Assembly: GCF_002845745.1 (NCBI RefSeq)
Contig: NZ_PIUM01000008.1
Coordinates: forward strand, 62,001 to 126,000
Source of the DNA: Telmatospirillum siberiense
GTDB taxonomy: Bacteria > Pseudomonadota > Alphaproteobacteria > Rhodospirillales > Magnetospirillaceae
Reading direction: 5' to 3'
Length of the DNA stretch: 64,000 nucleotides
The notes beneath the pieces are model-generated. The model was given only the letters and a program-made list of their open reading frames with translations. It was not told the origin of the DNA and ran no database searches. The position numbers and the translations under genes are program-made. This document shows, one piece after another, positions 1 to 64,000 of this stretch (the stretch's first letter is position 1; the number at the start of each line of letters is the position of its first letter).

Positions 1-74
1 GACGCCGTCGAAGCGAGGAGGAAAAACGAGGCAATCGTTGCTGCGAGCAGTTTCATTTCGTTCCCTTTTTTCAT
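1..74 (-). CDS. Partial exported protein, 3' end outside window
   Basis: Only the N-terminus is present. Reading leftwards from an ATG at 74, which overlaps the larB stop as ATGA, gives a short lead-in and then a hydrophobic signal-peptide-like stretch (MKLLAATIASFFLLASTA from the internal ATG at 56). The ATG at 56 has AAAGGGA just upstream and may be the real start. The overlap implies translational coupling to larB and membership of the lar operon. The mature protein lies outside the window, so no function can be given; an exported product would fit the exported DUF362 protein that heads the operon. Confidence 0.6.
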   Translation of the reverse strand, partial: MKKGNEMKLLAATIASFFLLASTA

Positions 75-739
75 TGATGAGCGCCAGGTGACCAGGAACG
101 AACGGCCAATATCTTGCGGGCCGCCGCTGCCGCGCCAAACCCGTTGTCGATGTTGACGGTCAGAATACCAGGTGCGCATCCGCAAAGAGCGGCAGCAAGG
201 GCAACGTTGCCTCCGGCACCGACGCCGTATCCCACGGACGTCGGAACGGCAATGACCGGTGCAAAAAGCAGTCCCGCCAGCACGGAAAAGAGAGCCCCCT
301 CCATGCCGGCAACGGCGATGACAAGGGCATAACCGCGAAGATCGGGAACGATTTCCTCAAGGCGCCACAACCCGGCGACGCCGACATCGGCAAAAACGGC
401 GGCATTCATCCCCAAATACAATGCCGACCGTTGCGCTTCCAAGATAACGGGCAGGTCGGACGTTCCCGCACCGACGATCGCCAGCGGCCGGTCGATGGGT
501 AAAACGGGGGAAACGGATCCGAGGATTGCCGTCCGCGAAACCGGGTCGTAATCCAGATCCTCTGCCCGGAGCTTTTCGGCTTTATCCGCATCCAACCGCG
601 TCAACAGAAGCGACGCCGAACGCTGCCGCGCCGCATCGAGAATGGCACCAATCTGATCGACGGTTTTGCCTTCGGAGAAGATGGCCTCCGGCACTCCGGT
701 GCGAACGCCGCGCCCCCAGTCGAATCGGGTTTCCAGCAT
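71..739 (-). CDS. larB: LarB, nickel-pincer cofactor biosynthesis carboxylase/hydrolase
   Basis: LarB carboxylates nicotinic acid adenine dinucleotide and hydrolyses the phosphoanhydride, giving the dicarboxylated pyridinium mononucleotide that LarE then sulfurates. The 222-residue product is related to PurE (AIR carboxylase). Family landmarks visible are GVPEAIFSEGKT near the N-terminus, IVGAGTSDLPVILEA in the middle, VAGMEGALFSVLAGL, and a glycine-rich PTSVGYGVGAGG stretch followed by CAPGILTVNIDNGFGAA. I chose the ATG at 739, right after the larE stop; an upstream in-frame start at 829 would add 30 residues with no family resemblance. It is slightly shorter than textbook LarB, lacking an N-terminal helical extension. 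It sits between larE and an exported protein. Confidence 0.9.
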   Translation of the reverse strand: MLETRFDWGRGVRTGVPEAIFSEGKTVDQIGAILDAARQRSASLLLTRLDADKAEKLRAEDLDYDPVSRTAILGSVSPVLPIDRPLAIVGAGTSDLPVILEAQRSALYLGMNAAVFADVGVAGLWRLEEIVPDLRGYALVIAVAGMEGALFSVLAGLLFAPVIAVPTSVGYGVGAGGNVALAAALCGCAPGILTVNIDNGFGAAAAARKILAVRSWSPGAHQ

Positions 740-740
740 G

Positions 741-1535
741 TCAACCGAGTCCGTGTTTGAAGGCGCTGCCGCGCCGATATTCCGACAGGCCCAACCAGGT
801 TTTCCCGGCGCTCTCGCACCATGCGGCAATCACCGCAAGAACGGCCTCCGGCGGTTGTTCGGATGTTTCCAGGCGAACTCCCATGGGGGTGATCCGGCAG
901 CGAACGTCGGCATTGGCAATGTGCTGACGCACTTCGGCTTCGACACGATCGATGAAACCAAGTGCGGTCGCATCGATTGCGATTCCCGTCTCGACACGGC
1001 TCGCCAGACACGGCTGAGCCGGCAGTTCCGCGATGTCGACCAGTGCAAGAGAGCGGGCGATGCCCCTCAAAGCGGCTTTCCCGATACCGGCCAGCACGAA
1101 AGGATGCACCACACCGGTTTCCGACGCGGCATTGAGGCCGGGACGATAGTCTTCAAGGTCGTCGAGGTTGGTGCCGGATGCGATGACTTTGGATCCAACG
1201 ACCTCGCGCATGCGCCGATAAAGGTTCGACTTGCAGTAATAGCATCGGTCAACGGGATTTTTCAGATAAGCCGTATCGGCAAACTCTCCCGTCTCGATAA
1301 GCCGGAACCGCCACCGATGTGCCTTCGCGTGCCTTCGCACCCGCTCGGTGGCCGACGCCGGGACCGCGGGAGACACGGCGTGGACCGCCTCGAAATCCGG
1401 GCAAACAGCCGATGCGACATGGGCCAGGGTCAAACTGTCGACGCCACCGCTGACGGCGACGGCCAAACCCGGCATCGAGGCCAACACGGACCTGAGACGG
1501 TCAAGATCAGGGTTCATTTCGTTCGACAGCGTCAC
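741..1535 (-). CDS. larE: LarE, ATP-dependent sacrificial sulfur transferase
   Basis: LarE adenylates the LarB product and inserts sulfur to make pyridinium-3,5-bisthiocarboxylic acid mononucleotide. The 264-residue protein has the PP-loop motif SGGVDS at residues 29-34 and RCYYCKSNLY at 97-106, both typical of the family. PCLASR at 175-180 carries a cysteine at residue 176, the position of the sacrificial sulfur donor in the Lactobacillus enzyme. The start is a GTG at 1535, favoured over the ATG at 1517 because GAGGAG lies 8 bases upstream of it. The gene overlaps larC by 29 bases and ends 1 base before larB, so the three genes are clearly one operon. Confidence 0.93.
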   Translation of the reverse strand: MTLSNEMNPDLDRLRSVLASMPGLAVAVSGGVDSLTLAHVASAVCPDFEAVHAVSPAVPASATERVRRHAKAHRWRFRLIETGEFADTAYLKNPVDRCYYCKSNLYRRMREVVGSKVIASGTNLDDLEDYRPGLNAASETGVVHPFVLAGIGKAALRGIARSLALVDIAELPAQPCLASRVETGIAIDATALGFIDRVEAEVRQHIANADVRCRITPMGVRLETSEQPPEAVLAVIAAWCESAGKTWLGLSEYRRGSAFKHGLG

Positions 1536-2655
1536 TGTTGCGTCTCCTCGCCTTCAATGTGGGCACCGTCGCCACGACGTCACTTTCGATCTTCGCCGTA
1601 TTCCCTCCTGGACGAGCCACGCGCTTGACACCGGGCGGTCCATCCAACCGCCTCAAAACCCTCCGCAACTGATCATCAACGCGAAGCCCGATCGTCGCGG
1701 TCTCGGTGAAACAAAGGGCAATCGCCTCTTCCGTATGCTCGCTCGCCACAAGCACATCGACCGAGAACCGCATGCGACCTTTCTTGCCGATACCGACTTG
1801 ATACCCCGCATCCACTATCGATGAATGTGCGCGGATCCTATCCAAGGCGACGGAAAGCTCTTCGGGCGTCATATCGTCGATTTCGAATGACAACCGCGTC
1901 ACCATATCGCCGACGCCTGCTTCAGGACGATCGGTTACCAGAAGGCGCAAGATATTCGGGTATCTTTTCAGACGACGCTCGCCGGCGCCGGTTCCCGTTG
2001 CCATCAGCCGCCCGCTCGGAGGCTTCGCCATCGGTTCAATGACGAGATGGCGCAGGATGGCGGCACCGGTCGGCGTTACCCTTTCCCCCAGCTCGTCATC
2101 GCTCTTCAGCACGAACCCCTTCAGGAGTTCGACCGTCGCGGGCGCCGGAACCGGAAGAATTCCGTGGGCGCTCATCACAGTCCCGCTGCCGATCGGTAAG
2201 GCGCTGCAACTCCAGCTTTTTATGTCAGACCGAACGATAAGACTGGCGGCCCCTAAGATGTCGGCAAGGGAATCCCAATCCGCGACTTCGTGGAAATGTA
2301 CGTGTTCAACATCGACACCATGACATACGGACTCGGCTTCAGCGAGATGGGTAAAGATGGCGATGGCGTGGTCGCGTATCTCAGAATGACAGTTCGCGGT
2401 CTCCAGGAAGGTACGAATATCATGCCAATGACGCGTCGGGGGCGCACCGTCGCGCACGGTCACTTTCGCGCGGCGAACCCGCAACCCCATGACGTTCGCC
2501 GTCTCGATTTCCAAGGCGACATGATCGAGGATTCCGCAGGCGTGCAAATCTGCGCGCAAAGGCGCCTCAAGTTCGGGAAGGGCGTCGAGCAGGGTGCCCA
2601 ACGCCATATCCCCAGAGATGCCGCCGACGATGTCGAAATGGCCATGAAGCGTCAC
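1507..2655 (-). CDS. larC: LarC, nickel insertion protein for the nickel-pincer cofactor
   Basis: LarC is the CTP-dependent cyclometallase that inserts nickel into the thio-pincer. The 382-residue ORF is a single intact reading frame, whereas some bacteria need a ribosomal frameshift between larC1 and larC2. It begins with the family's GHFDIVGGISGDMALGTLLD segment and has histidine-rich patches (HGVDVEHVHFHEVADWDSL) that suit metal binding. The C-terminal half carries EIDDMTPEELSVALDRI. The start is GTG at 2655, with AAGAGG/GGGG purines upstream. It lies 52 bases after the DUF362 gene on the same strand, so that gene probably shares its promoter. Confidence 0.93.
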   Translation of the reverse strand: MTLHGHFDIVGGISGDMALGTLLDALPELEAPLRADLHACGILDHVALEIETANVMGLRVRRAKVTVRDGAPPTRHWHDIRTFLETANCHSEIRDHAIAIFTHLAEAESVCHGVDVEHVHFHEVADWDSLADILGAASLIVRSDIKSWSCSALPIGSGTVMSAHGILPVPAPATVELLKGFVLKSDDELGERVTPTGAAILRHLVIEPMAKPPSGRLMATGTGAGERRLKRYPNILRLLVTDRPEAGVGDMVTRLSFEIDDMTPEELSVALDRIRAHSSIVDAGYQVGIGKKGRMRFSVDVLVASEHTEEAIALCFTETATIGLRVDDQLRRVLRRLDGPPGVKRVARPGGNTAKIESDVVATVPTLKARRRNSDAVERNEP

Positions 2656-2707
2656 TGCCCCTTACCTCTTTCTTTATTGTCCGAGAGAACAAGAGTGCTG
2701 CGGTTCT

Positions 2708-3688
2708 TCAGAGCGAAATCAGCTCGTACTGGTCATTACCCATCTTCAGAGTCTTCATGTATTCCAACTGATGCAGACCACTGCGGGATTCGATGCGCTC
2801 TTTCAGATCGTGAAGTTCCGCCTCGGGGAGCTGATAGACCATATCAATGGAAGCCTGGTCCACCGCCAGAAGGTCCGTGGACGCCAATATGCCGAGGTCG
2901 TGAGCTTTGGGTGGAGCAGCGGCGACACCTGCGCAGTCGCAGTCCACGGACATATTGCGGAGCACATTGATGAAGACGATTTTCTTATCAAAGTGATCGA
3001 TCGTGGCTTTTGCCGATTCCACCATGTTTTCCATGAAGGGGGCGCCTTTAAGCCATGTCTGATAGTCTTCATTGTCCGGGGCGGCATGGACCATTTTCTT
3101 ACCGATCTGTCCATCGGCGCAGCCGATGGCGATATTTTTCATGGAACCGCCGAAACCGCCCATGGCATGCCCCTTGAAATGAGTAAGCACAACCATCGAG
3201 TCATAATTAAGCATATTTTTGCCGACCGACATTTCTTGGAAGTGCTTCCCTCCCTTAACGGGAATCATCACCGCACCGTCTTCGTCCATGATATCCACCG
3301 GACAGAAGTCCCAGCCGTTGATCTTGATGGTTTCTCGATGATCGGCGGTCGTGTATCGCTTTCCTTTATATAGAGTGTTTGTCTCCACCAGACTGCTATT
3401 CGGAATATGCTGCTGCAGGGCTTTCACCATGTCCCGAGGCAGTATGTTGGGGCCGTGCGGCTCACCGGTGTGCAGTTTTATGGCGACTCTTCCCGATACA
3501 TTTTGGTTAATTTTTGAATATATTTCTAACAAACCATCAGAGCTAATATTTTTTGTGAAAAATACTTGTGACTTTTCTTGCGGTGCCGCAAATGCGTTAG
3601 CGATATAGCTAAGGTCGGTCACGGCAAGGGTGCCGGCGGCCATGGCGGTTGTTTGCAGAAAACTGCGCCGAGGAATCTTGCGTTCCAT
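2708..3688 (-). CDS. Tat-exported DUF362 domain protein heading the lar operon
   Basis: The 326-residue protein has a twin-arginine signal (PRRSFLQ at 6-12, hydrophobic stretch, ANAFA cleavage-like site), implying folded export, often with a bound cofactor. The body matches DUF362: HFKGHAMGGFGGSMKNIAIG in the middle and several conserved cysteines (DFCPVD, IGCADG, VDCDCAG). It lacks the CxxCxxC ferredoxin module found in many DUF362 proteins. Base composition is richer in A/T than the lar genes it precedes. GGAAGGAC lies 8 bases before the ATG. Its function is unknown; the position at the head of the operon suggests, but does not prove, a link with a periplasmic nickel-pincer or iron-sulfur redox process. 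A copy of the shared 69-bp motif lies upstream. Confidence 0.85.
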   Translation of the reverse strand: MERKIPRRSFLQTTAMAAGTLAVTDLSYIANAFAAPQEKSQVFFTKNISSDGLLEIYSKINQNVSGRVAIKLHTGEPHGPNILPRDMVKALQQHIPNSSLVETNTLYKGKRYTTADHRETIKINGWDFCPVDIMDEDGAVMIPVKGGKHFQEMSVGKNMLNYDSMVVLTHFKGHAMGGFGGSMKNIAIGCADGQIGKKMVHAAPDNEDYQTWLKGAPFMENMVESAKATIDHFDKKIVFINVLRNMSVDCDCAGVAAAPPKAHDLGILASTDLLAVDQASIDMVYQLPEAELHDLKERIESRSGLHQLEYMKTLKMGNDQYELISL

Positions 3689-3798
3689 TGTTTAAGTCCT
3701 TCCGAGAAGAGAAAACTCAAAGAATAAAAGACATCATTTTTTTTCGAAACTCGCAGGCTCAGGAGATGAACCTGAAACCCCTTTTCGCAATAAGGGAT

Positions 3799-3867
3799 TT
3801 TAACAGGTGCGGCGGCAAGCGATTAGGGGGCGAGAGCCGCATGAACCTATGCGCTGCATTCATCAAT
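3799..3867 (-). promoter_or_regulatory. Shared 69-bp motif, copy A, upstream of DUF362-lar operon
   Basis: On the plus strand it reads TTTAACAG, 14 bases, GATTAG, 13 bases, CATGAACCTATG, then TCATCAAT. It aligns without gaps with copies at 9701, 10059 and (inverted) 10391. The distance to the DUF362 ATG at 3688 is 111 bases, and the motif faces the gene in the same orientation as the other copies face theirs. It is probably an operator plus promoter; the regulator is not known. Confidence 0.6.
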
Positions 3868-3920
3868 CATGTCATGCTCGCCCCTTCGGCGCTCTCGCGT
3901 CGAAGGGGCCCTGAACCGCC

Positions 3921-5312
3921 TCAGAACGGACTGTCGATATCAACAACATCGATCAGCTTGTGGTTGACGAACTCCTTGAGCCCGAGGCCGAGCAACTCGC
4001 GACCGTAACCGGAACGGCGGATGCCGCCGAAGGGCAGATCCGCCTCAACCTTGGTCGGATGATTGACGAATACCATTCCGGTGGAGATCTTCTTGGCGAC
4101 CTCGGCGCCATGCGCCGGACTAGCCGTGAAGACCGAGCCGCCGAGACCGAATGGCGAGTCATTGGCGATCCGCACCGCGTCATCCTCGTCCTCGGCGCGG
4201 AACAGCATGGAGACCGGACCGAAGAACTCCCAATAGCGCGCGGGGTTGTCCTCGCCGATCTCCGTCAGGATCGTCGGTTGCACGAAGGCGCCCTTGTTGG
4301 GCACGGCCGGCCCCACCTCCTCCGCCTTTGCGCCAAGGGCGACGGCTTGACGGATCTTGTTCCTCACCTCGTCGGCAGCGCCTTGCGAGGAGAGCGGGGC
4401 GAGCGTCGTCTTCGGATCGAACGGATCACCCGCCACGAGGTCCGCCACGGCACGCCGATAGTGATCGAGGAACTGATCATAGAGCGAATCCACGATGATC
4501 ATGCGCTTGGAGGAGACGCAAACTTGACCGCCATTCCAATGACGCCCAATCACCGCCCAGTCGACCGTCTTCTTGAGATCGGCATCGGCGAGCACCACGA
4601 AGGCGTCGGCCCCGCCGAGTTCCATGGTCGACTTCTTCAGCGCCTTGCCGGCCTGGGCGGCAACGACGGAACCCGCCTCTTCCGAACCGGTAAGAGCCAC
4701 GCCATGCACGCGCGGATCGTTGAGGATCTGCTCGATCTGCGAACGGGTGGCATAAAGGTTCTGGAAGACGCCGGCGGGAAGCCCCGCATCCATCATCAAA
4801 TTCTCGAAGGCCGCGGCGCTTTGCGGCACGTTGGAGGCATGCTTGAGCAGCAGCGTATTGCCGGCCGAAAGCTGCGGCGCGAGGATACGGGCGATCTGGT
4901 AATAGGGAAAATTCCACGGCTCGATGGCAAGCAGCACGCCGAGCGGTTCATGGACAAGGATCGCCTCGCCCTCGGCCGGGTCAAGGACCGGCAGTTTCTC
5001 GGGCGCGAGCAGTTGCTCCGCGTTGCGAACGTAATATTCGAAGATCTTCGCCGAAAGTTCGACCTCGGCCCTGGCCTCGGCAAACAGTTTTCCCATTTCC
5101 AATGTCAACAGCTTGGCGTGGTCGTTCACATCGCGGCGCAGGAGATTGGCGGCCTCCCGCAAGATCTTCGCGCGTTCAGCGAAAGGCGTTTCACGCCAAG
5201 CCAGGAAGGCATTGTGAGCCTTTCCGATCGCTGCGGTTACTTCGCTGTCCGTGGCATCTGGAAAGGTCTTGAGCGTTTCGCCTGTGTAAGGGTTGATCGT
5301 TGCGTAGGCCAT
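3921..5312 (-). CDS. NAD(P)-dependent succinate-semialdehyde-type dehydrogenase (Sad/YneI-like)
   Basis: This aldehyde dehydrogenase oxidises an aldehyde to the acid with NAD(P)+. The 463-residue length and features fit the Sad/YneI branch: EPWNFP at 131-136 (oxyanion/cofactor loop), MELGG with the general-base glutamate at 231, and GGQVCVSSKR with nucleophilic Cys265. I chose the ATG at 5312, because GAGAGA precedes it and AYATINPYTGE matches the family start; the longer frame reaching 5609 is spurious. It lies downstream of the alcohol dehydrogenase on the same strand, separated by 191 bases containing a perfect inverted repeat. Together the two would convert an alcohol or aldehyde to a carboxylate. 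Substrate preference cannot be read from the sequence. Confidence 0.88.
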   Translation of the reverse strand: MAYATINPYTGETLKTFPDATDSEVTAAIGKAHNAFLAWRETPFAERAKILREAANLLRRDVNDHAKLLTLEMGKLFAEARAEVELSAKIFEYYVRNAEQLLAPEKLPVLDPAEGEAILVHEPLGVLLAIEPWNFPYYQIARILAPQLSAGNTLLLKHASNVPQSAAAFENLMMDAGLPAGVFQNLYATRSQIEQILNDPRVHGVALTGSEEAGSVVAAQAGKALKKSTMELGGADAFVVLADADLKKTVDWAVIGRHWNGGQVCVSSKRMIIVDSLYDQFLDHYRRAVADLVAGDPFDPKTTLAPLSSQGAADEVRNKIRQAVALGAKAEEVGPAVPNKGAFVQPTILTEIGEDNPARYWEFFGPVSMLFRAEDEDDAVRIANDSPFGLGGSVFTASPAHGAEVAKKISTGMVFVNHPTKVEADLPFGGIRRSGYGRELLGLGLKEFVNHKLIDVVDIDSPF

Positions 5313-5355
5313 AGTCTCTCTCTTTGTTAAATCGGGAAGGAAATTCCTCGCGGAT

Positions 5356-5399
5356 GTCTTCCGGTTCGAACGGTTTAAAGACCGTTCGAACCGGAAGAC
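5356..5399. promoter_or_regulatory. Perfect 19-bp inverted repeat between alcohol and aldehyde dehydrogenase genes
   Basis: The left arm 5356-5374 (GTCTTCCGGTTCGAACGGT) is repeated exactly in reverse complement at 5381-5399, with a six-base spacer TTAAAG. As RNA it would form a very stable hairpin. No T-run follows on either strand, so it is not a classic intrinsic terminator. It may terminate or stabilise the upstream adh mRNA, or be an operator for the dehydrogenase at 5312. Confidence 0.7.
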
Positions 5400-5503
5400 G
5401 CGCCGAGCCACCTTGTGTTCAGACCGCCTTTGGGGGGGGCGCCGTGAGAAGGCGGTGTGACAGGCAGTCGGGAGCCCGGCGCCGTGGCAATCGGCCGATC
5501 CCG

Positions 5504-6550
5504 TCAGCTTTTCAAAGAGGCCATGTCGATGACGAAGCGATAGCTGATATCGCCCTGTTCGAGTTGCTCGAAGGCTTCGTTGATCTCGTCCATGCGAATC
5601 ATCTTGCATTCGGGCAGGATGTTTTTCCGGGCACAGAAGTCGAGCATCTCCTGGGTCTCGGCGATACCGCCGATCGGCGATCCGGCGATCCGGCGGCGTC
5701 CCAAAATCAACGGGATGGTGTTCGGCTCCTCAAGCGGGCCGATCTGCCCGACCAGCACCAGCGTGCCGTCGACGTCCAGCAGCGGCACATAGGGCTTGAG
5801 GTCGTGCTTGACGGGAACGGTGTCGATAATCAGATCGAAGCTCGAATGGGCCTTGGTCATGGCATCCTCATCGGCCGAGACGAGAAGCCGGTCGGCGCCG
5901 AGGGCCCGCGCGGCGGCCTCCTTGTTCTTCGACCGGCTCAGCACGGTGACGTCGGCGCCAAGGGCGACTGCGAGCTTGACCGCCATATGGCCCAGACCGC
6001 CGAGGCCGATCACGCCGACTCGGCTGCCGGGACCGACGTTCCAGGTGCGCAGCGGCGAATAAGTGGTGATGCCGGCGCACAGCAAGGGCGCCGTACGCGA
6101 AAGGTCCAGACCGTCCGGCACGCGAAGGGTGAATTCCTCGCGGACGACGAGATGCTTGGAATAGCCGCCGTAGGTGATGTCCTGCGTGATGCGGTCGGGA
6201 GAGTTGTAGGTGTTGGTGTTGCCTTCCCGGCAAAGCTGTTCCTCGCCTTTGCGGCATTGATCGCAATGCTGGCAACTGTCGACCATACAGCCGACGGCGA
6301 CCGAATCCCCGACTTTGTAGCGGGTGACATCGCTGCCGATCTCAATCACGCGGCCGACAATCTCATGACCGGGCACGACGGGATATTGGGTCCACCCCCA
6401 GTCGTTGTGCGCCATATGAAGATCCGTGTGACAGATGCCGCAGTAGAGAACCTCCATCAGAATGTCGTTGGAACGCAGCGTGCGACGCTCGAATGCATAG
6501 GGTGCGAGGGGACTTTCCGCGGACTGGGCTGCGTAGCCAATGGTTTTCAT
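5504..6550 (-). CDS. Zinc-dependent alcohol dehydrogenase / aldehyde reductase (YahK/CAD family)
   Basis: A 348-residue medium-chain zinc dehydrogenase that interconverts aldehydes and alcohols. Catalytic zinc ligands are in YCGICHTDLH (Cys37) and GHE (61-63). Structural-zinc cysteines are at 93, 96, 99 and 107. The Rossmann motif GLGGLGH is at 182-188, and LSRSKNKE after the second strand suits NADP(H) preference as in YahK. It is transcribed divergently from an AraC-type gene resembling YqhC, the activator of aldehyde-reductase genes in enterics, so aldehyde detoxification is the likeliest role. It is also the intact reference for the deleted paralogue at 8927. Confidence 0.92.
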   Translation of the reverse strand: MKTIGYAAQSAESPLAPYAFERRTLRSNDILMEVLYCGICHTDLHMAHNDWGWTQYPVVPGHEIVGRVIEIGSDVTRYKVGDSVAVGCMVDSCQHCDQCRKGEEQLCREGNTNTYNSPDRITQDITYGGYSKHLVVREEFTLRVPDGLDLSRTAPLLCAGITTYSPLRTWNVGPGSRVGVIGLGGLGHMAVKLAVALGADVTVLSRSKNKEAAARALGADRLLVSADEDAMTKAHSSFDLIIDTVPVKHDLKPYVPLLDVDGTLVLVGQIGPLEEPNTIPLILGRRRIAGSPIGGIAETQEMLDFCARKNILPECKMIRMDEINEAFEQLEQGDISYRFVIDMASLKS

Positions 6551-6872
6551 AATGGAAGCTCCATGACTTAAGGACGGGGACGTCGATCAGTACGTCCTCG
6601 GTCGGTTGACCGTTCGGCTGAACATAGCCGAGAGCGCGAGCGCACCATTAATCCGATCCTGCAAATTACCTGCACGATCCTGCAAATCTTGGCTCGCAAG
6701 GCTGTCAAACCGGACCCGTTCGGGGCAAGATCTCCGCCACCGGACGACGGATTTCATCGGGATTGAGCAACTGATGCCCCTACTTACGGATCAACCAGCA
6801 GAATTTCATATAGGTCAGCCTGTAGAATTTCATACAGAGTTGAATAGAAATGCGGACTCCTCTCGCAAAGAG
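6551..6872. promoter_or_regulatory. Divergent adh/araC control region with two sets of direct repeats
   Basis: Two exact copies of GATCCTGCAAAT lie at 6655-6666 and 6676-6687, 21 bases apart (two helical turns), the usual geometry for an AraC-family activator binding one face of DNA. A second pair, AGAATTTCATA, occurs at 6800-6810 and 6824-6834. The first pair lies about 105-135 bases upstream of the alcohol dehydrogenase ATG. An in-frame ATG at 6774 would make the second pair coding, but the repeats argue that this stretch is regulatory. Confidence 0.5.
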
Positions 6873-7751
6873 ATGGCATCCCTGATCAGCCGTTGCGCGC
6901 CCCGAGACGGTGAGCACCGCACGGCGCTGCCGCATCTATCGTTGTTCCGCAGGTCGTCTCCCTCCGAATCCGAATGCAGTCTCACCAGGCCATCACTGGT
7001 GTTGGCGGCGCAAGGACAGAAGCGGGTCATTCTGGCGGGACAGGCTTACGACTATGGGCCCATGCACGGCCTCGTCACCTCGATGGATTTGCCGGTGATG
7101 GCACGCGTTGTCACCGCCAGTGCGGACATCCCCTATCTTTGCCTGGTCTACGAACTGGATTTGCAGCACATCGCGGATTTGATGAGTGAAATGGGACTGG
7201 CCGTCGCCAAGACCATTCCCGAGGGGAAAGCGATGTCGCTCTGCACCATCTCGGCGCAGTTGTTCGACGCGGCCCTCAGGCTGGTCCGCCTGCTGGAGAC
7301 TCCCGCGGACATTCCAATTCTGGCCCCCCTGGTCGAACGAGAGCTGCTTTATCGCCTGTTGACCGGCGAGCAGGGAATGCGACTGCGCCATCTCACCATG
7401 GCGGAGAGCCAGAGCTACAAGATCGCGCGAGCCATTGAGTATTTGAAGCACCACTACACCGAACCGCTGCGTATCGGCACTCTGGCAAGCTTGGTGAATA
7501 TGAGCGTCTCGTCACTGCACCATCATTTCAAGACGGTGACATCGTTGAGCCCTTTGCAATACCAGAAGCAACTGCGCCTGCATGAGGCTCGCCGTCTATT
7601 GATCCGGCAAATGTCCGACGTGACCTCGGCCGCCTATAGCGTCGGTTATGAAAGTTCGTCGCAGTTCACCCGGGACTATAGCCGCCTGTTCGGCGCTCCG
7701 CCGACCAGGGACATTGTGCTGCTGCGGGAGAACGGGCGAGACGAGCGCTGA
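6873..7751 (+). CDS. AraC-family transcriptional regulator, YqhC-like
   Basis: The 292-residue protein has an N-terminal AraC_N-type cupin-like domain (ALPHLSLFRRSS through SMDLPVMARVV) and a C-terminal double helix-turn-helix (IARAIEYLKHHYTEPLRIG, then VNMSVSSLHHHFKTVTSLSP and AYSVGYESSSQFTRDYSRLFG). This architecture is that of YqhC, which activates aldehyde reductase genes. The reading frame is open from 6606, but I chose the ATG at 6873: family homology begins there and the upstream stretch has repeated, operator-like DNA. ATGs at 6774 and 6606 remain possible. It probably activates the divergent alcohol dehydrogenase and perhaps the aldehyde dehydrogenase behind it. Confidence 0.85.
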   Translation: MASLISRCAPRDGEHRTALPHLSLFRRSSPSESECSLTRPSLVLAAQGQKRVILAGQAYDYGPMHGLVTSMDLPVMARVVTASADIPYLCLVYELDLQHIADLMSEMGLAVAKTIPEGKAMSLCTISAQLFDAALRLVRLLETPADIPILAPLVERELLYRLLTGEQGMRLRHLTMAESQSYKIARAIEYLKHHYTEPLRIGTLASLVNMSVSSLHHHFKTVTSLSPLQYQKQLRLHEARRLLIRQMSDVTSAAYSVGYESSSQFTRDYSRLFGAPPTRDIVLLRENGRDER

Positions 7752-7792
7752 TGTCAGAGCCGGGCTCACCGTAGAAAGCGCCGCCGCGACCA

Positions 7793-8416
7793 TCAGAAAT
7801 GGTAATTCACACCAAGGCGGACCATATGGAATCGCGCCTCGGTATTGCCCCAATTGTCATTTTTGAAGCTATGGGAAATGTCGGTGTAGAGATATTCGCC
7901 CTTGGCCGACCAACTGGGCAGGAAAGCCCACTCCGCTCCACCACCCAAGGTCCATCCGCCCCGCATTCTGGTATTGATCCCATTGTCGACTTGGCCGAAA
8001 GCCAGGCCGGCGGTTCCATAGACCAGCGTGTTCAGCCCTGAGGGCGCGAACCCCGCCCGCAACCGCCCGCTGCCAAAAAGCGGTACGGTCGCTTTCGACT
8101 GGTCGGCACCGTTCTTGGACGACCCCTTGCCGGAAAACTCGACGTCGTTTTCGATGCCCAGGATGAACAGTGGCGACAGTTGGAAATTGTAGCCGATCTG
8201 GGCACCGCCGATCACACTGCTGCCGTCATAGCTGCTGGTGCGCCAGCCGTTTCTTGTCCAGTCGTCCTGCGAGCCGCTGCCGGACCCGAAATCGCCACCG
8301 ATGTTGACCCCGGCGTAAAATCCGCGCCAGGAGCTCTCCGCCGCGACCGTTCCCTCCGCCGCGACCGCCGTAGCCAACCCGCAAATCGTGCCGAATACCA
8401 AATGTCTGAGCGCCAT
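7793..8416 (-). CDS. Outer-membrane beta-barrel protein (Omp25/opacity-like)
   Basis: A 207-residue protein with an N-terminal signal peptide (ending near VAAEGTVAAES) and an eight-strand barrel pattern: WRGFYAGVNIGG, GAQIGYNFQLSPLFILGIE, GRLRAGFAP, LVYGTAGLAFG, GWTLGGGAEWAF, WSAKGEYLYTDIS and a terminal strand FHMVRLGVNYHF ending in phenylalanine, the usual assembly signal. Members of this family are small OMPs of unclear function in Alphaproteobacteria. It is convergent with araC, and a palindrome with AAAATAAACCG arms lies about 110 bases upstream. Confidence 0.85.
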   Translation of the reverse strand: MALRHLVFGTICGLATAVAAEGTVAAESSWRGFYAGVNIGGDFGSGSGSQDDWTRNGWRTSSYDGSSVIGGAQIGYNFQLSPLFILGIENDVEFSGKGSSKNGADQSKATVPLFGSGRLRAGFAPSGLNTLVYGTAGLAFGQVDNGINTRMRGGWTLGGGAEWAFLPSWSAKGEYLYTDISHSFKNDNWGNTEARFHMVRLGVNYHF

Positions 8417-8524
8417 ATCGCTGAATCTCCAATTGCCCTGGCCTTGAGTCCGCGAACGGCATCACCCACCCAGCCCGAGGCTTCCCTGGGAGCATATAAA
8501 CAGACCGCATGGCTTGTAAATGAT

Positions 8525-8552
8525 AAAATAAACCGTCTGGGCGGTTTATTTT
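8525..8552. promoter_or_regulatory. Palindromic operator-like site (TetR-type)
   Basis: AAAATAAACCG at 8525-8535 is mirrored exactly by CGGTTTATTTT at 8542-8552 around a six-base spacer. The ATAAACCG...CGGTTTAT layout resembles TetR-family operators. It lies between the outer-membrane barrel gene (start 8416, minus) and a small lipoprotein gene (start 8638, plus), so it could control either. No TetR gene is adjacent; the only one in the window is at 43563. Confidence 0.5.
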
Positions 8553-8637
8553 CTTGGGAAATTGATGCTAGGTTAGCACCAGCACGACCCTGAGAGGCAA
8601 AACCGCTCCGGGTCGATCAGAGAAAAGGATGAACCAG

Positions 8638-8826
8638 ATGATCAACCGTTTCCGAAGCTGGCGTCCGTTAGGAGCCCTGCTGGCTCTGGCCTTGGCCGCC
8701 TCCCTGTCCGGCTGCGGCGTCGCGGCTTTCCCGATTCGCGTCACCAGTGCCGCGGTCAAAGCCGTGCCGGTGGCCGGTCATGCGGCTGCGGCACCGCTGG
8801 ACGCGGCGGCCGACGTTATCGACTGA
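8638..8826 (+). CDS. Small lipoprotein
   Basis: A 62-residue protein with a positively charged N-terminus, a hydrophobic core and a lipobox (LSGC), so it should be lipidated and anchored in the envelope. The mature part (AAFPIRVTSAAVKAVPVAGH and then DAAADVID) resembles a family of very short proteobacterial lipoproteins with a VPVVGH-like motif; that match is from memory. Two ATGs, 8629 and 8638, are possible; AAAGG lies too close to the first and about 9 bases from the second, so I prefer 8638. Function unknown. Confidence 0.7.
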   Translation: MINRFRSWRPLGALLALALAASLSGCGVAAFPIRVTSAAVKAVPVAGHAAAAPLDAAADVID

Positions 8827-8836
8827 CACCAAATCA

Positions 8837-8868
8837 AGGGACGCTGATCGGAACCGATCAGCGTCCCT
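8837..8868. terminator. Hairpin between convergent lipoprotein and alcohol dehydrogenase genes
   Basis: A perfect 15-bp stem (AGGGACGCTGATCGG and its complement) closes on a two-base loop. It lies 10 bases after the lipoprotein stop and before the convergent truncated adh stop, so it may serve both. T-runs are weak. The TGATCGG/CCGATCA core recurs in the hairpin at 47064-47089. Confidence 0.6.
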
Positions 8869-8926
8869 CACGCGCCGGGCGGGATGCCTCAGCATCCTTG
8901 GGGCTACGCGCCAATGGTGGCGCGGG

Positions 8927-9664
8927 TCAGGCGGGCTCCTTCAACGATGCCATATCGATGACAAACCGGTATTTGACGTCACTTTTCAGCATGCGCTCAA
9001 AGGCCTCGTTGATTTCCTGGATCTTGATTACCTCGACGTCCGACGCGATCTTATGCTGCCCGCAGAAATCGAGCATTTCCTGCGTTTCGGCGATGCCGCC
9101 GATGATCGAGCCGACGACCGCGACGTTGGTGCCTTTGCCGACATTCCAGTGACGCAGTGGAGACCATGTGGTGATGCCGGCGCAGAGTAACGGTGCGCCC
9201 CCCTTGAGATCCAACCCGTCGGGGATCTTCAGAACGAACTGGTCCGACACCACGATCTTGTCGGAATAGCCGCCGTAGGTGGGACTGTGATCGTGACGAT
9301 CGACATCGTCATAGGTCAGGGTCGGATGCTCCTCGCAATATTGCTCCAGCCCTTGTTCACAGGCGGCACAGTGATGGCAGGAGTCGACAAGGCAGCCCAC
9401 TCCGACATGATCGCCCGGTTTGAAGCGATCAACATCCGATCCGACTCCGAGCACGCGACCGATGATTTCATGTCCTGGCACCATCGGAAAAATGCTGTTC
9501 CGACCCCAGTCATTATGGACATGATGCAAGTCGGAGTGACACACACCACAATAAAGGATTTCGATAACCACGTCGTCCGCCCGTGGATCTCGGCGCTCGA
9601 AGCGATATGGCTCAAGCGGCGCTTTTACGAATGGCGCGGCATAACCTGAAACCTTGATTGTCAT
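8927..9664 (-). pseudogene. Alcohol dehydrogenase with in-frame deletion of the Rossmann domain
   Basis: This is a paralogue of the dehydrogenase at 5504 but only 245 residues long. The catalytic (YCGVCHSDLH, GHE) and structural (CLVDSCHHCAACEQGLEQYC) zinc sites are intact. After VAVVG (residues 181-185) it jumps straight to SIIGGIAETQEML, which corresponds to residue 291 onward of the intact paralogue. About 108 residues, nearly the whole NAD(P)-binding fold, are missing without loss of frame. It cannot bind cofactor in the normal way and is best treated as a pseudogene, although the frame is clean and a copy of the shared 69-bp motif stands 37 bases upstream of its ATG (9664). Confidence 0.85.
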
Positions 9665-9700
9665 CTTTTTCTTTCTATACGCATTCGCGGCGAGAGACTC

Positions 9701-9769
9701 TTTAGCAGCTATAGACACGTGCGATTAGGTGGGAAGATCCGCATGGACTTATGAGACGCACTCATCAAT
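9701..9769 (-). promoter_or_regulatory. Shared 69-bp motif, copy B, upstream of truncated alcohol dehydrogenase
   Basis: Plus-strand reading: TTTAGCAG, 14 bases, GATTAG, 13 bases, CATGGACTTATGAG, then TCATCAAT. The spacing is identical to the other three copies. The near edge is 37 bases from the ATG at 9664. Confidence 0.65.
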
Positions 9770-9844
9770 GCCTGTGAGACGGCCAATAATGGATTAAGAA
9801 ATTTGGGGACGGACGACACCTCCGCCCCATTGCCTCACCCTCAA

Positions 9845-9973
9845 TCAGCGATCCCAGCTATAAGAATAATTGGCGAAAAAATCCTTTCCGCCGCCGGTAT
9901 TGGATGTGCAAGCCGCCACCAACAAAGCAATTGCGATGGATACAAAAATTGTCTTCAGTGATATATTTTTCAT
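9845..9973 (-). CDS. Very small lipoprotein (42 residues)
   Basis: The ATG at 9973 follows GGAGAGAAGTA, a strong ribosome binding site, which decides the start; the longer frame to 10108 is not supported. The peptide has a lysine near its start, a hydrophobic core and the lipobox LLVAAC, then a short polar tail rich in Gly, Asn and aromatic residues (FFANYSYSWDR). It should be an envelope lipoprotein with a mature part of about 20 residues. It is AT-richer than its neighbours and has its own copy of the shared 69-bp motif 86 bases upstream. Function unknown. Confidence 0.65.
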   Translation of the reverse strand: MKNISLKTIFVSIAIALLVAACTSNTGGGKDFFANYSYSWDR

Positions 9974-10058
9974 TACTTCTCTCCATTTAGTTACGGCGCA
10001 TTCTTGATATTGAGCAATTTTGCCAATACGTCTTCGCCGTTTTTTTTGCTGGCAATGG

Positions 10059-10127
10059 TTTAGCAGTTGTCGCAGACGGTGATTAGACGGCAAGAGTAAC
10101 ATAGACATATGAGGCTAATTCATGAGT
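10059..10127 (-). promoter_or_regulatory. Shared 69-bp motif, copy C, upstream of 42-residue lipoprotein
   Basis: Plus-strand reading: TTTAGCAG, 14 bases, GATTAG, 13 bases, CATAGACATATGAG, then TCATGAGT. It is aligned without gaps to the other copies and is closest to copy D. Confidence 0.65.
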
Positions 10128-10322
10128 GTGACGCAGAGGGGATGCCCGCCACCTTGCCGCCTTGAGCTTGTCTGGCACCCGCGGGCGCTGGCGAGAATCG
10201 CATTGGCCGCCTTGGCGGCGATGCCGGCACATCCATTCGTAGCGTTCAGCCGGCGTCGGAAATCAAGCTGGATACGACAGAAAAGCGGGGCGGCCAAAAG
10301 GTGGCGCGTGCTTTCGCGCGGC

Positions 10323-10391
10323 ATTCATGAGCGCACCTCATATGTCTATGCAAATCTAGACGGCTAATCGCCTGCAGTCTCTCCTGCTAAA
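10323..10391 (+). promoter_or_regulatory. Shared 69-bp motif, copy D, upstream of RND pump operon
   Basis: This copy is on the opposite strand: read from 10391 down, TTTAGCAG, 14 bases, GATTAG, 13 bases, CATAGACATATGAG, then TCATGAAT. The inversion keeps the same orientation relative to its own downstream gene, as in copies A-C. It ends about 215 bases before the proposed pump start. Confidence 0.65.
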
Positions 10392-10605
10392 TGTTCGGTA
10401 ACAGTCGGCGGTGAACCCTGCCGGCAAATGGGAGCCGACGAACAACGCTTCGTCGTCATTCACGTCTCAAGAATGTTGTGAAACCTCTGCCAGCTTTTCG
10501 CTATGGGCGAAAAAGGAATGGCGGACTGTTCGTAGGAGTGCGCCCCTTGCAGATGGTGACGTTAAACGATCGGCTTGCCGGCGGGCTCTGGTGGAGCTCT
10601 TGCAA

Positions 10606-13600
10606 GTGATTGGAATCGTTCGAACGGCCCTCTCCCGTCCGCTGACCTTCGTGGTCATGGCGATTCTCATCCTGATCCTGGGCGTGCTCGCCGCGATCCG
10701 CGCGCCGGTGGACATCTTCCCCGGCATTCGGATTCCGGTCATCGCGATCGCCTGGACCTACACGGGGCTCGCACCTTCGGACATGGAGGGGCGCATCATT
10801 TCGCCTTATGAGCGCGCGCTGACAAGCACGGTCAACGATATCGAACATATCGAGAGCCAGTCCCTGAACGGCATGGGCATCGTGAAAATTTTCTTCCAGC
10901 CCGGTGCCGACATTCCGACCGCGACCGCTCAGGTGACGTCCGTTTCGCAGACCATGCTGCGCCAGTTGCCGCCCGGCATTTCCCCGCCCCTCATCTTGAA
11001 CTATGACGCTTCGACCGTTCCGGTGCTGCAGCTCGCGCTCTCCGGAAAAGGTCTGTCCGAGGGACAGATGTTCGATCTGGCGATGAACCAAATTCGCCCG
11101 ACGCTGGTGACCATTCCCGGCGCGGCGCTTCCAGCTCCCTATGGCGGAAGCCAGCGCCAGATTCAGATCGATATCGATCCCTTGGCCCTGCAGTCGAAAG
11201 GCTTGTCGGCGCAGGATGTCGGCAATGCCATCGCCGCGCAGACGCAGATCACCCCGGCCGGCTTCGTCAAGATCGGCAGCTATCAATATGCCGTGCAGCT
11301 CAACAACGCCCCTGGATCGGTCGAGCAGCTCAACGATCTCCCCGTAAAGGTGGTGAACGGAGCCACGATCACCATGCGCGACGTGGCCCATGTGCGTGAC
11401 GGAACGGCGCCGCAGACCAATGTCGTCCATGTCGACGGTGGACGCTCGGTGGCGATGACGATCCTGAAGATCGGCGCGACGTCCACTCTCTCGATCGTCC
11501 AGGGGATCAAGGACGCATTGCCCAGGATTCAATTGACACTGCCCGATGCCCTCAAGATCGTGCCGATCGGCGACCAGTCGCTGTTCGTCAAGGCCGCGGT
11601 CAAAGGCGTGGTCGGCGAAGGCGTGATCGCCGCAGCCCTGACCTCGCTGATGATTCTCTTATTCCTTGGGTCCTGGCGCTCGACCGTGATCATCGCCATC
11701 TCGATTCCGCTGGCGATTCTCGCGGCGATCATCGGGCTGTCGGCGACGGGCAACACGCTCAATCTGATGACGCTGGGCGGCCTCAGCCTCGCGGTCGGCA
11801 TTCTGGTCGACGACGCGACGGTGACGATCGAAAACATCAACTGGCACCTCGAACAGGGAAAGAAGGTACACCAGGCGATCCTCGACGGCGCGCAGCAGAT
11901 CGTAACACCGGCGTTTGTTTCCCTGCTCTGCATCTGCATCGTCTTCGTGCCGATGTTCTTCCTGCCCGGGGTGTCGGGCTTCCTGTTCGTACCCTTGGCG
12001 CTGGCGGTCGTCTTCGCGATGATCGCCTCCTTCCTGCTCTCGCGCACCTTGGTGCCGACGATGGCGATGTATCTGCTCAAGCCGCACGCGGCCGACGACA
12101 CCGGCAAGCCGGAATCGCGGAACCCGTTGGCCCGCTTCCAGCGCGGATTCCAAGAGCGCTTCGAGCGCATCCATGCCCGATATGGCCAACTGCTCGAAAA
12201 GGCGCTTTCATCGCCGAAACCCTTTGTGCTGGGGTTCCTGGCGATCGTCGGGCTGTCCTTCCTGCTGTTGCCATTCCTGGGGCAGAATTTTTTTCCCTCC
12301 GTCGATGCCGGTTCCATCACGCTGCATGTCCGCGCCCCGATCGGATCTCGCATTGAAGAGACATCGGCGCAGTTCGATCGCGTTGCCAGACGTATCCGCC
12401 AGATCATTCCACCAGGCGAGCTGGTCTCGATGGTCGACAACATCGGCATGCCGAACAGCATCATCAATTCGGTCTACAATAATTCGGGCACGATCGGCCC
12501 GCAGGACGGCGACATCATGATCCAGCTGGCCGAAGGCCATGCGCCGACCGACGACTATATCCGCAAACTGCGCGAGGAACTTCCCAAGGCCTTTCCGGCC
12601 ACGCAATTCTCATTCCTGCCCGCCGACATGACCAGCCAGATCCTCAATTTCGGAGCGCCCGCCCCGATCGACATCCAGATCCTGGGGCGTGACGCCAAGG
12701 GCGGCGAGGCCTTCGCGCGCAAAATCCTGCGCCGCATTGCGAGCATTCCGGGTGTGGCCGACGCACGCATACAGCAATCGTCGCGCTATCCGCAGATCAA
12801 CGTGACGATCGACCGCAGCCGGATCGGCCAACTGGGCCTGACCGAGCGTGACGTGACCACCAGCGTCGCCAGTTCACTCGCCGGCACGTCGCAAACCGCG
12901 CCGGTCTTCTTTCTCAATCCGCAGAACGGCGTCTCATACCCCGTGGTGGCGCAAACACCCGAATATCGCGTCGGATCGATGGAGGATCTTGCCAATCTCC
13001 CGGTCACCGGCGCGGGCACCGGCACGTCCCAACTGCTCGGCGGTATCGGCAACATCGTGCGGGCCAATTCCGCGGCCGTCGCCTCCCACTACAATATCAC
13101 GCCCGTCATCAACATCTTCGCGACCCCCACCGGGCGCGATCTGGGCGCGGTCGCCAAAGATATCGGCAAAGTCCTTCAGGACCTCCAGGCCGAGGCGCCG
13201 AAGGGAACGACGGCCGTGCTGCGCGGCCAATACGCCACAATGAACACCGCTTTTTCGGGTCTTGCCTTCGGTCTGGTCGGAGCGATCGTGCTGATTTACC
13301 TGCTGATCGTCGTCAATTTCCAGAGCTGGCTCGATCCGTTCGTCATCATCACCGCCCTGCCGGGAGCGCTTGCCGGCATCGTCTGGATGCTGTTCACCAC
13401 CGGCACCACGCTGTCGGTCCCCGCGCTGATCGGCGCGATCATGTGCATGGGCGTGGCGACCGCCAATTCGATCCTGGTCGTCAGCTTCGCCCGCGAACGG
13501 CTCGCCGACGTCGGTAACGCGACCATCGCCGCGCACCAAGCCGGACTCGCACGCTTTCGTCCCGTCCTCATGACCGCGCTCGCCATGATCATCGGCATGC

Positions 13601-13794
13601 TGCCCATGGCCATGGGCTTGGGCGATGGCGGCGAGCAGAACGCACCGTTGGGGCGCGCCGTCATCGGCGGCCTGATCGTCGCCACATTCGCGACCCTGAT
13701 GTTTGTCCCCGTCATCTTCAGCCTTGCCCATCGGCGCAAGGCCGGCGCGCCCGATGCGGCCGAAGACAGAAATCTGGAGAAAGCTCATGTCTGA
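10606..13794 (+). CDS. RND efflux pump inner-membrane permease (HAE1 family)
   Basis: The proton-driven permease of a tripartite efflux system. The 1062-residue model starts at GTG 10606 (MIGIVRTALSRPLTFVV), which matches the family start and has GGAG 9 bases upstream; the frame extends to 10411 without homology. Twelve membrane segments and two large periplasmic loops fit the family. VGILVDDATVTIEN in TM4 keeps the two aspartates of the proton relay. In TM10 the segment GVATANSILVVSFA aligns with GLSAKNAILIVEFA of AcrB, so the relay lysine is alanine here, as in a subfamily of RND permeases. The gene is first in the operon, overlapping the membrane fusion gene by 8 bases. Substrates unknown. 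Confidence 0.93.
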   Translation: MIGIVRTALSRPLTFVVMAILILILGVLAAIRAPVDIFPGIRIPVIAIAWTYTGLAPSDMEGRIISPYERALTSTVNDIEHIESQSLNGMGIVKIFFQPGADIPTATAQVTSVSQTMLRQLPPGISPPLILNYDASTVPVLQLALSGKGLSEGQMFDLAMNQIRPTLVTIPGAALPAPYGGSQRQIQIDIDPLALQSKGLSAQDVGNAIAAQTQITPAGFVKIGSYQYAVQLNNAPGSVEQLNDLPVKVVNGATITMRDVAHVRDGTAPQTNVVHVDGGRSVAMTILKIGATSTLSIVQGIKDALPRIQLTLPDALKIVPIGDQSLFVKAAVKGVVGEGVIAAALTSLMILLFLGSWRSTVIIAISIPLAILAAIIGLSATGNTLNLMTLGGLSLAVGILVDDATVTIENINWHLEQGKKVHQAILDGAQQIVTPAFVSLLCICIVFVPMFFLPGVSGFLFVPLALAVVFAMIASFLLSRTLVPTMAMYLLKPHAADDTGKPESRNPLARFQRGFQERFERIHARYGQLLEKALSSPKPFVLGFLAIVGLSFLLLPFLGQNFFPSVDAGSITLHVRAPIGSRIEETSAQFDRVARRIRQIIPPGELVSMVDNIGMPNSIINSVYNNSGTIGPQDGDIMIQLAEGHAPTDDYIRKLREELPKAFPATQFSFLPADMTSQILNFGAPAPIDIQILGRDAKGGEAFARKILRRIASIPGVADARIQQSSRYPQINVTIDRSRIGQLGLTERDVTTSVASSLAGTSQTAPVFFLNPQNGVSYPVVAQTPEYRVGSMEDLANLPVTGAGTGTSQLLGGIGNIVRANSAAVASHYNITPVINIFATPTGRDLGAVAKDIGKVLQDLQAEAPKGTTAVLRGQYATMNTAFSGLAFGLVGAIVLIYLLIVVNFQSWLDPFVIITALPGALAGIVWMLFTTGTTLSVPALIGAIMCMGVATANSILVVSFARERLADVGNATIAAHQAGLARFRPVLMTALAMIIGMLPMAMGLGDGGEQNAPLGRAVIGGLIVATFATLMFVPVIFSLAHRRKAGAPDAAEDRNLEKAHV

Positions 13795-14947
13795 ACAGGG
13801 TAAAAGCCGGCTCAAACTGACCGGCGCGATCGTCGCCGTCGCCGCACTGGCCGTGGTGGGAAGCGGGATCACGAATCGCGTTCACAGCGAACGCGAGCTC
13901 GCGACCTGGACCACCGAGCAGGCGGTGCCGAACGTCTCGCTCATCCATCCGACGCCGGCCGTGGCGGGAAATGCGCTGAATCTGCCCGCCAGCCTTCAGG
14001 CATTGAACAGCGCCCCCATCTTTGCCCGCACGTCGGGTTATGTTCGTCAATGGCAGGTCGATATCGGCGATACCGTGCACCGCGGCCAACTGCTGGCGCT
14101 ACTCGACGCACCCGAAGTCGATCAGCAGCTCGCCCAGGCCCACGCCGACCTGCAAACGGCGCAGGCCAACCAGCAACTGGCCGGCTCCACCGCGGCGCGC
14201 TGGAGCAACATGCTGGCCAAGGATGCCGTGTCGAAACAGGAAACCGACGAAAAGCTCGGTGATCTGGCGGCGAAGACGGCCGTGACCAACGCTGCCCGCG
14301 CCAACGTCGCGCGGCTCGAGGCGCTCACCGGCTTCACCCGGCTCGTTGCCCCCTTCGACGGCATCGTGACCAGCCGCTCGGCCGAAATCGGCGCGCTGGT
14401 TACGGCCGGCAGCGCCTCGGCCACGCCGCTCTTCACCATCGCCGACATCAGCCGCATCCGCGCTTCCGTGCGCGTACCCCAGCTTTATTCCGCCGAGGTC
14501 CATCCGGGAATGGAGGTCAAGCTGACATTGCCCGAATATGCCGGGCGCATATTCCCGGCAAAGCTCACGCGAACGGCGCGTGCCGTCGACCCGGTTTCGG
14601 GCACGTTGCTGGTCGAGCTTGAAGCGGTCAACGCCGATTTGGTGCTCAAGCCGGGCGCCTATGCCCAAGCCAGTTTCCCGCTCAAGAAAACAGATAATAC
14701 CGTGACCCTGCCGCCCAGCGCGCTGCTGATTGGCGAACGGGGACCGCAAGTCGCGCTGATTGATAAGAACGGAAAGGCGACATTGCAGTCCGTCACACTG
14801 GGGCGCGACCAGGGTAAGTTCGTTGAAATCGTCGCCGGCCTGACAGCAAAAGACGCGGTGATCGACAATCCGCCGGATTCACTGCAGAACGGCGATGCGG
14901 TTCGGGTGGTGAGCGATGCGGAGGGGACGGTCCATGCCGCGGACTAA
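13787..14947 (+). CDS. RND efflux membrane fusion protein (HlyD/AcrA type)
   Basis: The periplasmic adaptor linking the permease to the outer-membrane channel. The 386-residue protein has one N-terminal membrane anchor (LTGAIVAVAALAVVGSGI), a biotinyl-lipoyl segment (ARTSGYVRQWQVDIGDTVHRG), a coiled-coil hairpin (DQQLAQAHADLQTAQANQQL), the second lipoyl half (RLVAPFDGIVTSRSAEIGALV) and beta-barrel domains. The ATG at 13787 follows CTGGAGA and overlaps the permease stop; it ends overlapping the OMF gene, so the three are translationally coupled. Confidence 0.93.
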   Translation: MSEQGKSRLKLTGAIVAVAALAVVGSGITNRVHSERELATWTTEQAVPNVSLIHPTPAVAGNALNLPASLQALNSAPIFARTSGYVRQWQVDIGDTVHRGQLLALLDAPEVDQQLAQAHADLQTAQANQQLAGSTAARWSNMLAKDAVSKQETDEKLGDLAAKTAVTNAARANVARLEALTGFTRLVAPFDGIVTSRSAEIGALVTAGSASATPLFTIADISRIRASVRVPQLYSAEVHPGMEVKLTLPEYAGRIFPAKLTRTARAVDPVSGTLLVELEAVNADLVLKPGAYAQASFPLKKTDNTVTLPPSALLIGERGPQVALIDKNGKATLQSVTLGRDQGKFVEIVAGLTAKDAVIDNPPDSLQNGDAVRVVSDAEGTVHAAD

Positions 14948-16391
14948 AACGGCGCTGACGCTGGTGGGGCTGATGGCGTTGGCCGGATGCTCGATGGCCC
15001 CCGATTATGCCCGCCCCCCCGTGGAGACGGGTGCAGCCTATAAGGAACTCGGCCCATGGCAGCAGGCCGGTACCGACGTCCCGCCGACGGGAAAATGGTG
15101 GGAGATGTTCGGCGACCAGATTCTGAACGGTCTTGAGGAAAAGATCGAAGCGGGCAACCCCAGCCTGGCTGCCGCGACCGCGCGCTACGCCCAGGCTTCC
15201 GCCCTCGTCGATCGCAACGGCGCGGCGCTTTTGCCTGAGATCGACATGGGCGCCCAGGTGGGACGGAGCAGGGTCTCCGCCGGCAGGCCGCTCACGGCGG
15301 GTGCGGCCGTCACCTACAACAACGTCGCCGTCGGTCCTTCGCTCAGCTACGAACTCGACCTGTTCGGCCGCGTCCGCAATTCGGTGCTCGCCAGCGAAAC
15401 GAGCGCCCAAGCGGCGCAGTCCGACCTGGCAGCGGTCCGGCTCGGACTGCAGGCGCAGCTCGCCAGCGCCTATTTCGACTTGCGCGGGCTCGACGCACGG
15501 ACCGTGCTGCTGCGGGAAACCGTCGAGGCCTATCAGCGCGCTTATGATCTGACCGACACGCGACATTCGGGCGGCATCGCATCGAGCGTCGACATCAGCC
15601 GCGCACAAACGCAGCTTTCGACCGCCAAGGCGGAACTTGACGCGGTCATCGGTCAGCGCGCGCGGGACGAACATGCCATTGCCGTGCTGCTGGGCGACGT
15701 GCCGTCGCGCTTCGCGCTCGCGGTCTCGGACGCACAGCCCTCGCCACCGCGAATTCCGGTTGGGATACCCTCCACCCTGCTCGAGCGCAGACCCGACGTC
15801 GCCGCGGCGGAACGGCGCGTGGCGGCGGCAAATGCCCAGATCGGCGTCGCCCGCGCGGCGATGTATCCCAAGATCACGCTGGGCGTGGCCGGCGGCTTCC
15901 AATCAATCCATGGCAATCTGCTCGATTCCTCGAACGGCTTCTGGTCGCTCGGACCGCTCGCCGCGACATTTCCGCTCTTCGACGGTGGCGCGAACCGAGC
16001 CAACGTCGATGTGACGCAGGCGCAATACGACCTGACCGTCGCCGATTATCGACAGACCGTACTGACAGCCTTCCGCGAGGTGGAAGACGATCTTGCGACA
16101 ACGCGGCATTACGCCGATCAGGAACGCAACCAGCGCGACGCCGCGGCCGCGGCCGAACGCACTCGCGATCTTGCTCTGACCCGCTATCGCGACGGCGCGG
16201 CGAACTATCTTGAGGTGGTTACCGCGCAAACCGCCGCGCTCGACGCCGAAAGAGCGCTCCTCGACCTGCACAGCCAACAGCTCAAGATCGCCACCGATAC
16301 GGTACGTGCATTGGGAGGGGGTTACCACGCCGACCCGGAAGCGGACCGGACTCCTGCTCCGTCAAGAGCCCAACGATCTGCTCTTCCGTGA
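14934..16391 (+). CDS. Outer-membrane efflux channel lipoprotein (NodT family)
   Basis: The outer-membrane factor of the tripartite pump. The 485-residue product has a lipoprotein signal (LMALAGC) and the two repeated OEP domains: WWEMFGDQILNGLEEKIEAGNPSL early on, LSYELDLFGRVRNSV, then SLLERRPDVAAAERRV-like TLLERRPDVAAAERRVAAAN and FPLFDGGANRANVDVTQAQYD. The ATG at 14934 follows GAGGGGAC and overlaps the adaptor stop. The gene order permease-adaptor-channel is the reverse of the commonest adaptor-permease-channel order. Confidence 0.93.
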   Translation: MPRTKTALTLVGLMALAGCSMAPDYARPPVETGAAYKELGPWQQAGTDVPPTGKWWEMFGDQILNGLEEKIEAGNPSLAAATARYAQASALVDRNGAALLPEIDMGAQVGRSRVSAGRPLTAGAAVTYNNVAVGPSLSYELDLFGRVRNSVLASETSAQAAQSDLAAVRLGLQAQLASAYFDLRGLDARTVLLRETVEAYQRAYDLTDTRHSGGIASSVDISRAQTQLSTAKAELDAVIGQRARDEHAIAVLLGDVPSRFALAVSDAQPSPPRIPVGIPSTLLERRPDVAAAERRVAAANAQIGVARAAMYPKITLGVAGGFQSIHGNLLDSSNGFWSLGPLAATFPLFDGGANRANVDVTQAQYDLTVADYRQTVLTAFREVEDDLATTRHYADQERNQRDAAAAAERTRDLALTRYRDGAANYLEVVTAQTAALDAERALLDLHSQQLKIATDTVRALGGGYHADPEADRTPAPSRAQRSALP

Positions 16392-16585
16392 GCCGATCGT
16401 CCTTCATATTCGACTTCCCCAGATGGAGGACGGGCTCCGGCAAAGCCTGGGCAAATTTTCCGGAAGCAGGTCAGCGTTGGGGCGTGTTGGCCGATGGCGG
16501 ACCCGCGAAAGCGTCTGGAATGGTTTCCGGCCTCGCGCCCGTGGCTGCCATTTGACATGGATGGAGCAATCGTCAATCTTCCGTC

Positions 16586-18319
16586 ATGATCGTTTTCGAC
16601 AACGCCATCACGGAACAGTCTTCGGTATTCGCCGAACCAATCGGGATTATCCGCGCCGACAAGCAGGAAGAGGTTCTCCCCGCCGTTGCGGCCATGGCAT
16701 CGGCACTGGATAGGGGCGAATATCTGGCCGGCTTCTTCAGCTACGAACTTGGTTATGTGTTGGAAGACCGCTTGCTCCGGCTATTGCCGGAGCAACGGGG
16801 CATCCCGCTCCTGTGGTTCGAGATCTTCGCCGGGCCGGCGCAATATCATACCGGCGACACGCTGTGGCAGAAGGGCAAAGCTTATGCCGGCCCGATCCGC
16901 TGGGAATGGAAGAGGGCGGACTATGGCAGCCGCTTTGTCCGCGTCGCCGAATGGATCAAGGCCGGCGACATTTATCAGGCCAATCTCAGCATGCGCGGGC
17001 GCTTTCGTTTCATCGGCGACCCTCGCGCTCTCTTCCATGATCTTCGCAAGCATGCCGGTGCCGCCCACGGGGCCTACATCGATGCAAAAGAGTTTCAAAT
17101 CATCAGCGTCTCGCCGGAGCTCTTTTTCGAACTCGCTTCCGACGGAACGATAACGACGAGACCGATGAAGGGCAGCAAGGCTCGCGGCGAAGACGACGAG
17201 ACCGACCGGGCGGCGCGTGCCGAATTGGCTGCAAGCGAGAAGGATCGGGCGGAAAATCTTATGATCGTCGATCTGTTCCGCAACGATTTGACACGCATCG
17301 CCAAGGTCCCGAGCGTGCGGGTGCCCAGCCTGTTCGATATTGAGACCTATCCCACGATCCATCAGATGGTTTCGACCGTGACCGCGAAGATTCCGCCTCG
17401 GTTGGGCATCGATCGGATCCTCGCCGCCCTGTTCCCCAGCGGTTCCGTCACCGGCGCGCCGAAAATACGCGCCATGGAGATCATCGCCGCGACGGAGCAA
17501 AGCCCGCGCGGCGCCTATTGTGGCGCCATTGGCCATTTCGCCCCCGATGGCAGCGCCTGTTTCAATGTCGCCATTCGGACCATGACCCTTTCGGACGGAT
17601 ACGGAGAGATCGGTGTCGGCGGGGCATTGGTCGCCGATTCGCAATGCGACGCCGAATATGAGGAATGCTTGCTCAAGGCGCGCTATTTTGAACGCGCGCG
17701 CCATCCGGTGGCGCTCATCGAAACCCTGCGTGGTCGCCACGGAATCGACCGACATCTCGACCGCATGCAAAACAGCGCGGCCTGGTTTGACATCCCCTTT
17801 GATCGGGCCACCGCTGAAAAGACGGCAGCCGCCGCCGGCGAGGGGCGGGTGAGACTCGTGCTCCAAGAGGACGGGTGCATATCCGTTTCCACCGGCAATT
17901 TGCCGGTAAGCCAGGACGTTTGGCATTTCCGGATTTCCACCCGCCGGGTGGACAGTTCGGACCCTTTCCTCCGCCATAAAACCGACTGGCGCGAGCTTTA
18001 TGATGAAGAGTTGCGGCTCTCCGGATGCGACGAGGTCCTGTTCCTGAACGAAAGAGACGAGATTTGCGAGGGAAGCCGCAGCAATGTCTTTTTGGTCATT
18101 GACGGGGCGTGGTTGACCCCAGCCGCCACGGCCGGACTCCTGAACGGCTGCCTGCGCGAGGAGATGCTGGCTTCCGGCCGCTGCCGGGAAGCGGTTCTGA
18201 GGATCGCGGATATCGAACGCTCGGAGCAAATATGGTTCGGAAACTCTCTCCGTGGATTGATCCGAGCAGAGCCCCAGGCCGCCATGGCCGGTTTTGGTGG
18301 CCATGGCCCGCCCGGATAA
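16586..18319 (+). CDS. pabBC: Bifunctional aminodeoxychorismate synthase component I / aminodeoxychorismate lyase
   Basis: This fused enzyme makes p-aminobenzoate for folate: the PabB half converts chorismate to 4-amino-4-deoxychorismate, and the PabC half eliminates pyruvate. PabB landmarks are FFSYELGYVLEDRL, SPELFFEL, TRPMKGSKARGEDDETD, NLMIVDLFRNDL and PSGSVTGAPKIRAMEII, up to about residue 355. The C-terminal 220 residues are a class IV aminotransferase-like lyase (IETLRGRHGIDRHLDRM, CEGSRSNVFLVIDGAWLTP, GLLNGCLREEML). The 577-residue length is normal for the fusion. The gene stands alone, 194 bases after the efflux operon. Confidence 0.92.
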   Translation: MIVFDNAITEQSSVFAEPIGIIRADKQEEVLPAVAAMASALDRGEYLAGFFSYELGYVLEDRLLRLLPEQRGIPLLWFEIFAGPAQYHTGDTLWQKGKAYAGPIRWEWKRADYGSRFVRVAEWIKAGDIYQANLSMRGRFRFIGDPRALFHDLRKHAGAAHGAYIDAKEFQIISVSPELFFELASDGTITTRPMKGSKARGEDDETDRAARAELAASEKDRAENLMIVDLFRNDLTRIAKVPSVRVPSLFDIETYPTIHQMVSTVTAKIPPRLGIDRILAALFPSGSVTGAPKIRAMEIIAATEQSPRGAYCGAIGHFAPDGSACFNVAIRTMTLSDGYGEIGVGGALVADSQCDAEYEECLLKARYFERARHPVALIETLRGRHGIDRHLDRMQNSAAWFDIPFDRATAEKTAAAAGEGRVRLVLQEDGCISVSTGNLPVSQDVWHFRISTRRVDSSDPFLRHKTDWRELYDEELRLSGCDEVLFLNERDEICEGSRSNVFLVIDGAWLTPAATAGLLNGCLREEMLASGRCREAVLRIADIERSEQIWFGNSLRGLIRAEPQAAMAGFGGHGPPG

Positions 18320-18649
18320 AAACCGCGACGGCCTCGTCTTTCAACGAAGGCTCGGTTCACGGGTCCAATGCCGGTACTTTCGTGGCTTCGTCGCGTTTCG
18401 GCACTCGCCAACCGCCCCGGGGTAGGGTAATAACGCAGATGCAATTCCGGTCGTCATCGGCCCCGACGAGCCGACGACGACAAGGGCCTCGACGCAATGC
18501 GCCGAGGCCCTTGTCGCTTCCGGGTGCCACCCGGGCACCAGCGAAACGGAAACGAGGTTCATGGTTACCCCTCATCTTGCCTGCCCATAAGTTTTGGTCG
18601 GCCTTAAGGCCTGCCATTTGCGACAAAACAAACTGAAGGATTTTGATCG
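18320..18649. other. Intergenic region with strong hairpins after pabBC
   Basis: A perfect 14-bp stem (arms 18478-18491 and 18503-18516, CGACAAGGGCCTCG) with an 11-base loop lies about 160 bases after pabBC. A smaller GGTGCC/GGCACC hairpin lies just downstream. No T-run follows. A 73-codon minus-strand frame (18341-18562) covers the same hairpins, with no downstream gene on that strand. I see no convincing gene. Confidence 0.45.
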
Positions 18650-18880
18650 GTGAATTGTGAGGAATGTGGTGCGTGCTGCGCCCATGCCGGAAGCGGCGCA
18701 ACGGAAAATCGTGAGAATTCTCAGACCTCGAATATCGCCGATACCGTCTGCACTGCCTTCCGCGGCCGCGTCGGGGAACGTTGCCGGTGTAACATTTATG
18801 CCGATCGGCCCAACGACTGCAGAGAGTTCGAGGCCGGTTCCGTACAGTGTCTGGATTCCCGGCGCATTGCCGGCATCTGA
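18650..18880 (+). CDS. YkgJ-like cysteine cluster protein (short)
   Basis: A 76-residue protein with the cysteine pattern of the YkgJ/UPF0153 zinc- or iron-chelating family: CEECGACC at the start, then TVCTAFRGRVGERCRCNIYADRPNDCREFEAGSVQC split over the rest. The family uses such cysteines to bind a metal; its role is unknown. It is shorter than usual between the two cysteine groups. The start is GTG 18650, with GAAGGA about 12 bases upstream. A textbook terminator 68 bases after the stop supports plus-strand transcription and therefore this frame over the overlapping one at 18657. Confidence 0.7.
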   Translation: MNCEECGACCAHAGSGATENRENSQTSNIADTVCTAFRGRVGERCRCNIYADRPNDCREFEAGSVQCLDSRRIAGI

Positions 18881-18947
18881 AGACAACGCGATCCGCCGGG
18901 GCCTGCTCCAGCGCCGTGCCGCTATTTCGAAATCCTCGGCTTATGAC

Positions 18948-18970
18948 GCCCCCAACCAGGGGGCTTTTTT
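18948..18970 (+). terminator. Intrinsic terminator
   Basis: GCCCCC (18948-18953), five-base loop AACCA, GGGGGC (18959-18964), then six Ts. Plus-strand orientation; it ends the YkgJ-like transcript immediately before the convergent DUF3861 gene. Confidence 0.85.
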
Positions 18971-18976
18971 ATCGCG

Positions 18977-19246
18977 TCACGATTTGAGCTTCTTCATAAA
19001 CAGCCCGAAGGACTGAGAAAAATCGGCAAAAAGGGGATGATCACGATGAGCCAGCATAACACCGGAGAACAATTTCAGGCCGACACAAAAAGCCCGAACC
19101 TCATCCTCTGAGAAAAAATTCTTTTTGTTCATTTTCTCGATAATTTCCAGGAGATTATCGTGACTCGGAAAGTCAAACTCCACATTTCCTCCGCCTTCTT
19201 TCTCCGGACTGACTTCAGAAATAGTCACATGATATTGATACTTCAT
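18977..19246 (-). CDS. DUF3861 family protein
   Basis: An 89-residue soluble protein matching DUF3861: an N-terminal strand (YQYHVTISEV), VEFDFPSHDNLLEIIEKM, a central helix and the characteristic FCVGLKLFSGVMLAHRDHPLF segment, ending GLFMKKLK. The family has no known function. GGAG lies about 8 bases before the ATG. The upstream 240 bases contain large inverted repeats (see separate entry). Confidence 0.85.
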   Translation of the reverse strand: MKYQYHVTISEVSPEKEGGGNVEFDFPSHDNLLEIIEKMNKKNFFSEDEVRAFCVGLKLFSGVMLAHRDHPLFADFSQSFGLFMKKLKS

Positions 19247-19321
19247 TAATATTTCTCCAATCCATTATCATCCCACTCCGATTTCCCGAAACAATCGAGC
19301 AAGATACGCGCGACATATAGC

Positions 19322-19490
19322 GTTCGGCCCCAGTCACCATATGCTGATATGGGGAGCGACTGGGGCCGAACCGGGCACCTCGCGGGTGGGATCAAGGTGC
19401 CCTTTGCCGGGACGAAAGCATGCGGCAATCAAAGTTGCCGCGCCTCGCCGTCATTCCATCGGAAGCACAGCGCTCCCTTTTTTTCGCAAA
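19322..19490. other. Highly structured intergenic segment, possible small RNA
   Basis: A 13-bp perfect stem (TTCGGCCCCAGTC near 19322 and its complement near 19360) encloses a smaller CCATAT/ATATGG hairpin. This is followed by a GGGCACCT/AGGTGCCC stem, a GCGGCAA/TTGCCGC stem and a seven-T run ending about 19487. On the plus strand the order looks like a folded RNA ending in a T-tract; on the minus strand it would be the 5' region of the DUF3861 gene. I do not recognise a known RNA family. Confidence 0.35.
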
Positions 19491-19640
19491 CTACCGCCCC
19501 CCGCCATAGGCGGCGGCATTCGTGTGCTCACCGACAGCGGCGGCACCGCCTTTTGCCCCCACCATTTCTGGTTGCGCCGTACAAGCAACGACAAAAGCAG
19601 CCATGATAAAAACACAATACTTCAAAAGATTTTTATTCAT
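19491..19640 (-). CDS. Small lipoprotein (49 residues)
   Basis: The ATG at 19640 follows GGAGG by 5 bases (on the minus strand), which fixes the start within a slightly longer frame. The peptide has a lysine-containing start, a hydrophobic core and the lipobox VVAC, then a Gly/Ala-rich tail ending AAYGGGR. It should be a lipid-anchored envelope peptide. It lies downstream of marR on the same strand, in AT-rich DNA. Function unknown. Confidence 0.6.
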   Translation of the reverse strand: MNKNLLKYCVFIMAAFVVACTAQPEMVGAKGGAAAVGEHTNAAAYGGGR

Positions 19641-19809
19641 AGCAACCTCCGTTAAATCAAAAATTGAGAAAATAAAAATCAATAAATATATTAAATATTA
19701 TAAACATTCGCACCGGCGGCACGATGATATGCAGAACCCCATAATCCACGGCACTTCCTAAAAACTGTTACAGCTGTCACAGCCTAAGCAGGTATTTACT
19801 CAAAAAAAA

Positions 19810-20262
19810 CTAGCTCCCTCCACCATTCCTCAGTATCCGCTGAAGGAATCCCGTCAACTGACCGATTTCCTGATGAGAAAATCCTTCCAAATGTTCCCCA
19901 AGGACATCGACGGCTATCGGACGAAGATCCTTGTACAATTTCTTGCCGGTTTCCGTCAGGAACAGACGAACGACCCGACGATCGCGATCGCATCTTTCCC
20001 TGCGAATCAGATCGAGATTCACCAGCCGGTCCAACATGCGGGTCATCGACCCACTGTCGTAACCGATGGCTCGGCACAATTCGGCAGCCGTCCCCCCCGC
20101 TCCACTGGCAATTCGCATCAGAACCACCCATTGGGGCCCGCTGATGCCAATTTTTTTTGCCCGAACATCGATGGAGCGATCCAGCATCGCGACAACATCG
20201 GCCAATAGCCGGCCGACGTTGCTCTCCAGGGTTTCAACCGTATCGATGGACGACGCGCTCAT
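19810..20262 (-). CDS. MarR-family transcriptional regulator
   Basis: A 150-residue winged-helix dimeric repressor. The recognition region is GTAAELCRAIGYDSGSMTRMLDRL, and the wing is RERCDRDRRVVRLFLTETG; dimerisation helices flank both. A perfect 22-bp palindrome lies 26 bases upstream of its ATG, so autorepression is very likely. The downstream gene is a small lipoprotein; the divergent side has no gene until far away, so the regulon beyond itself is unknown. Confidence 0.9.
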   Translation of the reverse strand: MSASSIDTVETLESNVGRLLADVVAMLDRSIDVRAKKIGISGPQWVVLMRIASGAGGTAAELCRAIGYDSGSMTRMLDRLVNLDLIRRERCDRDRRVVRLFLTETGKKLYKDLRPIAVDVLGEHLEGFSHQEIGQLTGFLQRILRNGGGS

Positions 20263-20287
20263 ATCATCACCAGGACGAACAGACCAA

Positions 20288-20309
20288 AATATCTGCCTAG
20301 GCAGATATT
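20288..20309. promoter_or_regulatory. Perfect 22-bp palindrome, probable MarR operator
   Basis: The left half is AATATCTGCCT and the right half its exact complement. It lies just upstream of marR (start 20262). The TGCCTAGGCA centre and symmetrical AT flanks are typical of MarR-family sites. Confidence 0.75.
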
Positions 20310-20450
20310 GTCATAACGCATCTTATGCTGTCAAGAGACATCCCCACGCCCCCCCATCCCGGGACGGAAGCGCAGGGATGTCGGCTGGACGGGATTAAGA
20401 TATCGGAATCGCAAGAAACAACGCCGGCGGCAAATACGCCCGGGTTGGGC

Positions 20451-21362
20451 TCAAGCCGATGGTTCTTTCGGCCAACGACGGTGAAGCCAGAGCCATTGCC
20501 CCGGCCGTTCGCGCACCCACCGCTCGATAATCTGGTTGATGGTCCCCATCATTTCCCGCGCGTCACGGCCGCTGTCGCCGCTTGAAGGCAGGGCGAGGGC
20601 GGGTTCGAAGATAACGCGGAAACGGGAGTGCGGTAACCGCTCGATCCGTCCCGGCACCACGGGACAATGGAATTTGAGGGCGAAATGGGCAACGCCCGGC
20701 GCTGTCATGGCGTCCCGCCCCATGAAGGGAACAGAGATTCCATCGTTCATCTTCTGGTCGACCAGCATGCCGAGATGACCACCCGCCTTAAGAACCGTGA
20801 GGGCCTTGCGCGCCCCTTTGGCACCCTTGGCGATGAACCCCTCGGCGGCGATACCCCGCCCCTTGAGAACCAGATTTTCCACCCAGGGATTGTTGGAAGC
20901 CCGGTAAACGACATGGACGGGCAAACCCAGATGTTTGGCGATCGAGCCCGACAACTCCCAGCCACCGAAATGAGCGGTGATCAAAATGCCCGGCTTTCCA
21001 TCGGTTCGCATGGCCTCGACATGCTCGGCGCCGATAATCTCCAGCCGCTGCTCGACGATCTGTTGCAAATGCGGAAATTCACCGACCACCCGTCCCAGGT
21101 TGTCCCAAACCTCGGCCGCGATGATGGTGATCTCATCCTCCGTCATCTCGGGAAAGGTCAGGTGCAGACTGCGGCGCGCCACATCATTGGCCTTCAGATG
21201 ACGCCCGATGGTGCGGGCCAGCCATCCCCCGAGAGCCGAGGCCCAGTCGAGGGGAAGGATGGCGAACAGATACCAACCGGCGTAGGCGCCCAAAGCCTCC
21301 GCTCTTTGACGAACGGTCGGGATGGTGAACGGCTGCCTGGCGGGTATTGCGGGATCAGGCAA
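20451..21362 (-). CDS. Lipid A biosynthesis acyltransferase (LpxL/HtrB family)
   Basis: This inner-membrane enzyme transfers an acyl chain from acyl-ACP to lipid A precursors. The body contains ILPLDWASALGGWLARTIG near the N-terminus, the catalytic HFGGWE motif, VYRASNNPWVE, GHLGMLVDQK and PVVPGRIERL, all typical. The frame opens with TTG at 21386; a TTG at 21362 with GGAGGG seven bases upstream looks the better start (303 residues), and no ATG is available. It stands between marR and the divergent tRNA-Gly gene. Confidence 0.88.
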   Translation of the reverse strand: MPDPAIPARQPFTIPTVRQRAEALGAYAGWYLFAILPLDWASALGGWLARTIGRHLKANDVARRSLHLTFPEMTEDEITIIAAEVWDNLGRVVGEFPHLQQIVEQRLEIIGAEHVEAMRTDGKPGILITAHFGGWELSGSIAKHLGLPVHVVYRASNNPWVENLVLKGRGIAAEGFIAKGAKGARKALTVLKAGGHLGMLVDQKMNDGISVPFMGRDAMTAPGVAHFALKFHCPVVPGRIERLPHSRFRVIFEPALALPSSGDSGRDAREMMGTINQIIERWVRERPGQWLWLHRRWPKEPSA

Positions 21363-21605
21363 AAACTTGCCCTCCAAAAGTCCCAATCAAAGCGATCTGG
21401 CCTCCGTTTGGGCGGACGGGCGGGCTATCCGCAGTTTGCTCAGATCCGCCCCCGCCTGGCGAGCGCATTCTCGACACCGGAGAAGCGAGACTCGTCCGTT
21501 TGAGCGTTTGGGGCGACAAAATGAAACCGATCTCTCATTATAGCCGCCTCCGCCCATTTTCCCTATGCGCTTTCCGCTCGTCCTTGAGATAGACTGATCG
21601 GCGTC

Positions 21606-21679
21606 GCGGGCTTGGCATATGGGTTGTGCACCAGCCTTCCAAGCTGGATAAACGGGTTCGAGTCCCGTAGCCCGCTCCA
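21606..21679 (+). tRNA. tRNA-Gly (anticodon TCC)
   Basis: The acceptor stem GCGGGCT/AGCCCGC is perfect, with encoded discriminator T and CCA (21677-21679). The anticodon arm is CCAGC-CTTCCAA-GCTGG with TCC at 21638-21640. The T arm is ACGGG-TTCGAGT-CCCGT. The next gene starts only 17 bases after the CCA end, so the tRNA may be the leader of that transcript. Confidence 0.95.
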
Positions 21680-21696
21680 ACCACCCGAGTGCCCGC

Positions 21697-22494
21697 ATGG
21701 CAAAAATCCTCACTCTTCTCGCCATTGTCCTGTCCTGCCTGCCGGGCAGGGCCGGTGCGTCCGAACCGCCCGAGGTCGTCGCCGCCTTGGCACCCGGTGG
21801 ACGTTTGCGGGCAGCCATCAATTTCGGCAATCCGGTCCTGGCCCAGAAGGATCCCGATAGCGGCCAGCCGCGAGGTATTTCGGTCGACTTGGCGCGGGAG
21901 CTGGCTAAACGCCTGGATGTGCAACTCGACTTCGTCACCTTCGACGGGGCGGGCAAGGTGTTCGACGCCCTGAAAACCAACGCCTGGGATGTCGCCTTCC
22001 TGGCCATCGATCCGGTCCGCGCCAGCGAAATCGAGTTCACACCGCCCTATGTGATGATCGAAGGCACCTATCTGGTGCCGGCCGACTCGACCTTGACGTC
22101 CATCGGCGATTTCGACCGTTCCGGCATCCGTATTGCCGTGGGACGGGGCAGCGCCTACGATCTTTACCTCAGCAGAACGTTGAAATTAGCACAGCTGGTG
22201 CGCGCCCCCACCTCGGCGGCGGCCATCGGGCTTTTCCAAAGCGAAAAGCTGGAGGCCGCGGCGGGGGTCAAGCAGCCGCTGGTCGAAGCTGCCTCCAAAG
22301 AGCCGGGCTTGCGCGTCATTCCCGGCCGATTCATGGCCATCGAACAAGCCATGGGCACACCCAGGGGCCGGACCGCCGCCGCCGCCTATCTGCAGGCTTT
22401 CATCGAGGAAATGAAAGCTTCCGGCTTCGTCGCCCGGGCGTTAGCCGCCAGCGGCCAGGACGACGCCACGGTTGCCCCGGCGATGAGCCGCTGA
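21697..22494 (+). CDS. ABC transporter substrate-binding protein, family 3
   Basis: A 265-residue periplasmic binding protein of the amino-acid type. The signal peptide is MAKILTLLAIVLSCLPGRAGAS; the fold landmarks are GRLRAAINFGNP, GISVDLARELAKRLDVQL, DALKTNAWDVAFLAIDPVRASEIEFTPPY split over the first lobe, and IRIAVGRGSAYDLYL in the second. No permease or ATPase gene is nearby, so it is either an orphan binding protein or used with a distant transporter. It starts 17 bases after the tRNA-Gly 3' end. Confidence 0.87.
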   Translation: MAKILTLLAIVLSCLPGRAGASEPPEVVAALAPGGRLRAAINFGNPVLAQKDPDSGQPRGISVDLARELAKRLDVQLDFVTFDGAGKVFDALKTNAWDVAFLAIDPVRASEIEFTPPYVMIEGTYLVPADSTLTSIGDFDRSGIRIAVGRGSAYDLYLSRTLKLAQLVRAPTSAAAIGLFQSEKLEAAAGVKQPLVEAASKEPGLRVIPGRFMAIEQAMGTPRGRTAAAAYLQAFIEEMKASGFVARALAASGQDDATVAPAMSR

Positions 22495-22521
22495 CGGCCT
22501 CGCGCCGGGTGGATTCGAAAA

Positions 22522-23517
22522 TCAGTCTCTTTTAGGCGCCAACTCGATGGCCTGCCTCAATGCTTCCAGCAGGCTGCGCTCGTCGGCGATGCCCTTGCCG
22601 GCGATATCGAAGGCGGTGCCATGATCGACGGAGGTACGCACCACCGGCAGTCCGACGGTGATGTTGACCCCGGCCTCGATCCCGAAAACCTTGATCGGTC
22701 CATGCCCCTGGTCATGGTACATGGCGACCACCAGATCGAAATCGCCACGGGCCGCCCGGAAGAAAAGCGTATCCGCCGGCAACGGCCCCTCGACCTTCCA
22801 GCCTTCGGCACGGGTGGCGGCGATCGCCGGCGCGATCTTTTCCGCCTCTTCGCCGTGGCCGAACAGGCCGTTCTCGCCGGCATGGGGATTGATGGCGCAG
22901 ACGCCGATGCGGGGATCGGCGATGCCCGCCTTGATCAGGGTCTCGTGGCCGCGCCGGATGGTCCGTTCCACCAGACCGGCGTTGATCCGGGCGATGGCAT
23001 CCAGGAGACCGATATGAGTGGTGACGTGAATCACCCTGAGCCGGGGGGCCGTCAGCATCATGGAGACTTCCGGCGTGCCGGTCAGGTGGGCCAGCAATTC
23101 GGTATGCCCGGGATAGCGATGACCCGCGGCATGCAGCGCCTCCTTACTGATCGGCGCCGTGCAGATGGCGTCGGCGCCCCCTTCCACCACCAGACGGCAG
23201 GCGCGTTCGATATAGCGATAGGCGGCCTCTCCGGCGACCGGCGAAACCGCACCGAACGGCAGATCGTCGGGGACCAACCCGAGATCGATCACATCGACGA
23301 TCCCCGATTTGAATTCGGCTTCATCCGGACGGGAAACGGCATGAACGTCGAGCGTCGAATCGACGATACGGGCCGCCGCTCTCAATCGATTGGCGTCGCC
23401 GACGACCAACGGCCGGCAGGCGTCATAAACCTCGCCATGGGCGAGACTCCGCATGATGATTTCCGGACCGACGCCGGCAGGATCTCCCATGGTGATGGCG
23501 ATGATGGGACGGGACAT
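22522..23517 (-). CDS. PdxA2-type 4-phosphate dehydrogenase (D-threonate/erythronate 4-phosphate)
   Basis: A 331-residue member of the PdxA family. PdxA itself oxidises 4-hydroxythreonine 4-phosphate in pyridoxal phosphate synthesis, while PdxA2 proteins encoded beside DUF1537 kinases oxidatively decarboxylate D-threonate or D-erythronate 4-phosphate to dihydroxyacetone phosphate. Landmarks are ITMGDPAGVGPEI at the start and metal-binding histidines in GHRYPGHTELL, NPHAGENGLFGHGEEA and MYHDQGHGPIKV. The ATG at 23517 follows AAGGAG. It lies 11 bases after the kinase gene, so the catabolic role is preferred over vitamin synthesis. Confidence 0.88.
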   Translation of the reverse strand: MSRPIIAITMGDPAGVGPEIIMRSLAHGEVYDACRPLVVGDANRLRAAARIVDSTLDVHAVSRPDEAEFKSGIVDVIDLGLVPDDLPFGAVSPVAGEAAYRYIERACRLVVEGGADAICTAPISKEALHAAGHRYPGHTELLAHLTGTPEVSMMLTAPRLRVIHVTTHIGLLDAIARINAGLVERTIRRGHETLIKAGIADPRIGVCAINPHAGENGLFGHGEEAEKIAPAIAATRAEGWKVEGPLPADTLFFRAARGDFDLVVAMYHDQGHGPIKVFGIEAGVNITVGLPVVRTSVDHGTAFDIAGKGIADERSLLEALRQAIELAPKRD

Positions 23518-23528
23518 GCTGCTCTCCT

Positions 23529-24764
23529 TCAGCTTTTCAAGCGATCCAGGCACCGGCGAAGCGTCATCGCCTCGCCGAAGCCACCGGCCTTCGTGACAAC
23601 GGGAATAGAGTATTCGGACAAGGTCATCCCAAGGGGCACCCCCGGCTCGACGTCATCGAGCAGGCGAATACCCTGGACACCCATGCGAGACAGAACCGCG
23701 CAAGCCGTATCGCCGCCGGTGGCGACCAGAGCTCCGATCGAGGGAGCCAGCGGCCCCACCATCTCGGCCAGACGGCCAACGAGATCGGCCCCCTTGGCAA
23801 GGTCCGGGCTTTCCGCCAGGGCGATTTCCAACAAAACGTCACGCCCCGCGAGCAATCCCCAGGAAAGCTTTTCCACGGCGGCTTCCCACGAAGCGTGGCC
23901 CGGACCGGCGAACAGGGTCTCGGGCGCCACCGGCACATGAACCACCCGCTGCTCCGCGACCAGCAAAGCGGATTGCGCCCTTGAAGCTTCCGCCAAACTG
24001 CCGATCACCATCAGAACGCCGCCATGACGGGGCGGAAGCGGCGGATGAGGGGCGGCAACCGGTTTCTCGATGGCCGCCAAGGCACCCGCCAATCCGGCGG
24101 AACCGACCCAAACCAGTTCTCGCGATAGACCAAGAGCGGCGACGGCCACCACGGCGAGATCGCGATCCTCGCTACAATCGCAAACGACGGCGGCCACTCC
24201 CCGCTGATCCGCCGCCCGCATGCAATCCCGCACCCTTTCGGCTCCGGAGCGAACGACATCGAGAGCGACCACGTCGGCCGTCAGTCCCGCGCCGGCAAGA
24301 ATGGCGGGCAAATGGGCACTGGGATAGCTATGGTCCCGAGCCCAAAGGGGGGTCTTTTCCAGCGGGGTATCGCCGACCATCACACGCCCCCCCACGCTGA
24401 CCCGACCGGCGGCGGGAAAAGCCGGAGCCAACACCACCAGGGGCGGCCGGCGATCATCCGAAACAGGCAGGACCGCCAATTGCGCGGCCAATTCGGCAAA
24501 TGGCTGGCCCCTGAGCGTGGAATCGATCTTTTTATAAAGATGCATTCCCGGCCGCCAATGATCGGCCAGTGCGGCAACCTGGCGTTCCGCCGCCTCGCCT
24601 TCGCCAAAACGGCGACTATCGACATCGATCGACAAAACGGTGGCGCATGGCTTCGCTCCGGGTCCCCAGGCGACGATCGCGTCGAGACCACGCTTGGCGA
24701 AGGCAATGGCGCAGTCGGCGGCGCCAGTCAGATCGTCTGCCAGGATCAGCCAGTGCGATGGCAT
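23529..24764 (-). CDS. DUF1537 four-carbon acid sugar kinase (DtnK/OtnK type)
   Basis: A 411-residue kinase that phosphorylates four-carbon sugar acids such as D-threonate at C4. The N-terminal substrate domain starts LILADDLTGAADCAIAFAKRG, the family hallmark, with SIDVDSR and KKIDSTLRG further in. The C-terminal nucleotide domain has ALVATGGDTACAVLSRMGV and LDDVEPGVPLG. Pairing with a PdxA2 gene predicts kinase then dehydrogenase action on D-threonate or a related acid; which epimer cannot be told from sequence. Operator-like repeats lie upstream at 24828-24907. Confidence 0.9.
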   Translation of the reverse strand: MPSHWLILADDLTGAADCAIAFAKRGLDAIVAWGPGAKPCATVLSIDVDSRRFGEGEAAERQVAALADHWRPGMHLYKKIDSTLRGQPFAELAAQLAVLPVSDDRRPPLVVLAPAFPAAGRVSVGGRVMVGDTPLEKTPLWARDHSYPSAHLPAILAGAGLTADVVALDVVRSGAERVRDCMRAADQRGVAAVVCDCSEDRDLAVVAVAALGLSRELVWVGSAGLAGALAAIEKPVAAPHPPLPPRHGGVLMVIGSLAEASRAQSALLVAEQRVVHVPVAPETLFAGPGHASWEAAVEKLSWGLLAGRDVLLEIALAESPDLAKGADLVGRLAEMVGPLAPSIGALVATGGDTACAVLSRMGVQGIRLLDDVEPGVPLGMTLSEYSIPVVTKAGGFGEAMTLRRCLDRLKS

Positions 24765-24827
24765 AAACTCGCCCTTTCAACGACGGCACCGATATTGGAC
24801 ATGAACAGGATCGGACCTTCGCAAGAT

Positions 24828-24907
24828 ATGCGTAAAATGCGCAAAAAGCCATTAGGAACAAGATAACTTCGTGCATATAGATATCATTTTTGCGCATATC
24901 ACGCAAA
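24828..24907. promoter_or_regulatory. Repeat-rich operator region upstream of four-carbon acid kinase
   Basis: TGCGCAAAAA at 24838-24847 is exactly mirrored by TTTTTGCGCA at 24887-24896. Within the left part ATGCG recurs nine bases apart (24828, 24837); within the right, TTTGCG (24889-24894) faces CGCAAA (24902-24907). The arrangement resembles a pair of repressor sites about 50 bases apart allowing looping. It lies 64-145 bases upstream of the kinase ATG. Confidence 0.45.
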
Positions 24908-25049
24908 TTTTATCGTCAGACCATTCCCCTCTTCGCTTCCCCTCCCATCGCCGCCGTCATGACCGGCAGGAGAGTTAGGCTTCGTCAAACAGCCCGATTC
25001 TGTTATGGTCCGAACGCCATCCCCGCCCGCCTGCCTTTTGGAGCCCGCG

Positions 25050-25439
25050 ATGACCTTTCTGCTCAACCTTGTCTGGCTGATTTTCGGCGGAGGCCTTTTG
25101 GCAGCTTTCGGCTGGGCAGTCTCCGCGCTCCTGATGGCGATCAGCATCATCGGCCTTCCCTGGACGCCGGCGGCGCTGCGAGTCGCCGACTATACACTGC
25201 TCCCCTTCGGCCGCAGGATCGAGACAGCTCCCACCCCGGTCAGCCTGGCCGGCAATATCATCTGGTTCATCCTGGCAGGTTGGTGGCTGGCGCTCGGACA
25301 TCTTCTCCTCGCCATCGGCTTGGCCGTAACGATCATCGGCATTCCGTTCGCCTGGGCGCATCTCAAACTGGCTTATATGACCCTGGCCCCGGTTGGAACG
25401 ACGGTGGTTTCCACCCCTCCCCGACGCCGGGCATTCTGA
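25050..25439 (+). CDS. YccF domain-containing inner-membrane protein
   Basis: A 129-residue protein with two copies of the YccF domain (LLNLVWLIFGGGLLAAFGW ... IGLPW and AGNIIWFILAGWWLALGHL ... IGIPFAWAHLKLA), each a pair of membrane segments followed by a Pro-containing turn. YccF-type proteins are small membrane proteins of unknown role. The ATG at 25050 has TGGAG nine bases upstream. It stands alone, divergent from the four-carbon acid kinase. Confidence 0.85.
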   Translation: MTFLLNLVWLIFGGGLLAAFGWAVSALLMAISIIGLPWTPAALRVADYTLLPFGRRIETAPTPVSLAGNIIWFILAGWWLALGHLLLAIGLAVTIIGIPFAWAHLKLAYMTLAPVGTTVVSTPPRRRAF

Positions 25440-25713
25440 CCCGCGGGGCATTTGCCCCCCCCAACTGACGAAATCGATCCATCCCCATCATCGCGCGTTG
25501 TCGTTAAGCCACCGTCCGCGCGCGGATCGCGCAATCGCGCCCGTTCCGCACACCCCGGCATGAGTAAACTAAATTTCAATATTAGTTAAAAAAATCTGAA
25601 GATTCACCGCCCGGTTTCATAGCATCGAACGTTACACCATCACGCCCGCTCTCGAGAGCGCGGACTCACCCTTTTTGCGATGGAAACGGGCCAGACCCGT
25701 CAAGGGGGTCAGA
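25440..25713. other. Intergenic region upstream of flagellin
   Basis: The 274 bases include an AT-rich patch with AACTAA (25567-25572) facing TTAGTT (25582-25587). I looked for a sigma-28 or sigma-54 promoter before the flagellin gene and saw no convincing match. No gene is visible. Confidence 0.4.
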
Positions 25714-26544
25714 ATGCCGGTGATTTCAACGAACAACGCGGCAAATTCCGCGCTGAACTACCTGAACAACAACTCCAACAAAGAAACCAATCTTCTCTCC
25801 CAATTGGCCAGCGGCTCCCGTATCGTCCAGGCATCCGACGATGCCGCCGGTCTCGCCATCGGTACCCAGCTGCAGGCCAGCGTCACCGTTTATAACCAGA
25901 ATGCGACCAACGTCGCCCAGGGCACGGCCATCCTGCAGTCGGCCGACGGCGCCCTGGCGCAGATCAGCAACGTCCTCCAGCGCATGATGGCGCTGGCCAC
26001 CGAGGCCGCGTCCGGCCAGGTCACCAACAGCCAGCGTTCCGAAGACATCAATACGGAATACACGCAGCTCAAGAGCGAAATCAGCAGCATCGTCAGCAGC
26101 ACCACCTATGCCGGCAAGACCCTGCTCTCCGGCTCCTTCCTCAGCAACGTGAAATTCCTCGTCGGCACCCTGTCGTCCAACTTCATCACCATTTCGGTAG
26201 CCACGGTTTCCGTCGCCGGCCTGCTGGGTTCTACCGGCTCGACGGTGAGCTCGGCGGCCACGGCGTTGCAGGCGATCAGCAAGATCAACTCGGCGATCAA
26301 TACGATCACCAAGGATCGCGCCAAGATCGGTGCCTATGAATCTCAGTTCTCTTTCAGCAGCCAGGTCATCGCCACCAACACGCAAAACATCACGGCGGCC
26401 GCCTCGGTGGTTCTCGACGCCGACGTTGCCTCGGTGAAGTCGCAGTTGTCGTCGATGGACGTGAAAACACAAGCCTCGGTCGCCGCCTTGACCCAGGCCT
26501 CGCAATTGCCGTCGGAACTCTTGAAGTTGATCCAAGCGGCATAA
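25714..26544 (+). CDS. Flagellin
   Basis: The filament subunit, 276 residues. The conserved N-terminal D0/D1 region is present (NNAANSALNYLNNNSNKETNLLSQLASGSRI broken over residues 6-36, then ASDDAAGLAIGTQL and ISNVLQRMMALATEAASG), as is the C-terminal D1/D0 region (INTITKDRAKIGAYESQF, then ASVAALTQASQLPSELLKLIQ). The variable centre is short, as in many Alphaproteobacteria. The ATG at 25714 follows AAGGGGG by 6 bases. No other flagellar filament or export genes are beside it, and it interrupts the sugar-acid cluster. Confidence 0.93.
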   Translation: MPVISTNNAANSALNYLNNNSNKETNLLSQLASGSRIVQASDDAAGLAIGTQLQASVTVYNQNATNVAQGTAILQSADGALAQISNVLQRMMALATEAASGQVTNSQRSEDINTEYTQLKSEISSIVSSTTYAGKTLLSGSFLSNVKFLVGTLSSNFITISVATVSVAGLLGSTGSTVSSAATALQAISKINSAINTITKDRAKIGAYESQFSFSSQVIATNTQNITAAASVVLDADVASVKSQLSSMDVKTQASVAALTQASQLPSELLKLIQAA

Positions 26545-26593
26545 GGGCCTGGAGCCCTCCGACCAGCCTCCCGAAACTGGAGGCAAAAAATTC

Positions 26594-26632
26594 CGCCGGT
26601 GGCGCTTGTCATCTAAAATGACAGGCGCCACC
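26594..26632. terminator. Long hairpin after flagellin
   Basis: CCGGTGGCGC-T-TGTCAT pairs with ATGACA-G-GCGCCACCGG around a CTAAA loop, starting about 50 bases after the flagellin stop. It lacks a T-run on the plus strand but is the obvious 3' structure for the flagellin mRNA. Confidence 0.6.
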
Positions 26633-26792
26633 GGCACCGGCCGGCCTGGCCCGAGCAGTTTCATCGCAGCGTATCCCGTTTCAGTGACAGCCGTCATATA
26701 CGTCCCCCGCCCGCTCTTCCAAGATCGCCCCAGCGGTCGGCTTCCCCAGTTGGATTTCCGGCCAGAGCCTCCTGACAAGAGCCGGTGTTCCG

Positions 26793-27350
26793 ATGCCCAA
26801 ATACCCGCATTTCATATGGCGTTTCGCCCTGTTCGCCCTTCTTGCCATCGCCTGCGCCCTGACCACACCGCGCACTGCGGCCGCCAGCCCGATCAATTGT
26901 GTGCAGTATGTCGAACACACCACCCAGATGGCCTTGCGGGGTAATGCCTGGCAATGGTGGGAAGGCGCCGCCGACCGCTACGCCCGCGGACGCCAGCCCT
27001 GGCCGAAAGCCGTTATGGTCTTCGCCAAAAGCGGCCGCCTGCGGTTCGGCCATCTGGCGGTGGTCACCCGCCAGATCGATCGCCGAACCGTTCTCGTCGA
27101 TCACGCCAACTGGTCTCCAGTGGGTGGCCGGCGCGGCTCCATCGAACATGGCGTTCGCATTGTCGACGTCTCGGCGGCCAACGACTGGAGTCAGGTTCGG
27201 GTATGGTACGGACCGTCCGCCGATGTCGGGCAGACGGTCTATGCGGTGCGGGGATTCGTCTATCCCTGGCGCGCGGCGCGTCTCGTCAAATCCTGGGAAA
27301 CCGACCCGCTCAGCAATCACATAGAACAGATCGACGCGCTAACACCATGA
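26793..27350 (+). CDS. Exported CHAP-domain cysteine hydrolase
   Basis: A 185-residue protein with a cleavable signal peptide (hydrophobic 12-25, cleavage near AAAS) and a CHAP (NlpC/P60-like) amidase or endopeptidase fold. The likely catalytic residues are Cys36 in NCVQYV and His87 in GHLAVV, followed by DHANW, the third-position polar residue. Such enzymes cleave peptidoglycan peptides or amides in the periplasm. It is flanked by flagellin and the sugar-acid cluster; no partner is visible. Confidence 0.85.
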   Translation: MPKYPHFIWRFALFALLAIACALTTPRTAAASPINCVQYVEHTTQMALRGNAWQWWEGAADRYARGRQPWPKAVMVFAKSGRLRFGHLAVVTRQIDRRTVLVDHANWSPVGGRRGSIEHGVRIVDVSAANDWSQVRVWYGPSADVGQTVYAVRGFVYPWRAARLVKSWETDPLSNHIEQIDALTP

Positions 27351-27413
27351 TCGGTGCTGGAAGCAAGCCGATCATGGCGTCAGTTCCGGATAATTTCCGA
27401 CCGAAAACTGCTA

Positions 27414-28379
27414 TCAGCCCCTGACGAAATACCGAGGATGAACCTCCTCGTTTCTCAGCAAGGCGAGCACATTGCGCACCGTCTGTAAGGAAACCTCGCG
27501 GCGAGCCTCCTCGGTCACGCCGCCGATGTGCGGCGAAACGATGACATTGGGAAGGTTCCACAAGGGATTGTCGGCGGCCGGCGGTTCCGGCGCGAAACTG
27601 TCCAACCCCGCCCCGGCGATAGTCCCGGCCTCCAAGGCCTTGACCAGCGCCGGTTCATCGACGACTTCACCGCGGGCGGTATTGATCAGAAACGAGCCCG
27701 GCTTCATCAGACCCAATTCCCGGGCACCAATCAGGTTCCGCGTCTGCTCGGTCAAGGGACAATGCAGACTGACAACATCGCAGTCGGCCAAAAGAGTTTC
27801 CAATTCGGCGATGCGCGGCAGATCCGGAGCAAACGCATCGTCGGGGGCAAACGGGTCATAGGCGACGACGCTCATACCGATGGCCCGCACCATGCCGGCC
27901 AAAGCCCGGCCGATCATGCCCAGCCCCACCAAGCCAAGCTTGCGTCCACGCAACTCATGTCCCTGATAGGACTTTTTCTCCCAACCGCCGCCACGCACGA
28001 ATGCGTCCTGACGTCGCAGGTCCTTGATCAGGGCCAGCATCAAGGCCAGCGCATGCTCGGCGACCGAATGGGCATTGCAGCCGGTCGCGGCGAGAACCGG
28101 CAAGCCGAGGCGTTTGGCGGCCGCCACATCGATATCGTTGGTCCCGGCGCCATGCTTGGCGATCACCTTGAGCCGCGGCGAGGCTTTCATGATCGCTTCG
28201 TCCACCCGGTCGATCAGACGGACGATGACGGCATCCGCCTGATGGCGGGCCAACAATGCGATCACCTCGTCCTTTTTCGGATAGGGTCCGGTCGCAATGG
28301 AGGTGACACCGGCCGAACGCATCATCTCCTCGCCTTCCTGGGCGACGGGTCCGCCCAGGCTCACCACAGTGAACGTCAT
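27414..28379 (-). CDS. D-isomer-specific 2-hydroxyacid dehydrogenase (SerA-like)
   Basis: A 321-residue NAD-dependent oxidoreductase. The Rossmann motif GLGMIG is at 152-157, and the active-site set is the arginine in NTARGEVVD, the glutamate in DSFAPEPP and the histidine in SPHIGG. The N-terminal segment KHGAGTNDIDVAAAKRLG is typical of the phosphoglycerate dehydrogenase branch. It is the last gene of the MFS-lyase-iron ADH block and probably oxidises or reduces a hydroxyacid intermediate of that pathway; serine biosynthesis is less likely in this context. Confidence 0.87.
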   Translation of the reverse strand: MTFTVVSLGGPVAQEGEEMMRSAGVTSIATGPYPKKDEVIALLARHQADAVIVRLIDRVDEAIMKASPRLKVIAKHGAGTNDIDVAAAKRLGLPVLAATGCNAHSVAEHALALMLALIKDLRRQDAFVRGGGWEKKSYQGHELRGRKLGLVGLGMIGRALAGMVRAIGMSVVAYDPFAPDDAFAPDLPRIAELETLLADCDVVSLHCPLTEQTRNLIGARELGLMKPGSFLINTARGEVVDEPALVKALEAGTIAGAGLDSFAPEPPAADNPLWNLPNVIVSPHIGGVTEEARREVSLQTVRNVLALLRNEEVHPRYFVRG

Positions 28380-28424
28380 TGTACTCTCCTAAAAAGCGAT
28401 CTTTTCGGACGTGGCGGCATCGGC

Positions 28425-29711
28425 CTATTTCCTGCTCTCGATGGGCTCGACCTTGGTCAGCAGGAAAGCGTAATTGACGATTCCCAGCACCCCGAGCCCC
28501 GCCGAAAACATCAAGGCGGCCGTGAAGGATCCGGTCTTGGCGACAATGAAGCCGGTAACGATGGGCCCCACGACTCCGCCGAAATTCGAAACCATGTTTT
28601 GCAAGCCGGCCACCGTCGAAGCCATGTTGCGCGGGGCCACATCTCCCGGCAGCGCCCACACCTGAGAGGCGGCGATGGTGGTGCCCGCCTTGGCGACGCA
28701 CAGCAGCGCGACCGTGAAAATCACGGAATGGGCGAAAGGGGCCAATCCGATGCATAAGGCCATCGTCAGGCCGCCCACCAGGAACAGCTTACGGGTCGCG
28801 GTCAGGGAAAGAAGCTTGCTATGAACGACGCGATCGGAAAGCCAGCCGGCGAGAATTTCGAAAACCAATCCCGACAGCAAAGGTAGCGAAGCGACAAAGC
28901 CCATGGTCAAAAGCCCCATGCCATGTTCTTTGACGAGATAGGTGGGAAGCCAAGTGATAAAGAAATACGAGATATAATTGATCGTAAAGAAGCCGAGACA
29001 CATCGCCCATATGTTACGATAGCGAAGAAGCTCGTACCATTTCATGGGGATGGTCTTGTCCGTTCCATGGTGACGGATCTGCCCACTTCTAATGTAATCA
29101 ACCTCTTCTTTATTAATGTATTTATGGGTCTCCGGGGTTTCCGAAAAGAACCACCACCAGACAACGCTCCAAATCAACCCCACCACACCGATTGCGACGA
29201 AGGTCAGCCGCCAATCGAGAAGGGAAATCAACCAGACGATGAGCGGCATGGCCACGGCGCCGCCGAATTTCGAGGCGCTGTCGAACAGTCCGGAGATCGT
29301 CGCCCGCTCCCTGTCGGGAAACCATTTCGAAGCGATCCCGGCATTGCTGGGATAAGCCCCGGCCTCGCCGACGCCGAGCGCGACGCGAAGACCGAAAAGC
29401 GAAAGAAATCCAGTGGCAAGGCCAGTTGCCGAGGTCGCCAGAGACCACCAGGCGACGGCGCCGCCCAGACCGAACTTCTGGCCGAATCTGTCGGAAAACC
29501 ATCCTGCCGGGATCTGCAACATGGCATATGACCAGAAGAATGCCGACATGACCAAACCCATCATGTCGATGGGAATGTCCAAATCCTTGATGAGACGGGG
29601 CGCCGCAGCGGAAAGAACCGTGCGGTCAACGTAATTGATGGCGATGGCCAGCCACATCAGGGCCGCCACCCACCACCGGATGTTGGTCATTTTCGTCGAA
29701 GCAGTCGCCAT
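28425..29711 (-). CDS. MFS transporter, anion:cation symporter (ACS) family
   Basis: A 428-residue, 12-segment permease. Family marks are NYVDRTVLSAAAPRL in the first helix, PAGWFSDRFGQKFGLG (MFS loop motif), GVGEAGAYPSNAGIASKWF and GDVAPRNMASTVAG. ACS members such as GudP, ExuT and DgoT import sugar acids with protons. Its position between a hydroxyacid dehydrogenase and a DapA-type lyase supports uptake of the sugar acid that the cluster degrades. The ATG at 29711 gives a short leader; a start eight codons later is also possible. Confidence 0.9.
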   Translation of the reverse strand: MATASTKMTNIRWWVAALMWLAIAINYVDRTVLSAAAPRLIKDLDIPIDMMGLVMSAFFWSYAMLQIPAGWFSDRFGQKFGLGGAVAWWSLATSATGLATGFLSLFGLRVALGVGEAGAYPSNAGIASKWFPDRERATISGLFDSASKFGGAVAMPLIVWLISLLDWRLTFVAIGVVGLIWSVVWWWFFSETPETHKYINKEEVDYIRSGQIRHHGTDKTIPMKWYELLRYRNIWAMCLGFFTINYISYFFITWLPTYLVKEHGMGLLTMGFVASLPLLSGLVFEILAGWLSDRVVHSKLLSLTATRKLFLVGGLTMALCIGLAPFAHSVIFTVALLCVAKAGTTIAASQVWALPGDVAPRNMASTVAGLQNMVSNFGGVVGPIVTGFIVAKTGSFTAALMFSAGLGVLGIVNYAFLLTKVEPIESRK

Positions 29712-29841
29712 GTTTTCCTCCCGCTTTTCTTGGTTCCGGCCTTGGCGGCTTGATATGCGAATTTGCGGATGCTGGCGGTCCGATCCCGACGCTTGCCTCC
29801 CAAGCGTCGGGTGAATCGGCCCGCCAACTCATTGATCCGCT

Positions 29842-30732
29842 TTAGCTGGCGGCTTCGACGTACCGCTTGGAAATTTCGGCGATCTTGCGGTCGACCTCCT
29901 CGGCAATCAGTACCGGAGCGCGGCTCCAGCCGACATCGGGCATGGCGTGGCACAAAGCGCGCTTGACCATCGCCGGCGGGAAACCCAGGGCATAGAGTTC
30001 CTTGCGCAGCGCGCTGAAACGGGTCTGATGGGCTTCCGCCGCCGTCAGATCGCCGCGAACGAAGGCGGAATGGATGCCGTTGACCGTCACCGGGCAGACG
30101 TTTCCGAGGCCTGAAATGCACCCCGCCGCCCCATTGCGCAAGCCGTGCAGGATGAGAGAATCAGGCCCCACCAGGACGTCGAAATCCGAACGATCGCGGG
30201 CGATTTCCAGGAAGGCGTCGAGGCTTTCCTGCGATCCCGCGCTGTCCTTGATGCCGATGATATTGGGATGATCCGCCAGCACGCGGGCCGTGGCGGGCTC
30301 CAGCGTGTTTCCGGTCCGGGCCGGGATGTTGTAGAGATAGACCGGCACGCTCAGCGCGTCGGCGACCTTCCGGTAATGATCGATCAGTTCGGCCTGCGAG
30401 CAGGCGATGAAGGACGGCGTGATCGCCGATACGGCCTTGACCCCCAGGCGGGCGATCACCTTGCCGAGAGCGATGGTCTGGCTGGTGGAGATTTCACCGA
30501 TATGGCCCAGCACCGGGACCTTCCCTTGAGCCGCCTCGACACAGGTTTCGGCGACACGAACCTTTTCCTCGAACGACAGTGCATAGAATTCACCGTTGGT
30601 GCCGGCGAAAAACACACCGTTGCCGGCCGCGGCCTGACGGTTCACCTGACGGCGCAAAGCCGTGGTATCGACACGCTCCTCCTTGTCGAAAGGAGTGACG
30701 ATGGCAATGAAGGGGCCTGTAATCTTGGTCAT
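29842..30732 (-). CDS. DapA/NanA-superfamily class I lyase or dehydratase
   Basis: A 296-residue TIM-barrel protein of the dihydrodipicolinate synthase family. The Schiff-base lysine is Lys162 in GIKDSAGS and the tyrosine is Tyr134 in YLYNIPARTG; the carboxylate-binding loop is GTNGEF (44-49). In catabolic clusters these enzymes cleave or dehydrate 2-keto-3-deoxy acids rather than make dihydrodipicolinate. Placement between a sugar-acid transporter and an iron alcohol dehydrogenase under a FadR-type regulator suggests such a 2-keto acid aldolase or dehydratase. Confidence 0.88.
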   Translation of the reverse strand: MTKITGPFIAIVTPFDKEERVDTTALRRQVNRQAAAGNGVFFAGTNGEFYALSFEEKVRVAETCVEAAQGKVPVLGHIGEISTSQTIALGKVIARLGVKAVSAITPSFIACSQAELIDHYRKVADALSVPVYLYNIPARTGNTLEPATARVLADHPNIIGIKDSAGSQESLDAFLEIARDRSDFDVLVGPDSLILHGLRNGAAGCISGLGNVCPVTVNGIHSAFVRGDLTAAEAHQTRFSALRKELYALGFPPAMVKRALCHAMPDVGWSRAPVLIAEEVDRKIAEISKRYVEAAS

Positions 30733-30792
30733 TTTCTCACCATTCCGGGTTCTGGATTAAAGAGGCGTCGGCCATGTGGGCTGGTCGGCACA

Positions 30793-31929
30793 TCAAAGAG
30801 CGGCGCGATACATCGCGAGGATGTCGTCACGCCCAACATCGCGCGGATTATTGTCGAGCAGCCGGCGGATAGCGTGCGCCTCGTCGGCCATGGCAGGTAG
30901 ATCCTCGGCGGACACACCGAACGCCGACAGGTGCATTTCGCATCCCAGGCCGGCGCACCAACGGGAAGCGAAGTCGAACACGGCGGACGACTCTTTCGCG
31001 GCCGGCAATCCGAGAGCGGCCAGAACGGCGGCGGTCCGATCGGCAACGACGGGCGCATTGAAGGCCAGGACATGCGGAAAGATCAGCGCGTTGGCCGCGC
31101 CATGCGCCACATGATAACGGGTGCCCAAGGGATAAGCGACGGCATGGCCGGCGGCGGTGTTGACCGGACCCAGGCAAAAACCGCCATAAAGCGAGGCCAG
31201 CGACAAACCGGCCCGCGCCTCGCGGTCGCCACCGTCGGCGATGGCGCGGGGAAGCCAATGACCGACCAGCCGGATACCTTCAAGGGCAAAGAGATCGATG
31301 GCCGGATGGGCCTTCTTGTTGGTGAAGGCCTCGACGCAATGGGCCAAGGCGTCGACACCGGTGGCCGCGGTTACCGCGGGCGGCACGCTCAACGTCAGAT
31401 CGGGATCGACCACGGCGAGATCGGCCAGCATATGGACGCTCTGCACCGCCATCTTGTTCTGCGTCACCGGATCGGTAACCAGGGCGCGGGTTCCCGCTTC
31501 GCTGCCCGTCCCCGAGGTGGTCGGCACCTGAATGAGAACCGCCCGCCTGCCGGCCGTCACCTTTTCGGCCCCGACGACATCGGCGATCGTCTGACCGCTG
31601 CCCGGCAGAACGGCGGCCAGTTTGGCGAGATCCATGCTGCTGCCGCCACCGAAACCGACCACCACCTGGGCATCGGCGGTCTTCGCGGCGGCCAACGCCA
31701 TTTCCAGATTGGCGGCATCAGGCTCGGGCTGCACATCGGAGAACACGCTGACCATTCCGGGGAGATCCAAAAGATCGACCCGGCCGGCATTGAAGGCATC
31801 CGCCACCACCAGGACGCGGGAGAACCCCCGCTCGCGCACCCAGCGCCCGACCATGGAAACAGAACCCGAGCCGAATTCGATATGGCGAGGGCGAGTCAGG
31901 TCGATGGAACGGGTCAGAGCGCTCATCAT
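30793..31929 (-). CDS. Iron-containing (group III) alcohol dehydrogenase
   Basis: A 378-residue metal-dependent dehydrogenase. The nucleotide motif is VVGFGGGSSMDLAK; PTTSGTGSEA and the metal ligands in GVDALAHCVEAF (Asp, His), GHAVAYPLG (His) and YHVAHG (His) are intact. Group III enzymes include hydroxyacid-oxoacid and glycerol-type dehydrogenases and maleylacetate reductase; the exact substrate is not evident. It is the first gene of the minus-strand catabolic block and is divergent from the GntR regulator, so it is probably controlled directly by it. Confidence 0.9.
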   Translation of the reverse strand: MMSALTRSIDLTRPRHIEFGSGSVSMVGRWVRERGFSRVLVVADAFNAGRVDLLDLPGMVSVFSDVQPEPDAANLEMALAAAKTADAQVVVGFGGGSSMDLAKLAAVLPGSGQTIADVVGAEKVTAGRRAVLIQVPTTSGTGSEAGTRALVTDPVTQNKMAVQSVHMLADLAVVDPDLTLSVPPAVTAATGVDALAHCVEAFTNKKAHPAIDLFALEGIRLVGHWLPRAIADGGDREARAGLSLASLYGGFCLGPVNTAAGHAVAYPLGTRYHVAHGAANALIFPHVLAFNAPVVADRTAAVLAALGLPAAKESSAVFDFASRWCAGLGCEMHLSAFGVSAEDLPAMADEAHAIRRLLDNNPRDVGRDDILAMYRAAL

Positions 31930-32023
31930 GTTGTCACTTTTCTGTCAGACGGTGGGGCGAGCCGGGAAACGCATCCCTTGCGGGTTTTTAAGACAAACCG
32001 ATTGGAGCGGAAAAGCGGCAACC

Positions 32024-32143
32024 TGTCAACATGTTGTAATGTTGTAATGCAGCATTGGAAATGGCCCAAACAGGCGATCCCTCGACGGCACGTTCAAGCG
32101 ATTGCCCCGGATGCCGACTATTGCAAGTTGACAACATCACAAG
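32024..32143. promoter_or_regulatory. Putative GntR/FadR operators between iron ADH and regulator
   Basis: Two clusters of related sites: around 32024-32049 TGTCAACATGTTG followed by TTGTAATGTTGTAA-like repeats, and around 32126-32136 AGTTGACAACA, a short dyad with GTTG/CAAC arms. Both lie between the iron ADH start (31929, minus) and the regulator start (32193, plus), where an autoregulated FadR-type protein would bind. Confidence 0.45.
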
Positions 32144-32192
32144 CTCCGACCGTATGATGCCTCGTAATGGAATTGGTTCGGTGGTGAGGCGA

Positions 32193-32939
32193 ATGGTTGA
32201 CTCCATGGCGAATGAAATCGGCGCCGCGGAAAATAGTCAGGGATACAAAACCCCGCTCGTCCAAAGGGTCTATCAGCAGCTATGGACGAAGATCAGCGCG
32301 GGGGACTATGAGCTCGGACAGAAATTGCCGGGAGAACATGAACTGGCCTCGCAATTTCTCGTTTCACGCCCCATCGTGCGCGAAGCGCTCGGTCGCCTGA
32401 GAGAGGAAGGCCTGATCTATTCGCGGCGCGGGGCCGGCAGTTTCGTCAAGGTCCGCTCGCAGAACCGGCCTCTGGGCTTTGCCCCGGTCGAAACCATTGC
32501 CGATATTCAACGCTGTTACGAGTTCCGCCTGACGATCGAGCCGGATCATGCCTATTGCGCCGCCCTGCGCCGTAACCAGGCGGCGCTCGACGCCATCGCC
32601 GTGGCGCTTGACCTGCTGCACGACGCGACCGAGGCCCATCGCCACCGGGAAGATGCGGACTTCGCCTTCCATTTCGCCATCGCCGAAGCGACGAACAATC
32701 ATTATTACGTCTCGTCCATGCAGGCGCTGAAAGACCACATCTCGGTCGGCATGAAATTTCACGGCGTCTCGCTGATGGGGCCGCAATCGGGCCTGGCCGG
32801 CGTTTTCAGCGAGCATCAGGCCATCTTCGAAGCCATTCGCGATCGAGACGCGGAAAAGGCGAAGACCGAGATGCGCGACCATCTGGCAGGCTCTCGGGAA
32901 CGCGTGTTCGAAGGCAAGGAACTGGATCTGTCGCTGTAA
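32193..32939 (+). CDS. GntR-family regulator, FadR subfamily
   Basis: A 248-residue repressor with an N-terminal winged helix (VQRVYQQLWTKISAGDYELG, KLPGEHELASQFLVSRPIVREALGRLREEGLIYSRRGAGSFV split here) and a C-terminal all-helical FCD ligand domain (CYEFRLTIEPDHAY, DADFAFHFAIAEATNNHYY-like ADFAFHFAIAEAT, GVFSEHQAIFEAI). FCD proteins bind small carboxylic acids, often the substrate or an intermediate of the adjacent pathway. The ATG at 32193 has GAGG close upstream; the frame is open to 32055 without homology. It probably represses the divergent iron ADH block. Confidence 0.9.
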   Translation: MVDSMANEIGAAENSQGYKTPLVQRVYQQLWTKISAGDYELGQKLPGEHELASQFLVSRPIVREALGRLREEGLIYSRRGAGSFVKVRSQNRPLGFAPVETIADIQRCYEFRLTIEPDHAYCAALRRNQAALDAIAVALDLLHDATEAHRHREDADFAFHFAIAEATNNHYYVSSMQALKDHISVGMKFHGVSLMGPQSGLAGVFSEHQAIFEAIRDRDAEKAKTEMRDHLAGSRERVFEGKELDLSL

Positions 32940-32973
32940 CGCCCCCGTCGGAAGGACGGCGCGCTTCAAGTCC

Positions 32974-33405
32974 TCACGACCGAAAGGACAGGTTGAGACG
33001 CAGAGTCAGCGGTTGGCGCATCTCGGGAGGTGGCGGCTCGCTCAAGGGCTTTTGCGTCAGCAACTGACGAAGATCGGCATCGGCCCGGGCATCGCCAAGC
33101 GATGGAAAGTCGACATGCCCCACCTGTCCGTCAGCGTTGATCCACACCTTGACCTGCAACGGGGGTTGTGGAACAGCCTGCTGACCGACCGCACGGTCTT
33201 CGAGAAACTTGTGGAAGCGATAGGCCACGTCGTCGTCGGCCATCAACCAGACCTGAAATTGCCGTCCCACCAGGCCGGCATAGCTGCTCCAGCTTTGCGG
33301 AACGGCACCGTTCGGCGACTGCGCCGCCACCGGGCCGGCCAGACAAAGAACCCCCGACAGAGCGGCCGTCAACAGATGAAGGACCGCACGACCACCTGCC
33401 CTCAT
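32974..33405 (-). CDS. Exported TonB-C-like small protein
   Basis: A 143-residue protein with a signal peptide (MRAGGRAVLHLLTAALSGVL, cleavage near VAAQS). The mature part ends with a TonB C-terminal-like pattern: VKVWINADGQVGHVDFPS then a helix and PLTLRLNLSF. It lacks the N-terminal membrane anchor and Pro-rich spacer of a true TonB, so it is a stand-alone periplasmic domain of unknown role. The start at 33405 is chosen because it gives a clean signal peptide. It lies downstream of an exported trypsin-like protease on the same strand, possibly co-transcribed. Confidence 0.65.
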   Translation of the reverse strand: MRAGGRAVLHLLTAALSGVLCLAGPVAAQSPNGAVPQSWSSYAGLVGRQFQVWLMADDDVAYRFHKFLEDRAVGQQAVPQPPLQVKVWINADGQVGHVDFPSLGDARADADLRQLLTQKPLSEPPPPEMRQPLTLRLNLSFRS

Positions 33406-33535
33406 CCCCGCCCCCGTTTTTTCCATCTGCAAACAGCGACATTTTTCGGCGATGCCGTTGCCGACGCCAGTGAAGGATCGGTGACAGCGACGGCGAAGGC
33501 CAGCATGGCCCCACCACTTTCCGGAAAAGAGCTGT

Positions 33536-34279
33536 TCAGCCGCAGATGATCCCCACCATCAAGGTGGCCGCGCGCGGCGCGCGGGCCTGCAGCGGACTGA
33601 CCTGGGCCAGCTCGCTGTCCTCATAGGCAAGGCCCAGATGTTGCAGGAAACGTTTGATCGCCGGGGCGGAAACGGCGACGACTTCGGAGCGTCCTGCCCC
33701 GGCCATTTCCCGTCGGACGATCAAACCGATGACCAAACCGCCTTCATCGAGTACCGGACTGCCGCTGGCCCCATGATCGGCTGCCGAGAACAAGGACACC
33801 TTCACTTCGCCCGGACCCGGTTGGCGATCGAGAAGAACGCCGTTGTACATCAGAGTTGCCCGGTCCTTCAGATGCGAAAGAGCGTCATAACCGGCGGTAA
33901 ACACCGGCTGACTGGGCCTGATACGATCATCCTTCGTAAAAACCGCCGTCAAATACGGCGAAACCGCTGTCCGCAGGACGGCAAGATCGGCCTCGTCGCT
34001 CACCGCGATCAATTCGGCACGGCTCACCCGCCCATCCTTGAGAACGTACAATGCCCCACACCCCTCGACGGCGTGCCTGGCGGTCAGCAGGGAACCATTG
34101 TCATCGAAGAAAAAACCGGATGCGTTGGGCATCACGTCACCACGACGGGTCGTGGTGGCGGCATTGAGATCGTCGGCCCAAACGGGCCGGCCGGCGGAGA
34201 CGATCGCCGCCGAGAGGATAATCGCCAGAACCATCGTGGCGAATCCGCGCCACTCGACACGATTGAAGTCACCCCACAT
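33536..34279 (-). CDS. Exported trypsin-like serine protease
   Basis: A 247-residue protein with an N-terminal signal anchor or peptide (FATMVLAIILSAAIVSAGRPVWA). The S1 fold catalytic triad is visible: His in LLTARHAVEG, Asp in EADLAVLRT and Ser in AADHGASGSPVLDEGG. No PDZ domain follows, unlike DegP. The ATG at 34279 has GAGG upstream; the frame runs up to 34357. It is likely a periplasmic protease; a TonB-C-like protein follows. Confidence 0.83.
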   Translation of the reverse strand: MWGDFNRVEWRGFATMVLAIILSAAIVSAGRPVWADDLNAATTTRRGDVMPNASGFFFDDNGSLLTARHAVEGCGALYVLKDGRVSRAELIAVSDEADLAVLRTAVSPYLTAVFTKDDRIRPSQPVFTAGYDALSHLKDRATLMYNGVLLDRQPGPGEVKVSLFSAADHGASGSPVLDEGGLVIGLIVRREMAGAGRSEVVAVSAPAIKRFLQHLGLAYEDSELAQVSPLQARAPRAATLMVGIICG

Positions 34280-34417
34280 TTCCAGCCTCAACCTCGCTCG
34301 CGAAAATCCGGCTCGCCCGATAAGCCGAGCCCGAACTATATCGTTCGATATATGCAATCATAAAGACATAAATTAAATGACGAACACCCTCAAAAGAAGT
34401 CGAGGGGGAGCCAATCC

Positions 34418-34448
34418 CCAATCCGCCCGTCAGGCTGCGGCGGATTGG
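34418..34448 (-). terminator. Hairpin over the diguanylate cyclase stop codon
   Basis: CCAATCCGCC (34418-34427) pairs with GGCGGATTGG (34439-34448). On the minus strand a pyrimidine-rich stretch with CTTCTTTT follows at some distance. It may end the diguanylate cyclase transcript. Confidence 0.4.
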
Positions 34449-35173
34449 AAGGCCGCACTCGCCGCCACGGCTCCCCGGATGCCATTCTTGCCGGTCGCCT
34501 TGACCTGATACATGGCAAGATCGGCGGCACGAAGAAGGTGCTCGGCCCGCAGCCCATGGTTCGGATAAAGAGCCAAGCCGACACTCGCCGTGACCGCAAT
34601 CTCCTCGCCCATGAGCAAAAACGGCTTCCGCAACGCCCTGGCCAACCTTTCCCCCAGGCGACGCATGCCTTTGACCTGTTCGTCCTGCGCAAGAATGACG
34701 AACTCGTCACCGCCCAAACGCGCCACGACGTCGGATGACCGGACGACCCGATTGACCCGGCGGGCGATCTCGATGAGCAGAAGGTCACCCGCCTGATGAC
34801 CGAATCGATCATTGACCGCCTTGAACCCATCGAGATCGATGAAGGCGACCCCCACCGTCTTGCCTTCGCGCGCCGCGCGGGCGATGGATTTTTCGAGATG
34901 TTCCATGAAACAGGTCCGGTTACTCAAGCCGGTGAGGGAATCACGGATGACCAAGGCTCGCAGATCGGTCTCCACCGCGTCACGTCGCGCGGTCTCCCTG
35001 CACAGCAAAACGCGGATCAGCGCCACCGCCAGAAAAGGAAACAGCCAGAACTTGTAGCGATCGACAGACTCCGCGGGCAATGGCGACAATGTCGCCGATA
35101 CCCCGTCCAGACCGAAGATCCAGAGTGCCGCGAGAAAAAGATAAGCCAACGTGATTTTCGTGGCCGCTGTCAT
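34430..35173 (-). CDS. Membrane-anchored diguanylate cyclase (GGDEF)
   Basis: A 247-residue enzyme that makes cyclic di-GMP from two GTP. Two membrane segments (about 8-24 and 42-58) are followed by a complete GGDEF domain: RDSLTGLSNR, FIDLDGFKAVNDRFGH, the signature GGDEF at 154-158 and the inhibitory I-site RSSD at 145-148, five residues before the signature. There is no sensory domain beyond the short membrane hairpin. A C-terminal Ala-rich tail follows. It opposes the EAL protein at 61434 in c-di-GMP turnover. Confidence 0.92.
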   Translation of the reverse strand: MTAATKITLAYLFLAALWIFGLDGVSATLSPLPAESVDRYKFWLFPFLAVALIRVLLCRETARRDAVETDLRALVIRDSLTGLSNRTCFMEHLEKSIARAAREGKTVGVAFIDLDGFKAVNDRFGHQAGDLLLIEIARRVNRVVRSSDVVARLGGDEFVILAQDEQVKGMRRLGERLARALRKPFLLMGEEIAVTASVGLALYPNHGLRAEHLLRAADLAMYQVKATGKNGIRGAVAASAAFQSAAA

Positions 35174-35319
35174 TCTTATCCCCTCATTCGCCTCGGCGAA
35201 TGAGGTTAATCATGCCCATAAAAAGTATACGACAGGTTAAATTAATTTCTTTCTTTCAAATATTTAATTCACAACTCAATGTAAAAATTGAAAAGTACTT
35301 GTCAACAAAGTCACGCATC

Positions 35320-35526
35320 TTAAGCGTGAGATGTCTCATGCTCGGCCGATTCCCCTGGTTTATACCCACATTTCGGACAGGCAACGCCTTTCATCTTCTT
35401 GGACTTGCGGCAGGCTCGTCCTTCGCCGGCCTTGGCGACGATCGAACCGCACCCCCTATCCCTGATTTGCCAACGTCTCGAGCCGCACCAGGGACAACCC
35501 GACAAACAATCCGAGCACTTTTCCAT
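35320..35526 (-). CDS. Small zinc-ribbon-like protein
   Basis: A 68-residue protein beginning MEKCSDCLSGCPWCGSRRW, with CxxC pairs at 4/7 and 11/14 and a further CPKCGYKPG pair near the C-terminus, so it can hold one or two zinc ions like a ribbon or rubredoxin-type knuckle. I do not recognise the family. A strong AAGGAG site lies 7 bases before the ATG, which makes the gene credible despite its size. A 16-bp GC-rich hairpin stands directly upstream of that site, between it and the gph gene. Confidence 0.65.
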   Translation of the reverse strand: MEKCSDCLSGCPWCGSRRWQIRDRGCGSIVAKAGEGRACRKSKKMKGVACPKCGYKPGESAEHETSHA

Positions 35527-35539
35527 GCCAACTCCTTAA

Positions 35540-35577
35540 CCGGGAGCCGGCGCCGCCTCAACGGCGCCGGCTCCCGG
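35540..35577 (-). terminator. 16-bp GC-rich hairpin between gph and zinc-ribbon gene
   Basis: CCGGGAGCCGGCGCCG (35540-35555) is followed by loop CCTCAA and its perfect complement (35562-35577). On the minus strand it comes just after the gph stop (35591) and just before the AAGGAG of the zinc-ribbon gene. It may be a gph terminator or an attenuating structure for the downstream gene; there is no T-run. Confidence 0.6.
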
Positions 35578-35590
35578 ATTAAGCCTCTCG

Positions 35591-36268
35591 CTAAAGAAAC
35601 TCCGCTGCCGCCCGCGGCAGATCGGCGAAATCGGAAATCACCAGATCCGCTCCGAGTGTCTCGGCGGGAACCTGGGTATAACCGAAGCCGACCACGACGA
35701 CCGGAACACCCGCGGCCCTCGCCGCGGCGACATCGTTGGGACTGTCGCCCACCATGAGGACCTTGCGGTTCTCCACCCCCATGCTTTTCAATGTCGCCAG
35801 CAGATGGCCGGGATGCGGCTTACGCTCAGGCACGCCGTCTCCGCCGACCACCGCCGAGAAAAACCGGCTCATGTCCAAGGCATCCAGCAGAAGACGGGAA
35901 AGATCGTTCGGCTTGTTGGTGCAAACGCCCATCGGATGCCCCGCCGCGCTCAAGGCGGCAAGCGTCGTCAGCACGCCCGGAAAAGGGCGGGTTTCGACGG
36001 CGGCATGCGTCCGGTAGAAGGCGAGAAACCGTCCGACCGCGTCGGCCGGAGCACCGGGCACGCCACCCGTCGCCGCCAGACACCGTTCAACGAGCACACC
36101 GGCGCCGTCGCCCACCCAAGTCCGCATGTCGGCGAGCGACGTCGATTTTCGCCCCAACTCGGCCAATAACTGATTCATCGCCCAGGTCATATCGGGCAGA
36201 CTGTCGACCAGGGTGCCGTCCAAATCGAACAGCACGGCGGCGGGCAGCTTATCTGGCGTCTGATTCAT
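35591..36268 (-). CDS. gph: Phosphoglycolate phosphatase-like HAD hydrolase
   Basis: A 225-residue HAD-family phosphatase. Motif I is LFDLDGTLVDS (catalytic aspartates), motif II threonine in GVCTNKPND, motif III lysine in ERKPHPGHL and motif IV MVGDSPNDVAAARAAG. The cap domain and overall length fit Gph, which removes 2-phosphoglycolate. The ATG at 36268 has GGAGG six bases upstream. Other HAD phosphatases share these motifs, so the substrate is inferred from overall resemblance. Confidence 0.87.
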   Translation of the reverse strand: MNQTPDKLPAAVLFDLDGTLVDSLPDMTWAMNQLLAELGRKSTSLADMRTWVGDGAGVLVERCLAATGGVPGAPADAVGRFLAFYRTHAAVETRPFPGVLTTLAALSAAGHPMGVCTNKPNDLSRLLLDALDMSRFFSAVVGGDGVPERKPHPGHLLATLKSMGVENRKVLMVGDSPNDVAAARAAGVPVVVVGFGYTQVPAETLGADLVISDFADLPRAAAEFL

Positions 36269-36432
36269 GGATCCTCCGAAACGCCGCCGTTTTGCCACCG
36301 GCGCCCCGGCGAGGCAAGGAAAGAGACCTTTTCTCTTTCTCTTTTTTTAACGGATCATCGATATGATGACTTTAATGCACGAACAGCTACAATACCTTGG
36401 AACAACCGCAAGGCGACGGAGACCCACAAACG

Positions 36433-36729
36433 ATGGCCGATGACGATAAGAACGCCATGCCCGAGGCTGTCTTGGGTGCCGGCAACGCGCGCGAGGCCGC
36501 CTATGACATCCAGGTCGAGCTATACGCCGTACTCGGCCACGCCAATGTCCAGGTGAAGCAATTGCTGAAGCTGGGTCGTGGCGCCGTGGTCGAATTGGAC
36601 CGCAAGATCAACGAGCCGATCGACCTGTTCGTGAACAAGAAGCTGGTCGGACGTGGCGAAGTGGTGGTGGTCGACGACCGCCTGGGTGTCACCGTCACCG
36701 ATATGTTGAAGGGACAGCGGGGCGACTGA
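36433..36729 (+). CDS. fliN: FliN-like flagellar motor switch protein
   Basis: A 98-residue protein made almost wholly of the SpoA/FliN domain: IQVELYAVLGHANVQVKQLL, LGRGAVVELDRKINEPIDLFVN split here, and VGRGEVVVVDDRLGVTVTDML. FliN forms the lower C-ring of the flagellar motor and binds CheY and export proteins. The ATG at 36433 is preferred over a TTG at 36397, with GGAG about 11 bases before it. It stands alone rather than beside fliM or fliG. Confidence 0.9.
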   Translation: MADDDKNAMPEAVLGAGNAREAAYDIQVELYAVLGHANVQVKQLLKLGRGAVVELDRKINEPIDLFVNKKLVGRGEVVVVDDRLGVTVTDMLKGQRGD

Positions 36730-36992
36730 CGCCCCCGATCTTCCGTTCGGCGACCGCCGCAAACCGCCGCGAAAACCGGCGGGCTGACTTTCATCTGGAC
36801 AATAAGCATCCTTCGCGCTTGCGCCTTTCTTTGGCAGACCCCCGTCTTGCCGGACTCGCCACATGAATCAAGGCTGCATGATGGAAGAGTTATTCCCCCA
36901 TAATGCTTGAGTGATATGCTGCTCACTAACGCTTCGGGCATGCCCTGGGGGAGCCGCTTCAGCATGCCCATTTTTTACAGGCGGGGTCGTCG

Positions 36993-39692
36993 ATGAGCGT
37001 GCGCAACCTGAACTTCCTGTTCCGCCCGAAATCGGTCGCCGTCATCGGGGCGACTGAACGGGAAAAGGCCGTTGGCACGATCGTCATGCGCAATCTGATG
37101 CAAGGCGGCTTTTCCGGCCCGATCATGCCGATCAATCCCAAACAGCAGGCGGTGGCGGGCGTCCTGGCCTATCCCGACGTCGACAGCCTGCCCGTGGTTC
37201 CCGATCTCGGCGTCATCTGCGGCCCGGCCGACGAAGTGCCGCAACAGATCGAAAGACTGGGCGCCCGCGGGACTCGCGCCGCCATTATCATGACCGGCGG
37301 GCTGTCCACCACGCCGGGGCTCAATGGACGATCCCTGCATGCCAATATGATGGACGCGGCCCGGCGTCACGGCATGCGGGTGCTGGGATCGGACAGTCTG
37401 GGCCTGATGGTCCCCGCCGTCGGACTGAATGCCAGCTATGCCCATCAAAGCGCCCTCCCCGGCCGGCTCGCCTTCGTTTCGCAATCGGGTGCGCTTTGCA
37501 ATGCGGTGCTGGACTGGGCCCGGCCCAAGGGCATCGGCTTTTCCCATTTCATCTCGCTGGGCGAATCGGCCGATGTCGACTTCGGCGATCTTCTCGATTA
37601 CCTGGGGTCCGATCCGTCGACCCGGGCGATCCTTCTGTACATCGAATCGATCCGCCAACGCCGGAACTTCATGTCCGCCGCCCGCGCCGCCGCCCGCAAC
37701 AAGCCGGTCCTCGCCATCAAGGCCGGCCGCAGGGCGGAAGGCGCCAAGGCGGCGGCATCGCATACCGGAGCCCTCGCCGGTACCGATGCCGTCTATGACG
37801 CCGCCCTGCGCCGCGCCGGCATGCTCCGGGTCTATGATCTCGACGAGATGTTCACCGCCGTCGAAACCTTGTCCCGATCAAAGCCGACGCGGGCGACCAA
37901 GCTCGCGGTTCTGACCAATGGCGGCGGTATCGGCGTCATGGCGGTCGACGAACTGATCGAGATTGGCGGTGAGTTGGCCGAACTCAGCCCGGCCACTATC
38001 GAGAAATTGAATACCGCGCTGCCCTCCTGGTCGCGGTCAAATCCGGTGCAGATCGGCAATGCCGACGGCGACCGCTATATCAAGGCACTGGACGTTCTGC
38101 TCGAAGCCGAAGAGGTCGATTCCGTGCTCATCATGCACGCGCCGACCGCACTCACCTCGGCCAGCGAAATTGCCGAGCAAGTGATCAAATCGGTCAAGGC
38201 CCACCGCGCCAATGTGATGACCTGCTGGGTCGGGCAGGAACAGGTCGGCCCGGCCCGGCGCCTGCTGCGCGAGGCGGGCATTCCGACGTTTGAGACACCC
38301 GGCGCCGCTGTCCACGCCTTCATGCATCTGGTGAACTATCGCCGAAACCAGGACATGCTGATGGAGACGCCCGCCTCCGCCCTGGCCGATTTCACGCCGG
38401 AGACCGCCAACGCCCGCCTAGTGGTGGAAACGGCGCTGGCCACCGGCAACACCATCCTGAGCGAGCCCGAGGCGAAAGCCATCCTCACCGCCTACGGCAT
38501 TCCGACGGTGGAAACCCACATCGCCCGCACCCCCGCCGAAGCCAGTCGGCTGGCCAGCGAAATCGGCGGTGCGGTGGCTTTGAAGATCCTCTCCGCCGAT
38601 ATTGCGCACAAATCCGACGTCGGCGGAGTCATGCTCAACCTGCCCGGCCCCTTCGAGGTGGAAAAGGCCGCCAACCTGATGTTGGAAAAGGTCGCGGGGA
38701 AGATGCCGGAAGCGCAGATCCAGGGCTTCACCGTCCAACGCATGGCCCGCCGTCCGGGAGCGCAGGAAATCATCATCGGCGTGACCACCGACCCGATCTT
38801 CGGACCGGTGATCATGTTCGGCCAGGGTGGGGTGGCCGTCGAGGTCATCAACGACTCCGCCATCGGACTTCCCCCGTTGAACATGACACTTGCCCGCGAA
38901 CTGGTCTTCAGGACACGCGTCTCCAAGCTGCTGCTGGGATACCGGGATCGTCCCGCCGCCGATCTCGACGCCATCTGCCTGTCGTTGATGAAAATCTCGC
39001 AATTGATCATCGACATTCCCGAGATCGTCGAATTGGACATCAACCCCCTGTTCGCCGATGCCGAGGGGGTTCTGGCGCTCGATGCCCGCATCCGGATCAC
39101 GGCCACCGCGTTCGGTCCCGACCGGATGGCGATCCGGCCCTACCCCAAGTCGCTTGAAGAAACGCTGCTGCTCACCGATGGCAGAGAAGTCCTCGTCAGG
39201 CCGATCCGGCCCGAGGACGAACCGTCGCACCATGTGTTCGTCTCGAAGCAGACGCCGGAAGACATCCGCTTCCGCTTTTTCGGACTGGTCGGCGAATTGC
39301 CGCATTCGGAAATGGCCCGACTGACCCAGATCGACTACGACCGCGAGATGGCGTTCATCGCCGTCCTGCATGATGACGGCGTCGAGGGAGAAACCCTGGG
39401 CGTGGTCAGGACCGTCAGTGACCCCGACAACGAACGCGCCGAATTCGCCGTCATGGTCAGATCCGATTTGAAGGGAAGCGGACTGGGCCGCAAGCTCATG
39501 ATGAAAATGATCGATTACTGCCGCGCCCGGGGGACCGGACAGATCGTCGGCCAGATCCTTACGGACAACACGCGAATGTTGAAATTCGTCGAAAGCCTGG
39601 GCTTCAAGCGTCTGCGGTACGTCGAAGGCGACATCATCGAGGTCGCTCTCGACCTCAGGGCAACGATGGGTCCGCAGGCCGAAGCAACATGA
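36993..39692 (+). CDS. Pat-type protein lysine acetyltransferase (acyl-CoA synthetase-like / GNAT fusion)
   Basis: A 899-residue fusion. Residues about 1-460 form the CoA-binding and ligase-like part of NDP-forming acyl-CoA synthetases (FRPKSVAVIGATEREKAVG, SQSGALCNAVLDWA, ASHTGALAGTDAVYDAALR). About 475-700 is an ATP-grasp domain (EPEAKAILTAYGIPTVETH, ALKILSADIAHKSDVGGV). The C-terminal 170 residues are a GNAT domain (VLVRPIRPEDEPSHHVF, AEFAVMVRSDLKGSGLGRKLM). This is the layout of Salmonella Pat / E. coli PatZ, which acetylates and inactivates acetyl-CoA synthetase. It is monocistronic after a 260-base gap. Confidence 0.93.
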   Translation: MSVRNLNFLFRPKSVAVIGATEREKAVGTIVMRNLMQGGFSGPIMPINPKQQAVAGVLAYPDVDSLPVVPDLGVICGPADEVPQQIERLGARGTRAAIIMTGGLSTTPGLNGRSLHANMMDAARRHGMRVLGSDSLGLMVPAVGLNASYAHQSALPGRLAFVSQSGALCNAVLDWARPKGIGFSHFISLGESADVDFGDLLDYLGSDPSTRAILLYIESIRQRRNFMSAARAAARNKPVLAIKAGRRAEGAKAAASHTGALAGTDAVYDAALRRAGMLRVYDLDEMFTAVETLSRSKPTRATKLAVLTNGGGIGVMAVDELIEIGGELAELSPATIEKLNTALPSWSRSNPVQIGNADGDRYIKALDVLLEAEEVDSVLIMHAPTALTSASEIAEQVIKSVKAHRANVMTCWVGQEQVGPARRLLREAGIPTFETPGAAVHAFMHLVNYRRNQDMLMETPASALADFTPETANARLVVETALATGNTILSEPEAKAILTAYGIPTVETHIARTPAEASRLASEIGGAVALKILSADIAHKSDVGGVMLNLPGPFEVEKAANLMLEKVAGKMPEAQIQGFTVQRMARRPGAQEIIIGVTTDPIFGPVIMFGQGGVAVEVINDSAIGLPPLNMTLARELVFRTRVSKLLLGYRDRPAADLDAICLSLMKISQLIIDIPEIVELDINPLFADAEGVLALDARIRITATAFGPDRMAIRPYPKSLEETLLLTDGREVLVRPIRPEDEPSHHVFVSKQTPEDIRFRFFGLVGELPHSEMARLTQIDYDREMAFIAVLHDDGVEGETLGVVRTVSDPDNERAEFAVMVRSDLKGSGLGRKLMMKMIDYCRARGTGQIVGQILTDNTRMLKFVESLGFKRLRYVEGDIIEVALDLRATMGPQAEAT

Positions 39693-39888
39693 CGAGGCAT
39701 TCCTTCGGAAAGAAACTTTCATTTTTACTTTAATTCAATCCAATGGAAGATAGACGCAGAGCCGCATTCATGGAAAATAATGATTGGCGGGCTTCTGGTC
39801 CTTCTTATTGCCGTAGCATCGATTCTGCCCCACAATAGCCGCCGTTTCGTGGGCCATAGGGCGATCAAGGCAAAAGGTTTATTAGGCA

Positions 39889-40692
39889 ATGTCGTTTCCG
39901 ACCCTCATTGGTTTTCTGTTGGGTATCGGGCTGTTCGTTTTTTCGATCCTGCTCAGCACCGACAATTATGTGATTTTCCTGCATCTCGCCGGTTTCATCA
40001 TGGTGATTGGCGGGACCACTGCGGCAACTTTCGTCGCCTTCGAGCCTCGTTACGTTCTCCAGGCCATGCGCATCACCCTCTCGATCTTCTTTACGCACAA
40101 GATCGGCCGGTCGGTCCTCACCAACGAAGTGGGGCGAATGATCCGGTGGGGATATATGGTGCAGAAGAGCGGCCTTCCCGCCCTCGAATCGGACGCCAAG
40201 GTGCTCCGCAAACAAGATAATTTCCTGGCTTTCGGCATCGACTTGGTGATCTCCGGCTACACCGGCCAGGAAGTGCGGGAAATTCTCGCCAACACCATCG
40301 AGACGACCTTCCACCGCCATAGCGTCCCTGCCGACATCCTGCGCCAGATGGCCAACAACGCACCGGCCTTCGGCATGATCGCCACCCTGGTCGGCCTGGT
40401 CGTCATGCTCGACAAGATGGGATCCGACCCGTCGAAGGTGGGGCCCGGCATGGCCGTCGGCCTGATGGGTACGCTCTACGGCGTCACCTTCGCCCGCATC
40501 ATCTTGATGCCGACCGCGAGCAAGGTTCAGCAGCGTGAGGAAATCGTCCGTTTCCGACAGTATTTGGTGGCCGAGGGATTGGCCTTGCTGGCCGAACGCC
40601 GCAGTCCGCGCTACATCCAGGACAAGATGAACAGTTTCCTCGATCCCGCACTACACTTCGACATCGACCGCATGCTGCGCGGCAAGAGCTGA
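39889..40692 (+). CDS. Flagellar motor stator protein, MotA/PomA family
   Basis: A 267-residue four-helix membrane protein that forms the stator ring with the next gene's product. It starts with a membrane helix (LIGFLLGIGLFVFSILL), has a second one (FLHLAGFIMVIGGTTAATF), a large cytoplasmic loop (residues about 60-160), and closing helices containing NNAPAFGMIATLVGLVVML and GMAVGLMGTLYGVTFARI, the MotA/PomA ion-pathway helices. The short form resembles PomA rather than the long MotA. Five bases separate it from the MotB-like gene. Confidence 0.9.
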   Translation: MSFPTLIGFLLGIGLFVFSILLSTDNYVIFLHLAGFIMVIGGTTAATFVAFEPRYVLQAMRITLSIFFTHKIGRSVLTNEVGRMIRWGYMVQKSGLPALESDAKVLRKQDNFLAFGIDLVISGYTGQEVREILANTIETTFHRHSVPADILRQMANNAPAFGMIATLVGLVVMLDKMGSDPSKVGPGMAVGLMGTLYGVTFARIILMPTASKVQQREEIVRFRQYLVAEGLALLAERRSPRYIQDKMNSFLDPALHFDIDRMLRGKS

Positions 40693-40697
40693 AAATC

Positions 40698-41363
40698 ATG
40701 GCCGACAACCGATTCAATCCGCACAAGCACGAGGAAAATGAAGACTGGCTCATGTCCTATGCGGACATGATTACGCTTCTCTTGTCCTTTTTCGTGCTGC
40801 TGCTTTCCATGTCGCACATCGATCCGGTGAAATTCGAGAAAGTCCAAGGCGGCATGGCGCGCGATATCGGCAAGCATCAGACCGCTCAACCGTTACAGGA
40901 GCTAAAGACCGAGGTTGGACAGGTGCTGCGCGGCCTCAAACTGGACGATGACAAGGTGAGCCTGGGCTCGGACCAGCGCGGCCTGGTGCTGGAATTCGAC
41001 GCTGGGACATTCTTCGAGCCGGCTTCGGCCAAGCTGAAGGAGGAATTGGTTCCCGCCCTGTCCAAACTGTCCGAAACCCTCAACTCCCCCCGCTATTCGG
41101 CCTTCCAGATCGAAGTTCAGGGCCACACCGACGACACGCCGGTCAATACCCCGACCTACCCGTCCAACTGGGAATTATCCTCGGCCCGCGCCACCATCGT
41201 GGTCCGGACCTTCATTCAATATGGCATCGACCCGACCCGGCTGGCCGCGGAGGGATTTGCCGATACCCGCCCCAAAGTTTCCAATCACGATGTCACCGGC
41301 CGGCCGCTTCCGGTCAACCAGGCGATCAATCGCCGCGTTTCGGTGCACATATTCCCGCGCTGA
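40698..41363 (+). CDS. Flagellar motor stator protein, MotB/PomB family
   Basis: A 221-residue protein with a single membrane helix carrying the ion-binding aspartate, Asp23 in SYADMITLLLSFFVLLLSMS, then a linker and a C-terminal OmpA-like peptidoglycan-binding domain (FQIEVQGHTDDTPV, NWELSSARA, INRRVSVHIF). The FADLMSLLMCFF-type environment of PomB is partly shared, so sodium coupling is possible but cannot be decided. It forms the stator with the preceding protein. Confidence 0.9.
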   Translation: MADNRFNPHKHEENEDWLMSYADMITLLLSFFVLLLSMSHIDPVKFEKVQGGMARDIGKHQTAQPLQELKTEVGQVLRGLKLDDDKVSLGSDQRGLVLEFDAGTFFEPASAKLKEELVPALSKLSETLNSPRYSAFQIEVQGHTDDTPVNTPTYPSNWELSSARATIVVRTFIQYGIDPTRLAAEGFADTRPKVSNHDVTGRPLPVNQAINRRVSVHIFPR

Positions 41364-41413
41364 ACTGCCGCCCCCTTCAGACCCAAACGGACGACGGTAT
41401 TTTTCCGCGTCTG

Positions 41414-42238
41414 TTAAAGACCGACCGTCATATCGTCGCGGCTGACGAAGGCGCCGCTCCACATTTCGGCTGCGATTTTTTCGATAGCAGCCATATCACT
41501 GTCCACATGATCCGGACTGTGGTGGAAAATCGCCAACCGCTTGGCCCCGGCCAGCCGGCAAAGCCGCACCCCCTCTTGCCAGGTCGAATGCCCCCAGCCG
41601 ATCTTTTCGGGGAATTCGTCATCGGTATAAGTGCAGTCATAGACCACCAGATCGGCCCCCTCGATCAGCTTGAGCACGCTCTGATCGGGCGCTCCCACCA
41701 CATGTTCGGTATCGGTGACATAGCAGACCACCTTGCCGCCGAGTTCCAGCCTGTAGCCGGTTGCGCCATTGGGATGACGCAACGGCGCCGTCCACACCAC
41801 GAGCCCGGGCCCCAAATCGCCAAGGCGATCTCCGGCACGAAAATCCTCGTAGGACATCTGGGCTTTCAAGGCGGCCAGAGGTACGGGAAAAGTCGGATCG
41901 GTCATCTGGTTGGCCAAAACGGAATGAATGCCACCGGCGTCGATCAGATGCCCGGCCAAAACCCGGAAGCGCCAGCCGGGAACATAGACCGGCGCGAAGA
42001 ATGGGAAGCCGTTGATGTGATCCCAGTGGGTATGAGTCAGCAGCAGAACGCCAGATCCGACGTGACGGCGGACGTAATCCTGCCCTAACGTCCGAATGCC
42101 CGTTCCCGCATCGAGGATAACATTGCAGGTTCCATCGGTGATCTCGACGCAACTCGTGTTGCCGCCATAAACGATATGGTTGGGCGACGGACAGGCTATG
42201 CTACCCCGCACTCCCCAGAATTTCACCTTGACGGCCAT
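41414..42238 (-). CDS. Metallo-beta-lactamase-fold hydrolase (phosphodiesterase-like)
   Basis: A 274-residue protein with the metal motif HTHWDH at 69-74, further ligands in APLRHPNGATGY, VTDTEH and a late histidine in IFHHSPDH. The start VKFWGVRGSI followed by GGNTSCVEI is typical of a bacterial MBL subgroup often annotated as phosphodiesterase or RNase Z-like. The ATG at 42238 follows GGGAG; the longer frame to 42520 overlaps the neighbouring SAM hydrolase and is not credible. Substrate unknown. Confidence 0.85.
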   Translation of the reverse strand: MAVKVKFWGVRGSIACPSPNHIVYGGNTSCVEITDGTCNVILDAGTGIRTLGQDYVRRHVGSGVLLLTHTHWDHINGFPFFAPVYVPGWRFRVLAGHLIDAGGIHSVLANQMTDPTFPVPLAALKAQMSYEDFRAGDRLGDLGPGLVVWTAPLRHPNGATGYRLELGGKVVCYVTDTEHVVGAPDQSVLKLIEGADLVVYDCTYTDDEFPEKIGWGHSTWQEGVRLCRLAGAKRLAIFHHSPDHVDSDMAAIEKIAAEMWSGAFVSRDDMTVGL

Positions 42239-42329
42239 ATCACACTCCCAAGGCGTGAAAGGGGTCCATTCCCAGCCCGCCCCCTCGTGATCACGGTCAT
42301 CTTTTATGTATTCGATATAAACGAAATAC

Positions 42330-43103
42330 CTATGATTTCGCAGATATAATTTGAACCTCGTCTCCCACGCCCCGTTCGAAAAGCCGGTCGGCACGACCGC
42401 GATTGACCGCCACCTCCGCCAATCCGTTGGCGTTTTCGTACCAGAAGGCCGCCCCCAAGGGCACGTCGGAAAAGGTTCGGGCGCGAACCAGACGTCGCCC
42501 GGCCACAACCAGAACGGCATCGTCCGGAATGATGCAGGCCCGCAGACCGGTCATTAAATTCCCATAGACATCAACATAAACAATGACGGGAAGATCGTCC
42601 GGCCAATCGAGGAACCGAGGTATCTTTCCTTCAACCAGACCACATTCTCCGACATCCCCCCCTTTTGCCAGATGGGCCGCGGCGGGAGCGAACAGATCCC
42701 GGCCATGAAAACTGGCCGAAACCGGCTCGGGGCCCGAGTGGATAAAAAACGTCCGGGCGGTGGAGGCGCGCCTTAGCAGCGGCTCGAACAGCCCATTTCC
42801 CGGGCCGACGAACCAACGGCCATCAATCCGGGCAGCCACAGCCGGCCGTTCACTGCCCACCGTCGGATCGACCACGCACAAAAACACGCTGCCGGCGGGC
42901 ATGGCATCGACGTAGGCGGCCAACAGATAGGCTGCCTCGCGCGGACGTTGGGCCGGCGCGTCGGCGAAAAGATCGATGACCGGCACGATCGGGGCGATTC
43001 GCCATAACGCGGCCTTGACCTGCCCGGTGTAAGGCCCCTCAAGACCGAAATCGGTGAACAGCACGATCAGCGGCGCCTGTGGCGACAAATCCAAACCTTT
43101 CAT
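42330..43103 (-). CDS. S-adenosyl-L-methionine hydrolase (DUF62/SAM hydroxide adenosyltransferase)
   Basis: A 257-residue member of the fluorinase/chlorinase-like family whose common bacterial members hydrolyse SAM to adenosine and methionine. Marks are LFTDFGLEGPYTGQVKAAL at the start, VDPTVGSER in the middle, SFHGRDLFAPAAAHLA and DVYGNLMT. The halogenases differ in an extra loop that I do not see, so the hydrolase activity is more likely. It is followed on the same strand by the MBL-fold gene. Confidence 0.88.
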   Translation of the reverse strand: MKGLDLSPQAPLIVLFTDFGLEGPYTGQVKAALWRIAPIVPVIDLFADAPAQRPREAAYLLAAYVDAMPAGSVFLCVVDPTVGSERPAVAARIDGRWFVGPGNGLFEPLLRRASTARTFFIHSGPEPVSASFHGRDLFAPAAAHLAKGGDVGECGLVEGKIPRFLDWPDDLPVIVYVDVYGNLMTGLRACIIPDDAVLVVAGRRLVRARTFSDVPLGAAFWYENANGLAEVAVNRGRADRLFERGVGDEVQIISAKS

Positions 43104-43562
43104 TCTTATTTTCCGATTAGTGGGATAAAGACAAGAAATAAGACCATCAAAAGATGCTCATCATTTTATCTGAATCCAAACCAGAAGATCGTATCGAATA
43201 TCAGAGACAGGAGAGCAACCACCACATTCGCTTCGTAAATATTAGATAAATCACAAACGCAGAATTTAACTCATATTATAAGAATGATTTTCATAATCAT
43301 GTGTTATAATATTAAATTAATACGAACATACTACTTTTAGTAAAAAATAATTTTATGAAAAAACATACATTTATATGACTAAAAATACTTGCAGAATGCG
43401 CAACCGACAATTCAAGCGTGCGCAACCATGAACCGCATCGCGCCTACTAAATAAGGATATCTGTTTTTTTCCAGAAATCCACTTAACCTCACGAAAGCTT
43501 TGACAAATGTGGTGCCGAGTAGTTTACATCGAAAGTGATAAGCAAGGGATGGAGGCCCCGAG
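43104..43562. other. AT-rich intergenic region with Fur-like box
   Basis: About 460 bases, strikingly AT-rich in the middle, with no credible ORF longer than 20 codons. It contains a Fur-box-like sequence at 43280-43298 overlapping an extended -10 promoter (TGTTATAAT, 43302-43310), and two copies of TGCGCAACC about 20 bases apart near 43397 and 43421. It may hold a small RNA or an unrecognised regulatory region; nothing further is clear. Confidence 0.4.
43280..43298 (-). promoter_or_regulatory. Fur-box-like site
   Basis: Minus-strand reading GATTATGAAAATCATTCTT matches the classical 19-bp Fur consensus (GATAATGATAATCATTATC) at 15 positions. It overlaps a good extended -10 element on the plus strand and a TATAAT on the minus strand. 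No iron-uptake gene is adjacent. Confidence 0.4.
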
Positions 43563-44207
43563 GTGAAGAGCGGAAATGGACAACGTAAACGCCTGCCGAG
43601 AGCCGAACGCGAACGCCTCATCATTGAAGAAGCCGTCCGCTTTTTCTCGGAAGTGGGTTTTGAAGGACAAACCCGGGCTTTGGCCGAGCGTCTTGGTGTC
43701 ACCCAGCCCCTGCTCTATCGGTATTTCGCCGACAAGGAAGCCTTGATCGAACGGGTCTTCGACGAAGTGTTCCTGCGCCGCTGGCGCCCGGAATGGGAAG
43801 AACTGCTGCGCGACAGGAAACGTCCCCTGGACGAACGGCTGATCGATTTCTACCAAAATTACTGCAGCACGATCTTCAATGCGGAATGGATCCGCATCTT
43901 CATGTTCGCAGGATTGAAGGGGGAAGGCGTCAACCAGCGCTATTTCGATATTGTCTCCAACAATATTCTCAAACCTTTCTGCGCCGAATTGCGTCATGAC
44001 CTGGGACTGCCGACGGCGGAAACCCGGCCCATCTGCGAAGAGGAAGTCAATCTCGCCTGGGCTCTCCACGGTTCGATCTCCTATATCGCGTTGCGCAAAT
44101 GGATCTACAAACTGCCGGTGCCGGAAAACATCGACAATCTGATTGCCACCTCCGTCAGAGCTTATCTGCAGGGAAGCGGCAACGTCATGAAACAGATCCT
44201 GGCCTGA
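43563..44207 (+). CDS. TetR/AcrR-family transcriptional regulator
   Basis: A 214-residue repressor. The N-terminal helix-turn-helix is IIEEAVRFFSEVGFEGQTRALAERLGVTQPLLYRYFADKEAL split across residues 19-60; the rest is a helical ligand domain. The GTG start at 43563 follows GGAGG. A cggcgttc/gaacgccg hairpin (44218-44237) follows the stop. It faces away from the AT-rich region and is not obviously linked to a target; the palindrome at 8525 is of the TetR type but far away. Confidence 0.9.
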   Translation: MKSGNGQRKRLPRAERERLIIEEAVRFFSEVGFEGQTRALAERLGVTQPLLYRYFADKEALIERVFDEVFLRRWRPEWEELLRDRKRPLDERLIDFYQNYCSTIFNAEWIRIFMFAGLKGEGVNQRYFDIVSNNILKPFCAELRHDLGLPTAETRPICEEEVNLAWALHGSISYIALRKWIYKLPVPENIDNLIATSVRAYLQGSGNVMKQILA

Positions 44208-44217
44208 GTGGAAAATA

Positions 44218-44237
44218 CGGCGTTCTTGCGAACGCCG
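44218..44237 (+). terminator. Hairpin after TetR-family gene
   Basis: CGGCGTTC (44218-44225), loop TTGC, GAACGCCG (44230-44237), eleven bases after the tetR-family stop. No T-run follows, so termination strength is uncertain. Confidence 0.5.
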
Positions 44238-44339
44238 TCATGGCGAGTGCTCCGATCAGACGCCGCTCGGGCTTGGCGCACCGAATCATTTCACTGAATC
44301 CGTGCACTGGCTTGACGCTAACCGTCGGGAAGGTTAGCA

Positions 44340-45956
44340 ATGGTCATGATTCCATCGCACTCCCCCCCACAACGCGCGCGTCTTCTGCTTTTCTTCGTCG
44401 TCCCGCCATGTTTCGGGCTGGCAGCGCTATATCTCGGCATGGACGCCAACTGGGATTTGCGGAATTATCATTATTATAACGCCTGGGCTCTGCTGACCGA
44501 TCGCTATGACCGCGACATCGCGACGGCCCAGATCCCCACCTTCTACAATCCGATCATCGACGTCCCCTATTTTCTTCTCGCCCAATGGCTGCCGGCGCGC
44601 CTTCTGGCTTTTCTGCTGGGCTGTCTGCACGGCATCAACTTCATTCTTCTCCATTGCCTGGCGGAACGCGTTCTGATCATCCGGGGGTCTTGGCGGCGCC
44701 TGTCGATCTGCGGCGCCGTCGCGCTGGCCGGAACCTGCGGTGCCGTGGCTCTTTCCGAAATCGGCACCGTTTTCTATGACAATCTGTTGAGCTTCGGTTT
44801 CTTCGGATCCCTGGCCCTGGCGCTTCGCCATTGGAAGCGGCTGGAGGGGGGAGACTGGAAACAAGCCTGCCTTTCGGCGGCTCTCGTCGGTCTTCCCGCC
44901 GGACTGGCTTTCGGGCTCAAGCAAACCTCGGTCATCTACACGTTCGGCGTTTGCGGAGGGCTTTTGTTTTGCCTTCCCGTTTCGCCATGGCGACGCCTGC
45001 TGGCCGCATTCTTCTGCGGTCTCGGCATCCTGGGCGGATTGGCGCTCGGTGGCGGATACTGGATGTGGCACCTGTGGCACCTCTACGGCAATCCGCTGTT
45101 CCCCATGTTCAATCAATTTTTCCGCTCACCCTGGGGATTGGTGGATTCCTATCGCGACGTCCAATATCTGCTGGGGTCCGCCTGGCGACGGGTCTACTTC
45201 CCGGTGCTGTTCAGCTTGGATAGCCGGCAGGCGGGAGAGATCCACTTCCGGGACTACCGCGTGCTGAGCGTCTTCCTGCTGATCCCATTGGCCGGCATTA
45301 CGGCCTGGCGGGATGCGGCCCGGCGCAAAATGCCATCCCCTCCCGCTCCCTTCGAACGGCGACAGGCGGCCTATCTGCTGACCGCAACAGCCATATCCTA
45401 TGTGGTCTGGGTACAGTTATTCGGCGTTTATCGCTACATCATCGCCATCGAAATGCTGGCGCCGCTCCTGGCCGTTCTCGCCGTGGGATATTTGACCCCT
45501 CTCGGCCGCTTTCGCCGTCCATTGACCATCGGACTGCTGGCGCTGCTGGTCGTCTCGACCAGGCCCGGCACATGGATCCGCGTTCCCTTCGAAGACCAGG
45601 CCGTCGCCGTGGAAGTCCCCGCCATTCCCGACCCGGCGAACACCATTGTCCTTTTGGCCGGACATGAGCCGCTTTCTTTCCTGCTCCCCGCATTTCCTCC
45701 GGAAATCCGCTTTCTCCGGATCGACAGCACCTTTACCAACCCCGATCAAACCACAGTCCGCTTCAATCAGGAAATGCACCGGATCGTCGAACATCATCGG
45801 GGGCGACTGTCCGCCCTTTTCATTCCCACCGAACGTCATGATGTGATCAATCGCCTGGGCGACTACGGTCTTTTCATCCCGGACGGCCTTTGCGCCACGG
45901 TCACCTCGCCGATCGGCGCGGCGCCCTACGATCTCTGCCCGGTGGAACGGAAATAA
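44340..45956 (+). CDS. Polytopic membrane protein, probable GT-C-type glycosyltransferase
   Basis: A 538-residue protein with about ten membrane segments up to residue 420 and a soluble C-terminal part. The first periplasmic loop GMDANWDLRNYHYYNAWALL has the acidic-residue pattern of GT-C polyprenyl-phosphate-sugar transferases (an early Asp in a loop after TM1), and FYNPIIDVPYFLLAQ follows. I recognise the general type but not the exact family, and no substrate can be assigned. GGAAGG precedes the ATG. The EamA transporter gene follows by 20 bases, so the two may be co-transcribed. Confidence 0.7.
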   Translation: MVMIPSHSPPQRARLLLFFVVPPCFGLAALYLGMDANWDLRNYHYYNAWALLTDRYDRDIATAQIPTFYNPIIDVPYFLLAQWLPARLLAFLLGCLHGINFILLHCLAERVLIIRGSWRRLSICGAVALAGTCGAVALSEIGTVFYDNLLSFGFFGSLALALRHWKRLEGGDWKQACLSAALVGLPAGLAFGLKQTSVIYTFGVCGGLLFCLPVSPWRRLLAAFFCGLGILGGLALGGGYWMWHLWHLYGNPLFPMFNQFFRSPWGLVDSYRDVQYLLGSAWRRVYFPVLFSLDSRQAGEIHFRDYRVLSVFLLIPLAGITAWRDAARRKMPSPPAPFERRQAAYLLTATAISYVVWVQLFGVYRYIIAIEMLAPLLAVLAVGYLTPLGRFRRPLTIGLLALLVVSTRPGTWIRVPFEDQAVAVEVPAIPDPANTIVLLAGHEPLSFLLPAFPPEIRFLRIDSTFTNPDQTTVRFNQEMHRIVEHHRGRLSALFIPTERHDVINRLGDYGLFIPDGLCATVTSPIGAAPYDLCPVERK

Positions 45957-45976
45957 ACTCCAGACGGAGCCGGCCC

Positions 45977-46861
45977 ATGACATCCTTCGCTTCGACCCCT
46001 CACGGCAACCTGTCTCGCGGCATACTCTGGCTCCTCCTCGCGGTCACCCTGTTCGTCTGCATGGACAGTGTCGCCAAGTTCCTGACCACGCGGATTCCCG
46101 TCAGCCAGATCGTCTGGGCGCGCTACGTCTTCCACCTCACCGCCATGCTGCCGGTGATCCTGTGGCATGGTCCATTGCGCCTGGCCGTCACCTCGCGGCC
46201 CGGATTGCAGATCGCCCGTTCATTGATGCTTCTGGCCGTTACCTTGCTGTTCAACATGGGATTCCGGCATCTGCCGTTGGCGACCGTAACCGCCATCGGC
46301 TTCGCCACCCCCCTGGTGGTCACCGCCCTGGCGGTCCCGCTGCTGAAAGAGAAAGTCGGCCCGCGTCGTTGGGCGGCGGTGCTGGTGGGATTTGCCGGTG
46401 TGCTGGTGGTGGTCCGTCCCGGCAGCGGCAGCTTCGACCTGGCCGTGCTGTTTCCCCTGGCCGGCGCGGTGTGCAACGGCTGTTACCAGTTGGCGACCCG
46501 CGCGCTGAGTGGGCGCGATCGCGCCCTGACCACCATTTTCTGGACCGGATTGGGCGGCTGTGCCGCCATGACCCCCGTCATGCCTTGGGTCTGGCATTCG
46601 CCGGACGCCCTGGAATGGGGACTGCTGGTGCTTTACGGCTCCTTGGGGTTCGTCTCCCACTACATGCTCATCTTGGCCTTTCACCATGCCAGCGCCTCGG
46701 TCCTGGCGCCGTTTTCCTATACCCAGCTGGTCCTGGCCATTCTTTCGGGCGTCATCTTCTTCCATAACGTGCCGGATGTTTGGACGCTGGTCGGAACCAC
46801 GCTGATCTGCTGTAGCGGTCTCTATGTCTGGTACCGGCAGAAACAGACGTCGGGCACCTGA
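45977..46861 (+). CDS. EamA/DMT-family transporter
   Basis: A 294-residue inner-membrane protein with ten predicted helices formed by two EamA repeats. Marks are VCMDSVAKFLTTRIPVSQIVWARY, the PLATVTAIGFATPLVVTALA-type end of repeat one and LILAFHHASASVLAPFSYTQLVLAILSG in repeat two, broken here for length. EamA proteins export or import metabolites such as amino acids and nucleotide sugars. The ATG at 45977 has GGAG 8 bases upstream. It ends just before a hairpin-rich repeat element. Confidence 0.88.
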   Translation: MTSFASTPHGNLSRGILWLLLAVTLFVCMDSVAKFLTTRIPVSQIVWARYVFHLTAMLPVILWHGPLRLAVTSRPGLQIARSLMLLAVTLLFNMGFRHLPLATVTAIGFATPLVVTALAVPLLKEKVGPRRWAAVLVGFAGVLVVVRPGSGSFDLAVLFPLAGAVCNGCYQLATRALSGRDRALTTIFWTGLGGCAAMTPVMPWVWHSPDALEWGLLVLYGSLGFVSHYMLILAFHHASASVLAPFSYTQLVLAILSGVIFFHNVPDVWTLVGTTLICCSGLYVWYRQKQTSGT

Positions 46862-46892
46862 CACCAGCCCGTGACGGGCATTCTGGCTTATA

Positions 46893-47089
46893 CCAAGTCT
46901 CGATGAGGATGCCTCATCGAGACTTGGCTGGGCCGTTGAGACCCCGCGCGAGCGTTCGCGCGTAAGCCTTAGCAGCCCGAAGGGCAAACGACGCCGCAGG
47001 CGGGCCGAAGGCCGAGCATGGCCAAGCAACGGATACGGATGTATCCCGCCCGGCGATTGAGGGCTCGGTGATCGGTTCCGATCACCGAG
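46893..47089. repeat. Mosaic multi-hairpin intergenic element
   Basis: The element begins with a perfect 16-bp stem (46893-46908 and 46912-46927, CCAAGTCTCGATGAGG), followed by CGCGCGA/TCGCGCG, GGATAC/GTATCC and finally a 12-bp stem CTCGGTGATCGG (47064-47075, 47078-47089). The middle is GC-rich, with GGCCGAAGGCC-type small dyads. It lies between two convergent genes and resembles REP/BIME-like interspersed elements. The last hairpin has the same TGATCGGTTCCGATCA core as the hairpin at 8837-8868, seen there on the other strand. Confidence 0.55.
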
Positions 47090-47104
47090 AGTTGATATTA
47101 TCGA

Positions 47105-48844
47105 TCAACCGGCGCTTCCGGCCCGGCGCCGCAGGACATTGACCAGATAGGGCAAGGCCAGCGACAGCAGCATGATCGCCCACAGGTTCATCTCGCGGTT
47201 CGAAATCATGGCGCGCAAAATTAACGGAACCTGTTCGCCGAACGTCGGGTGATCCTTGGTGAAGTCCTCGCCGAACATCACCGCCAGCCCCTCGCTGGCG
47301 ATCGCCGCGACCGACGAAAGCAAAAGGCAGCCGGCCAGCCAGGCGGCCTGGCGGAACGATACCCCACCCGCGCGCCGGAAAAGACCATCGAAGGCCAGGG
47401 CCGGCAGCACCGGGGCCCCTTGCCGGCCGGCAAGCAGGGCGCGCAGCAGCAACAGGCAAAGCAGACCGACGGCGGGAACCGAGAAATCGATCACCGGAAT
47501 ATCGCGGTACCGCCCGTCGACGGCCAGCAATAGCGTCCAGACGACGGCATAAAGGCCAAACAGGCGCGACAGGCCGTCCCCCCGCCACCGGTCGGGCGGT
47601 TCGGATAAAGCGGGCCCTACGGCGCGGCGCGGTTCGGCAAGGAGTTCCCTGGCCCGGACGACCACGGCGACGGCCATGACCGCGGCGAGACCGCCGCGGA
47701 ACACCGCCCAGATATCCTGCCACCACCGAAAACTGACGGCCTCGACATGGAAGACGGTGGTGACGGCAAGCCAGGACAGCAATTGCGCGAACAGCGCCAG
47801 CGTCAATTTGCCGGCAAACCCCGGAATGGACCGCCCAAACGCCAACGCCGTCAGAAAACCGATGCCGATGGCCCAGGCGGCCCGAAGCGGCCAGTCGGCC
47901 ACCTCGACGACCGGCCCGCTCATCTCGAATTTCGCCTTGCGATCGATGTCGAACACCCCCCAGGAAGCGCCGACGGTGTTTTCCAGGGCCGCCTTCCAGG
48001 GTTGGTCGAAGGCCTCGACGACGTTGTAGTCGAAGTCGTGGCGCTTGGCGATGGCGGCCATCTGGCGAACGAAACGCGCCTCATTGACCGTACTGACCAC
48101 CGCAGGCCCCCGATCGCGGCCCAGCGAAGGCCAGCCGGCCTCGCCGATCAGAATGGGTTTCCCGGGAAAAGCCTGTCTGATCCGATCGACGATCTTCACG
48201 AAATGCTCTTCGATATGATCGATGGCGACCGGCTCATCCTCCCAGAACGGCAGGATATGGATGGTGATGTAATCGACTTCACGACCGACTTCGGGATATT
48301 TCAAATAGAAAGCCCAGACATCGGCGTAGGAAACCGGCTGCTTCACCGCCGCCTTGACCCGGCGGATATAGGAGATCAACTGTTCCGACGTCAGATCGCG
48401 GCGCAACAGCACCTCATTGCCGACCAACACCCGCTCTATGGCGTCGGGATGGGCATTGGCCGCCGAGATCAGGGCATCGATCTCACGATCGTTAATATCC
48501 CGCTCGCTCCCCAGCCAAGCGCCGAAGATCACTTTCAGGCCATATTTCGCCGCCAGTTCGGGCACCACATCCATGCCCTCGCGGGCGGTATAGGTCCGAA
48601 TCCCTCGCGCATGTCCGACCAATGCGCGCAAATCCTCCTCAATCTGGACGGGAGTCGGATAGGTTTTGGTCAGCGGGCTCTGTCCACGCCGGAAAGGCGC
48701 GAAGGAGACGCTGCGCAAAGGTTCGTTCCAGGAAGGCTCGACTGGCACGGGACGGTCGCAGATGAACCATAGGGCGGCGGCGGCGGCCGAAATGACCAGC
48801 GCGGCGACGAAGGAGGCAAGACGCATGGGAGGATGAGAACTCAT
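47105..48844 (-). CDS. GH17-type beta-glucan hydrolase/transferase with membrane domain
   Basis: A 579-residue protein. An N-terminal signal anchor is followed by a GH17 glycosidase domain (about 40-330) whose acid/base glutamate is in VLVGNEVLLR and nucleophile in ILIGEAGWPS; VDYITIHILPFWE is also typical. The C-terminal half (about 350-570) has six or more membrane segments. Similar fusions make or trim beta-(1,3)/(1,6)-glucans such as osmoregulated cyclic glucans. It lies two bases after a GT39-type gene and ends near the hairpin element, forming an operon with GT39 and GT2 genes. Confidence 0.83.
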   Translation of the reverse strand: MSSHPPMRLASFVAALVISAAAAALWFICDRPVPVEPSWNEPLRSVSFAPFRRGQSPLTKTYPTPVQIEEDLRALVGHARGIRTYTAREGMDVVPELAAKYGLKVIFGAWLGSERDINDREIDALISAANAHPDAIERVLVGNEVLLRRDLTSEQLISYIRRVKAAVKQPVSYADVWAFYLKYPEVGREVDYITIHILPFWEDEPVAIDHIEEHFVKIVDRIRQAFPGKPILIGEAGWPSLGRDRGPAVVSTVNEARFVRQMAAIAKRHDFDYNVVEAFDQPWKAALENTVGASWGVFDIDRKAKFEMSGPVVEVADWPLRAAWAIGIGFLTALAFGRSIPGFAGKLTLALFAQLLSWLAVTTVFHVEAVSFRWWQDIWAVFRGGLAAVMAVAVVVRARELLAEPRRAVGPALSEPPDRWRGDGLSRLFGLYAVVWTLLLAVDGRYRDIPVIDFSVPAVGLLCLLLLRALLAGRQGAPVLPALAFDGLFRRAGGVSFRQAAWLAGCLLLSSVAAIASEGLAVMFGEDFTKDHPTFGEQVPLILRAMISNREMNLWAIMLLSLALPYLVNVLRRRAGSAG

Positions 48845-48846
48845 GC

Positions 48847-50523
48847 TTATTTGTTACGATTCTTCAGATAGCGGCGATCCTTGACCACCGAAAGGGCGAC
48901 GCCGAAGCGCTCGACCGAAATAATCTGGCGTCCCTCGAAATGGCGGTGGCAATTCGCCTGGGTGAAGGCCACGAGAAAATCCGCGTCATCGAGCTTCTTG
49001 GTGAATTCCATATATTCCGGGAAGAAGTAGGCCGCCGACAGGCGGTGCCCGCATACCGCGACCTTGTAAACCCGCGTGATCGGCTTGTCGCCGTTTTCCA
49101 TGGCGATGTATTCCGCGAGATCCTTGGTCGCCTCGACCAGGGAGTTGCCCCAATAGTCGAGTTCGTAGGCGCCTTCGGCTCCCTTCACTCCGCCGGTAAG
49201 CATATTGTAATAGACGTATTCGTCGGGATGCAGCTGGGCCATCACCCAGGTCTGCGTCACCAGCACCCCGGTCAGGACCACGGCGAAAAACCGCCCCAAC
49301 CGTTCGCTGGTCCGCGCCAGAAGATCCCAGACGCGATCGATCCCCATCGCCGAAAGCACCGCCAGGGGCGGCACGACGAAAAGGAAATGGCGAATGCCGT
49401 TATAGGCGGTCGGCTTGAAGAAAATGAAAAAGACGATCGGGAAAAAAGCGGCGATGGTCACCATCAGGATCTGCGCCCGCCGCATTTCGGCGACGCTGGT
49501 GTCGACGGGGAACCACCGGCCTTTGGGCAAGCGGCTGAACAACCAGGCGATGCCGGAGCCCCCCGCCGCCAAAAGACCGAACAGCACCACTTCCGGCAAA
49601 TTGACCAGCAGGTAGTCGGGCAGATAATCCCGGGGCACCTGAGTCGCCTTGACCCAGATGCCGGCCACCAGGGTGTCGATGTTGATCGGCAGCTTGGAGA
49701 AATCGCGCAAGGCCTCGAAGGGATTGAAGGGGCTCATCACTCCCCACGGCCAGAACACCCCCATCAGAAGATAGGCGATGACCGCGGCGGGAAGCAGACG
49801 GCGGACCAACCACCACAGACTAATGCGGATGCGCGAAAAATCATGGGTTTCACGCCACAAGCCCAACAGATAGAGACCGGCCCCCACCGCCAGATACGGC
49901 CCCACCAGAACGGCGGCGACCCGGATGCTGAGCGCCACGCCCAACGCCACGCCCAGCTTCGCCACCAGGCGCAGCGGCGGCGAGGGAAAGGCGGACACCA
50001 CCCGGCACAGATAGTAGAGCGTCCATACCATGGCGGCGGCGAAGGGTGCGTCCTTGGGATTGTTGAAGCTGTGGCCGTAATAGGCCGGAGTCAGCAACAG
50101 CAGCAGGAGAGCCAGGAACCCGACGCGCGGACCACCGAGATGCCGGCCCAACCGCCAGGCGCCGGCCATGCCGACGACGCCGACCAGCCCACCCAGCAGA
50201 TGGCGGGTCTCGTATTCGCCCAGCGGCGAAAAAAGGTTGAGCACGGCGGCGATCAGATCGAAGAAGCCGCCATAGCGGAAAAGATCAAGATAATTGAAGG
50301 CCGAGCCGTCCTGAAAAAAGGACGTGTAGAACGCCAGAAGCTTCACGCCGTAGACGTTCTGAACCTCTTCGTCATTGGTGATCCCGTAGTCGCCATAAGT
50401 AAGGATGACGAGGATCGCCACCCCCAGCAAAACCAGGCGGGCCAGATCATGAAAGACGAGCCCCCACCGCCGGCCGGTGACACGGGCGACGGCCTCCTCC
50501 TGCGGTCTCGACGTCTCACTCAT
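48847..50523 (-). CDS. GT39/PMT-like membrane glycosyltransferase
   Basis: A 558-residue integral membrane protein of the dolichyl/polyprenyl-phosphate mannosyltransferase (PMT_2/ArnT-like) type. The first loop after TM1 carries YGDYGITNDEEVQNVYG, with acidic residues as expected of the GT-C catalytic loop. RHLLGGLVGVVGMAGAW, TPAYYGHSFNNPKDAPF and RHFLFVVPPLAVLSAMG mark later helices; the C-terminal part is periplasmic. It overlaps the GT2 gene by 8 bases. The GT2 would make the polyprenyl-phosphate sugar that this enzyme uses. Confidence 0.85.
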   Translation of the reverse strand: MSETSRPQEEAVARVTGRRWGLVFHDLARLVLLGVAILVILTYGDYGITNDEEVQNVYGVKLLAFYTSFFQDGSAFNYLDLFRYGGFFDLIAAVLNLFSPLGEYETRHLLGGLVGVVGMAGAWRLGRHLGGPRVGFLALLLLLLTPAYYGHSFNNPKDAPFAAAMVWTLYYLCRVVSAFPSPPLRLVAKLGVALGVALSIRVAAVLVGPYLAVGAGLYLLGLWRETHDFSRIRISLWWLVRRLLPAAVIAYLLMGVFWPWGVMSPFNPFEALRDFSKLPINIDTLVAGIWVKATQVPRDYLPDYLLVNLPEVVLFGLLAAGGSGIAWLFSRLPKGRWFPVDTSVAEMRRAQILMVTIAAFFPIVFFIFFKPTAYNGIRHFLFVVPPLAVLSAMGIDRVWDLLARTSERLGRFFAVVLTGVLVTQTWVMAQLHPDEYVYYNMLTGGVKGAEGAYELDYWGNSLVEATKDLAEYIAMENGDKPITRVYKVAVCGHRLSAAYFFPEYMEFTKKLDDADFLVAFTQANCHRHFEGRQIISVERFGVALSVVKDRRYLKNRNK

Positions 50524-51460
50524 CGCCGTTCCGCTTCCCCAGTTCCGCCGGCCCTGGATGGGAAAGATAGGCCAACCTCTTGATCTCCTGGCGTCCGCGC
50601 GTCACGGTGTCGAGAATGACTCCGCTGACCAGACTGAGAAAGGCCAGAATCATGATCCCCGTCGACAGAAAGGCCGTCGGGAACCGGGGCACCAGTCCCG
50701 TCTGGATGTAGGTGATGACGATTGGAACCGCCAGCAGCAGGCTAAGGGCGGCCAGGAGCACCGAAGCCAGCGAGAAGAAAGCCAGGGGTCTCTCTTCCTT
50801 GAACAATCGGAAAATCATCCAAAGAATCCGCGCTCCATCGCGATAGGTCCTGAGCTTGCTGGACGAGCCTTTCGGCCGCGCTCCGTAGGGCGTTTCCATC
50901 TCGGCCACCGGCATGCGCAGGGACAATGCGTGCACGGCCAGTTCGGTCTCGGTCTCGAAACCCGCCGAAATAGCCGGGAAGGATTTTACGAAACGGCGGG
51001 AAAACACCCGATATCCCGACAGCATGTCCTGGAATCGGTCGCCGAAGATCGTTGAAACGGCACCGGTCAACAGGCGGTTACCCAGATGATGTCCTCGGCG
51101 GAACGCCTCGCTGGCGTCGGTCTTCAGGCGGCTGCCGACCACCATGTCGAGATTTTCGGCGATCAGTTTTTCGATCATCAGCGGCGCGCTCGGCGCGTGA
51201 TAGGTCTCGTCGCCGTCCGTCATGACATAGATGTCGGCCTCGATGTCGGCGAACATGCGGCGCACGACATTGCCTTTGCCCTGCAGGGGTTCGGCCCGCA
51301 CGACGGCGCCGGCGCTCCGCGCCTCCAGGGCGGTACGATCGGTCGAATTGTTGTCGTAGACATAAATCCCGGCCCCCGGCAACGCCGCCTGGAACTTCCG
51401 GACCACTGCGGCGATGGCTTTTTCTTCATTATAGCAAGGAATGAGAACGGCAATTTTCAT
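50516..51460 (-). CDS. GT2 polyprenyl-phosphate glycosyltransferase (DPM/GtrB-like)
   Basis: A 314-residue enzyme. The N-terminal GT2 domain starts IAVLIPCYNEEKAIAAVVRKF, with YVYDNNSTDRT and the metal-binding YVMTDGDETY; VVGSRL and GNRLLTGAVS follow. Two C-terminal membrane helices (about 230-295) fit the DPM1/GtrB type, which transfers a sugar from a nucleotide to a polyprenyl phosphate. The ATG at 51460 matches the family start; the ribosome site is distant (GGAG about 12 bases away) and the frame is open to 51559. It precedes the GT39 gene that probably uses its product. Confidence 0.88.
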   Translation of the reverse strand: MKIAVLIPCYNEEKAIAAVVRKFQAALPGAGIYVYDNNSTDRTALEARSAGAVVRAEPLQGKGNVVRRMFADIEADIYVMTDGDETYHAPSAPLMIEKLIAENLDMVVGSRLKTDASEAFRRGHHLGNRLLTGAVSTIFGDRFQDMLSGYRVFSRRFVKSFPAISAGFETETELAVHALSLRMPVAEMETPYGARPKGSSSKLRTYRDGARILWMIFRLFKEERPLAFFSLASVLLAALSLLLAVPIVITYIQTGLVPRFPTAFLSTGIMILAFLSLVSGVILDTVTRGRQEIKRLAYLSHPGPAELGKRNGDE

Positions 51461-51568
51461 AGCACACGCTATCTCCACCGATGCGACCCCATCGGACCAG
51501 GCGCGGAGGATGCCGACCGCGGCCGGTGGCGTCAATGCCTCTGCGCAACGAATGGGCAAACCGCGCTC

Positions 51569-53593
51569 TTACCAGACCTTGCAGCTGTCCTTGCGCACCA
51601 TGGCATCGCCCGGCACGCATGAAAATGCCCGGGCGAACTCCGGCATGTTGGCCACCACGCCGTTAACGCGGTATTCGGCCAGCGAATGCGGGTCGACCTG
51701 CGCCTGCAGCCGCCGGGTTTCCGGTCGTTCCGAACCGCACCAGACACGCGCCATGCCGATGAAGAAGCGCTGTTCGGGAGTCCAGCCGTCGATCTTGCCG
51801 ACCTTCTTGCCGGCCAGATATTTCTTCAAGGCCCAATAGGCGATACGCGCCCCGCCGTTATCGGCGGTGTTTTCCCCCAAGGTCAGTTTTCCGTTCAGCG
51901 TCACCGCGCCCTCGGCGACGAAGGTCCCGTATTCGTCGACCAGGCATTGGCTCTTGGCCCCGAACTTCCGGGCATCTTCCGTGGTCCACCAGTCGACCAG
52001 ATTGCCCTTGCCATCATATTGCCGGCCCTGATCGTCGAAACCATGCGTCATCTCATGACCGATCACCATGCCGATCGCGCCAAAATTCAAGGCGTCGTCG
52101 GCATCCTTGTCGAAGAACGGATACTGCAAAATACCGGCCGGAAAATTGATGTCGTTGTTTTCTCCGGAATAATAGGCGTTCACCGTGGGTGGGGTCATAT
52201 GCCACTCCCCGTGGTCAACCTCGGCACCGATCTTTTCCAGGTCGCGCGCCATTTCGAAAGCATTGGCCCGCCAGAAATTGCCGAGCGCGTCGTCACGGCT
52301 GACGGCCACACTGGAATAATCGCGCCACTTGTCGGGATAGCCGATCTTCGAAGCCATAAGGGCCAGCTTGGCTTGCGCCTTGGCCTTGGTCCCGGGTGTC
52401 ATCCAGTCGGCCTCGGCGATCAGCCGGCCAAAGGAAACATGCACCGCGCTGACCAATTCCCTCATCCGGCTTTTCGCCGCCGGAGGATAATATCGGGCCA
52501 CGAAAAGCCGCCCCAAATCCTCGCCCAGGGCATGGTCGGTCAATTGCACGCAGCGCTTCCAGCGAGGCTGCAACGCCGGCGTGCCGGCCAGGGTCCGCCC
52601 GTAGAAATCGAAATTCTCCTCGACGAACGCCTTTGGCAGCAGACGCACGGCCGAATGCAGCAGATGCCAGCGGAGATAACTTTTGACATCGTCCAGAGAG
52701 GCCGTGGCAATGATGCCGCCGATTTTGGACAAATAGGCCGACGACTGGTCATTGATCCGATCGAAAGCCGGAGCCCCCAGGTCTTTCGCATAAGCGGCCC
52801 AATCGAAGTCCGGAGCCTCGCTTTCAAACTGGGCGAAGGGCATCGGCTTGTTGACCTTGCGGGGATCCCGACGCGACACCCGGTCGAGGGATACCTCCGC
52901 CATGGCGGTCTCAAGATCCAGAACGGCCTTGGCCCGTCGACCGGCTTGCTCCGCCTCCTCGCCCGCCAGGGTGAACATCTTCGCGATGTGGGCCTGGTAG
53001 GCGTCGCGCTGCTGGACGGCCTTCGCGTCCTTGCGGAAATAGAAATCACGGTCGGGCAGGCCCAGGCCCCCCTGATCGGCGCCGGCGATCTGGCGCTCGG
53101 AATCCTCGGGATCGCGGGCGCTGCCGAAGGCGAAGAATCCGGAAATACCCCAGCGATGCAGCTTGGCCAGCAGGGGCGTCAGCTCCCGTTTGCCTGCCAG
53201 ATCGTCGATTTCGGCCAGCAAGGACTTGAGCGGTTCGATACCCTTGGCTTCGATCCCATCCTCATCCATGCAGGCGCCATAGAAGTCCCCCGCCCTCCGG
53301 GCCTCCCGCGTCGCATCCGACCCGACATTTTCCAGAAGACCGCGCAATTTGGCCAGATTGGCCTCGCGCAACACATAGAACTGACCCCAGCGGGACTGAT
53401 CGTCGGGAATCGGATTGGCGGCCTGCCAGTTCCGGCAGACATATTGGAAAAAATCCTGGCAGGGAGAAATGGCGGGATCGACCATTTCCTTCAGACTCAT
53501 CGGCTTGGATATGGCGCCGGCATCGGCCCGGGCAGCCGGAACCGCCCCAAAAGACGCGCAAACCGCAAGCGCCAGCAGACCCCGCATTTTCAT
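51569..53593 (-). CDS. M13-family zinc endopeptidase (neprilysin/PepO-like)
   Basis: A 674-residue exported metallopeptidase. The signal peptide is MKMRGLLALAVCASFGAVPAARA-like (first 23 residues, split by me at the cleavage region). The catalytic HExxH is in VIGHEMTHGFDDQG, the third zinc ligand and aspartate in LGENTADNGGARI, and substrate-binding NAYY in VNAYYSGENN. It ends in CKVW, the family's conserved C-terminal tetrapeptide. The ATG at 53593 has AAGGA upstream. It is upstream of the GT2-GT39-GH17 genes on the same strand with a 108-base gap. Confidence 0.93.
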   Translation of the reverse strand: MKMRGLLALAVCASFGAVPAARADAGAISKPMSLKEMVDPAISPCQDFFQYVCRNWQAANPIPDDQSRWGQFYVLREANLAKLRGLLENVGSDATREARRAGDFYGACMDEDGIEAKGIEPLKSLLAEIDDLAGKRELTPLLAKLHRWGISGFFAFGSARDPEDSERQIAGADQGGLGLPDRDFYFRKDAKAVQQRDAYQAHIAKMFTLAGEEAEQAGRRAKAVLDLETAMAEVSLDRVSRRDPRKVNKPMPFAQFESEAPDFDWAAYAKDLGAPAFDRINDQSSAYLSKIGGIIATASLDDVKSYLRWHLLHSAVRLLPKAFVEENFDFYGRTLAGTPALQPRWKRCVQLTDHALGEDLGRLFVARYYPPAAKSRMRELVSAVHVSFGRLIAEADWMTPGTKAKAQAKLALMASKIGYPDKWRDYSSVAVSRDDALGNFWRANAFEMARDLEKIGAEVDHGEWHMTPPTVNAYYSGENNDINFPAGILQYPFFDKDADDALNFGAIGMVIGHEMTHGFDDQGRQYDGKGNLVDWWTTEDARKFGAKSQCLVDEYGTFVAEGAVTLNGKLTLGENTADNGGARIAYWALKKYLAGKKVGKIDGWTPEQRFFIGMARVWCGSERPETRRLQAQVDPHSLAEYRVNGVVANMPEFARAFSCVPGDAMVRKDSCKVW

Positions 53594-53914
53594 TCCGCCA
53601 TCCTTATTATACCCGCCAACCCGACGCCGGCGGCGCCGCAGTATGGGAAACCTGGACCGACTTGCCAAGTCGGATCGAAGACGGCATCCGCGATGAATAT
53701 CTATTTATCCACAGATGGCACAGATGAGCCCGGATAAAAAATAAGCCAAACCATCCGCATCATCTGCAAAAGACCATCCATTAAACTTGTCTTAATATTT
53801 ACGAGTATTCAAAAGACGACCACAACTGGACAAATCCAGGTCGCGGCGCACCTCATTTTGGATGATACGCCCAAAAGACATTTCAGGAAGCTCCTCACTC
53901 CTTTTACCCGATAT
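53594..53914. other. Intergenic region between M13 peptidase and yciA
   Basis: Some 320 bases, locally AT-rich between 53690 and 53810. I see no credible ORF, RNA gene or strong hairpin. It must contain the M13 peptidase promoter and the yciA 3' end (both genes are on the minus strand). Confidence 0.4.
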
Positions 53915-54295
53915 TCATGGGCAGACCGGTCGGGGCCGGCCATCGGGACCGATGGCGACGAAAGTGAAGGTGCCATGCGTCGCCTTTTCCTGGGCGCCGC
54001 CGTCACGCCGGCGCACCCACGCCTCGACGCGGAAGGTCAGCGACGTCCGGCCGACTTTGACTTCCGTGCAATAGCACGACACCTCGTCTCCCATACGGAT
54101 CGGCGTGTGAAATTGCATGGCCTCGATGGCGACGGTGGCAACCCGCCCCTTGGCCCGCCAGCGGGCGGCGATGCCTCCGGCCAGGTCCATCTGCGATAAA
54201 AGCCAGCCGCCGAACACGTCACCCTCGTAATTGAGATCGCTCGGCATGGCGATCGTCCGGATGGTCAAAAGGCCTGGCGGTTCCTGTTCCGTCAT
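53915..54295 (-). CDS. yciA: YciA-type acyl-CoA thioesterase
   Basis: A 126-residue single hotdog-domain protein. Marks are IRTIAMPSDLNYEGDVFGGWLLSQMDLAGGIAA (split: catalytic Asp in NYEGDVFGGWLLSQMD), VATVAIEAMQFHTPIRMGD and VEAWVRR. YciA hydrolyses many acyl-CoAs, and works as a hexamer. The ATG lies near 54295, divergent from parE. Confidence 0.9.
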   Translation of the reverse strand: MTEQEPPGLLTIRTIAMPSDLNYEGDVFGGWLLSQMDLAGGIAARWRAKGRVATVAIEAMQFHTPIRMGDEVSCYCTEVKVGRTSLTFRVEAWVRRRDGGAQEKATHGTFTFVAIGPDGRPRPVCP

Positions 54296-54390
54296 TTAAT
54301 ATATAACCCCTCTCAACATGTAGTAGTGGTCGTTCACGCACACCACCGGATACGCTTGCCGGCATTCAAAGGCATCCCTATAATGCCGCC

Positions 54391-56376
54391 ATGCCTGATT
54401 TGTTCCAACAATCCTCCCCCAAAGTCGCCGACTATTCCGCCAAGGACATCGAAGTCCTGGAAGGCCTGGAGCCCGTACGCCGGCGCCCCGGCATGTATAT
54501 CGGCGGCACCGACGACAAGGCGCTCCATCATCTGGCCGCCGAAGTCCTGGACAATGCCATGGACGAGGCGGTCGCCGGCCATGCGAGCTGGATCGAACTG
54601 GAGTTGAAGATCGATGGCTCCGTGGTCGTCCGCGACAATGGACGCGGCATTCCCATCGACCCTCATCCGAAGTTCCCCGACAAGTCGGCCCTGGAAGTCA
54701 TCCTGACCATGCTGCATTCCGGCGGCAAGTTCGGTGGCGACGCCTACAAGGTATCGGGCGGCCTGCATGGCGTGGGCATTTCCGTGGTCAACGCTCTTTC
54801 GGATCGCCTGTCCGTCGAAGTGGCGCGCGACCGCCAGTTGTGGACGCAAAGCTATTCACGCGGCGTGCCCATGGGACCCTTGACCCTGGTCGGCCCGGTT
54901 CAGAACCGGCGTGGAACCACCGTCGCCTTCCATCCCGACGGCGAGATCTTCGGCCCCCGCGCGCAACTACGCCCCGGCCCGCTCTATCGTATGGCCCGCG
55001 CCAAGGCTTATCTTTATCGCGGAGTCGAGGTCCGCTGGACCTGCGATCCGTTGATGATCAAGGACGGCGATACCACACCGGCACGAGAAACCCTGCACTT
55101 CCCCAATGGCCTCAAGGACTTTCTCGATTCCATGCTGGATGGGCGGGAGCTTCTGGGCAGCCAGAGCTTCGCCGGCACAGCCACCTTCCCCGACGACATG
55201 GGACAGGTCGAATGGGCGGTCGCCTGGCCCGAGGACGAGGAAGGCTTCTCGAACTCCTATTGCAACACCATTCCCACCCCGGAAGGCGGCAGCCATGACA
55301 TGGGACTGCGCAACGCGCTGACCCGTGGGCTGCGCCAGTACAGCGAGATGGCCGGCAACCGCAAGGCCGCCCAGATCACCGCCGACGATGTGCTGAGCGG
55401 CGCCTGCGTGGTGCTGTCCGTCTTCATCCGCGACCCGCAATTCCAAGGGCAGACCAAGGAAAAACTGGCTTCCCCGGAAGCCACCCGCTTGGTCGAAAAT
55501 AGCATCAAGGACCATTTCGATCATTGGCTCTCGGGCGATTCCACGGCGGCCAAGGCTGTCCTCGACCGCGTGACCGAACGGGCGGAAGAGCGGGTCAAGA
55601 AAAAGCAGGCGAAAGAGCTGTCGCGCAAGACGGCGACCAAGCGCCTGCGGCTGCCCGGCAAGCTGGCCGACTGTTCGCGCAGTCTCGCCCACGGCTCAGA
55701 ACTGTTCCTGGTCGAGGGCGATTCGGCCGGCGGCTCGGCCAAGCAGGGACGCAGCCGCGAAACCCAGGCAGTCCTCCCCTTGCGCGGCAAGATTCTCAAC
55801 GTGGCCTCGGCCACCGTCGACAAAATGCGCGCCAACCAGGAAATCCGCGACCTCATCGAGGCGCTGGGATGCGGCATCCGCGATCAGTATGACGATGACA
55901 AATTGCGCTATGAGCGGATCATCATCATGACCGACGCCGACGTCGATGGCGCCCACATCGCCTCTCTGCTGATGACCTTCTTCTATCAGGAGATGCCGGG
56001 CCTCATCGAGAACGGACATTTGTTCCTGGCCTGCCCGCCGCTTTACCGGATCACACACGGGCAAAACACGATCTATGCCCGCGACGACAGCCACAAGGAC
56101 AAACTGATGTCGTCCACCTTCTCCGGCAAGAAGGTCGAGATCAGCCGATTCAAGGGCTTGGGCGAAATGCCGCCCCATCAGCTCAAGGAAACCACCATGG
56201 ACCCCAAGACGCGCCAGCTTTTGCGCGTCGTCGTGCCCAATGGCCCGACCGAGGAGGACCGCCAGGAGGCCAAGGAGACCCTTCGCCTGGTCGACAGTCT
56301 GATGGGCAAACGACCGGAGTTGCGCTTCCAGTTCATCCAAGAGCACGCCCAGTTCGCCCGCGATCTGGACGTCTGA
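54391..56376 (+). CDS. parE: DNA topoisomerase IV subunit B
   Basis: A 661-residue ATPase subunit for chromosome decatenation, partner of ParC (not in window). The GHKL ATP site is EVLDNAMDEAVAGHA, VRDNGRGIPID and GGLHGVGISVVNALS; the transducer lysine region follows. The TOPRIM domain has LVEGDSAGGSAKQGR and IIIMTDADVDGAHI. The length and lack of the large GyrB insert favour ParE over GyrB. A nested hairpin (about 56385-56434) follows the stop. Confidence 0.95.
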   Translation: MPDLFQQSSPKVADYSAKDIEVLEGLEPVRRRPGMYIGGTDDKALHHLAAEVLDNAMDEAVAGHASWIELELKIDGSVVVRDNGRGIPIDPHPKFPDKSALEVILTMLHSGGKFGGDAYKVSGGLHGVGISVVNALSDRLSVEVARDRQLWTQSYSRGVPMGPLTLVGPVQNRRGTTVAFHPDGEIFGPRAQLRPGPLYRMARAKAYLYRGVEVRWTCDPLMIKDGDTTPARETLHFPNGLKDFLDSMLDGRELLGSQSFAGTATFPDDMGQVEWAVAWPEDEEGFSNSYCNTIPTPEGGSHDMGLRNALTRGLRQYSEMAGNRKAAQITADDVLSGACVVLSVFIRDPQFQGQTKEKLASPEATRLVENSIKDHFDHWLSGDSTAAKAVLDRVTERAEERVKKKQAKELSRKTATKRLRLPGKLADCSRSLAHGSELFLVEGDSAGGSAKQGRSRETQAVLPLRGKILNVASATVDKMRANQEIRDLIEALGCGIRDQYDDDKLRYERIIIMTDADVDGAHIASLLMTFFYQEMPGLIENGHLFLACPPLYRITHGQNTIYARDDSHKDKLMSSTFSGKKVEISRFKGLGEMPPHQLKETTMDPKTRQLLRVVVPNGPTEEDRQEAKETLRLVDSLMGKRPELRFQFIQEHAQFARDLDV

Positions 56377-56384
56377 TCGCATCG

Positions 56385-56434
56385 GACCGGTCAAACAGGG
56401 TAAGCGGGTTCACCCGATTGCCCTGACCGGTCAA
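56385..56434 (+). terminator. Nested hairpin after parE
   Basis: GACCGGTC at both ends encloses CAGGGTAA/TTGCCCTG and an inner CGGGT-TCA-CCCG. It begins about ten bases after the parE stop. No T-run; probably a 3' stabilising or Rho-independent-like structure. Confidence 0.5.
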
Positions 56435-56574
56435 AGCCCAGCCCTGGTTCCTGCGGCGCATATCAATCAAGACTGTCCCCAAATCGGGATATCTGCCAAC
56501 CATAAGTCATGCAAACTTTTCCCCGTCGCCAAGCAACCATGGATTGGCATGTCGATCTGAAGACGGGGCAAATC

Positions 56575-58263
56575 ATGACCTATTTCACCAATCTGAAAAT
56601 ACCCTTCAAACTGCTGGTGGCCTTCGCCGCCCTGCTGTTTCTTTTCGTCGTCAACGCGGCCGTCGTAATTTCGCAAATGTCGGCGATGAACACCGCCACC
56701 CAGGACATCACCACCAACTGGATGCCGAGCGTGACGGCCCTGAACCGGCTGGAAGTCTACCTCGTCGAGAACCGCCGCTGGGAGTTGCGACATCTCATCG
56801 CCACGGACGCCAACGACATGACCCGGGCCGAACAGAAGATCACGGAGGTCCGCGCGAAAATCGCCGAGATCAGAAAGAACTATGAAAAGATGATCTCCTC
56901 GCCGGAGGAACAGGGCCTCTACGACGCCTTTGCCCGCAAGATCGACGAAGTCTTCGCCGCCGGCGACAAGGCCATGGCCCTGTCGCGGAAGAATATGAAC
57001 GAACAGGCGCTGATGGTGATCAAAACCGAGGCGTCGGCGAACTTCGACGAATTGCGAGAGCTTCTGAACAAGGATATCGCGCTCAACAACAAGGGCGCCG
57101 ACGCCGCCAACGAGACGCAGAACGCCAGCTATGCCACGGCGCGCACGATCACCTTCTCCCTGCTCGGCGTCATTGTCCTGCTGACCCTGTTCCTGGGGTT
57201 CGCCCTGCGCCGCGCCATTGCCGACCCCTTGACCGCCATGACCGCCGCGATGGCCAGCCTGGCCAACGGCGACAAGGGCATCGAGATTCCGGCGCGCGGA
57301 CGCAGGGACGAGGTCGGCGCCATGGCCGAGGCGGTGCAGGTCTTCAAGGACAATGCCATCCGCGCCGATCGCCTGGCTGCCGAACAGGAACACGAGCGCG
57401 CCGCCCGCGAGGTCCGGACGCAAACCATCGAAACCTTGACCGGAGGCTTCGACCAGGACGTCTCCAACATGCTCCAGATCGTCAGCAGCGCGCTGACCCA
57501 GATGGAGGCCACCGCCCAGGCGATGGCGGCCAATTCGCAGCAAACCACCCGGCAGGCCGATACCGTGGCCGCGGCCACCGAGGAAGCGGCCTCCAGCGTG
57601 CAGACCGTCGCCGCCGCCGCCGAGGAACTGTCCTCGTCGATTTCGGAAATCGGCCGGCAGGTCGAACAATCGAGCCGCATCTCGCAAAGCGCATCCGAGG
57701 AAGCCAGCCGCACCAACGACACCGTGCGCAGCCTGGCCGACACCTCGGCCCGCATCGGCGACGTGATCAACCTGATCAACGACATCGCCAGCCAGACCAA
57801 CCTGCTGGCCTTGAACGCCACCATCGAGGCGGCCCGGGCCGGGGACGCCGGCAAGGGCTTCGCCGTGGTTGCCGGAGAAGTCAAGCATCTGGCCAATCAG
57901 ACCGCCAAGGCCACCGAGGAAATCAGCGCACAGATCGGCGCCGTGCAAAGCGCCACCCAGGAAGCCGTTGGAGCGATCGGCGCCATCGTCGGGCGGATCG
58001 AGGAGATCAACCAGATCGCCGCCGCCATCGCCTCGGCCGTCGAGGAGCAATCGGCGGCAACGGCGGAAATCGCCCGCAACGTACAGCAGGCGGCGGCAGG
58101 CACCCAGGAGGTTTCCGCCAACATCGGCGGCGTGACCCTGGCCGCATCCGAAACCGGCGCGGCCGCGTCTCAGGTCTTGTCGGCGGCCCAGTCCCTGGCC
58201 CGGGAAACGACAGATCTCAAGGATACCGTCGGAAAATTCCTGAGCGGGGTCCGCACGGCCTGA
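56575..58263 (+). CDS. Methyl-accepting chemotaxis protein
   Basis: A 562-residue chemoreceptor. TM1 (about 10-30, [20 protein letters not shown]) and TM2 (about 190-208, [20 protein letters not shown]) bound a four-helix-bundle periplasmic domain; a HAMP domain follows ([19 protein letters not shown]). The signalling hairpin tip is [20 protein letters not shown] and [20 protein letters not shown]. The ATG at 56575 is chosen because it is directly before the first basic/membrane segment. Ligand unknown; no che genes are nearby. Confidence 0.92.
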
Positions 58264-58341
58264 CCATCGGCGCGGCCACTGCTCTCGCGCCCGCGTCCTT
58301 CCGCCCTTTGCCCCGGCGGACGGACGCGGGTGTCGTTCGGT

Positions 58342-59352
58342 TCAAAGCAGCAGGATGCGGACCAGGCAATAGGCGGCGAAGCTGATCCCACCCGCGGCCG
58401 GAATGGTGAAAATCCAAGCCCAGACGATGTTTCCCGCCAATCCCCAGCGGACCGCCGAAGTCCGCCGGGCCGACCCCACCCCGACGATGGCCCCGGTGAT
58501 GGTATGGGTGGTCGAAACGGGGACCCCCAGCCATGTGGCGGTAAACAGCGAGATCGCCCCCGCCGTCTCCGCGCAAAATCCCTGGAAAGGCTTCAAGTCG
58601 GTGATCCGCGACCCCATGGTCCGGACGATCCGCCAACCGCCCATCAGCGTTCCCAGCCCCATGGCCGCCTGGGACGCCAGCACCACCCACAAGGGGACAT
58701 GGAAGTCGCCGTCGAGCCACCCTTGAGAAAACAAAAGGGCTGCGATGATGCCCATGGTTTTCTGCGCATCGTTGCCGCCATGCCCCAGCGAATAGAGAGA
58801 GGCGGATATCAACTGCAATTTGCGAAACCGCCGATCGACCACGTAAGGCAAGGAGCGGCGCAGCAACCAGGATGCGCCCAGGGTAATGGCCAGCGCGAGA
58901 ATGAAACCGGCCGCTGGCGACAAAACGATGGCCGCCGTGGTCTTCAAAAATCCGTCGGCGACGATGGACGAGAGCCCCGCCTTGGCAACGCCCGCGCCCG
59001 CGATGCCGCCGATCAGGGCATGGGACGAGGAGGATGGCAACCCCAGCCACCAGGTCAGCAAATTCCACAGAATCGCCCCCAAAAGCGCCGAGAACACCAC
59101 CCAGGGATCCATGACCGATGGCTCGATGATGCCGGTTCCAATGGTATGGGCCACATGCAGGCCGAAAAACAAAAAGGCGATGAAATTGAATCCCGCCGCC
59201 CAGGCCACCGCCAGTTTCGGCGGCAGGACACGGGTCGAGACGACCGTGGCGATGGAATTGGCCGCGTCGTGCAATCCGTTGATGAAATCAAAACCCAAGG
59301 CGATAAGGATGATCGCCACGATCGCCGGAAGACCGAGATGAATGCTGTCCAT
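58342..59352 (-). CDS. PiT-family inorganic phosphate transporter
   Basis: A 336-residue low-affinity phosphate:cation symporter. The PiT signature GFDFINGLHDAANSIATVV is at the start and NDAQKTMGIIA in the second repeat; about ten helices are present. It starts two bases after the DUF47 stop, the usual partner. Confidence 0.93.
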   Translation of the reverse strand: MDSIHLGLPAIVAIILIALGFDFINGLHDAANSIATVVSTRVLPPKLAVAWAAGFNFIAFLFFGLHVAHTIGTGIIEPSVMDPWVVFSALLGAILWNLLTWWLGLPSSSSHALIGGIAGAGVAKAGLSSIVADGFLKTTAAIVLSPAAGFILALAITLGASWLLRRSLPYVVDRRFRKLQLISASLYSLGHGGNDAQKTMGIIAALLFSQGWLDGDFHVPLWVVLASQAAMGLGTLMGGWRIVRTMGSRITDLKPFQGFCAETAGAISLFTATWLGVPVSTTHTITGAIVGVGSARRTSAVRWGLAGNIVWAWIFTIPAAGGISFAAYCLVRILLL

Positions 59353-59354
59353 CG

Positions 59355-59999
59355 TCAGACGTTGTCCAGCACGAGACCTTCGATCACATCGGCGACATCA
59401 TCCAGGCTGTCCGTCGCCGACTCCAGCAGTTCATAGACCTCTTTACGGCCGAAAAAGGTAATCGTGTCCGGACGCAATTCAATCAGATCGGAGAGCGCTT
59501 CGCGAAGCGCCTCATCGGCGTCGCCTTCGATCTTGGAGACGCTTTCGCACATCGTGCGGATGCGCTCGGCGTTGCCGGGGATGTCACGCAGAAGGGGCAT
59601 CATTTCGGCGACCAGACGAGCCGCCTGCTGGATCTGCCCGGTGAGCAGGCGCATATGCGCGTCGAAATCGCTGACCTTATAGAGCGCGGCATGCAGAACC
59701 ACCTCCTCCACATGATCGACGGCCTCGTCCAGCGCGTTGCTCAGCGCGAGAATGTCGGAACGGTCGAACGGCGTGATGAAGGCACGGTGCAAGGCGATCA
59801 GGGTTTGCCTGGCAACCCCGTCGGCGGCGCTTTCGATTTCGCAAACCTCGCGGCCGCGTGCCGGACGATCCGGCTGGTCGGGAGCCATCATCGCCGCCAG
59901 GGCGTCGGCGGCCGCCACGATATATCCGCTATGGGACATGAAATGGTCGACAAACCGCTCTTCCTTCGGCATCAGCGAGCGGAACACACGCATAAACAT
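59355..59999 (-). CDS. DUF47 PhoU-like phosphate transport regulator
   Basis: A 214-residue helical protein resembling PhoU (DUF47/TIGR00153): EERFVDHFMSHSGYIVAAADAL, VCEIESAADGVARQTL, TPFDRSDILALSNALDEAVDHVEEV split here, and FFGRKEVYELLESATDSLDDVADVIEGL in the last part. It controls the adjacent PiT transporter. The frame begins with Met residues at 59999 and 59993. Confidence 0.92.
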   Translation of the reverse strand: MFMRVFRSLMPKEERFVDHFMSHSGYIVAAADALAAMMAPDQPDRPARGREVCEIESAADGVARQTLIALHRAFITPFDRSDILALSNALDEAVDHVEEVVLHAALYKVSDFDAHMRLLTGQIQQAARLVAEMMPLLRDIPGNAERIRTMCESVSKIEGDADEALREALSDLIELRPDTITFFGRKEVYELLESATDSLDDVADVIEGLVLDNV

Positions 60000-60196
60000 G
60001 AAAATCCTCGAACTGGTTTGTCACATTTCTATCACTAAAGGCGCGAGGAACAAGAGAGTAAGGATGACCCTGCAGGCATGCGCCGATAAACAGGGACTGG
60101 ACAGCGGCTGAGCCCGTCGTAATCTGTCGGCACTAAAATGCCCGGGGACGATCGTTGTCGCCAGGACTGGCACCAGAACGGGAGCTGTGGGTTTCA

Positions 60197-61228
60197 ATGA
60201 AAATCGGACTGTTCGTTTTCGCCAATGCCGTTTTCGCCGCAGTCCAGTTGTTCGCCGCGGCGGACGCCCTGGCCGACGAGCAGATCCGCATCGTCGGTTC
60301 CTCGACCGTCTATCCTTTCGCCACGGCGGTCGCCGAGTATTTCGGCAAGACCACCGGCGGCAAGGCGCCGGTGGTCGAAAGCATCGGAACCGGCGGCGGC
60401 CTCAAGCTTTTCTGCGCCAGTCTCGACGCCGCCAGCCCCGACATCGCCGCCGCCTCGCGGCGTATCCGCCCGAGCGAGACGGCCAACTGCGCCGAGCATG
60501 GCGTCAAGGACATCGCCGAGATCACCATCGGCTTCGACGGCTTGGTCATCGTCAACGCGCGCCCCAACAAGCCAATGCACCTGACCCGCCAGCAACTGTT
60601 CCAGGCCATCGCCAAAAGCGTTCCGCAGAACGGGAAATGGGTCGCCAATCCCTATCGGCGCTGGCGGGACATCGACGCCGCCCTGCCCGACGAAAAAATA
60701 TTGATCTTCGGACCGGCCCCCAATCACGGAACGCGCGACAGCCTGGTCGATCTGGCCATGACCCAGGCCTGCGCCGAATTCCCCGCCCTCAAGGGCATCG
60801 AGGAACGCCAGCAGCGCACGATCTGCGCCGCGGTCCGCGAAGATGGCGCCTTTGTCGATGTTTCACAGAATTATTCCATCGCCCTGCAGCGCCTGATCAT
60901 GGAACCCCACGCGGTCGGCATCCTGCCCTTCAGCTATTTCGACCAGAACACCGACAAGATCCAAGCCGCAAGCTTCGACGGACAGGAGGCCACCTATGAC
61001 AATATCTTCAGCGGCCGCTATTCCCTGTCGCGTCCCCTGTTCCTTTATGTGAAGACCGCACATCTGCAGACGACACGTGGATTGCGCGAATATATCGCCG
61101 CATTCACGTCGGAAAAGGCATGGAGCAGGGACGGTTATCTGGCCGAACGCGGATTGATCGCCCTGGCAGACGACCAGCGTGGCCAGGAAGCGGCCAAAGT
61201 GGCGGAGCTTTTGAAGACCGCGCACTAA
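60197..61228 (+). CDS. PstS-family phosphate-binding protein
   Basis: A 343-residue periplasmic protein with signal peptide (MKIGLFVFANAVFAAVQLFA, cleavage near ADALAD). The phosphate-binding loops are IVGSSTVYPFA, ESIGTGGGLKLFC, ASRRI and NHGTRDSLVDLA. It lies divergent from the DUF47/PiT pair with no pstCAB genes visible, so it may be an orphan binding protein, a sensor or a part of a transporter encoded elsewhere. Confidence 0.9.
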   Translation: MKIGLFVFANAVFAAVQLFAAADALADEQIRIVGSSTVYPFATAVAEYFGKTTGGKAPVVESIGTGGGLKLFCASLDAASPDIAAASRRIRPSETANCAEHGVKDIAEITIGFDGLVIVNARPNKPMHLTRQQLFQAIAKSVPQNGKWVANPYRRWRDIDAALPDEKILIFGPAPNHGTRDSLVDLAMTQACAEFPALKGIEERQQRTICAAVREDGAFVDVSQNYSIALQRLIMEPHAVGILPFSYFDQNTDKIQAASFDGQEATYDNIFSGRYSLSRPLFLYVKTAHLQTTRGLREYIAAFTSEKAWSRDGYLAERGLIALADDQRGQEAAKVAELLKTAH

Positions 61229-61433
61229 CCGCAAGAGTGCCATTGCCAGCCCCCCAACCTGGGGATCTATTTGAGCCGGCCAAGTCTTATGACAACAAAC
61301 ATCCACCTTCCCTGAACAACCGGAGAACATCACTGAATGGTTGAGTCCTCCGTCAAAAAACTAAACCCAATTCTATTCAATTAATAATTAATTAATATGA
61401 TGCGACATACGAAATATGGTGGCGTAGGAGATC

Positions 61434-62309
61434 ATGAATATGAACGTCACCGTTCGCAGGAGTAGACGAAGTGCGGCACGTTTCGATCGGCTGCTCGCCT
61501 ACTTCGACCGGTGGCAGGGCCACCCCTCCAACGCCTGCCGCCAAATGAGTCTTGATGAGGGCGTCGCCGTCGGCAGATTCGACGACCTGAGACTCCACAG
61601 CGCCTTTCAACCGCTTTTCGAAGCCGGCACCATGCGCCCGATGGCCTATGAAGCCTTGTTGCGCGCTCAGGATGTGGTGGACAAAGCGCCGGTTTCACCG
61701 GCCAAGGCGTTCGCTTATCCGGTGACGTCAGAAGAGATCATCTACTTCGATCGTCTTTGCCGCATGGTCCATGTGGTGAACTTCGTCCGACAGGCCAGTC
61801 CCAGGGAATATCTGTTCCTCAATGTCGACGGCCGGCAATTGCTCAATGTCGGCGGTGGCGACCATGGCAGCGCCTTCGAGACCCTTCTCCAATATTGTGG
61901 CCTCAAGCCAACCCAGGTGGTGCTTGAAATCGTCGAATCGCGCATCGACGATTTGGGACGCCTTGTCGAGGCCGTGTCCGATTACCAGCAGCGCGGCTAT
62001 CGGGTCGCCATCGACGATTTCGGCTGCCAGGATTCCAATTTCGACCGATTGTGGCAACTCTCGCCGGACTTCGTGAAACTGGACCGCAGCCTGGTCGTCC
62101 AATCGATGGTCAACCCGCGCGCCAGACTGATTTTTCCCAAACTGGTCGAAATTATCCACGACCTGGAGGCCCAGGTGGTCTGCGAGGGCATCGAAACGCC
62201 TGATCAGCACGATCTGGCCATCAGTTCCGGGGTCGATCTGCTGCAAGGTTATTACTACGCCAGGCCGCACCCCAGCCTGCTCAGGCCGGAACCATTGCAA
62301 TCAAGATGA
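61434..62309 (+). CDS. EAL-domain c-di-GMP phosphodiesterase
   Basis: A 291-residue protein with little besides an EAL domain. The active-site set looks complete: EALLR at 73-77, LNVDG (Asn), LEIVES (Glu), IDDFGCQDS (two Asp), VKLDRSLV (Lys), EGIE (Glu) and LQGYYYARP (Gln). It should hydrolyse c-di-GMP to pGpG. Its N-terminal 50 residues are basic, with no membrane segment. AGGAG precedes the ATG by 4 bases. An AT-rich promoter region (61375-61430) lies upstream. Confidence 0.92.
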   Translation: MNMNVTVRRSRRSAARFDRLLAYFDRWQGHPSNACRQMSLDEGVAVGRFDDLRLHSAFQPLFEAGTMRPMAYEALLRAQDVVDKAPVSPAKAFAYPVTSEEIIYFDRLCRMVHVVNFVRQASPREYLFLNVDGRQLLNVGGGDHGSAFETLLQYCGLKPTQVVLEIVESRIDDLGRLVEAVSDYQQRGYRVAIDDFGCQDSNFDRLWQLSPDFVKLDRSLVVQSMVNPRARLIFPKLVEIIHDLEAQVVCEGIETPDQHDLAISSGVDLLQGYYYARPHPSLLRPEPLQSR

Positions 62310-62321
62310 CTGATATAAAAA

Positions 62322-63338
62322 ATGAAAATACTGGTTACCGGTGGTGCTGGTTTCATTGGGTCAGCCGTCTGCCATCACATCATCCGAAAAACGAACGACA
62401 GCGTTATCAACTTCGATAAGCTCACCTATGCCGGCAACACGACGTCTCTTGCCGAAATAGAATCCGATCCCCGTTACCATTTCATCCATGGCGACATTTG
62501 TGACCAGCCATCCGTTGCGAGAGTATTGAGCGACTTTCAACCCGACCATGTCATGCATCTGGCCGCCGAAACGCATGTGGACAGATCGATCGATGGTCCA
62601 GCCACCTTCATTCAGACCAATATGGTGGGGACCTACGTTTTATTGGAGGCGATCCGCGCCTACTGGAACGTTCTTGACCACGCACGAAAAAGCAATTTTC
62701 GCTTTCATCATATTTCGACGGATGAGGTCTACGGTTCGCTCGGCCGCGACGGCTTGTTCAGCGAAGATACCGCCTATGCCCCCAATTCCCCTTATTCGGC
62801 CAGCAAGGCGGGATCCGACCATCTGGTACGCGCGTGGCATCGTACCTATGGCCTGCCCACGATCATCAGCAACGGCTCGAACAACTACGGCCCCCGACAG
62901 TTCCCGGAAAAACTGATTCCCCTGATGATCTTAAATGCCTTAAACGGCAAACCCCTGCCCATCTATGGGAACGGAAAGAATGTACGCGACTGGCTATTCG
63001 TCGAAGATCATGCCCGAGCTCTCCACCTGATCACGACCCAAGGCGTTCCCGGTGAAAAGTACAACGTCGGAGGCAACGCCGAGCGGACGAATCTCCAGGT
63101 CGTCCAAACACTCTGCGGCATCTTGGATGAATTGCTCGAAACCTCGCCCCACCGCCCTCACGCTCGGCTTATCACTTTTGTCGCCGACCGTCCCGGCCAC
63201 GACCAGCGCTATGCGGTCGACACCACCAAAATCAGGCACGAACTGGGATGGGAACCATCCGTCACTTTCGAAGATGGCCTGTCGAGAACCGCCCGCTGGT
63301 ATTTGGACCATGCATCCTGGTGGCGGGACATCGGCTGA
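62322..63338 (+). CDS. rfbB: dTDP-glucose 4,6-dehydratase
   Basis: A 338-residue short-chain dehydrogenase family enzyme. The NAD motif is [12 protein letters not shown]; the active site has the Thr-Asp-Glu triad in STDEVYGSL and the Tyr-Lys pair in [24 protein letters not shown] is typical of RfbB. It makes dTDP-4-keto-6-deoxyglucose for envelope sugars such as rhamnose. No rfbA, C or D gene is adjacent in the window. It follows the EAL gene by 12 bases. Confidence 0.93.
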
Positions 63339-63467
63339 ACGATATTCACATTCGCCGATTCATGCGGAAGGGTCATGGGGGCGGAGACGCCCGGCGAGGA
63401 TGGTTCTGGCTCCCGGCGGACACCTTCGTCATAATAAGCCATTCCACGCCCCAGGGACCCCGCGACC

Positions 63468-63845
63468 GTGACACTTCCGCCGTCTGCCGATGCCTACATC
63501 AAAATGCTGCGCTTCGTCGCCGCCAAAACCGAACGGACAGACCCCCGCATCACCGCAATGATGGACCTGCTGCTCGAAGCCGCCCGGGGGTTCGAGGCAA
63601 ACGGCGTTCTTCACCTGTCCGCGCAACAATTGCCGCTGGCAGCCCGCGCTTTCGCCGGAGTCGCCGCCTTTCTCCAACAGCGGATCCTTCCCTCGGCCGT
63701 CGCCGCGGGCAACGCCACCGGCGAAAGTCAGGTCCGCTGGGCCATCGAAATCGCCATGACCTCGGTCAACAGCCTGCTGACGGGGGCAGCCACGATCGAG
63801 GACGCCGGTGCCACCCTGACGCTCGACGGCCAGATCGACCGCTGA
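63468..63845 (+). CDS. Hypothetical protein, helical, unknown
   Basis: A 125-residue protein starting from GTG 63468, with AGGGA upstream. It is rich in Ala and predicted helical throughout (AYIKMLRFVAAKTERT, MMDLLLEAARGFEANG, AFAGVAAFLQQ, AIEIAMTSVNSLLTGAA). No signal peptide, membrane segment or metal motif. I do not recognise a family. It is oriented like the upstream rfbB gene, with a 129-base gap. Confidence 0.6.
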   Translation: MTLPPSADAYIKMLRFVAAKTERTDPRITAMMDLLLEAARGFEANGVLHLSAQQLPLAARAFAGVAAFLQQRILPSAVAAGNATGESQVRWAIEIAMTSVNSLLTGAATIEDAGATLTLDGQIDR

Positions 63846-64000
63846 ACGGCTGAATGCTACCGCTAACAAAACGGTGCTTGCATTCGCCCGGAGGGTTTGT
63901 CAAAAAAGTGGCCTGACCAGTTCCCTCAGACTCCAAGTCCCTGGCAAGGGTGTAAGATCAACGGCCCCCCCATGATGACCTTTCCTCTTGAAGATGGCGG
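63846..64000. other. Window edge; possible start of next gene
   Basis: A pair of ATGs at 63972 and 63975 opens a frame to the window end on the plus strand, but no clear ribosome binding site precedes it, only a C-run. A new gene here is possible but not proven. Confidence 0.2.

Follow-up and report, generated by a model that had tools for sequence, protein, structure and literature searches.

A two-part gene cluster of Telmatospirillum siberiense and a possible bacterial route for the plant sugar acid Dha

Introduction

Do two neighboring groups of catabolic genes in Telmatospirillum siberiense serve one pathway, and if so, which compound enters it? The question is raised by a locus at positions 22522-32939 of the window, by which we mean the whole stretch of 64,000 nucleotides analyzed here (GCF_002845745.1, contig NZ_PIUM01000008.1, positions 62,001-126,000, forward strand); all coordinates are window positions. 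A first-pass annotation of this DNA had read the second group either as a pathway in its own right or as part of an extended one, and had left the substrate open. Our analysis supports the extended pathway and adds a proposed substrate. We give about even chances to the reading that both groups form a single route by which a seven-carbon plant sugar acid, most likely 3-deoxy-D-lyxo-2-heptulosarate (Dha), would be converted to pyruvate and a four-carbon acid. To our knowledge, Dha in plants is confined to the pectin rhamnogalacturonan II. If this reading is right, bacteria gain a means of using Dha, the source of D-threonate for the DtnK/PdxA2 route is explained, and an orphan neighborhood found in enterobacteria, among them many E. 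coli, and in soil alphaproteobacteria becomes a testable four-enzyme route.

Architecture of the locus

All ten genes lie where the first-pass annotation had placed them and belong to the families it had named, as judged by Pfam and NCBIfam. The first part, on the minus strand, comprises genes for a PdxA2-type 4-phospho-tetronate (decarboxylating) dehydrogenase (22522..23553; PF04166, 363.9 bits) and a DUF1537 four-carbon acid sugar kinase (23529..24764; PF07005/PF17042, SBD_N 149.4 and NBD_C 77.9 bits). The two overlap (24764-22522), and the kinase is followed directly by the PdxA-family dehydrogenase, as in the D-threonate pathway. The second part, also on the minus strand, encodes a D-2-hydroxyacid dehydrogenase (2HADH; 27414..28379; PF02826, 214.8 bits), an ACS-type, D-galactonate-transporter-like MFS importer (28425..29711; TIGR00893, 325.3 bits, cut-off 395), a DapA/NanA-superfamily lyase (29842..30732), and an iron-containing alcohol dehydrogenase (Fe-ADH; 30793..31929; PF25137/PF00465). 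On the plus strand follows a GntR/FCD (FadR-type) regulator (32055..32939), which passes for the FadR subfamily with both its GntR domain (PF00392, 70.8 bits) and its FCD domain (PF07729, 79.1 bits) above the cut-offs and shares 73% identity with its counterpart in the Azospirillum cluster. In the TTG frame, homology to this Azospirillum relative sets in only at residue 65, so the regulator probably starts with the ATG at 32199.

Between the two parts are the yccF, flagellin, and CHAP genes (25005..27350, plus strand). In G004, a genome of the same genus, the yccF-flagellin arrangement is kept in a 20 kb stretch that has no match to any catabolic gene of the locus, and we therefore read all three genes as bystanders. 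The split of the gene set in the window apparently arose when a lyase cassette inserted next to a kinase/PdxA pair already in place.

Each part had also been credited with its own operators. This holds in part: distinct elements are present upstream of the kinase and in the FadR/Fe-ADH gap, and these may function as operators. In the kinase upstream region (24826..24908), a 22-base element is found twice, in opposite orientations; one copy is exact (24826-24847, minus strand) and the other has three mismatches (24887-24908, plus strand), against 0 expected in 100 shuffles. The exact core of the element occurs genome-wide only at these two sites, and three more sites elsewhere carry one mismatch. 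The divergent region upstream of Fe-ADH and the regulator (31930..32198) contains different words, of the TTGTCA/GTTGACAAC type, which are candidate FadR operators; the longest word it has in common with the kinase upstream region is 9 bases. We looked for an operator common to both halves, or to the halves and a second locus on contig C33 of the same genome, and found none. That the halves have no visible common operator speaks against the reading we prefer.

Linkage of the core genes in relatives

A scan seeded solely on the window's DapA-type lyase returned 34 loci whose lyases share 54% identity or more with it. The lyase, Fe-ADH, DUF1537 kinase, and PdxA were treated as core genes and counted when matched over at least 70% of their length. 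By this measure all four occur together in 33 of the 34 loci (31 if one-piece matches are required). Among 27 loci with distant lyases, any of the three partners was present in one, the Enterobacter version of the same cluster (L069), which was placed in this set and whose kinase and lyase matches are in pieces; 10 of the 27 are shorter than 10 kb, and the remaining 17 again include one with any partner. The counts are not independent, since 18 of the 34 loci are from enterobacteria and eight from Azospirillum. The Fe-ADHs filling the same slot in enterobacteria and alphaproteobacteria are non-orthologous (about 30% identical), as are the kinases and regulators, which argues that the association is more than shared descent. 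Judged from these sequences, the linkage of the core genes is strong. The lyase gene is present in 1043 of 5426 complete E. coli genomes, or about a fifth.

The 34 do not include loci that came from searches of plasmids, whole genomes, and E. coli. In this further set, at least one core gene is missing from the stretches of Pantoea PA13, R. mucosa, Pleomorphomonas, and Pseudoroseomonas. R. mucosa L083 and L022 have neither kinase nor PdxA close to the lyase, the Pantoea stretch has only 16% of a kinase, and that of Pleomorphomonas has none; these three cases speak against our best reading. Roseomonas gilardii and Pseudoroseomonas have members of the window-type kinase/PdxA2 lineage 3-5 kb from Fe-ADH; the R. 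gilardii kinase is matched in two pieces, and the Pseudoroseomonas stretch contains no lyase. In G019, about 2 kb separate Fe-ADH from a window-type PdxA. This neighborhood survey, which the first-pass annotation had suggested, thus favors the extended pathway.

That annotation had also held that the grouping would fail if relatives kept the halves in unrelated places with no shared induction. Relatives partly bear this out. G049 and G002 have the window-type pair but not the Fe-ADH half (neither Fe-ADH nor lyase was found in these genomes at our search cut-offs; the G002 kinase is truncated by a contig end), and in R. haemaphysalidis the pair and Fe-ADH are on different plasmids; no shared operator is seen. 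The halves are clustered in the 33 loci. (One locus comparison behind these placements excluded the short duplicate loci L001-L011.) Such separations, the differing candidate operators, and the different evolutionary origins of the halves would fit two unrelated neighbors brought close by chance, namely a D-threonate operon of kinase and PdxA2 and a locus for a 2-keto-3-deoxy acid. We consider this distinctly unlikely, given that non-orthologous parts occupy the same slots of one cluster, that by our calculation a random insertion into a 6.2 Mb genome would have about a 0.1% chance of falling within 2.65 kb of the pair, and that D-threonate kinase is the best NCBIfam model for the window kinase alone among the genome's three DUF1537 genes. 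The linkage in 33 of 34 loci led us to reject two independent pathways as the leading reading.

The kinase, PdxA2, and lyase

PDB entries 4xfm/4xgj, which we take to be the D-threonate kinase of Zhang and colleagues (2016), match the Pectobacterium cluster kinase with 862 bits over 442 residues. Both this kinase and its PdxA partner score above the NCBIfam cut-offs, for D-threonate kinase (615.6 bits, cut-off 450) and D-threonate 4-phosphate dehydrogenase (682.4 bits, cut-off 583), as do their counterparts in the E. coli A42 cluster (534.1 and 680.3 bits), so the back end of the gene set would take a four-carbon acid. The Azospirillum proteins fail the same cut-offs (114.5 and 288.7 bits), and so do the window kinase (NF047819, 197.6 bits, still its best NCBIfam model) and PdxA2 (NF002891, 342.8 bits). 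For this reason, D-erythronate is a possible substrate outside the enterobacteria. The window scores also run against our best reading. OtnK and OiaK identities were rejected for the window kinase: it scores 97.7 bits with the 3-oxo-tetronate kinase (OtnK) model NF043035 (cut-off 350), and these labels better suit DUF1537 genes elsewhere in the genome, one on C44 that passes NF043035 (625.8 bits) and an OiaK-like one on C26 that is below its cut-off (455.9 against 700).

The lyase is a member of the DHDPS/NAL aldolase superfamily (PF00701, 195.0 bits, cut-off 22.1), with a TIM-barrel fold and a Schiff-base lysine, Lys162, that is invariant across 20 aligned sequences. Its Arg139 lies within YNIPARTG, a motif present in 35 of 35 sequences (the window and the 34 loci). 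E. coli DapA, whose second substrate is likewise a C4 semialdehyde acid, has YNVPSRTG, and NanA and YagE lack that Arg in the alignment. Biosynthetic DapA and NanA were both rejected as identities, the scores being under the cut-offs for each (TIGR00674, 183.7 against 206.15; NF003164, 141.9 against 281; TIGR00683, 115.7 against 382). Neither identity (28-29% to DapA, NanA, and YagE) nor fold (Z up to 39.0 against DHDPS, rmsd 1.9, 291 aligned, with YagE and NAL structures within about 1.2 Z) sets the window lyase apart from any of these three, which also weighs against our best reading. For Fe-ADH, all 15 matched NCBIfam models are likewise under their cut-offs. In Roseomonas, Methylobacterium, Pleomorphomonas, and the same-genus G001, the lyase slot is taken by another subfamily that lacks the Arg (YHIPQ/YHIPP), an observation that weighs against our best reading; the L053 lyase (43%) has YNIPANTG.

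Alternative front ends

The 33 complete loci carry either 2HADH (10 loci) or a sialidase-fold BNR protein (22 loci), never both, and one carries neither (Fisher p 1.2e-7, uncorrected for kinship). The survey ignored BNR, SDR, and MFS hits below 45% identity, SSS hits below 40%, and Fe-ADH and 2HADH hits below 30%; L041 is the "neither" locus because its BNR-like hit reaches only 39%. Relatives of the ACS-type importer (71-78% identical) adjoin 2HADH in five loci, and the NAD_binding_2 match of the window 2HADH barely passes (21.4 bits, cut-off 21). Since 2HADH and the ACS transporter replace the sialidase set in the window, the incoming compound may differ there.

Perhaps, then, the same extended route handles an acid other than Dha and possibly leads to D-erythronate. 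Candidates are another 3-deoxy-2-heptulosarate and, with entry via 2HADH or an enolase-type dehydratase, a heptarate or 3-deoxy-heptarate. The mutual exclusion of front ends, an enolase-superfamily gene after the lyase in L022, a lactate-racemase-like gene after 2HADH in G019, and the low D-threonate scores of the window pair would fit. We regard this as rather unlikely, however, because one lyase subfamily serves both front ends, and both therefore probably converge on one 2-keto acid.

Related clusters carry the sialidase-fold protein (BNR_2; best Z 36.7, rmsd 2.6, 312 aligned) together with a sialate-anomerase relative (YhcH), pointing to a substrate that resembles sialic acid, with companion genes that may handle such ulosonates. 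No signal peptide was seen by eye in the sialidase-like protein, which is probably cytosolic, and among the 50 matches listed none was recognized as GH143 (Dha hydrolase). The C33 locus likewise encodes a sialidase-fold protein, a YhcH-type anomerase (NF040884, 124.0 bits, cut-off 160), and triosephosphate isomerase. The last gene is also near the core genes in G001, which fits dihydroxyacetone phosphate (DHAP) as a product. Transporters beside the core include acid and diacid types (TctABC, CitMHS/SLC13, ACS). The sialidase fold, the anomerase, and the superfamily of the lyase could also be taken to mean that the lyase serves a longer ulosonate of the KDO or sialic acid type, with Fe-ADH reducing a C5-C6 aldehyde and the kinase and PdxA2 handling a side product. 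Cleavage of KDO yields arabinose, and that of Neu5Ac yields ManNAc, which requires NanK/NanE; neither product accounts for a D-threonate kinase, and the lyase is far under the NanA cut-offs, making this reading very improbable. YhcH is related to the anomerase (YhcH/NanQ) that, according to PMC8141875, supplies NanA with the open form.

A proposed route

Under our preferred reading, with Dha as the substrate, the ACS-type MFS protein would import the acid, and 2HADH would oxidize it at C2, giving a 2-keto-3-deoxy-heptulosarate that is most likely Dha or its epimer at C4. If Dha is taken up as such, the 2HADH step would be superfluous, a point against our best reading. The lyase would then cut between C3 and C4 via a Schiff base, with Arg139 holding the distal carboxylate in the manner of DHDPS, to give pyruvate and the four-carbon tartrate semialdehyde (D-threuronate). 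Fe-ADH would reduce the latter to D-threonate, the kinase would form 4-phospho-D-threonate, and PdxA2 would oxidize and decarboxylate this to DHAP, for net products of pyruvate, DHAP, and CO2. In relatives and at C33, the sialidase-fold protein, anomerase, and triosephosphate isomerase might serve the same route.

A pyruvate lyase whose other product becomes a C4 acid requires a C7 diacid as substrate. Of the eight C4-C6 configurations, D-threonate results only from D-lyxo (Dha) and D-xylo, with which release of pyruvate from Dha is consistent. Literature searches, among the best 5-30 matches listed for each, yielded no published catabolic route for Dha, nor did literature on the kinase and gene neighborhood. 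We tentatively propose, with somewhat less than even confidence, that the gene set with either front end constitutes an undescribed route for Dha, the sialic-acid-like acid that fits these clusters and a seven-carbon analogue of sialic acid, and that this route was assembled more than once from non-orthologous parts in alphaproteobacteria and enterobacteria, many of them plant-associated.

Comparison with known systems

Relative to DapA, the window lyase shares the fold, the Schiff-base Lys, and the YNxPxRTG motif, but it is under the equivalog cut-off, is about 28% identical to E. coli DapA, and lies in a catabolic cluster. D-threonate catabolism by DtnK (DUF1537) and PdxA2, reportedly described by Zhang and colleagues in PNAS in 2016, has the same two-gene back end in the same order, and the Pectobacterium and E. 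coli clusters contain genes that pass NCBI models for that route. It is said to start with free D-threonate, whereas here a lyase, Fe-ADH, and front end would come first, and the window enzymes are under the equivalog cut-offs. PMC10971088 also refers to D-threonate catabolism by this pair.

Sialic acid (nan) catabolism likewise employs a NanA/DapA-superfamily lyase, and related clusters and C33 add YhcH and the sialidase-fold protein. The E. coli nan-9 island is described in PMC10088187 with other genes. The present system differs in that its back end would take a C4 acid and its lyase is below the NanA cut-offs; the relatives' cluster stretches examined carry no annotated gene for NanK or NanE.

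In galactarate/glucarate catabolism, the GarL aldolase, GarR reductase, and GarK kinase carry out a retro-aldol cleavage to pyruvate and a semialdehyde acid, a reduction, and a phosphorylation. The route proposed here has this logic in common, although the window enzymes are of the DapA superfamily, Fe-ADH, and DUF1537 families by Pfam rather than those of GarL, GarR, and GarK. With families and linkage taken from sequence, we infer a seven-carbon counterpart of this six-carbon route.

Gene Organization and Regulatory Elements

The first-pass annotation described two groups of catabolic genes separated by three other genes, and gene calls and family models bear out all of the coordinates, strands, and families that it claimed for the window. 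The overlapping genes for a DUF1537 kinase and PdxA2 run leftward (22522-24764, minus strand). A second leftward row (27414-31929, minus strand) encodes a 2-hydroxyacid dehydrogenase (2HADH), an MFS transporter, a DapA-type lyase (29842-30732), and an iron alcohol dehydrogenase (Fe-ADH), and an adjoining gene for a FadR-type regulator points away from it. This regulator probably starts at position 32199, because, in the product of the longer frame, homology to an Azospirillum regulator begins at residue 65. As also claimed, yccF, flagellin, and CHAP genes lie between the halves. They form a divergent stretch next to the kinase/PdxA2 pair.

A 22-base element is present in two inverted copies 5′ of the kinase gene (24826-24908), with 0 expected from 100 shuffles. 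Exact matches to its core are found only at this place in the 6.2 Mb genome, and three one-mismatch sites are located elsewhere. The gap between the FadR and Fe-ADH genes carries different words, and the longest word that it has in common with the region upstream of the kinase is 9 bases. A DeoR gene adjoins related kinase/PdxA pairs in the comparison genome G049, R. haemaphysalidis, and Pseudoroseomonas, but none was seen beside the window pair. By eye, the window also appears to hold two fusions (16586-18319 and 36993-39692), one PabB/PabC-like and the other joining an acyl-CoA synthetase (NDP-forming) to an acetyltransferase domain.

Linkage of the Lyase with Kinase, PdxA, and Fe-ADH

Among 99 genomes, including that of the window (G000), the distributions of the two halves are disjoint at first sight. 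The lyase is present in four genomes (G000, G019, G064, and G088; E 1e-40) and the window-type kinase in three (G000, G002, and G049; E 1e-30), with the G002 copy being a fragment at a contig end. Nevertheless, kinases of other lineages reside close to the lyase in the lyase-bearing relatives, and G019 also has a window-type PdxA close by.

A scan of a genome collection, with the lyase as the only seed, yielded 61 loci. When the lyase is 54-82% identical to that of the window, 33 of 34 loci also carry a DUF1537 kinase, PdxA, and Fe-ADH (each at least 70% covered), and 31 of the 34 are complete when every core gene has to match in one piece, although these counts overstate the independent evidence because 18 of the loci are from enterobacteria and eight are from Azospirillum. 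L022, the single exception, is a 7.3 kb contig flanked on one side by integrases. In contrast, when the lyase is at most 43% identical, any of the three partners is found at one of 27 loci (L069, the same cluster in Enterobacter). Ten of these 27 loci are shorter than 10 kb, and partner-bearing loci among the other 17 likewise number one.

The set is present in annotated plasmid records of Azospirillum B510 and A. brasilense, in Methylobacterium with a second type of lyase, and in Klebsiella, where the Fe-ADH is unannotated and was matched in two pieces. An island of E. coli A42 between glnS and nagE (L096 2681-11660) carries genes for DeoR, D-threonate 4-phosphate dehydrogenase, dtnK, Fe-ADH, the lyase, TerC, a sialidase family member, YhcH, and an SLC13 permease, and the E. 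coli lyase occurs in 1043 of 5426 complete genomes. Part of the set is missing from Pantoea PA13, R. mucosa, Pleomorphomonas, and Pseudoroseomonas. In Pantoea ananatis PA13, a kinase remnant (16% of the query matched) persists between the PdxA and Fe-ADH genes (L084 5375-6827).

Enterobacterial and alphaproteobacterial proteins that occupy this arrangement differ greatly, with identities of ~30% for Fe-ADHs, about 28-30% for kinases, and 42-49% for PdxAs, and the cluster regulators are DeoR, FadR, or IclR. A second DapA-type lyase subfamily (motif YHIPQ or YHIPP), ~27-32% identical to the window lyase where compared, lies in the same operon slot beside the same Fe-ADH (L085, L087, L089, L090, L091, and L130) in Roseomonas, Methylobacterium, Pleomorphomonas, and the same-genus genome G001. 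Because divergent Fe-ADHs, kinases, PdxAs, regulators, and even a second lyase subfamily fill the same slots, the linkage is not explained by inheritance alone, with the predicted activities constant and the parts different.

Origin of the Split Arrangement

A Bradyrhizobium cluster (L030) has the order FadR, kinase, PdxA, Fe-ADH, lyase, MFS, and 2HADH. The window has this same order minus the kinase/PdxA pair, which is instead located 2.65 kb beyond 2HADH and belongs to another lineage. The window PdxA is ~45% identical to the Azospirillum type and 73-87% identical to those of G019, Roseomonas, G049, and G002.

In G004, another genome of the genus, yccF, flagellin, GGDEF, gph, and acyl-CoA synthetase genes are contiguous, and the catabolic genes have no matches in this 20 kb stretch. 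One G002 contig ends in solute-binding, PdxA, and kinase genes, and a second has flagellin and gph at its end. If these contigs are neighbours, as the window gene order suggests, then the kinase/PdxA pair would have occupied this site before the lyase cassette did. The cassette would have entered after the flagellin gene, beside the resident pair. Loss in the relatives is a less likely alternative. For entry of the cassette, we calculate the chance of a random landing this near the pair to be ~0.1%.

Closest Models of the Kinase and a Proposed Substrate

For a Pectobacterium cluster kinase, the match to PDB entries 4xfm/4xgj scores 862 bits across 442 residues, and we take these entries to be the D-threonate kinase described by Zhang et al. 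2016. In both Pectobacterium and E. coli, the cluster kinase and PdxA score above the cut-offs of the NCBI D-threonate models. Because the window and Azospirillum pairs fall below them, D-threonate is the nearest label for the window pair rather than an assignment.

We propose a route in which a sialic-acid-like 2-keto-3-deoxy acid would be acted on by a pyruvate lyase, then an aldehyde reductase, and then a D-threonate kinase. For these parts to form one route, the lyase product has to be a C4 semialdehyde acid, which requires a C7 diacid as the substrate. A compound of the required kind (C7 diacid, 2-keto-3-deoxy) is 3-deoxy-D-lyxo-2-heptulosarate (Dha), an acid of the pectin rhamnogalacturonan II (RG-II). 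When the Fischer projections are worked through, D-threonate results from only two of eight configurations, D-lyxo and D-xylo. No catabolic route for Dha appears among the best literature matches listed, from a collection that covers a minority of subscription journals.

Azospirillum clusters also carry a fumarylacetoacetate-hydrolase-family gene and SDRs (L081 11726-13210, Azospirillum B510), and perhaps these additions form an oxidative branch that would cut the 2,4-diketo acid instead. Two other DUF1537 kinases are encoded by G000. That on contig C26 (L018) best fits 3-oxo-isoapionate kinase (455.9 versus 700 needed) and has PdxA, DeoC aldolase, and TRAP genes nearby, and that on contig C44 (L017) passes the 3-oxo-tetronate kinase model (625.8). 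Apiose is another RG-II sugar.

Proposed Alternative Front Ends

Two kinds of accessory protein are mutually exclusive among the 33 complete loci: 2HADH and a BNR_2 protein (both, 0; 2HADH only, 10; BNR only, 22; neither, 1; Fisher p 1.2e-7, kinship ignored). The 2HADH is partnered by an ACS-type MFS transporter in five of ten loci and by TctC in five of ten, and in G019 it is followed by a lactate-racemase-like gene. We read it as a second entry, where a 2-hydroxy form (3-deoxy-heptarate) would be oxidised to the same 2-keto acid, and the NADH produced would balance that spent by Fe-ADH. This second entry point is the weakest step of our proposal.

In many clusters, the BNR_2 protein, which databases label exo-alpha-sialidase, is accompanied by a YhcH/DUF386 protein and an SDR. 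For a predicted BNR_2 model (mean pLDDT 81.6), nearly all of the best 50 structural matches are sialidases (best Z 36.7, rmsd 2.6, 312 aligned). BNR_2 proteins are probably cytosolic, because visual inspection of nine sequences reveals no signal peptide. PMC8141875 describes E. coli YhcH as opening the Neu5Ac ring for NanA. The cluster YhcHs are relatives that score under the E. coli YhcH equivalog cut-off (96.3 and 124.0 versus 160).

A BNR_2 relative (67%) is also encoded on G000 contig C33, unlinked to the window, in a row of IclR, sodium symporter, BNR_2, YhcH, and triosephosphate isomerase genes (L112, C33:85500-105499, at 7813-12806). In G001, a relative of this isomerase (77%) is encoded in one stretch alongside Fe-ADH, PdxA, a kinase, IclR, and a lyase of the second type, which ties the C33 locus to the proposed lyase/kinase route and fits DHAP as its putative end product. 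Transporters vary freely from cluster to cluster, and include TctABC, CitMHS/SLC13, and ACS types, sodium symporters, and ABC types in A. brasilense and Pleomorphomonas.

Comparison with Known DapA-Type Enzymes

The lyase exhibits 28-29% overall identity to DapA, NanA, and YagE, and neither identity nor fold sets it apart from any of the three. Its YNIPARTG motif is found in 35 of 35 proteins (the window and the 34 loci). The Arg motif is absent from the more distant L053 lyase (43%), and the second lyase subfamily also lacks the motif Arg. A YNIPARTG-type motif is common to DHDPS and the cluster lyase, and the DHDPS Arg in this motif serves to bind a C4 semialdehyde acid through its carboxylate. 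NanA and YagE, unlike the cluster lyase, are without this Arg.
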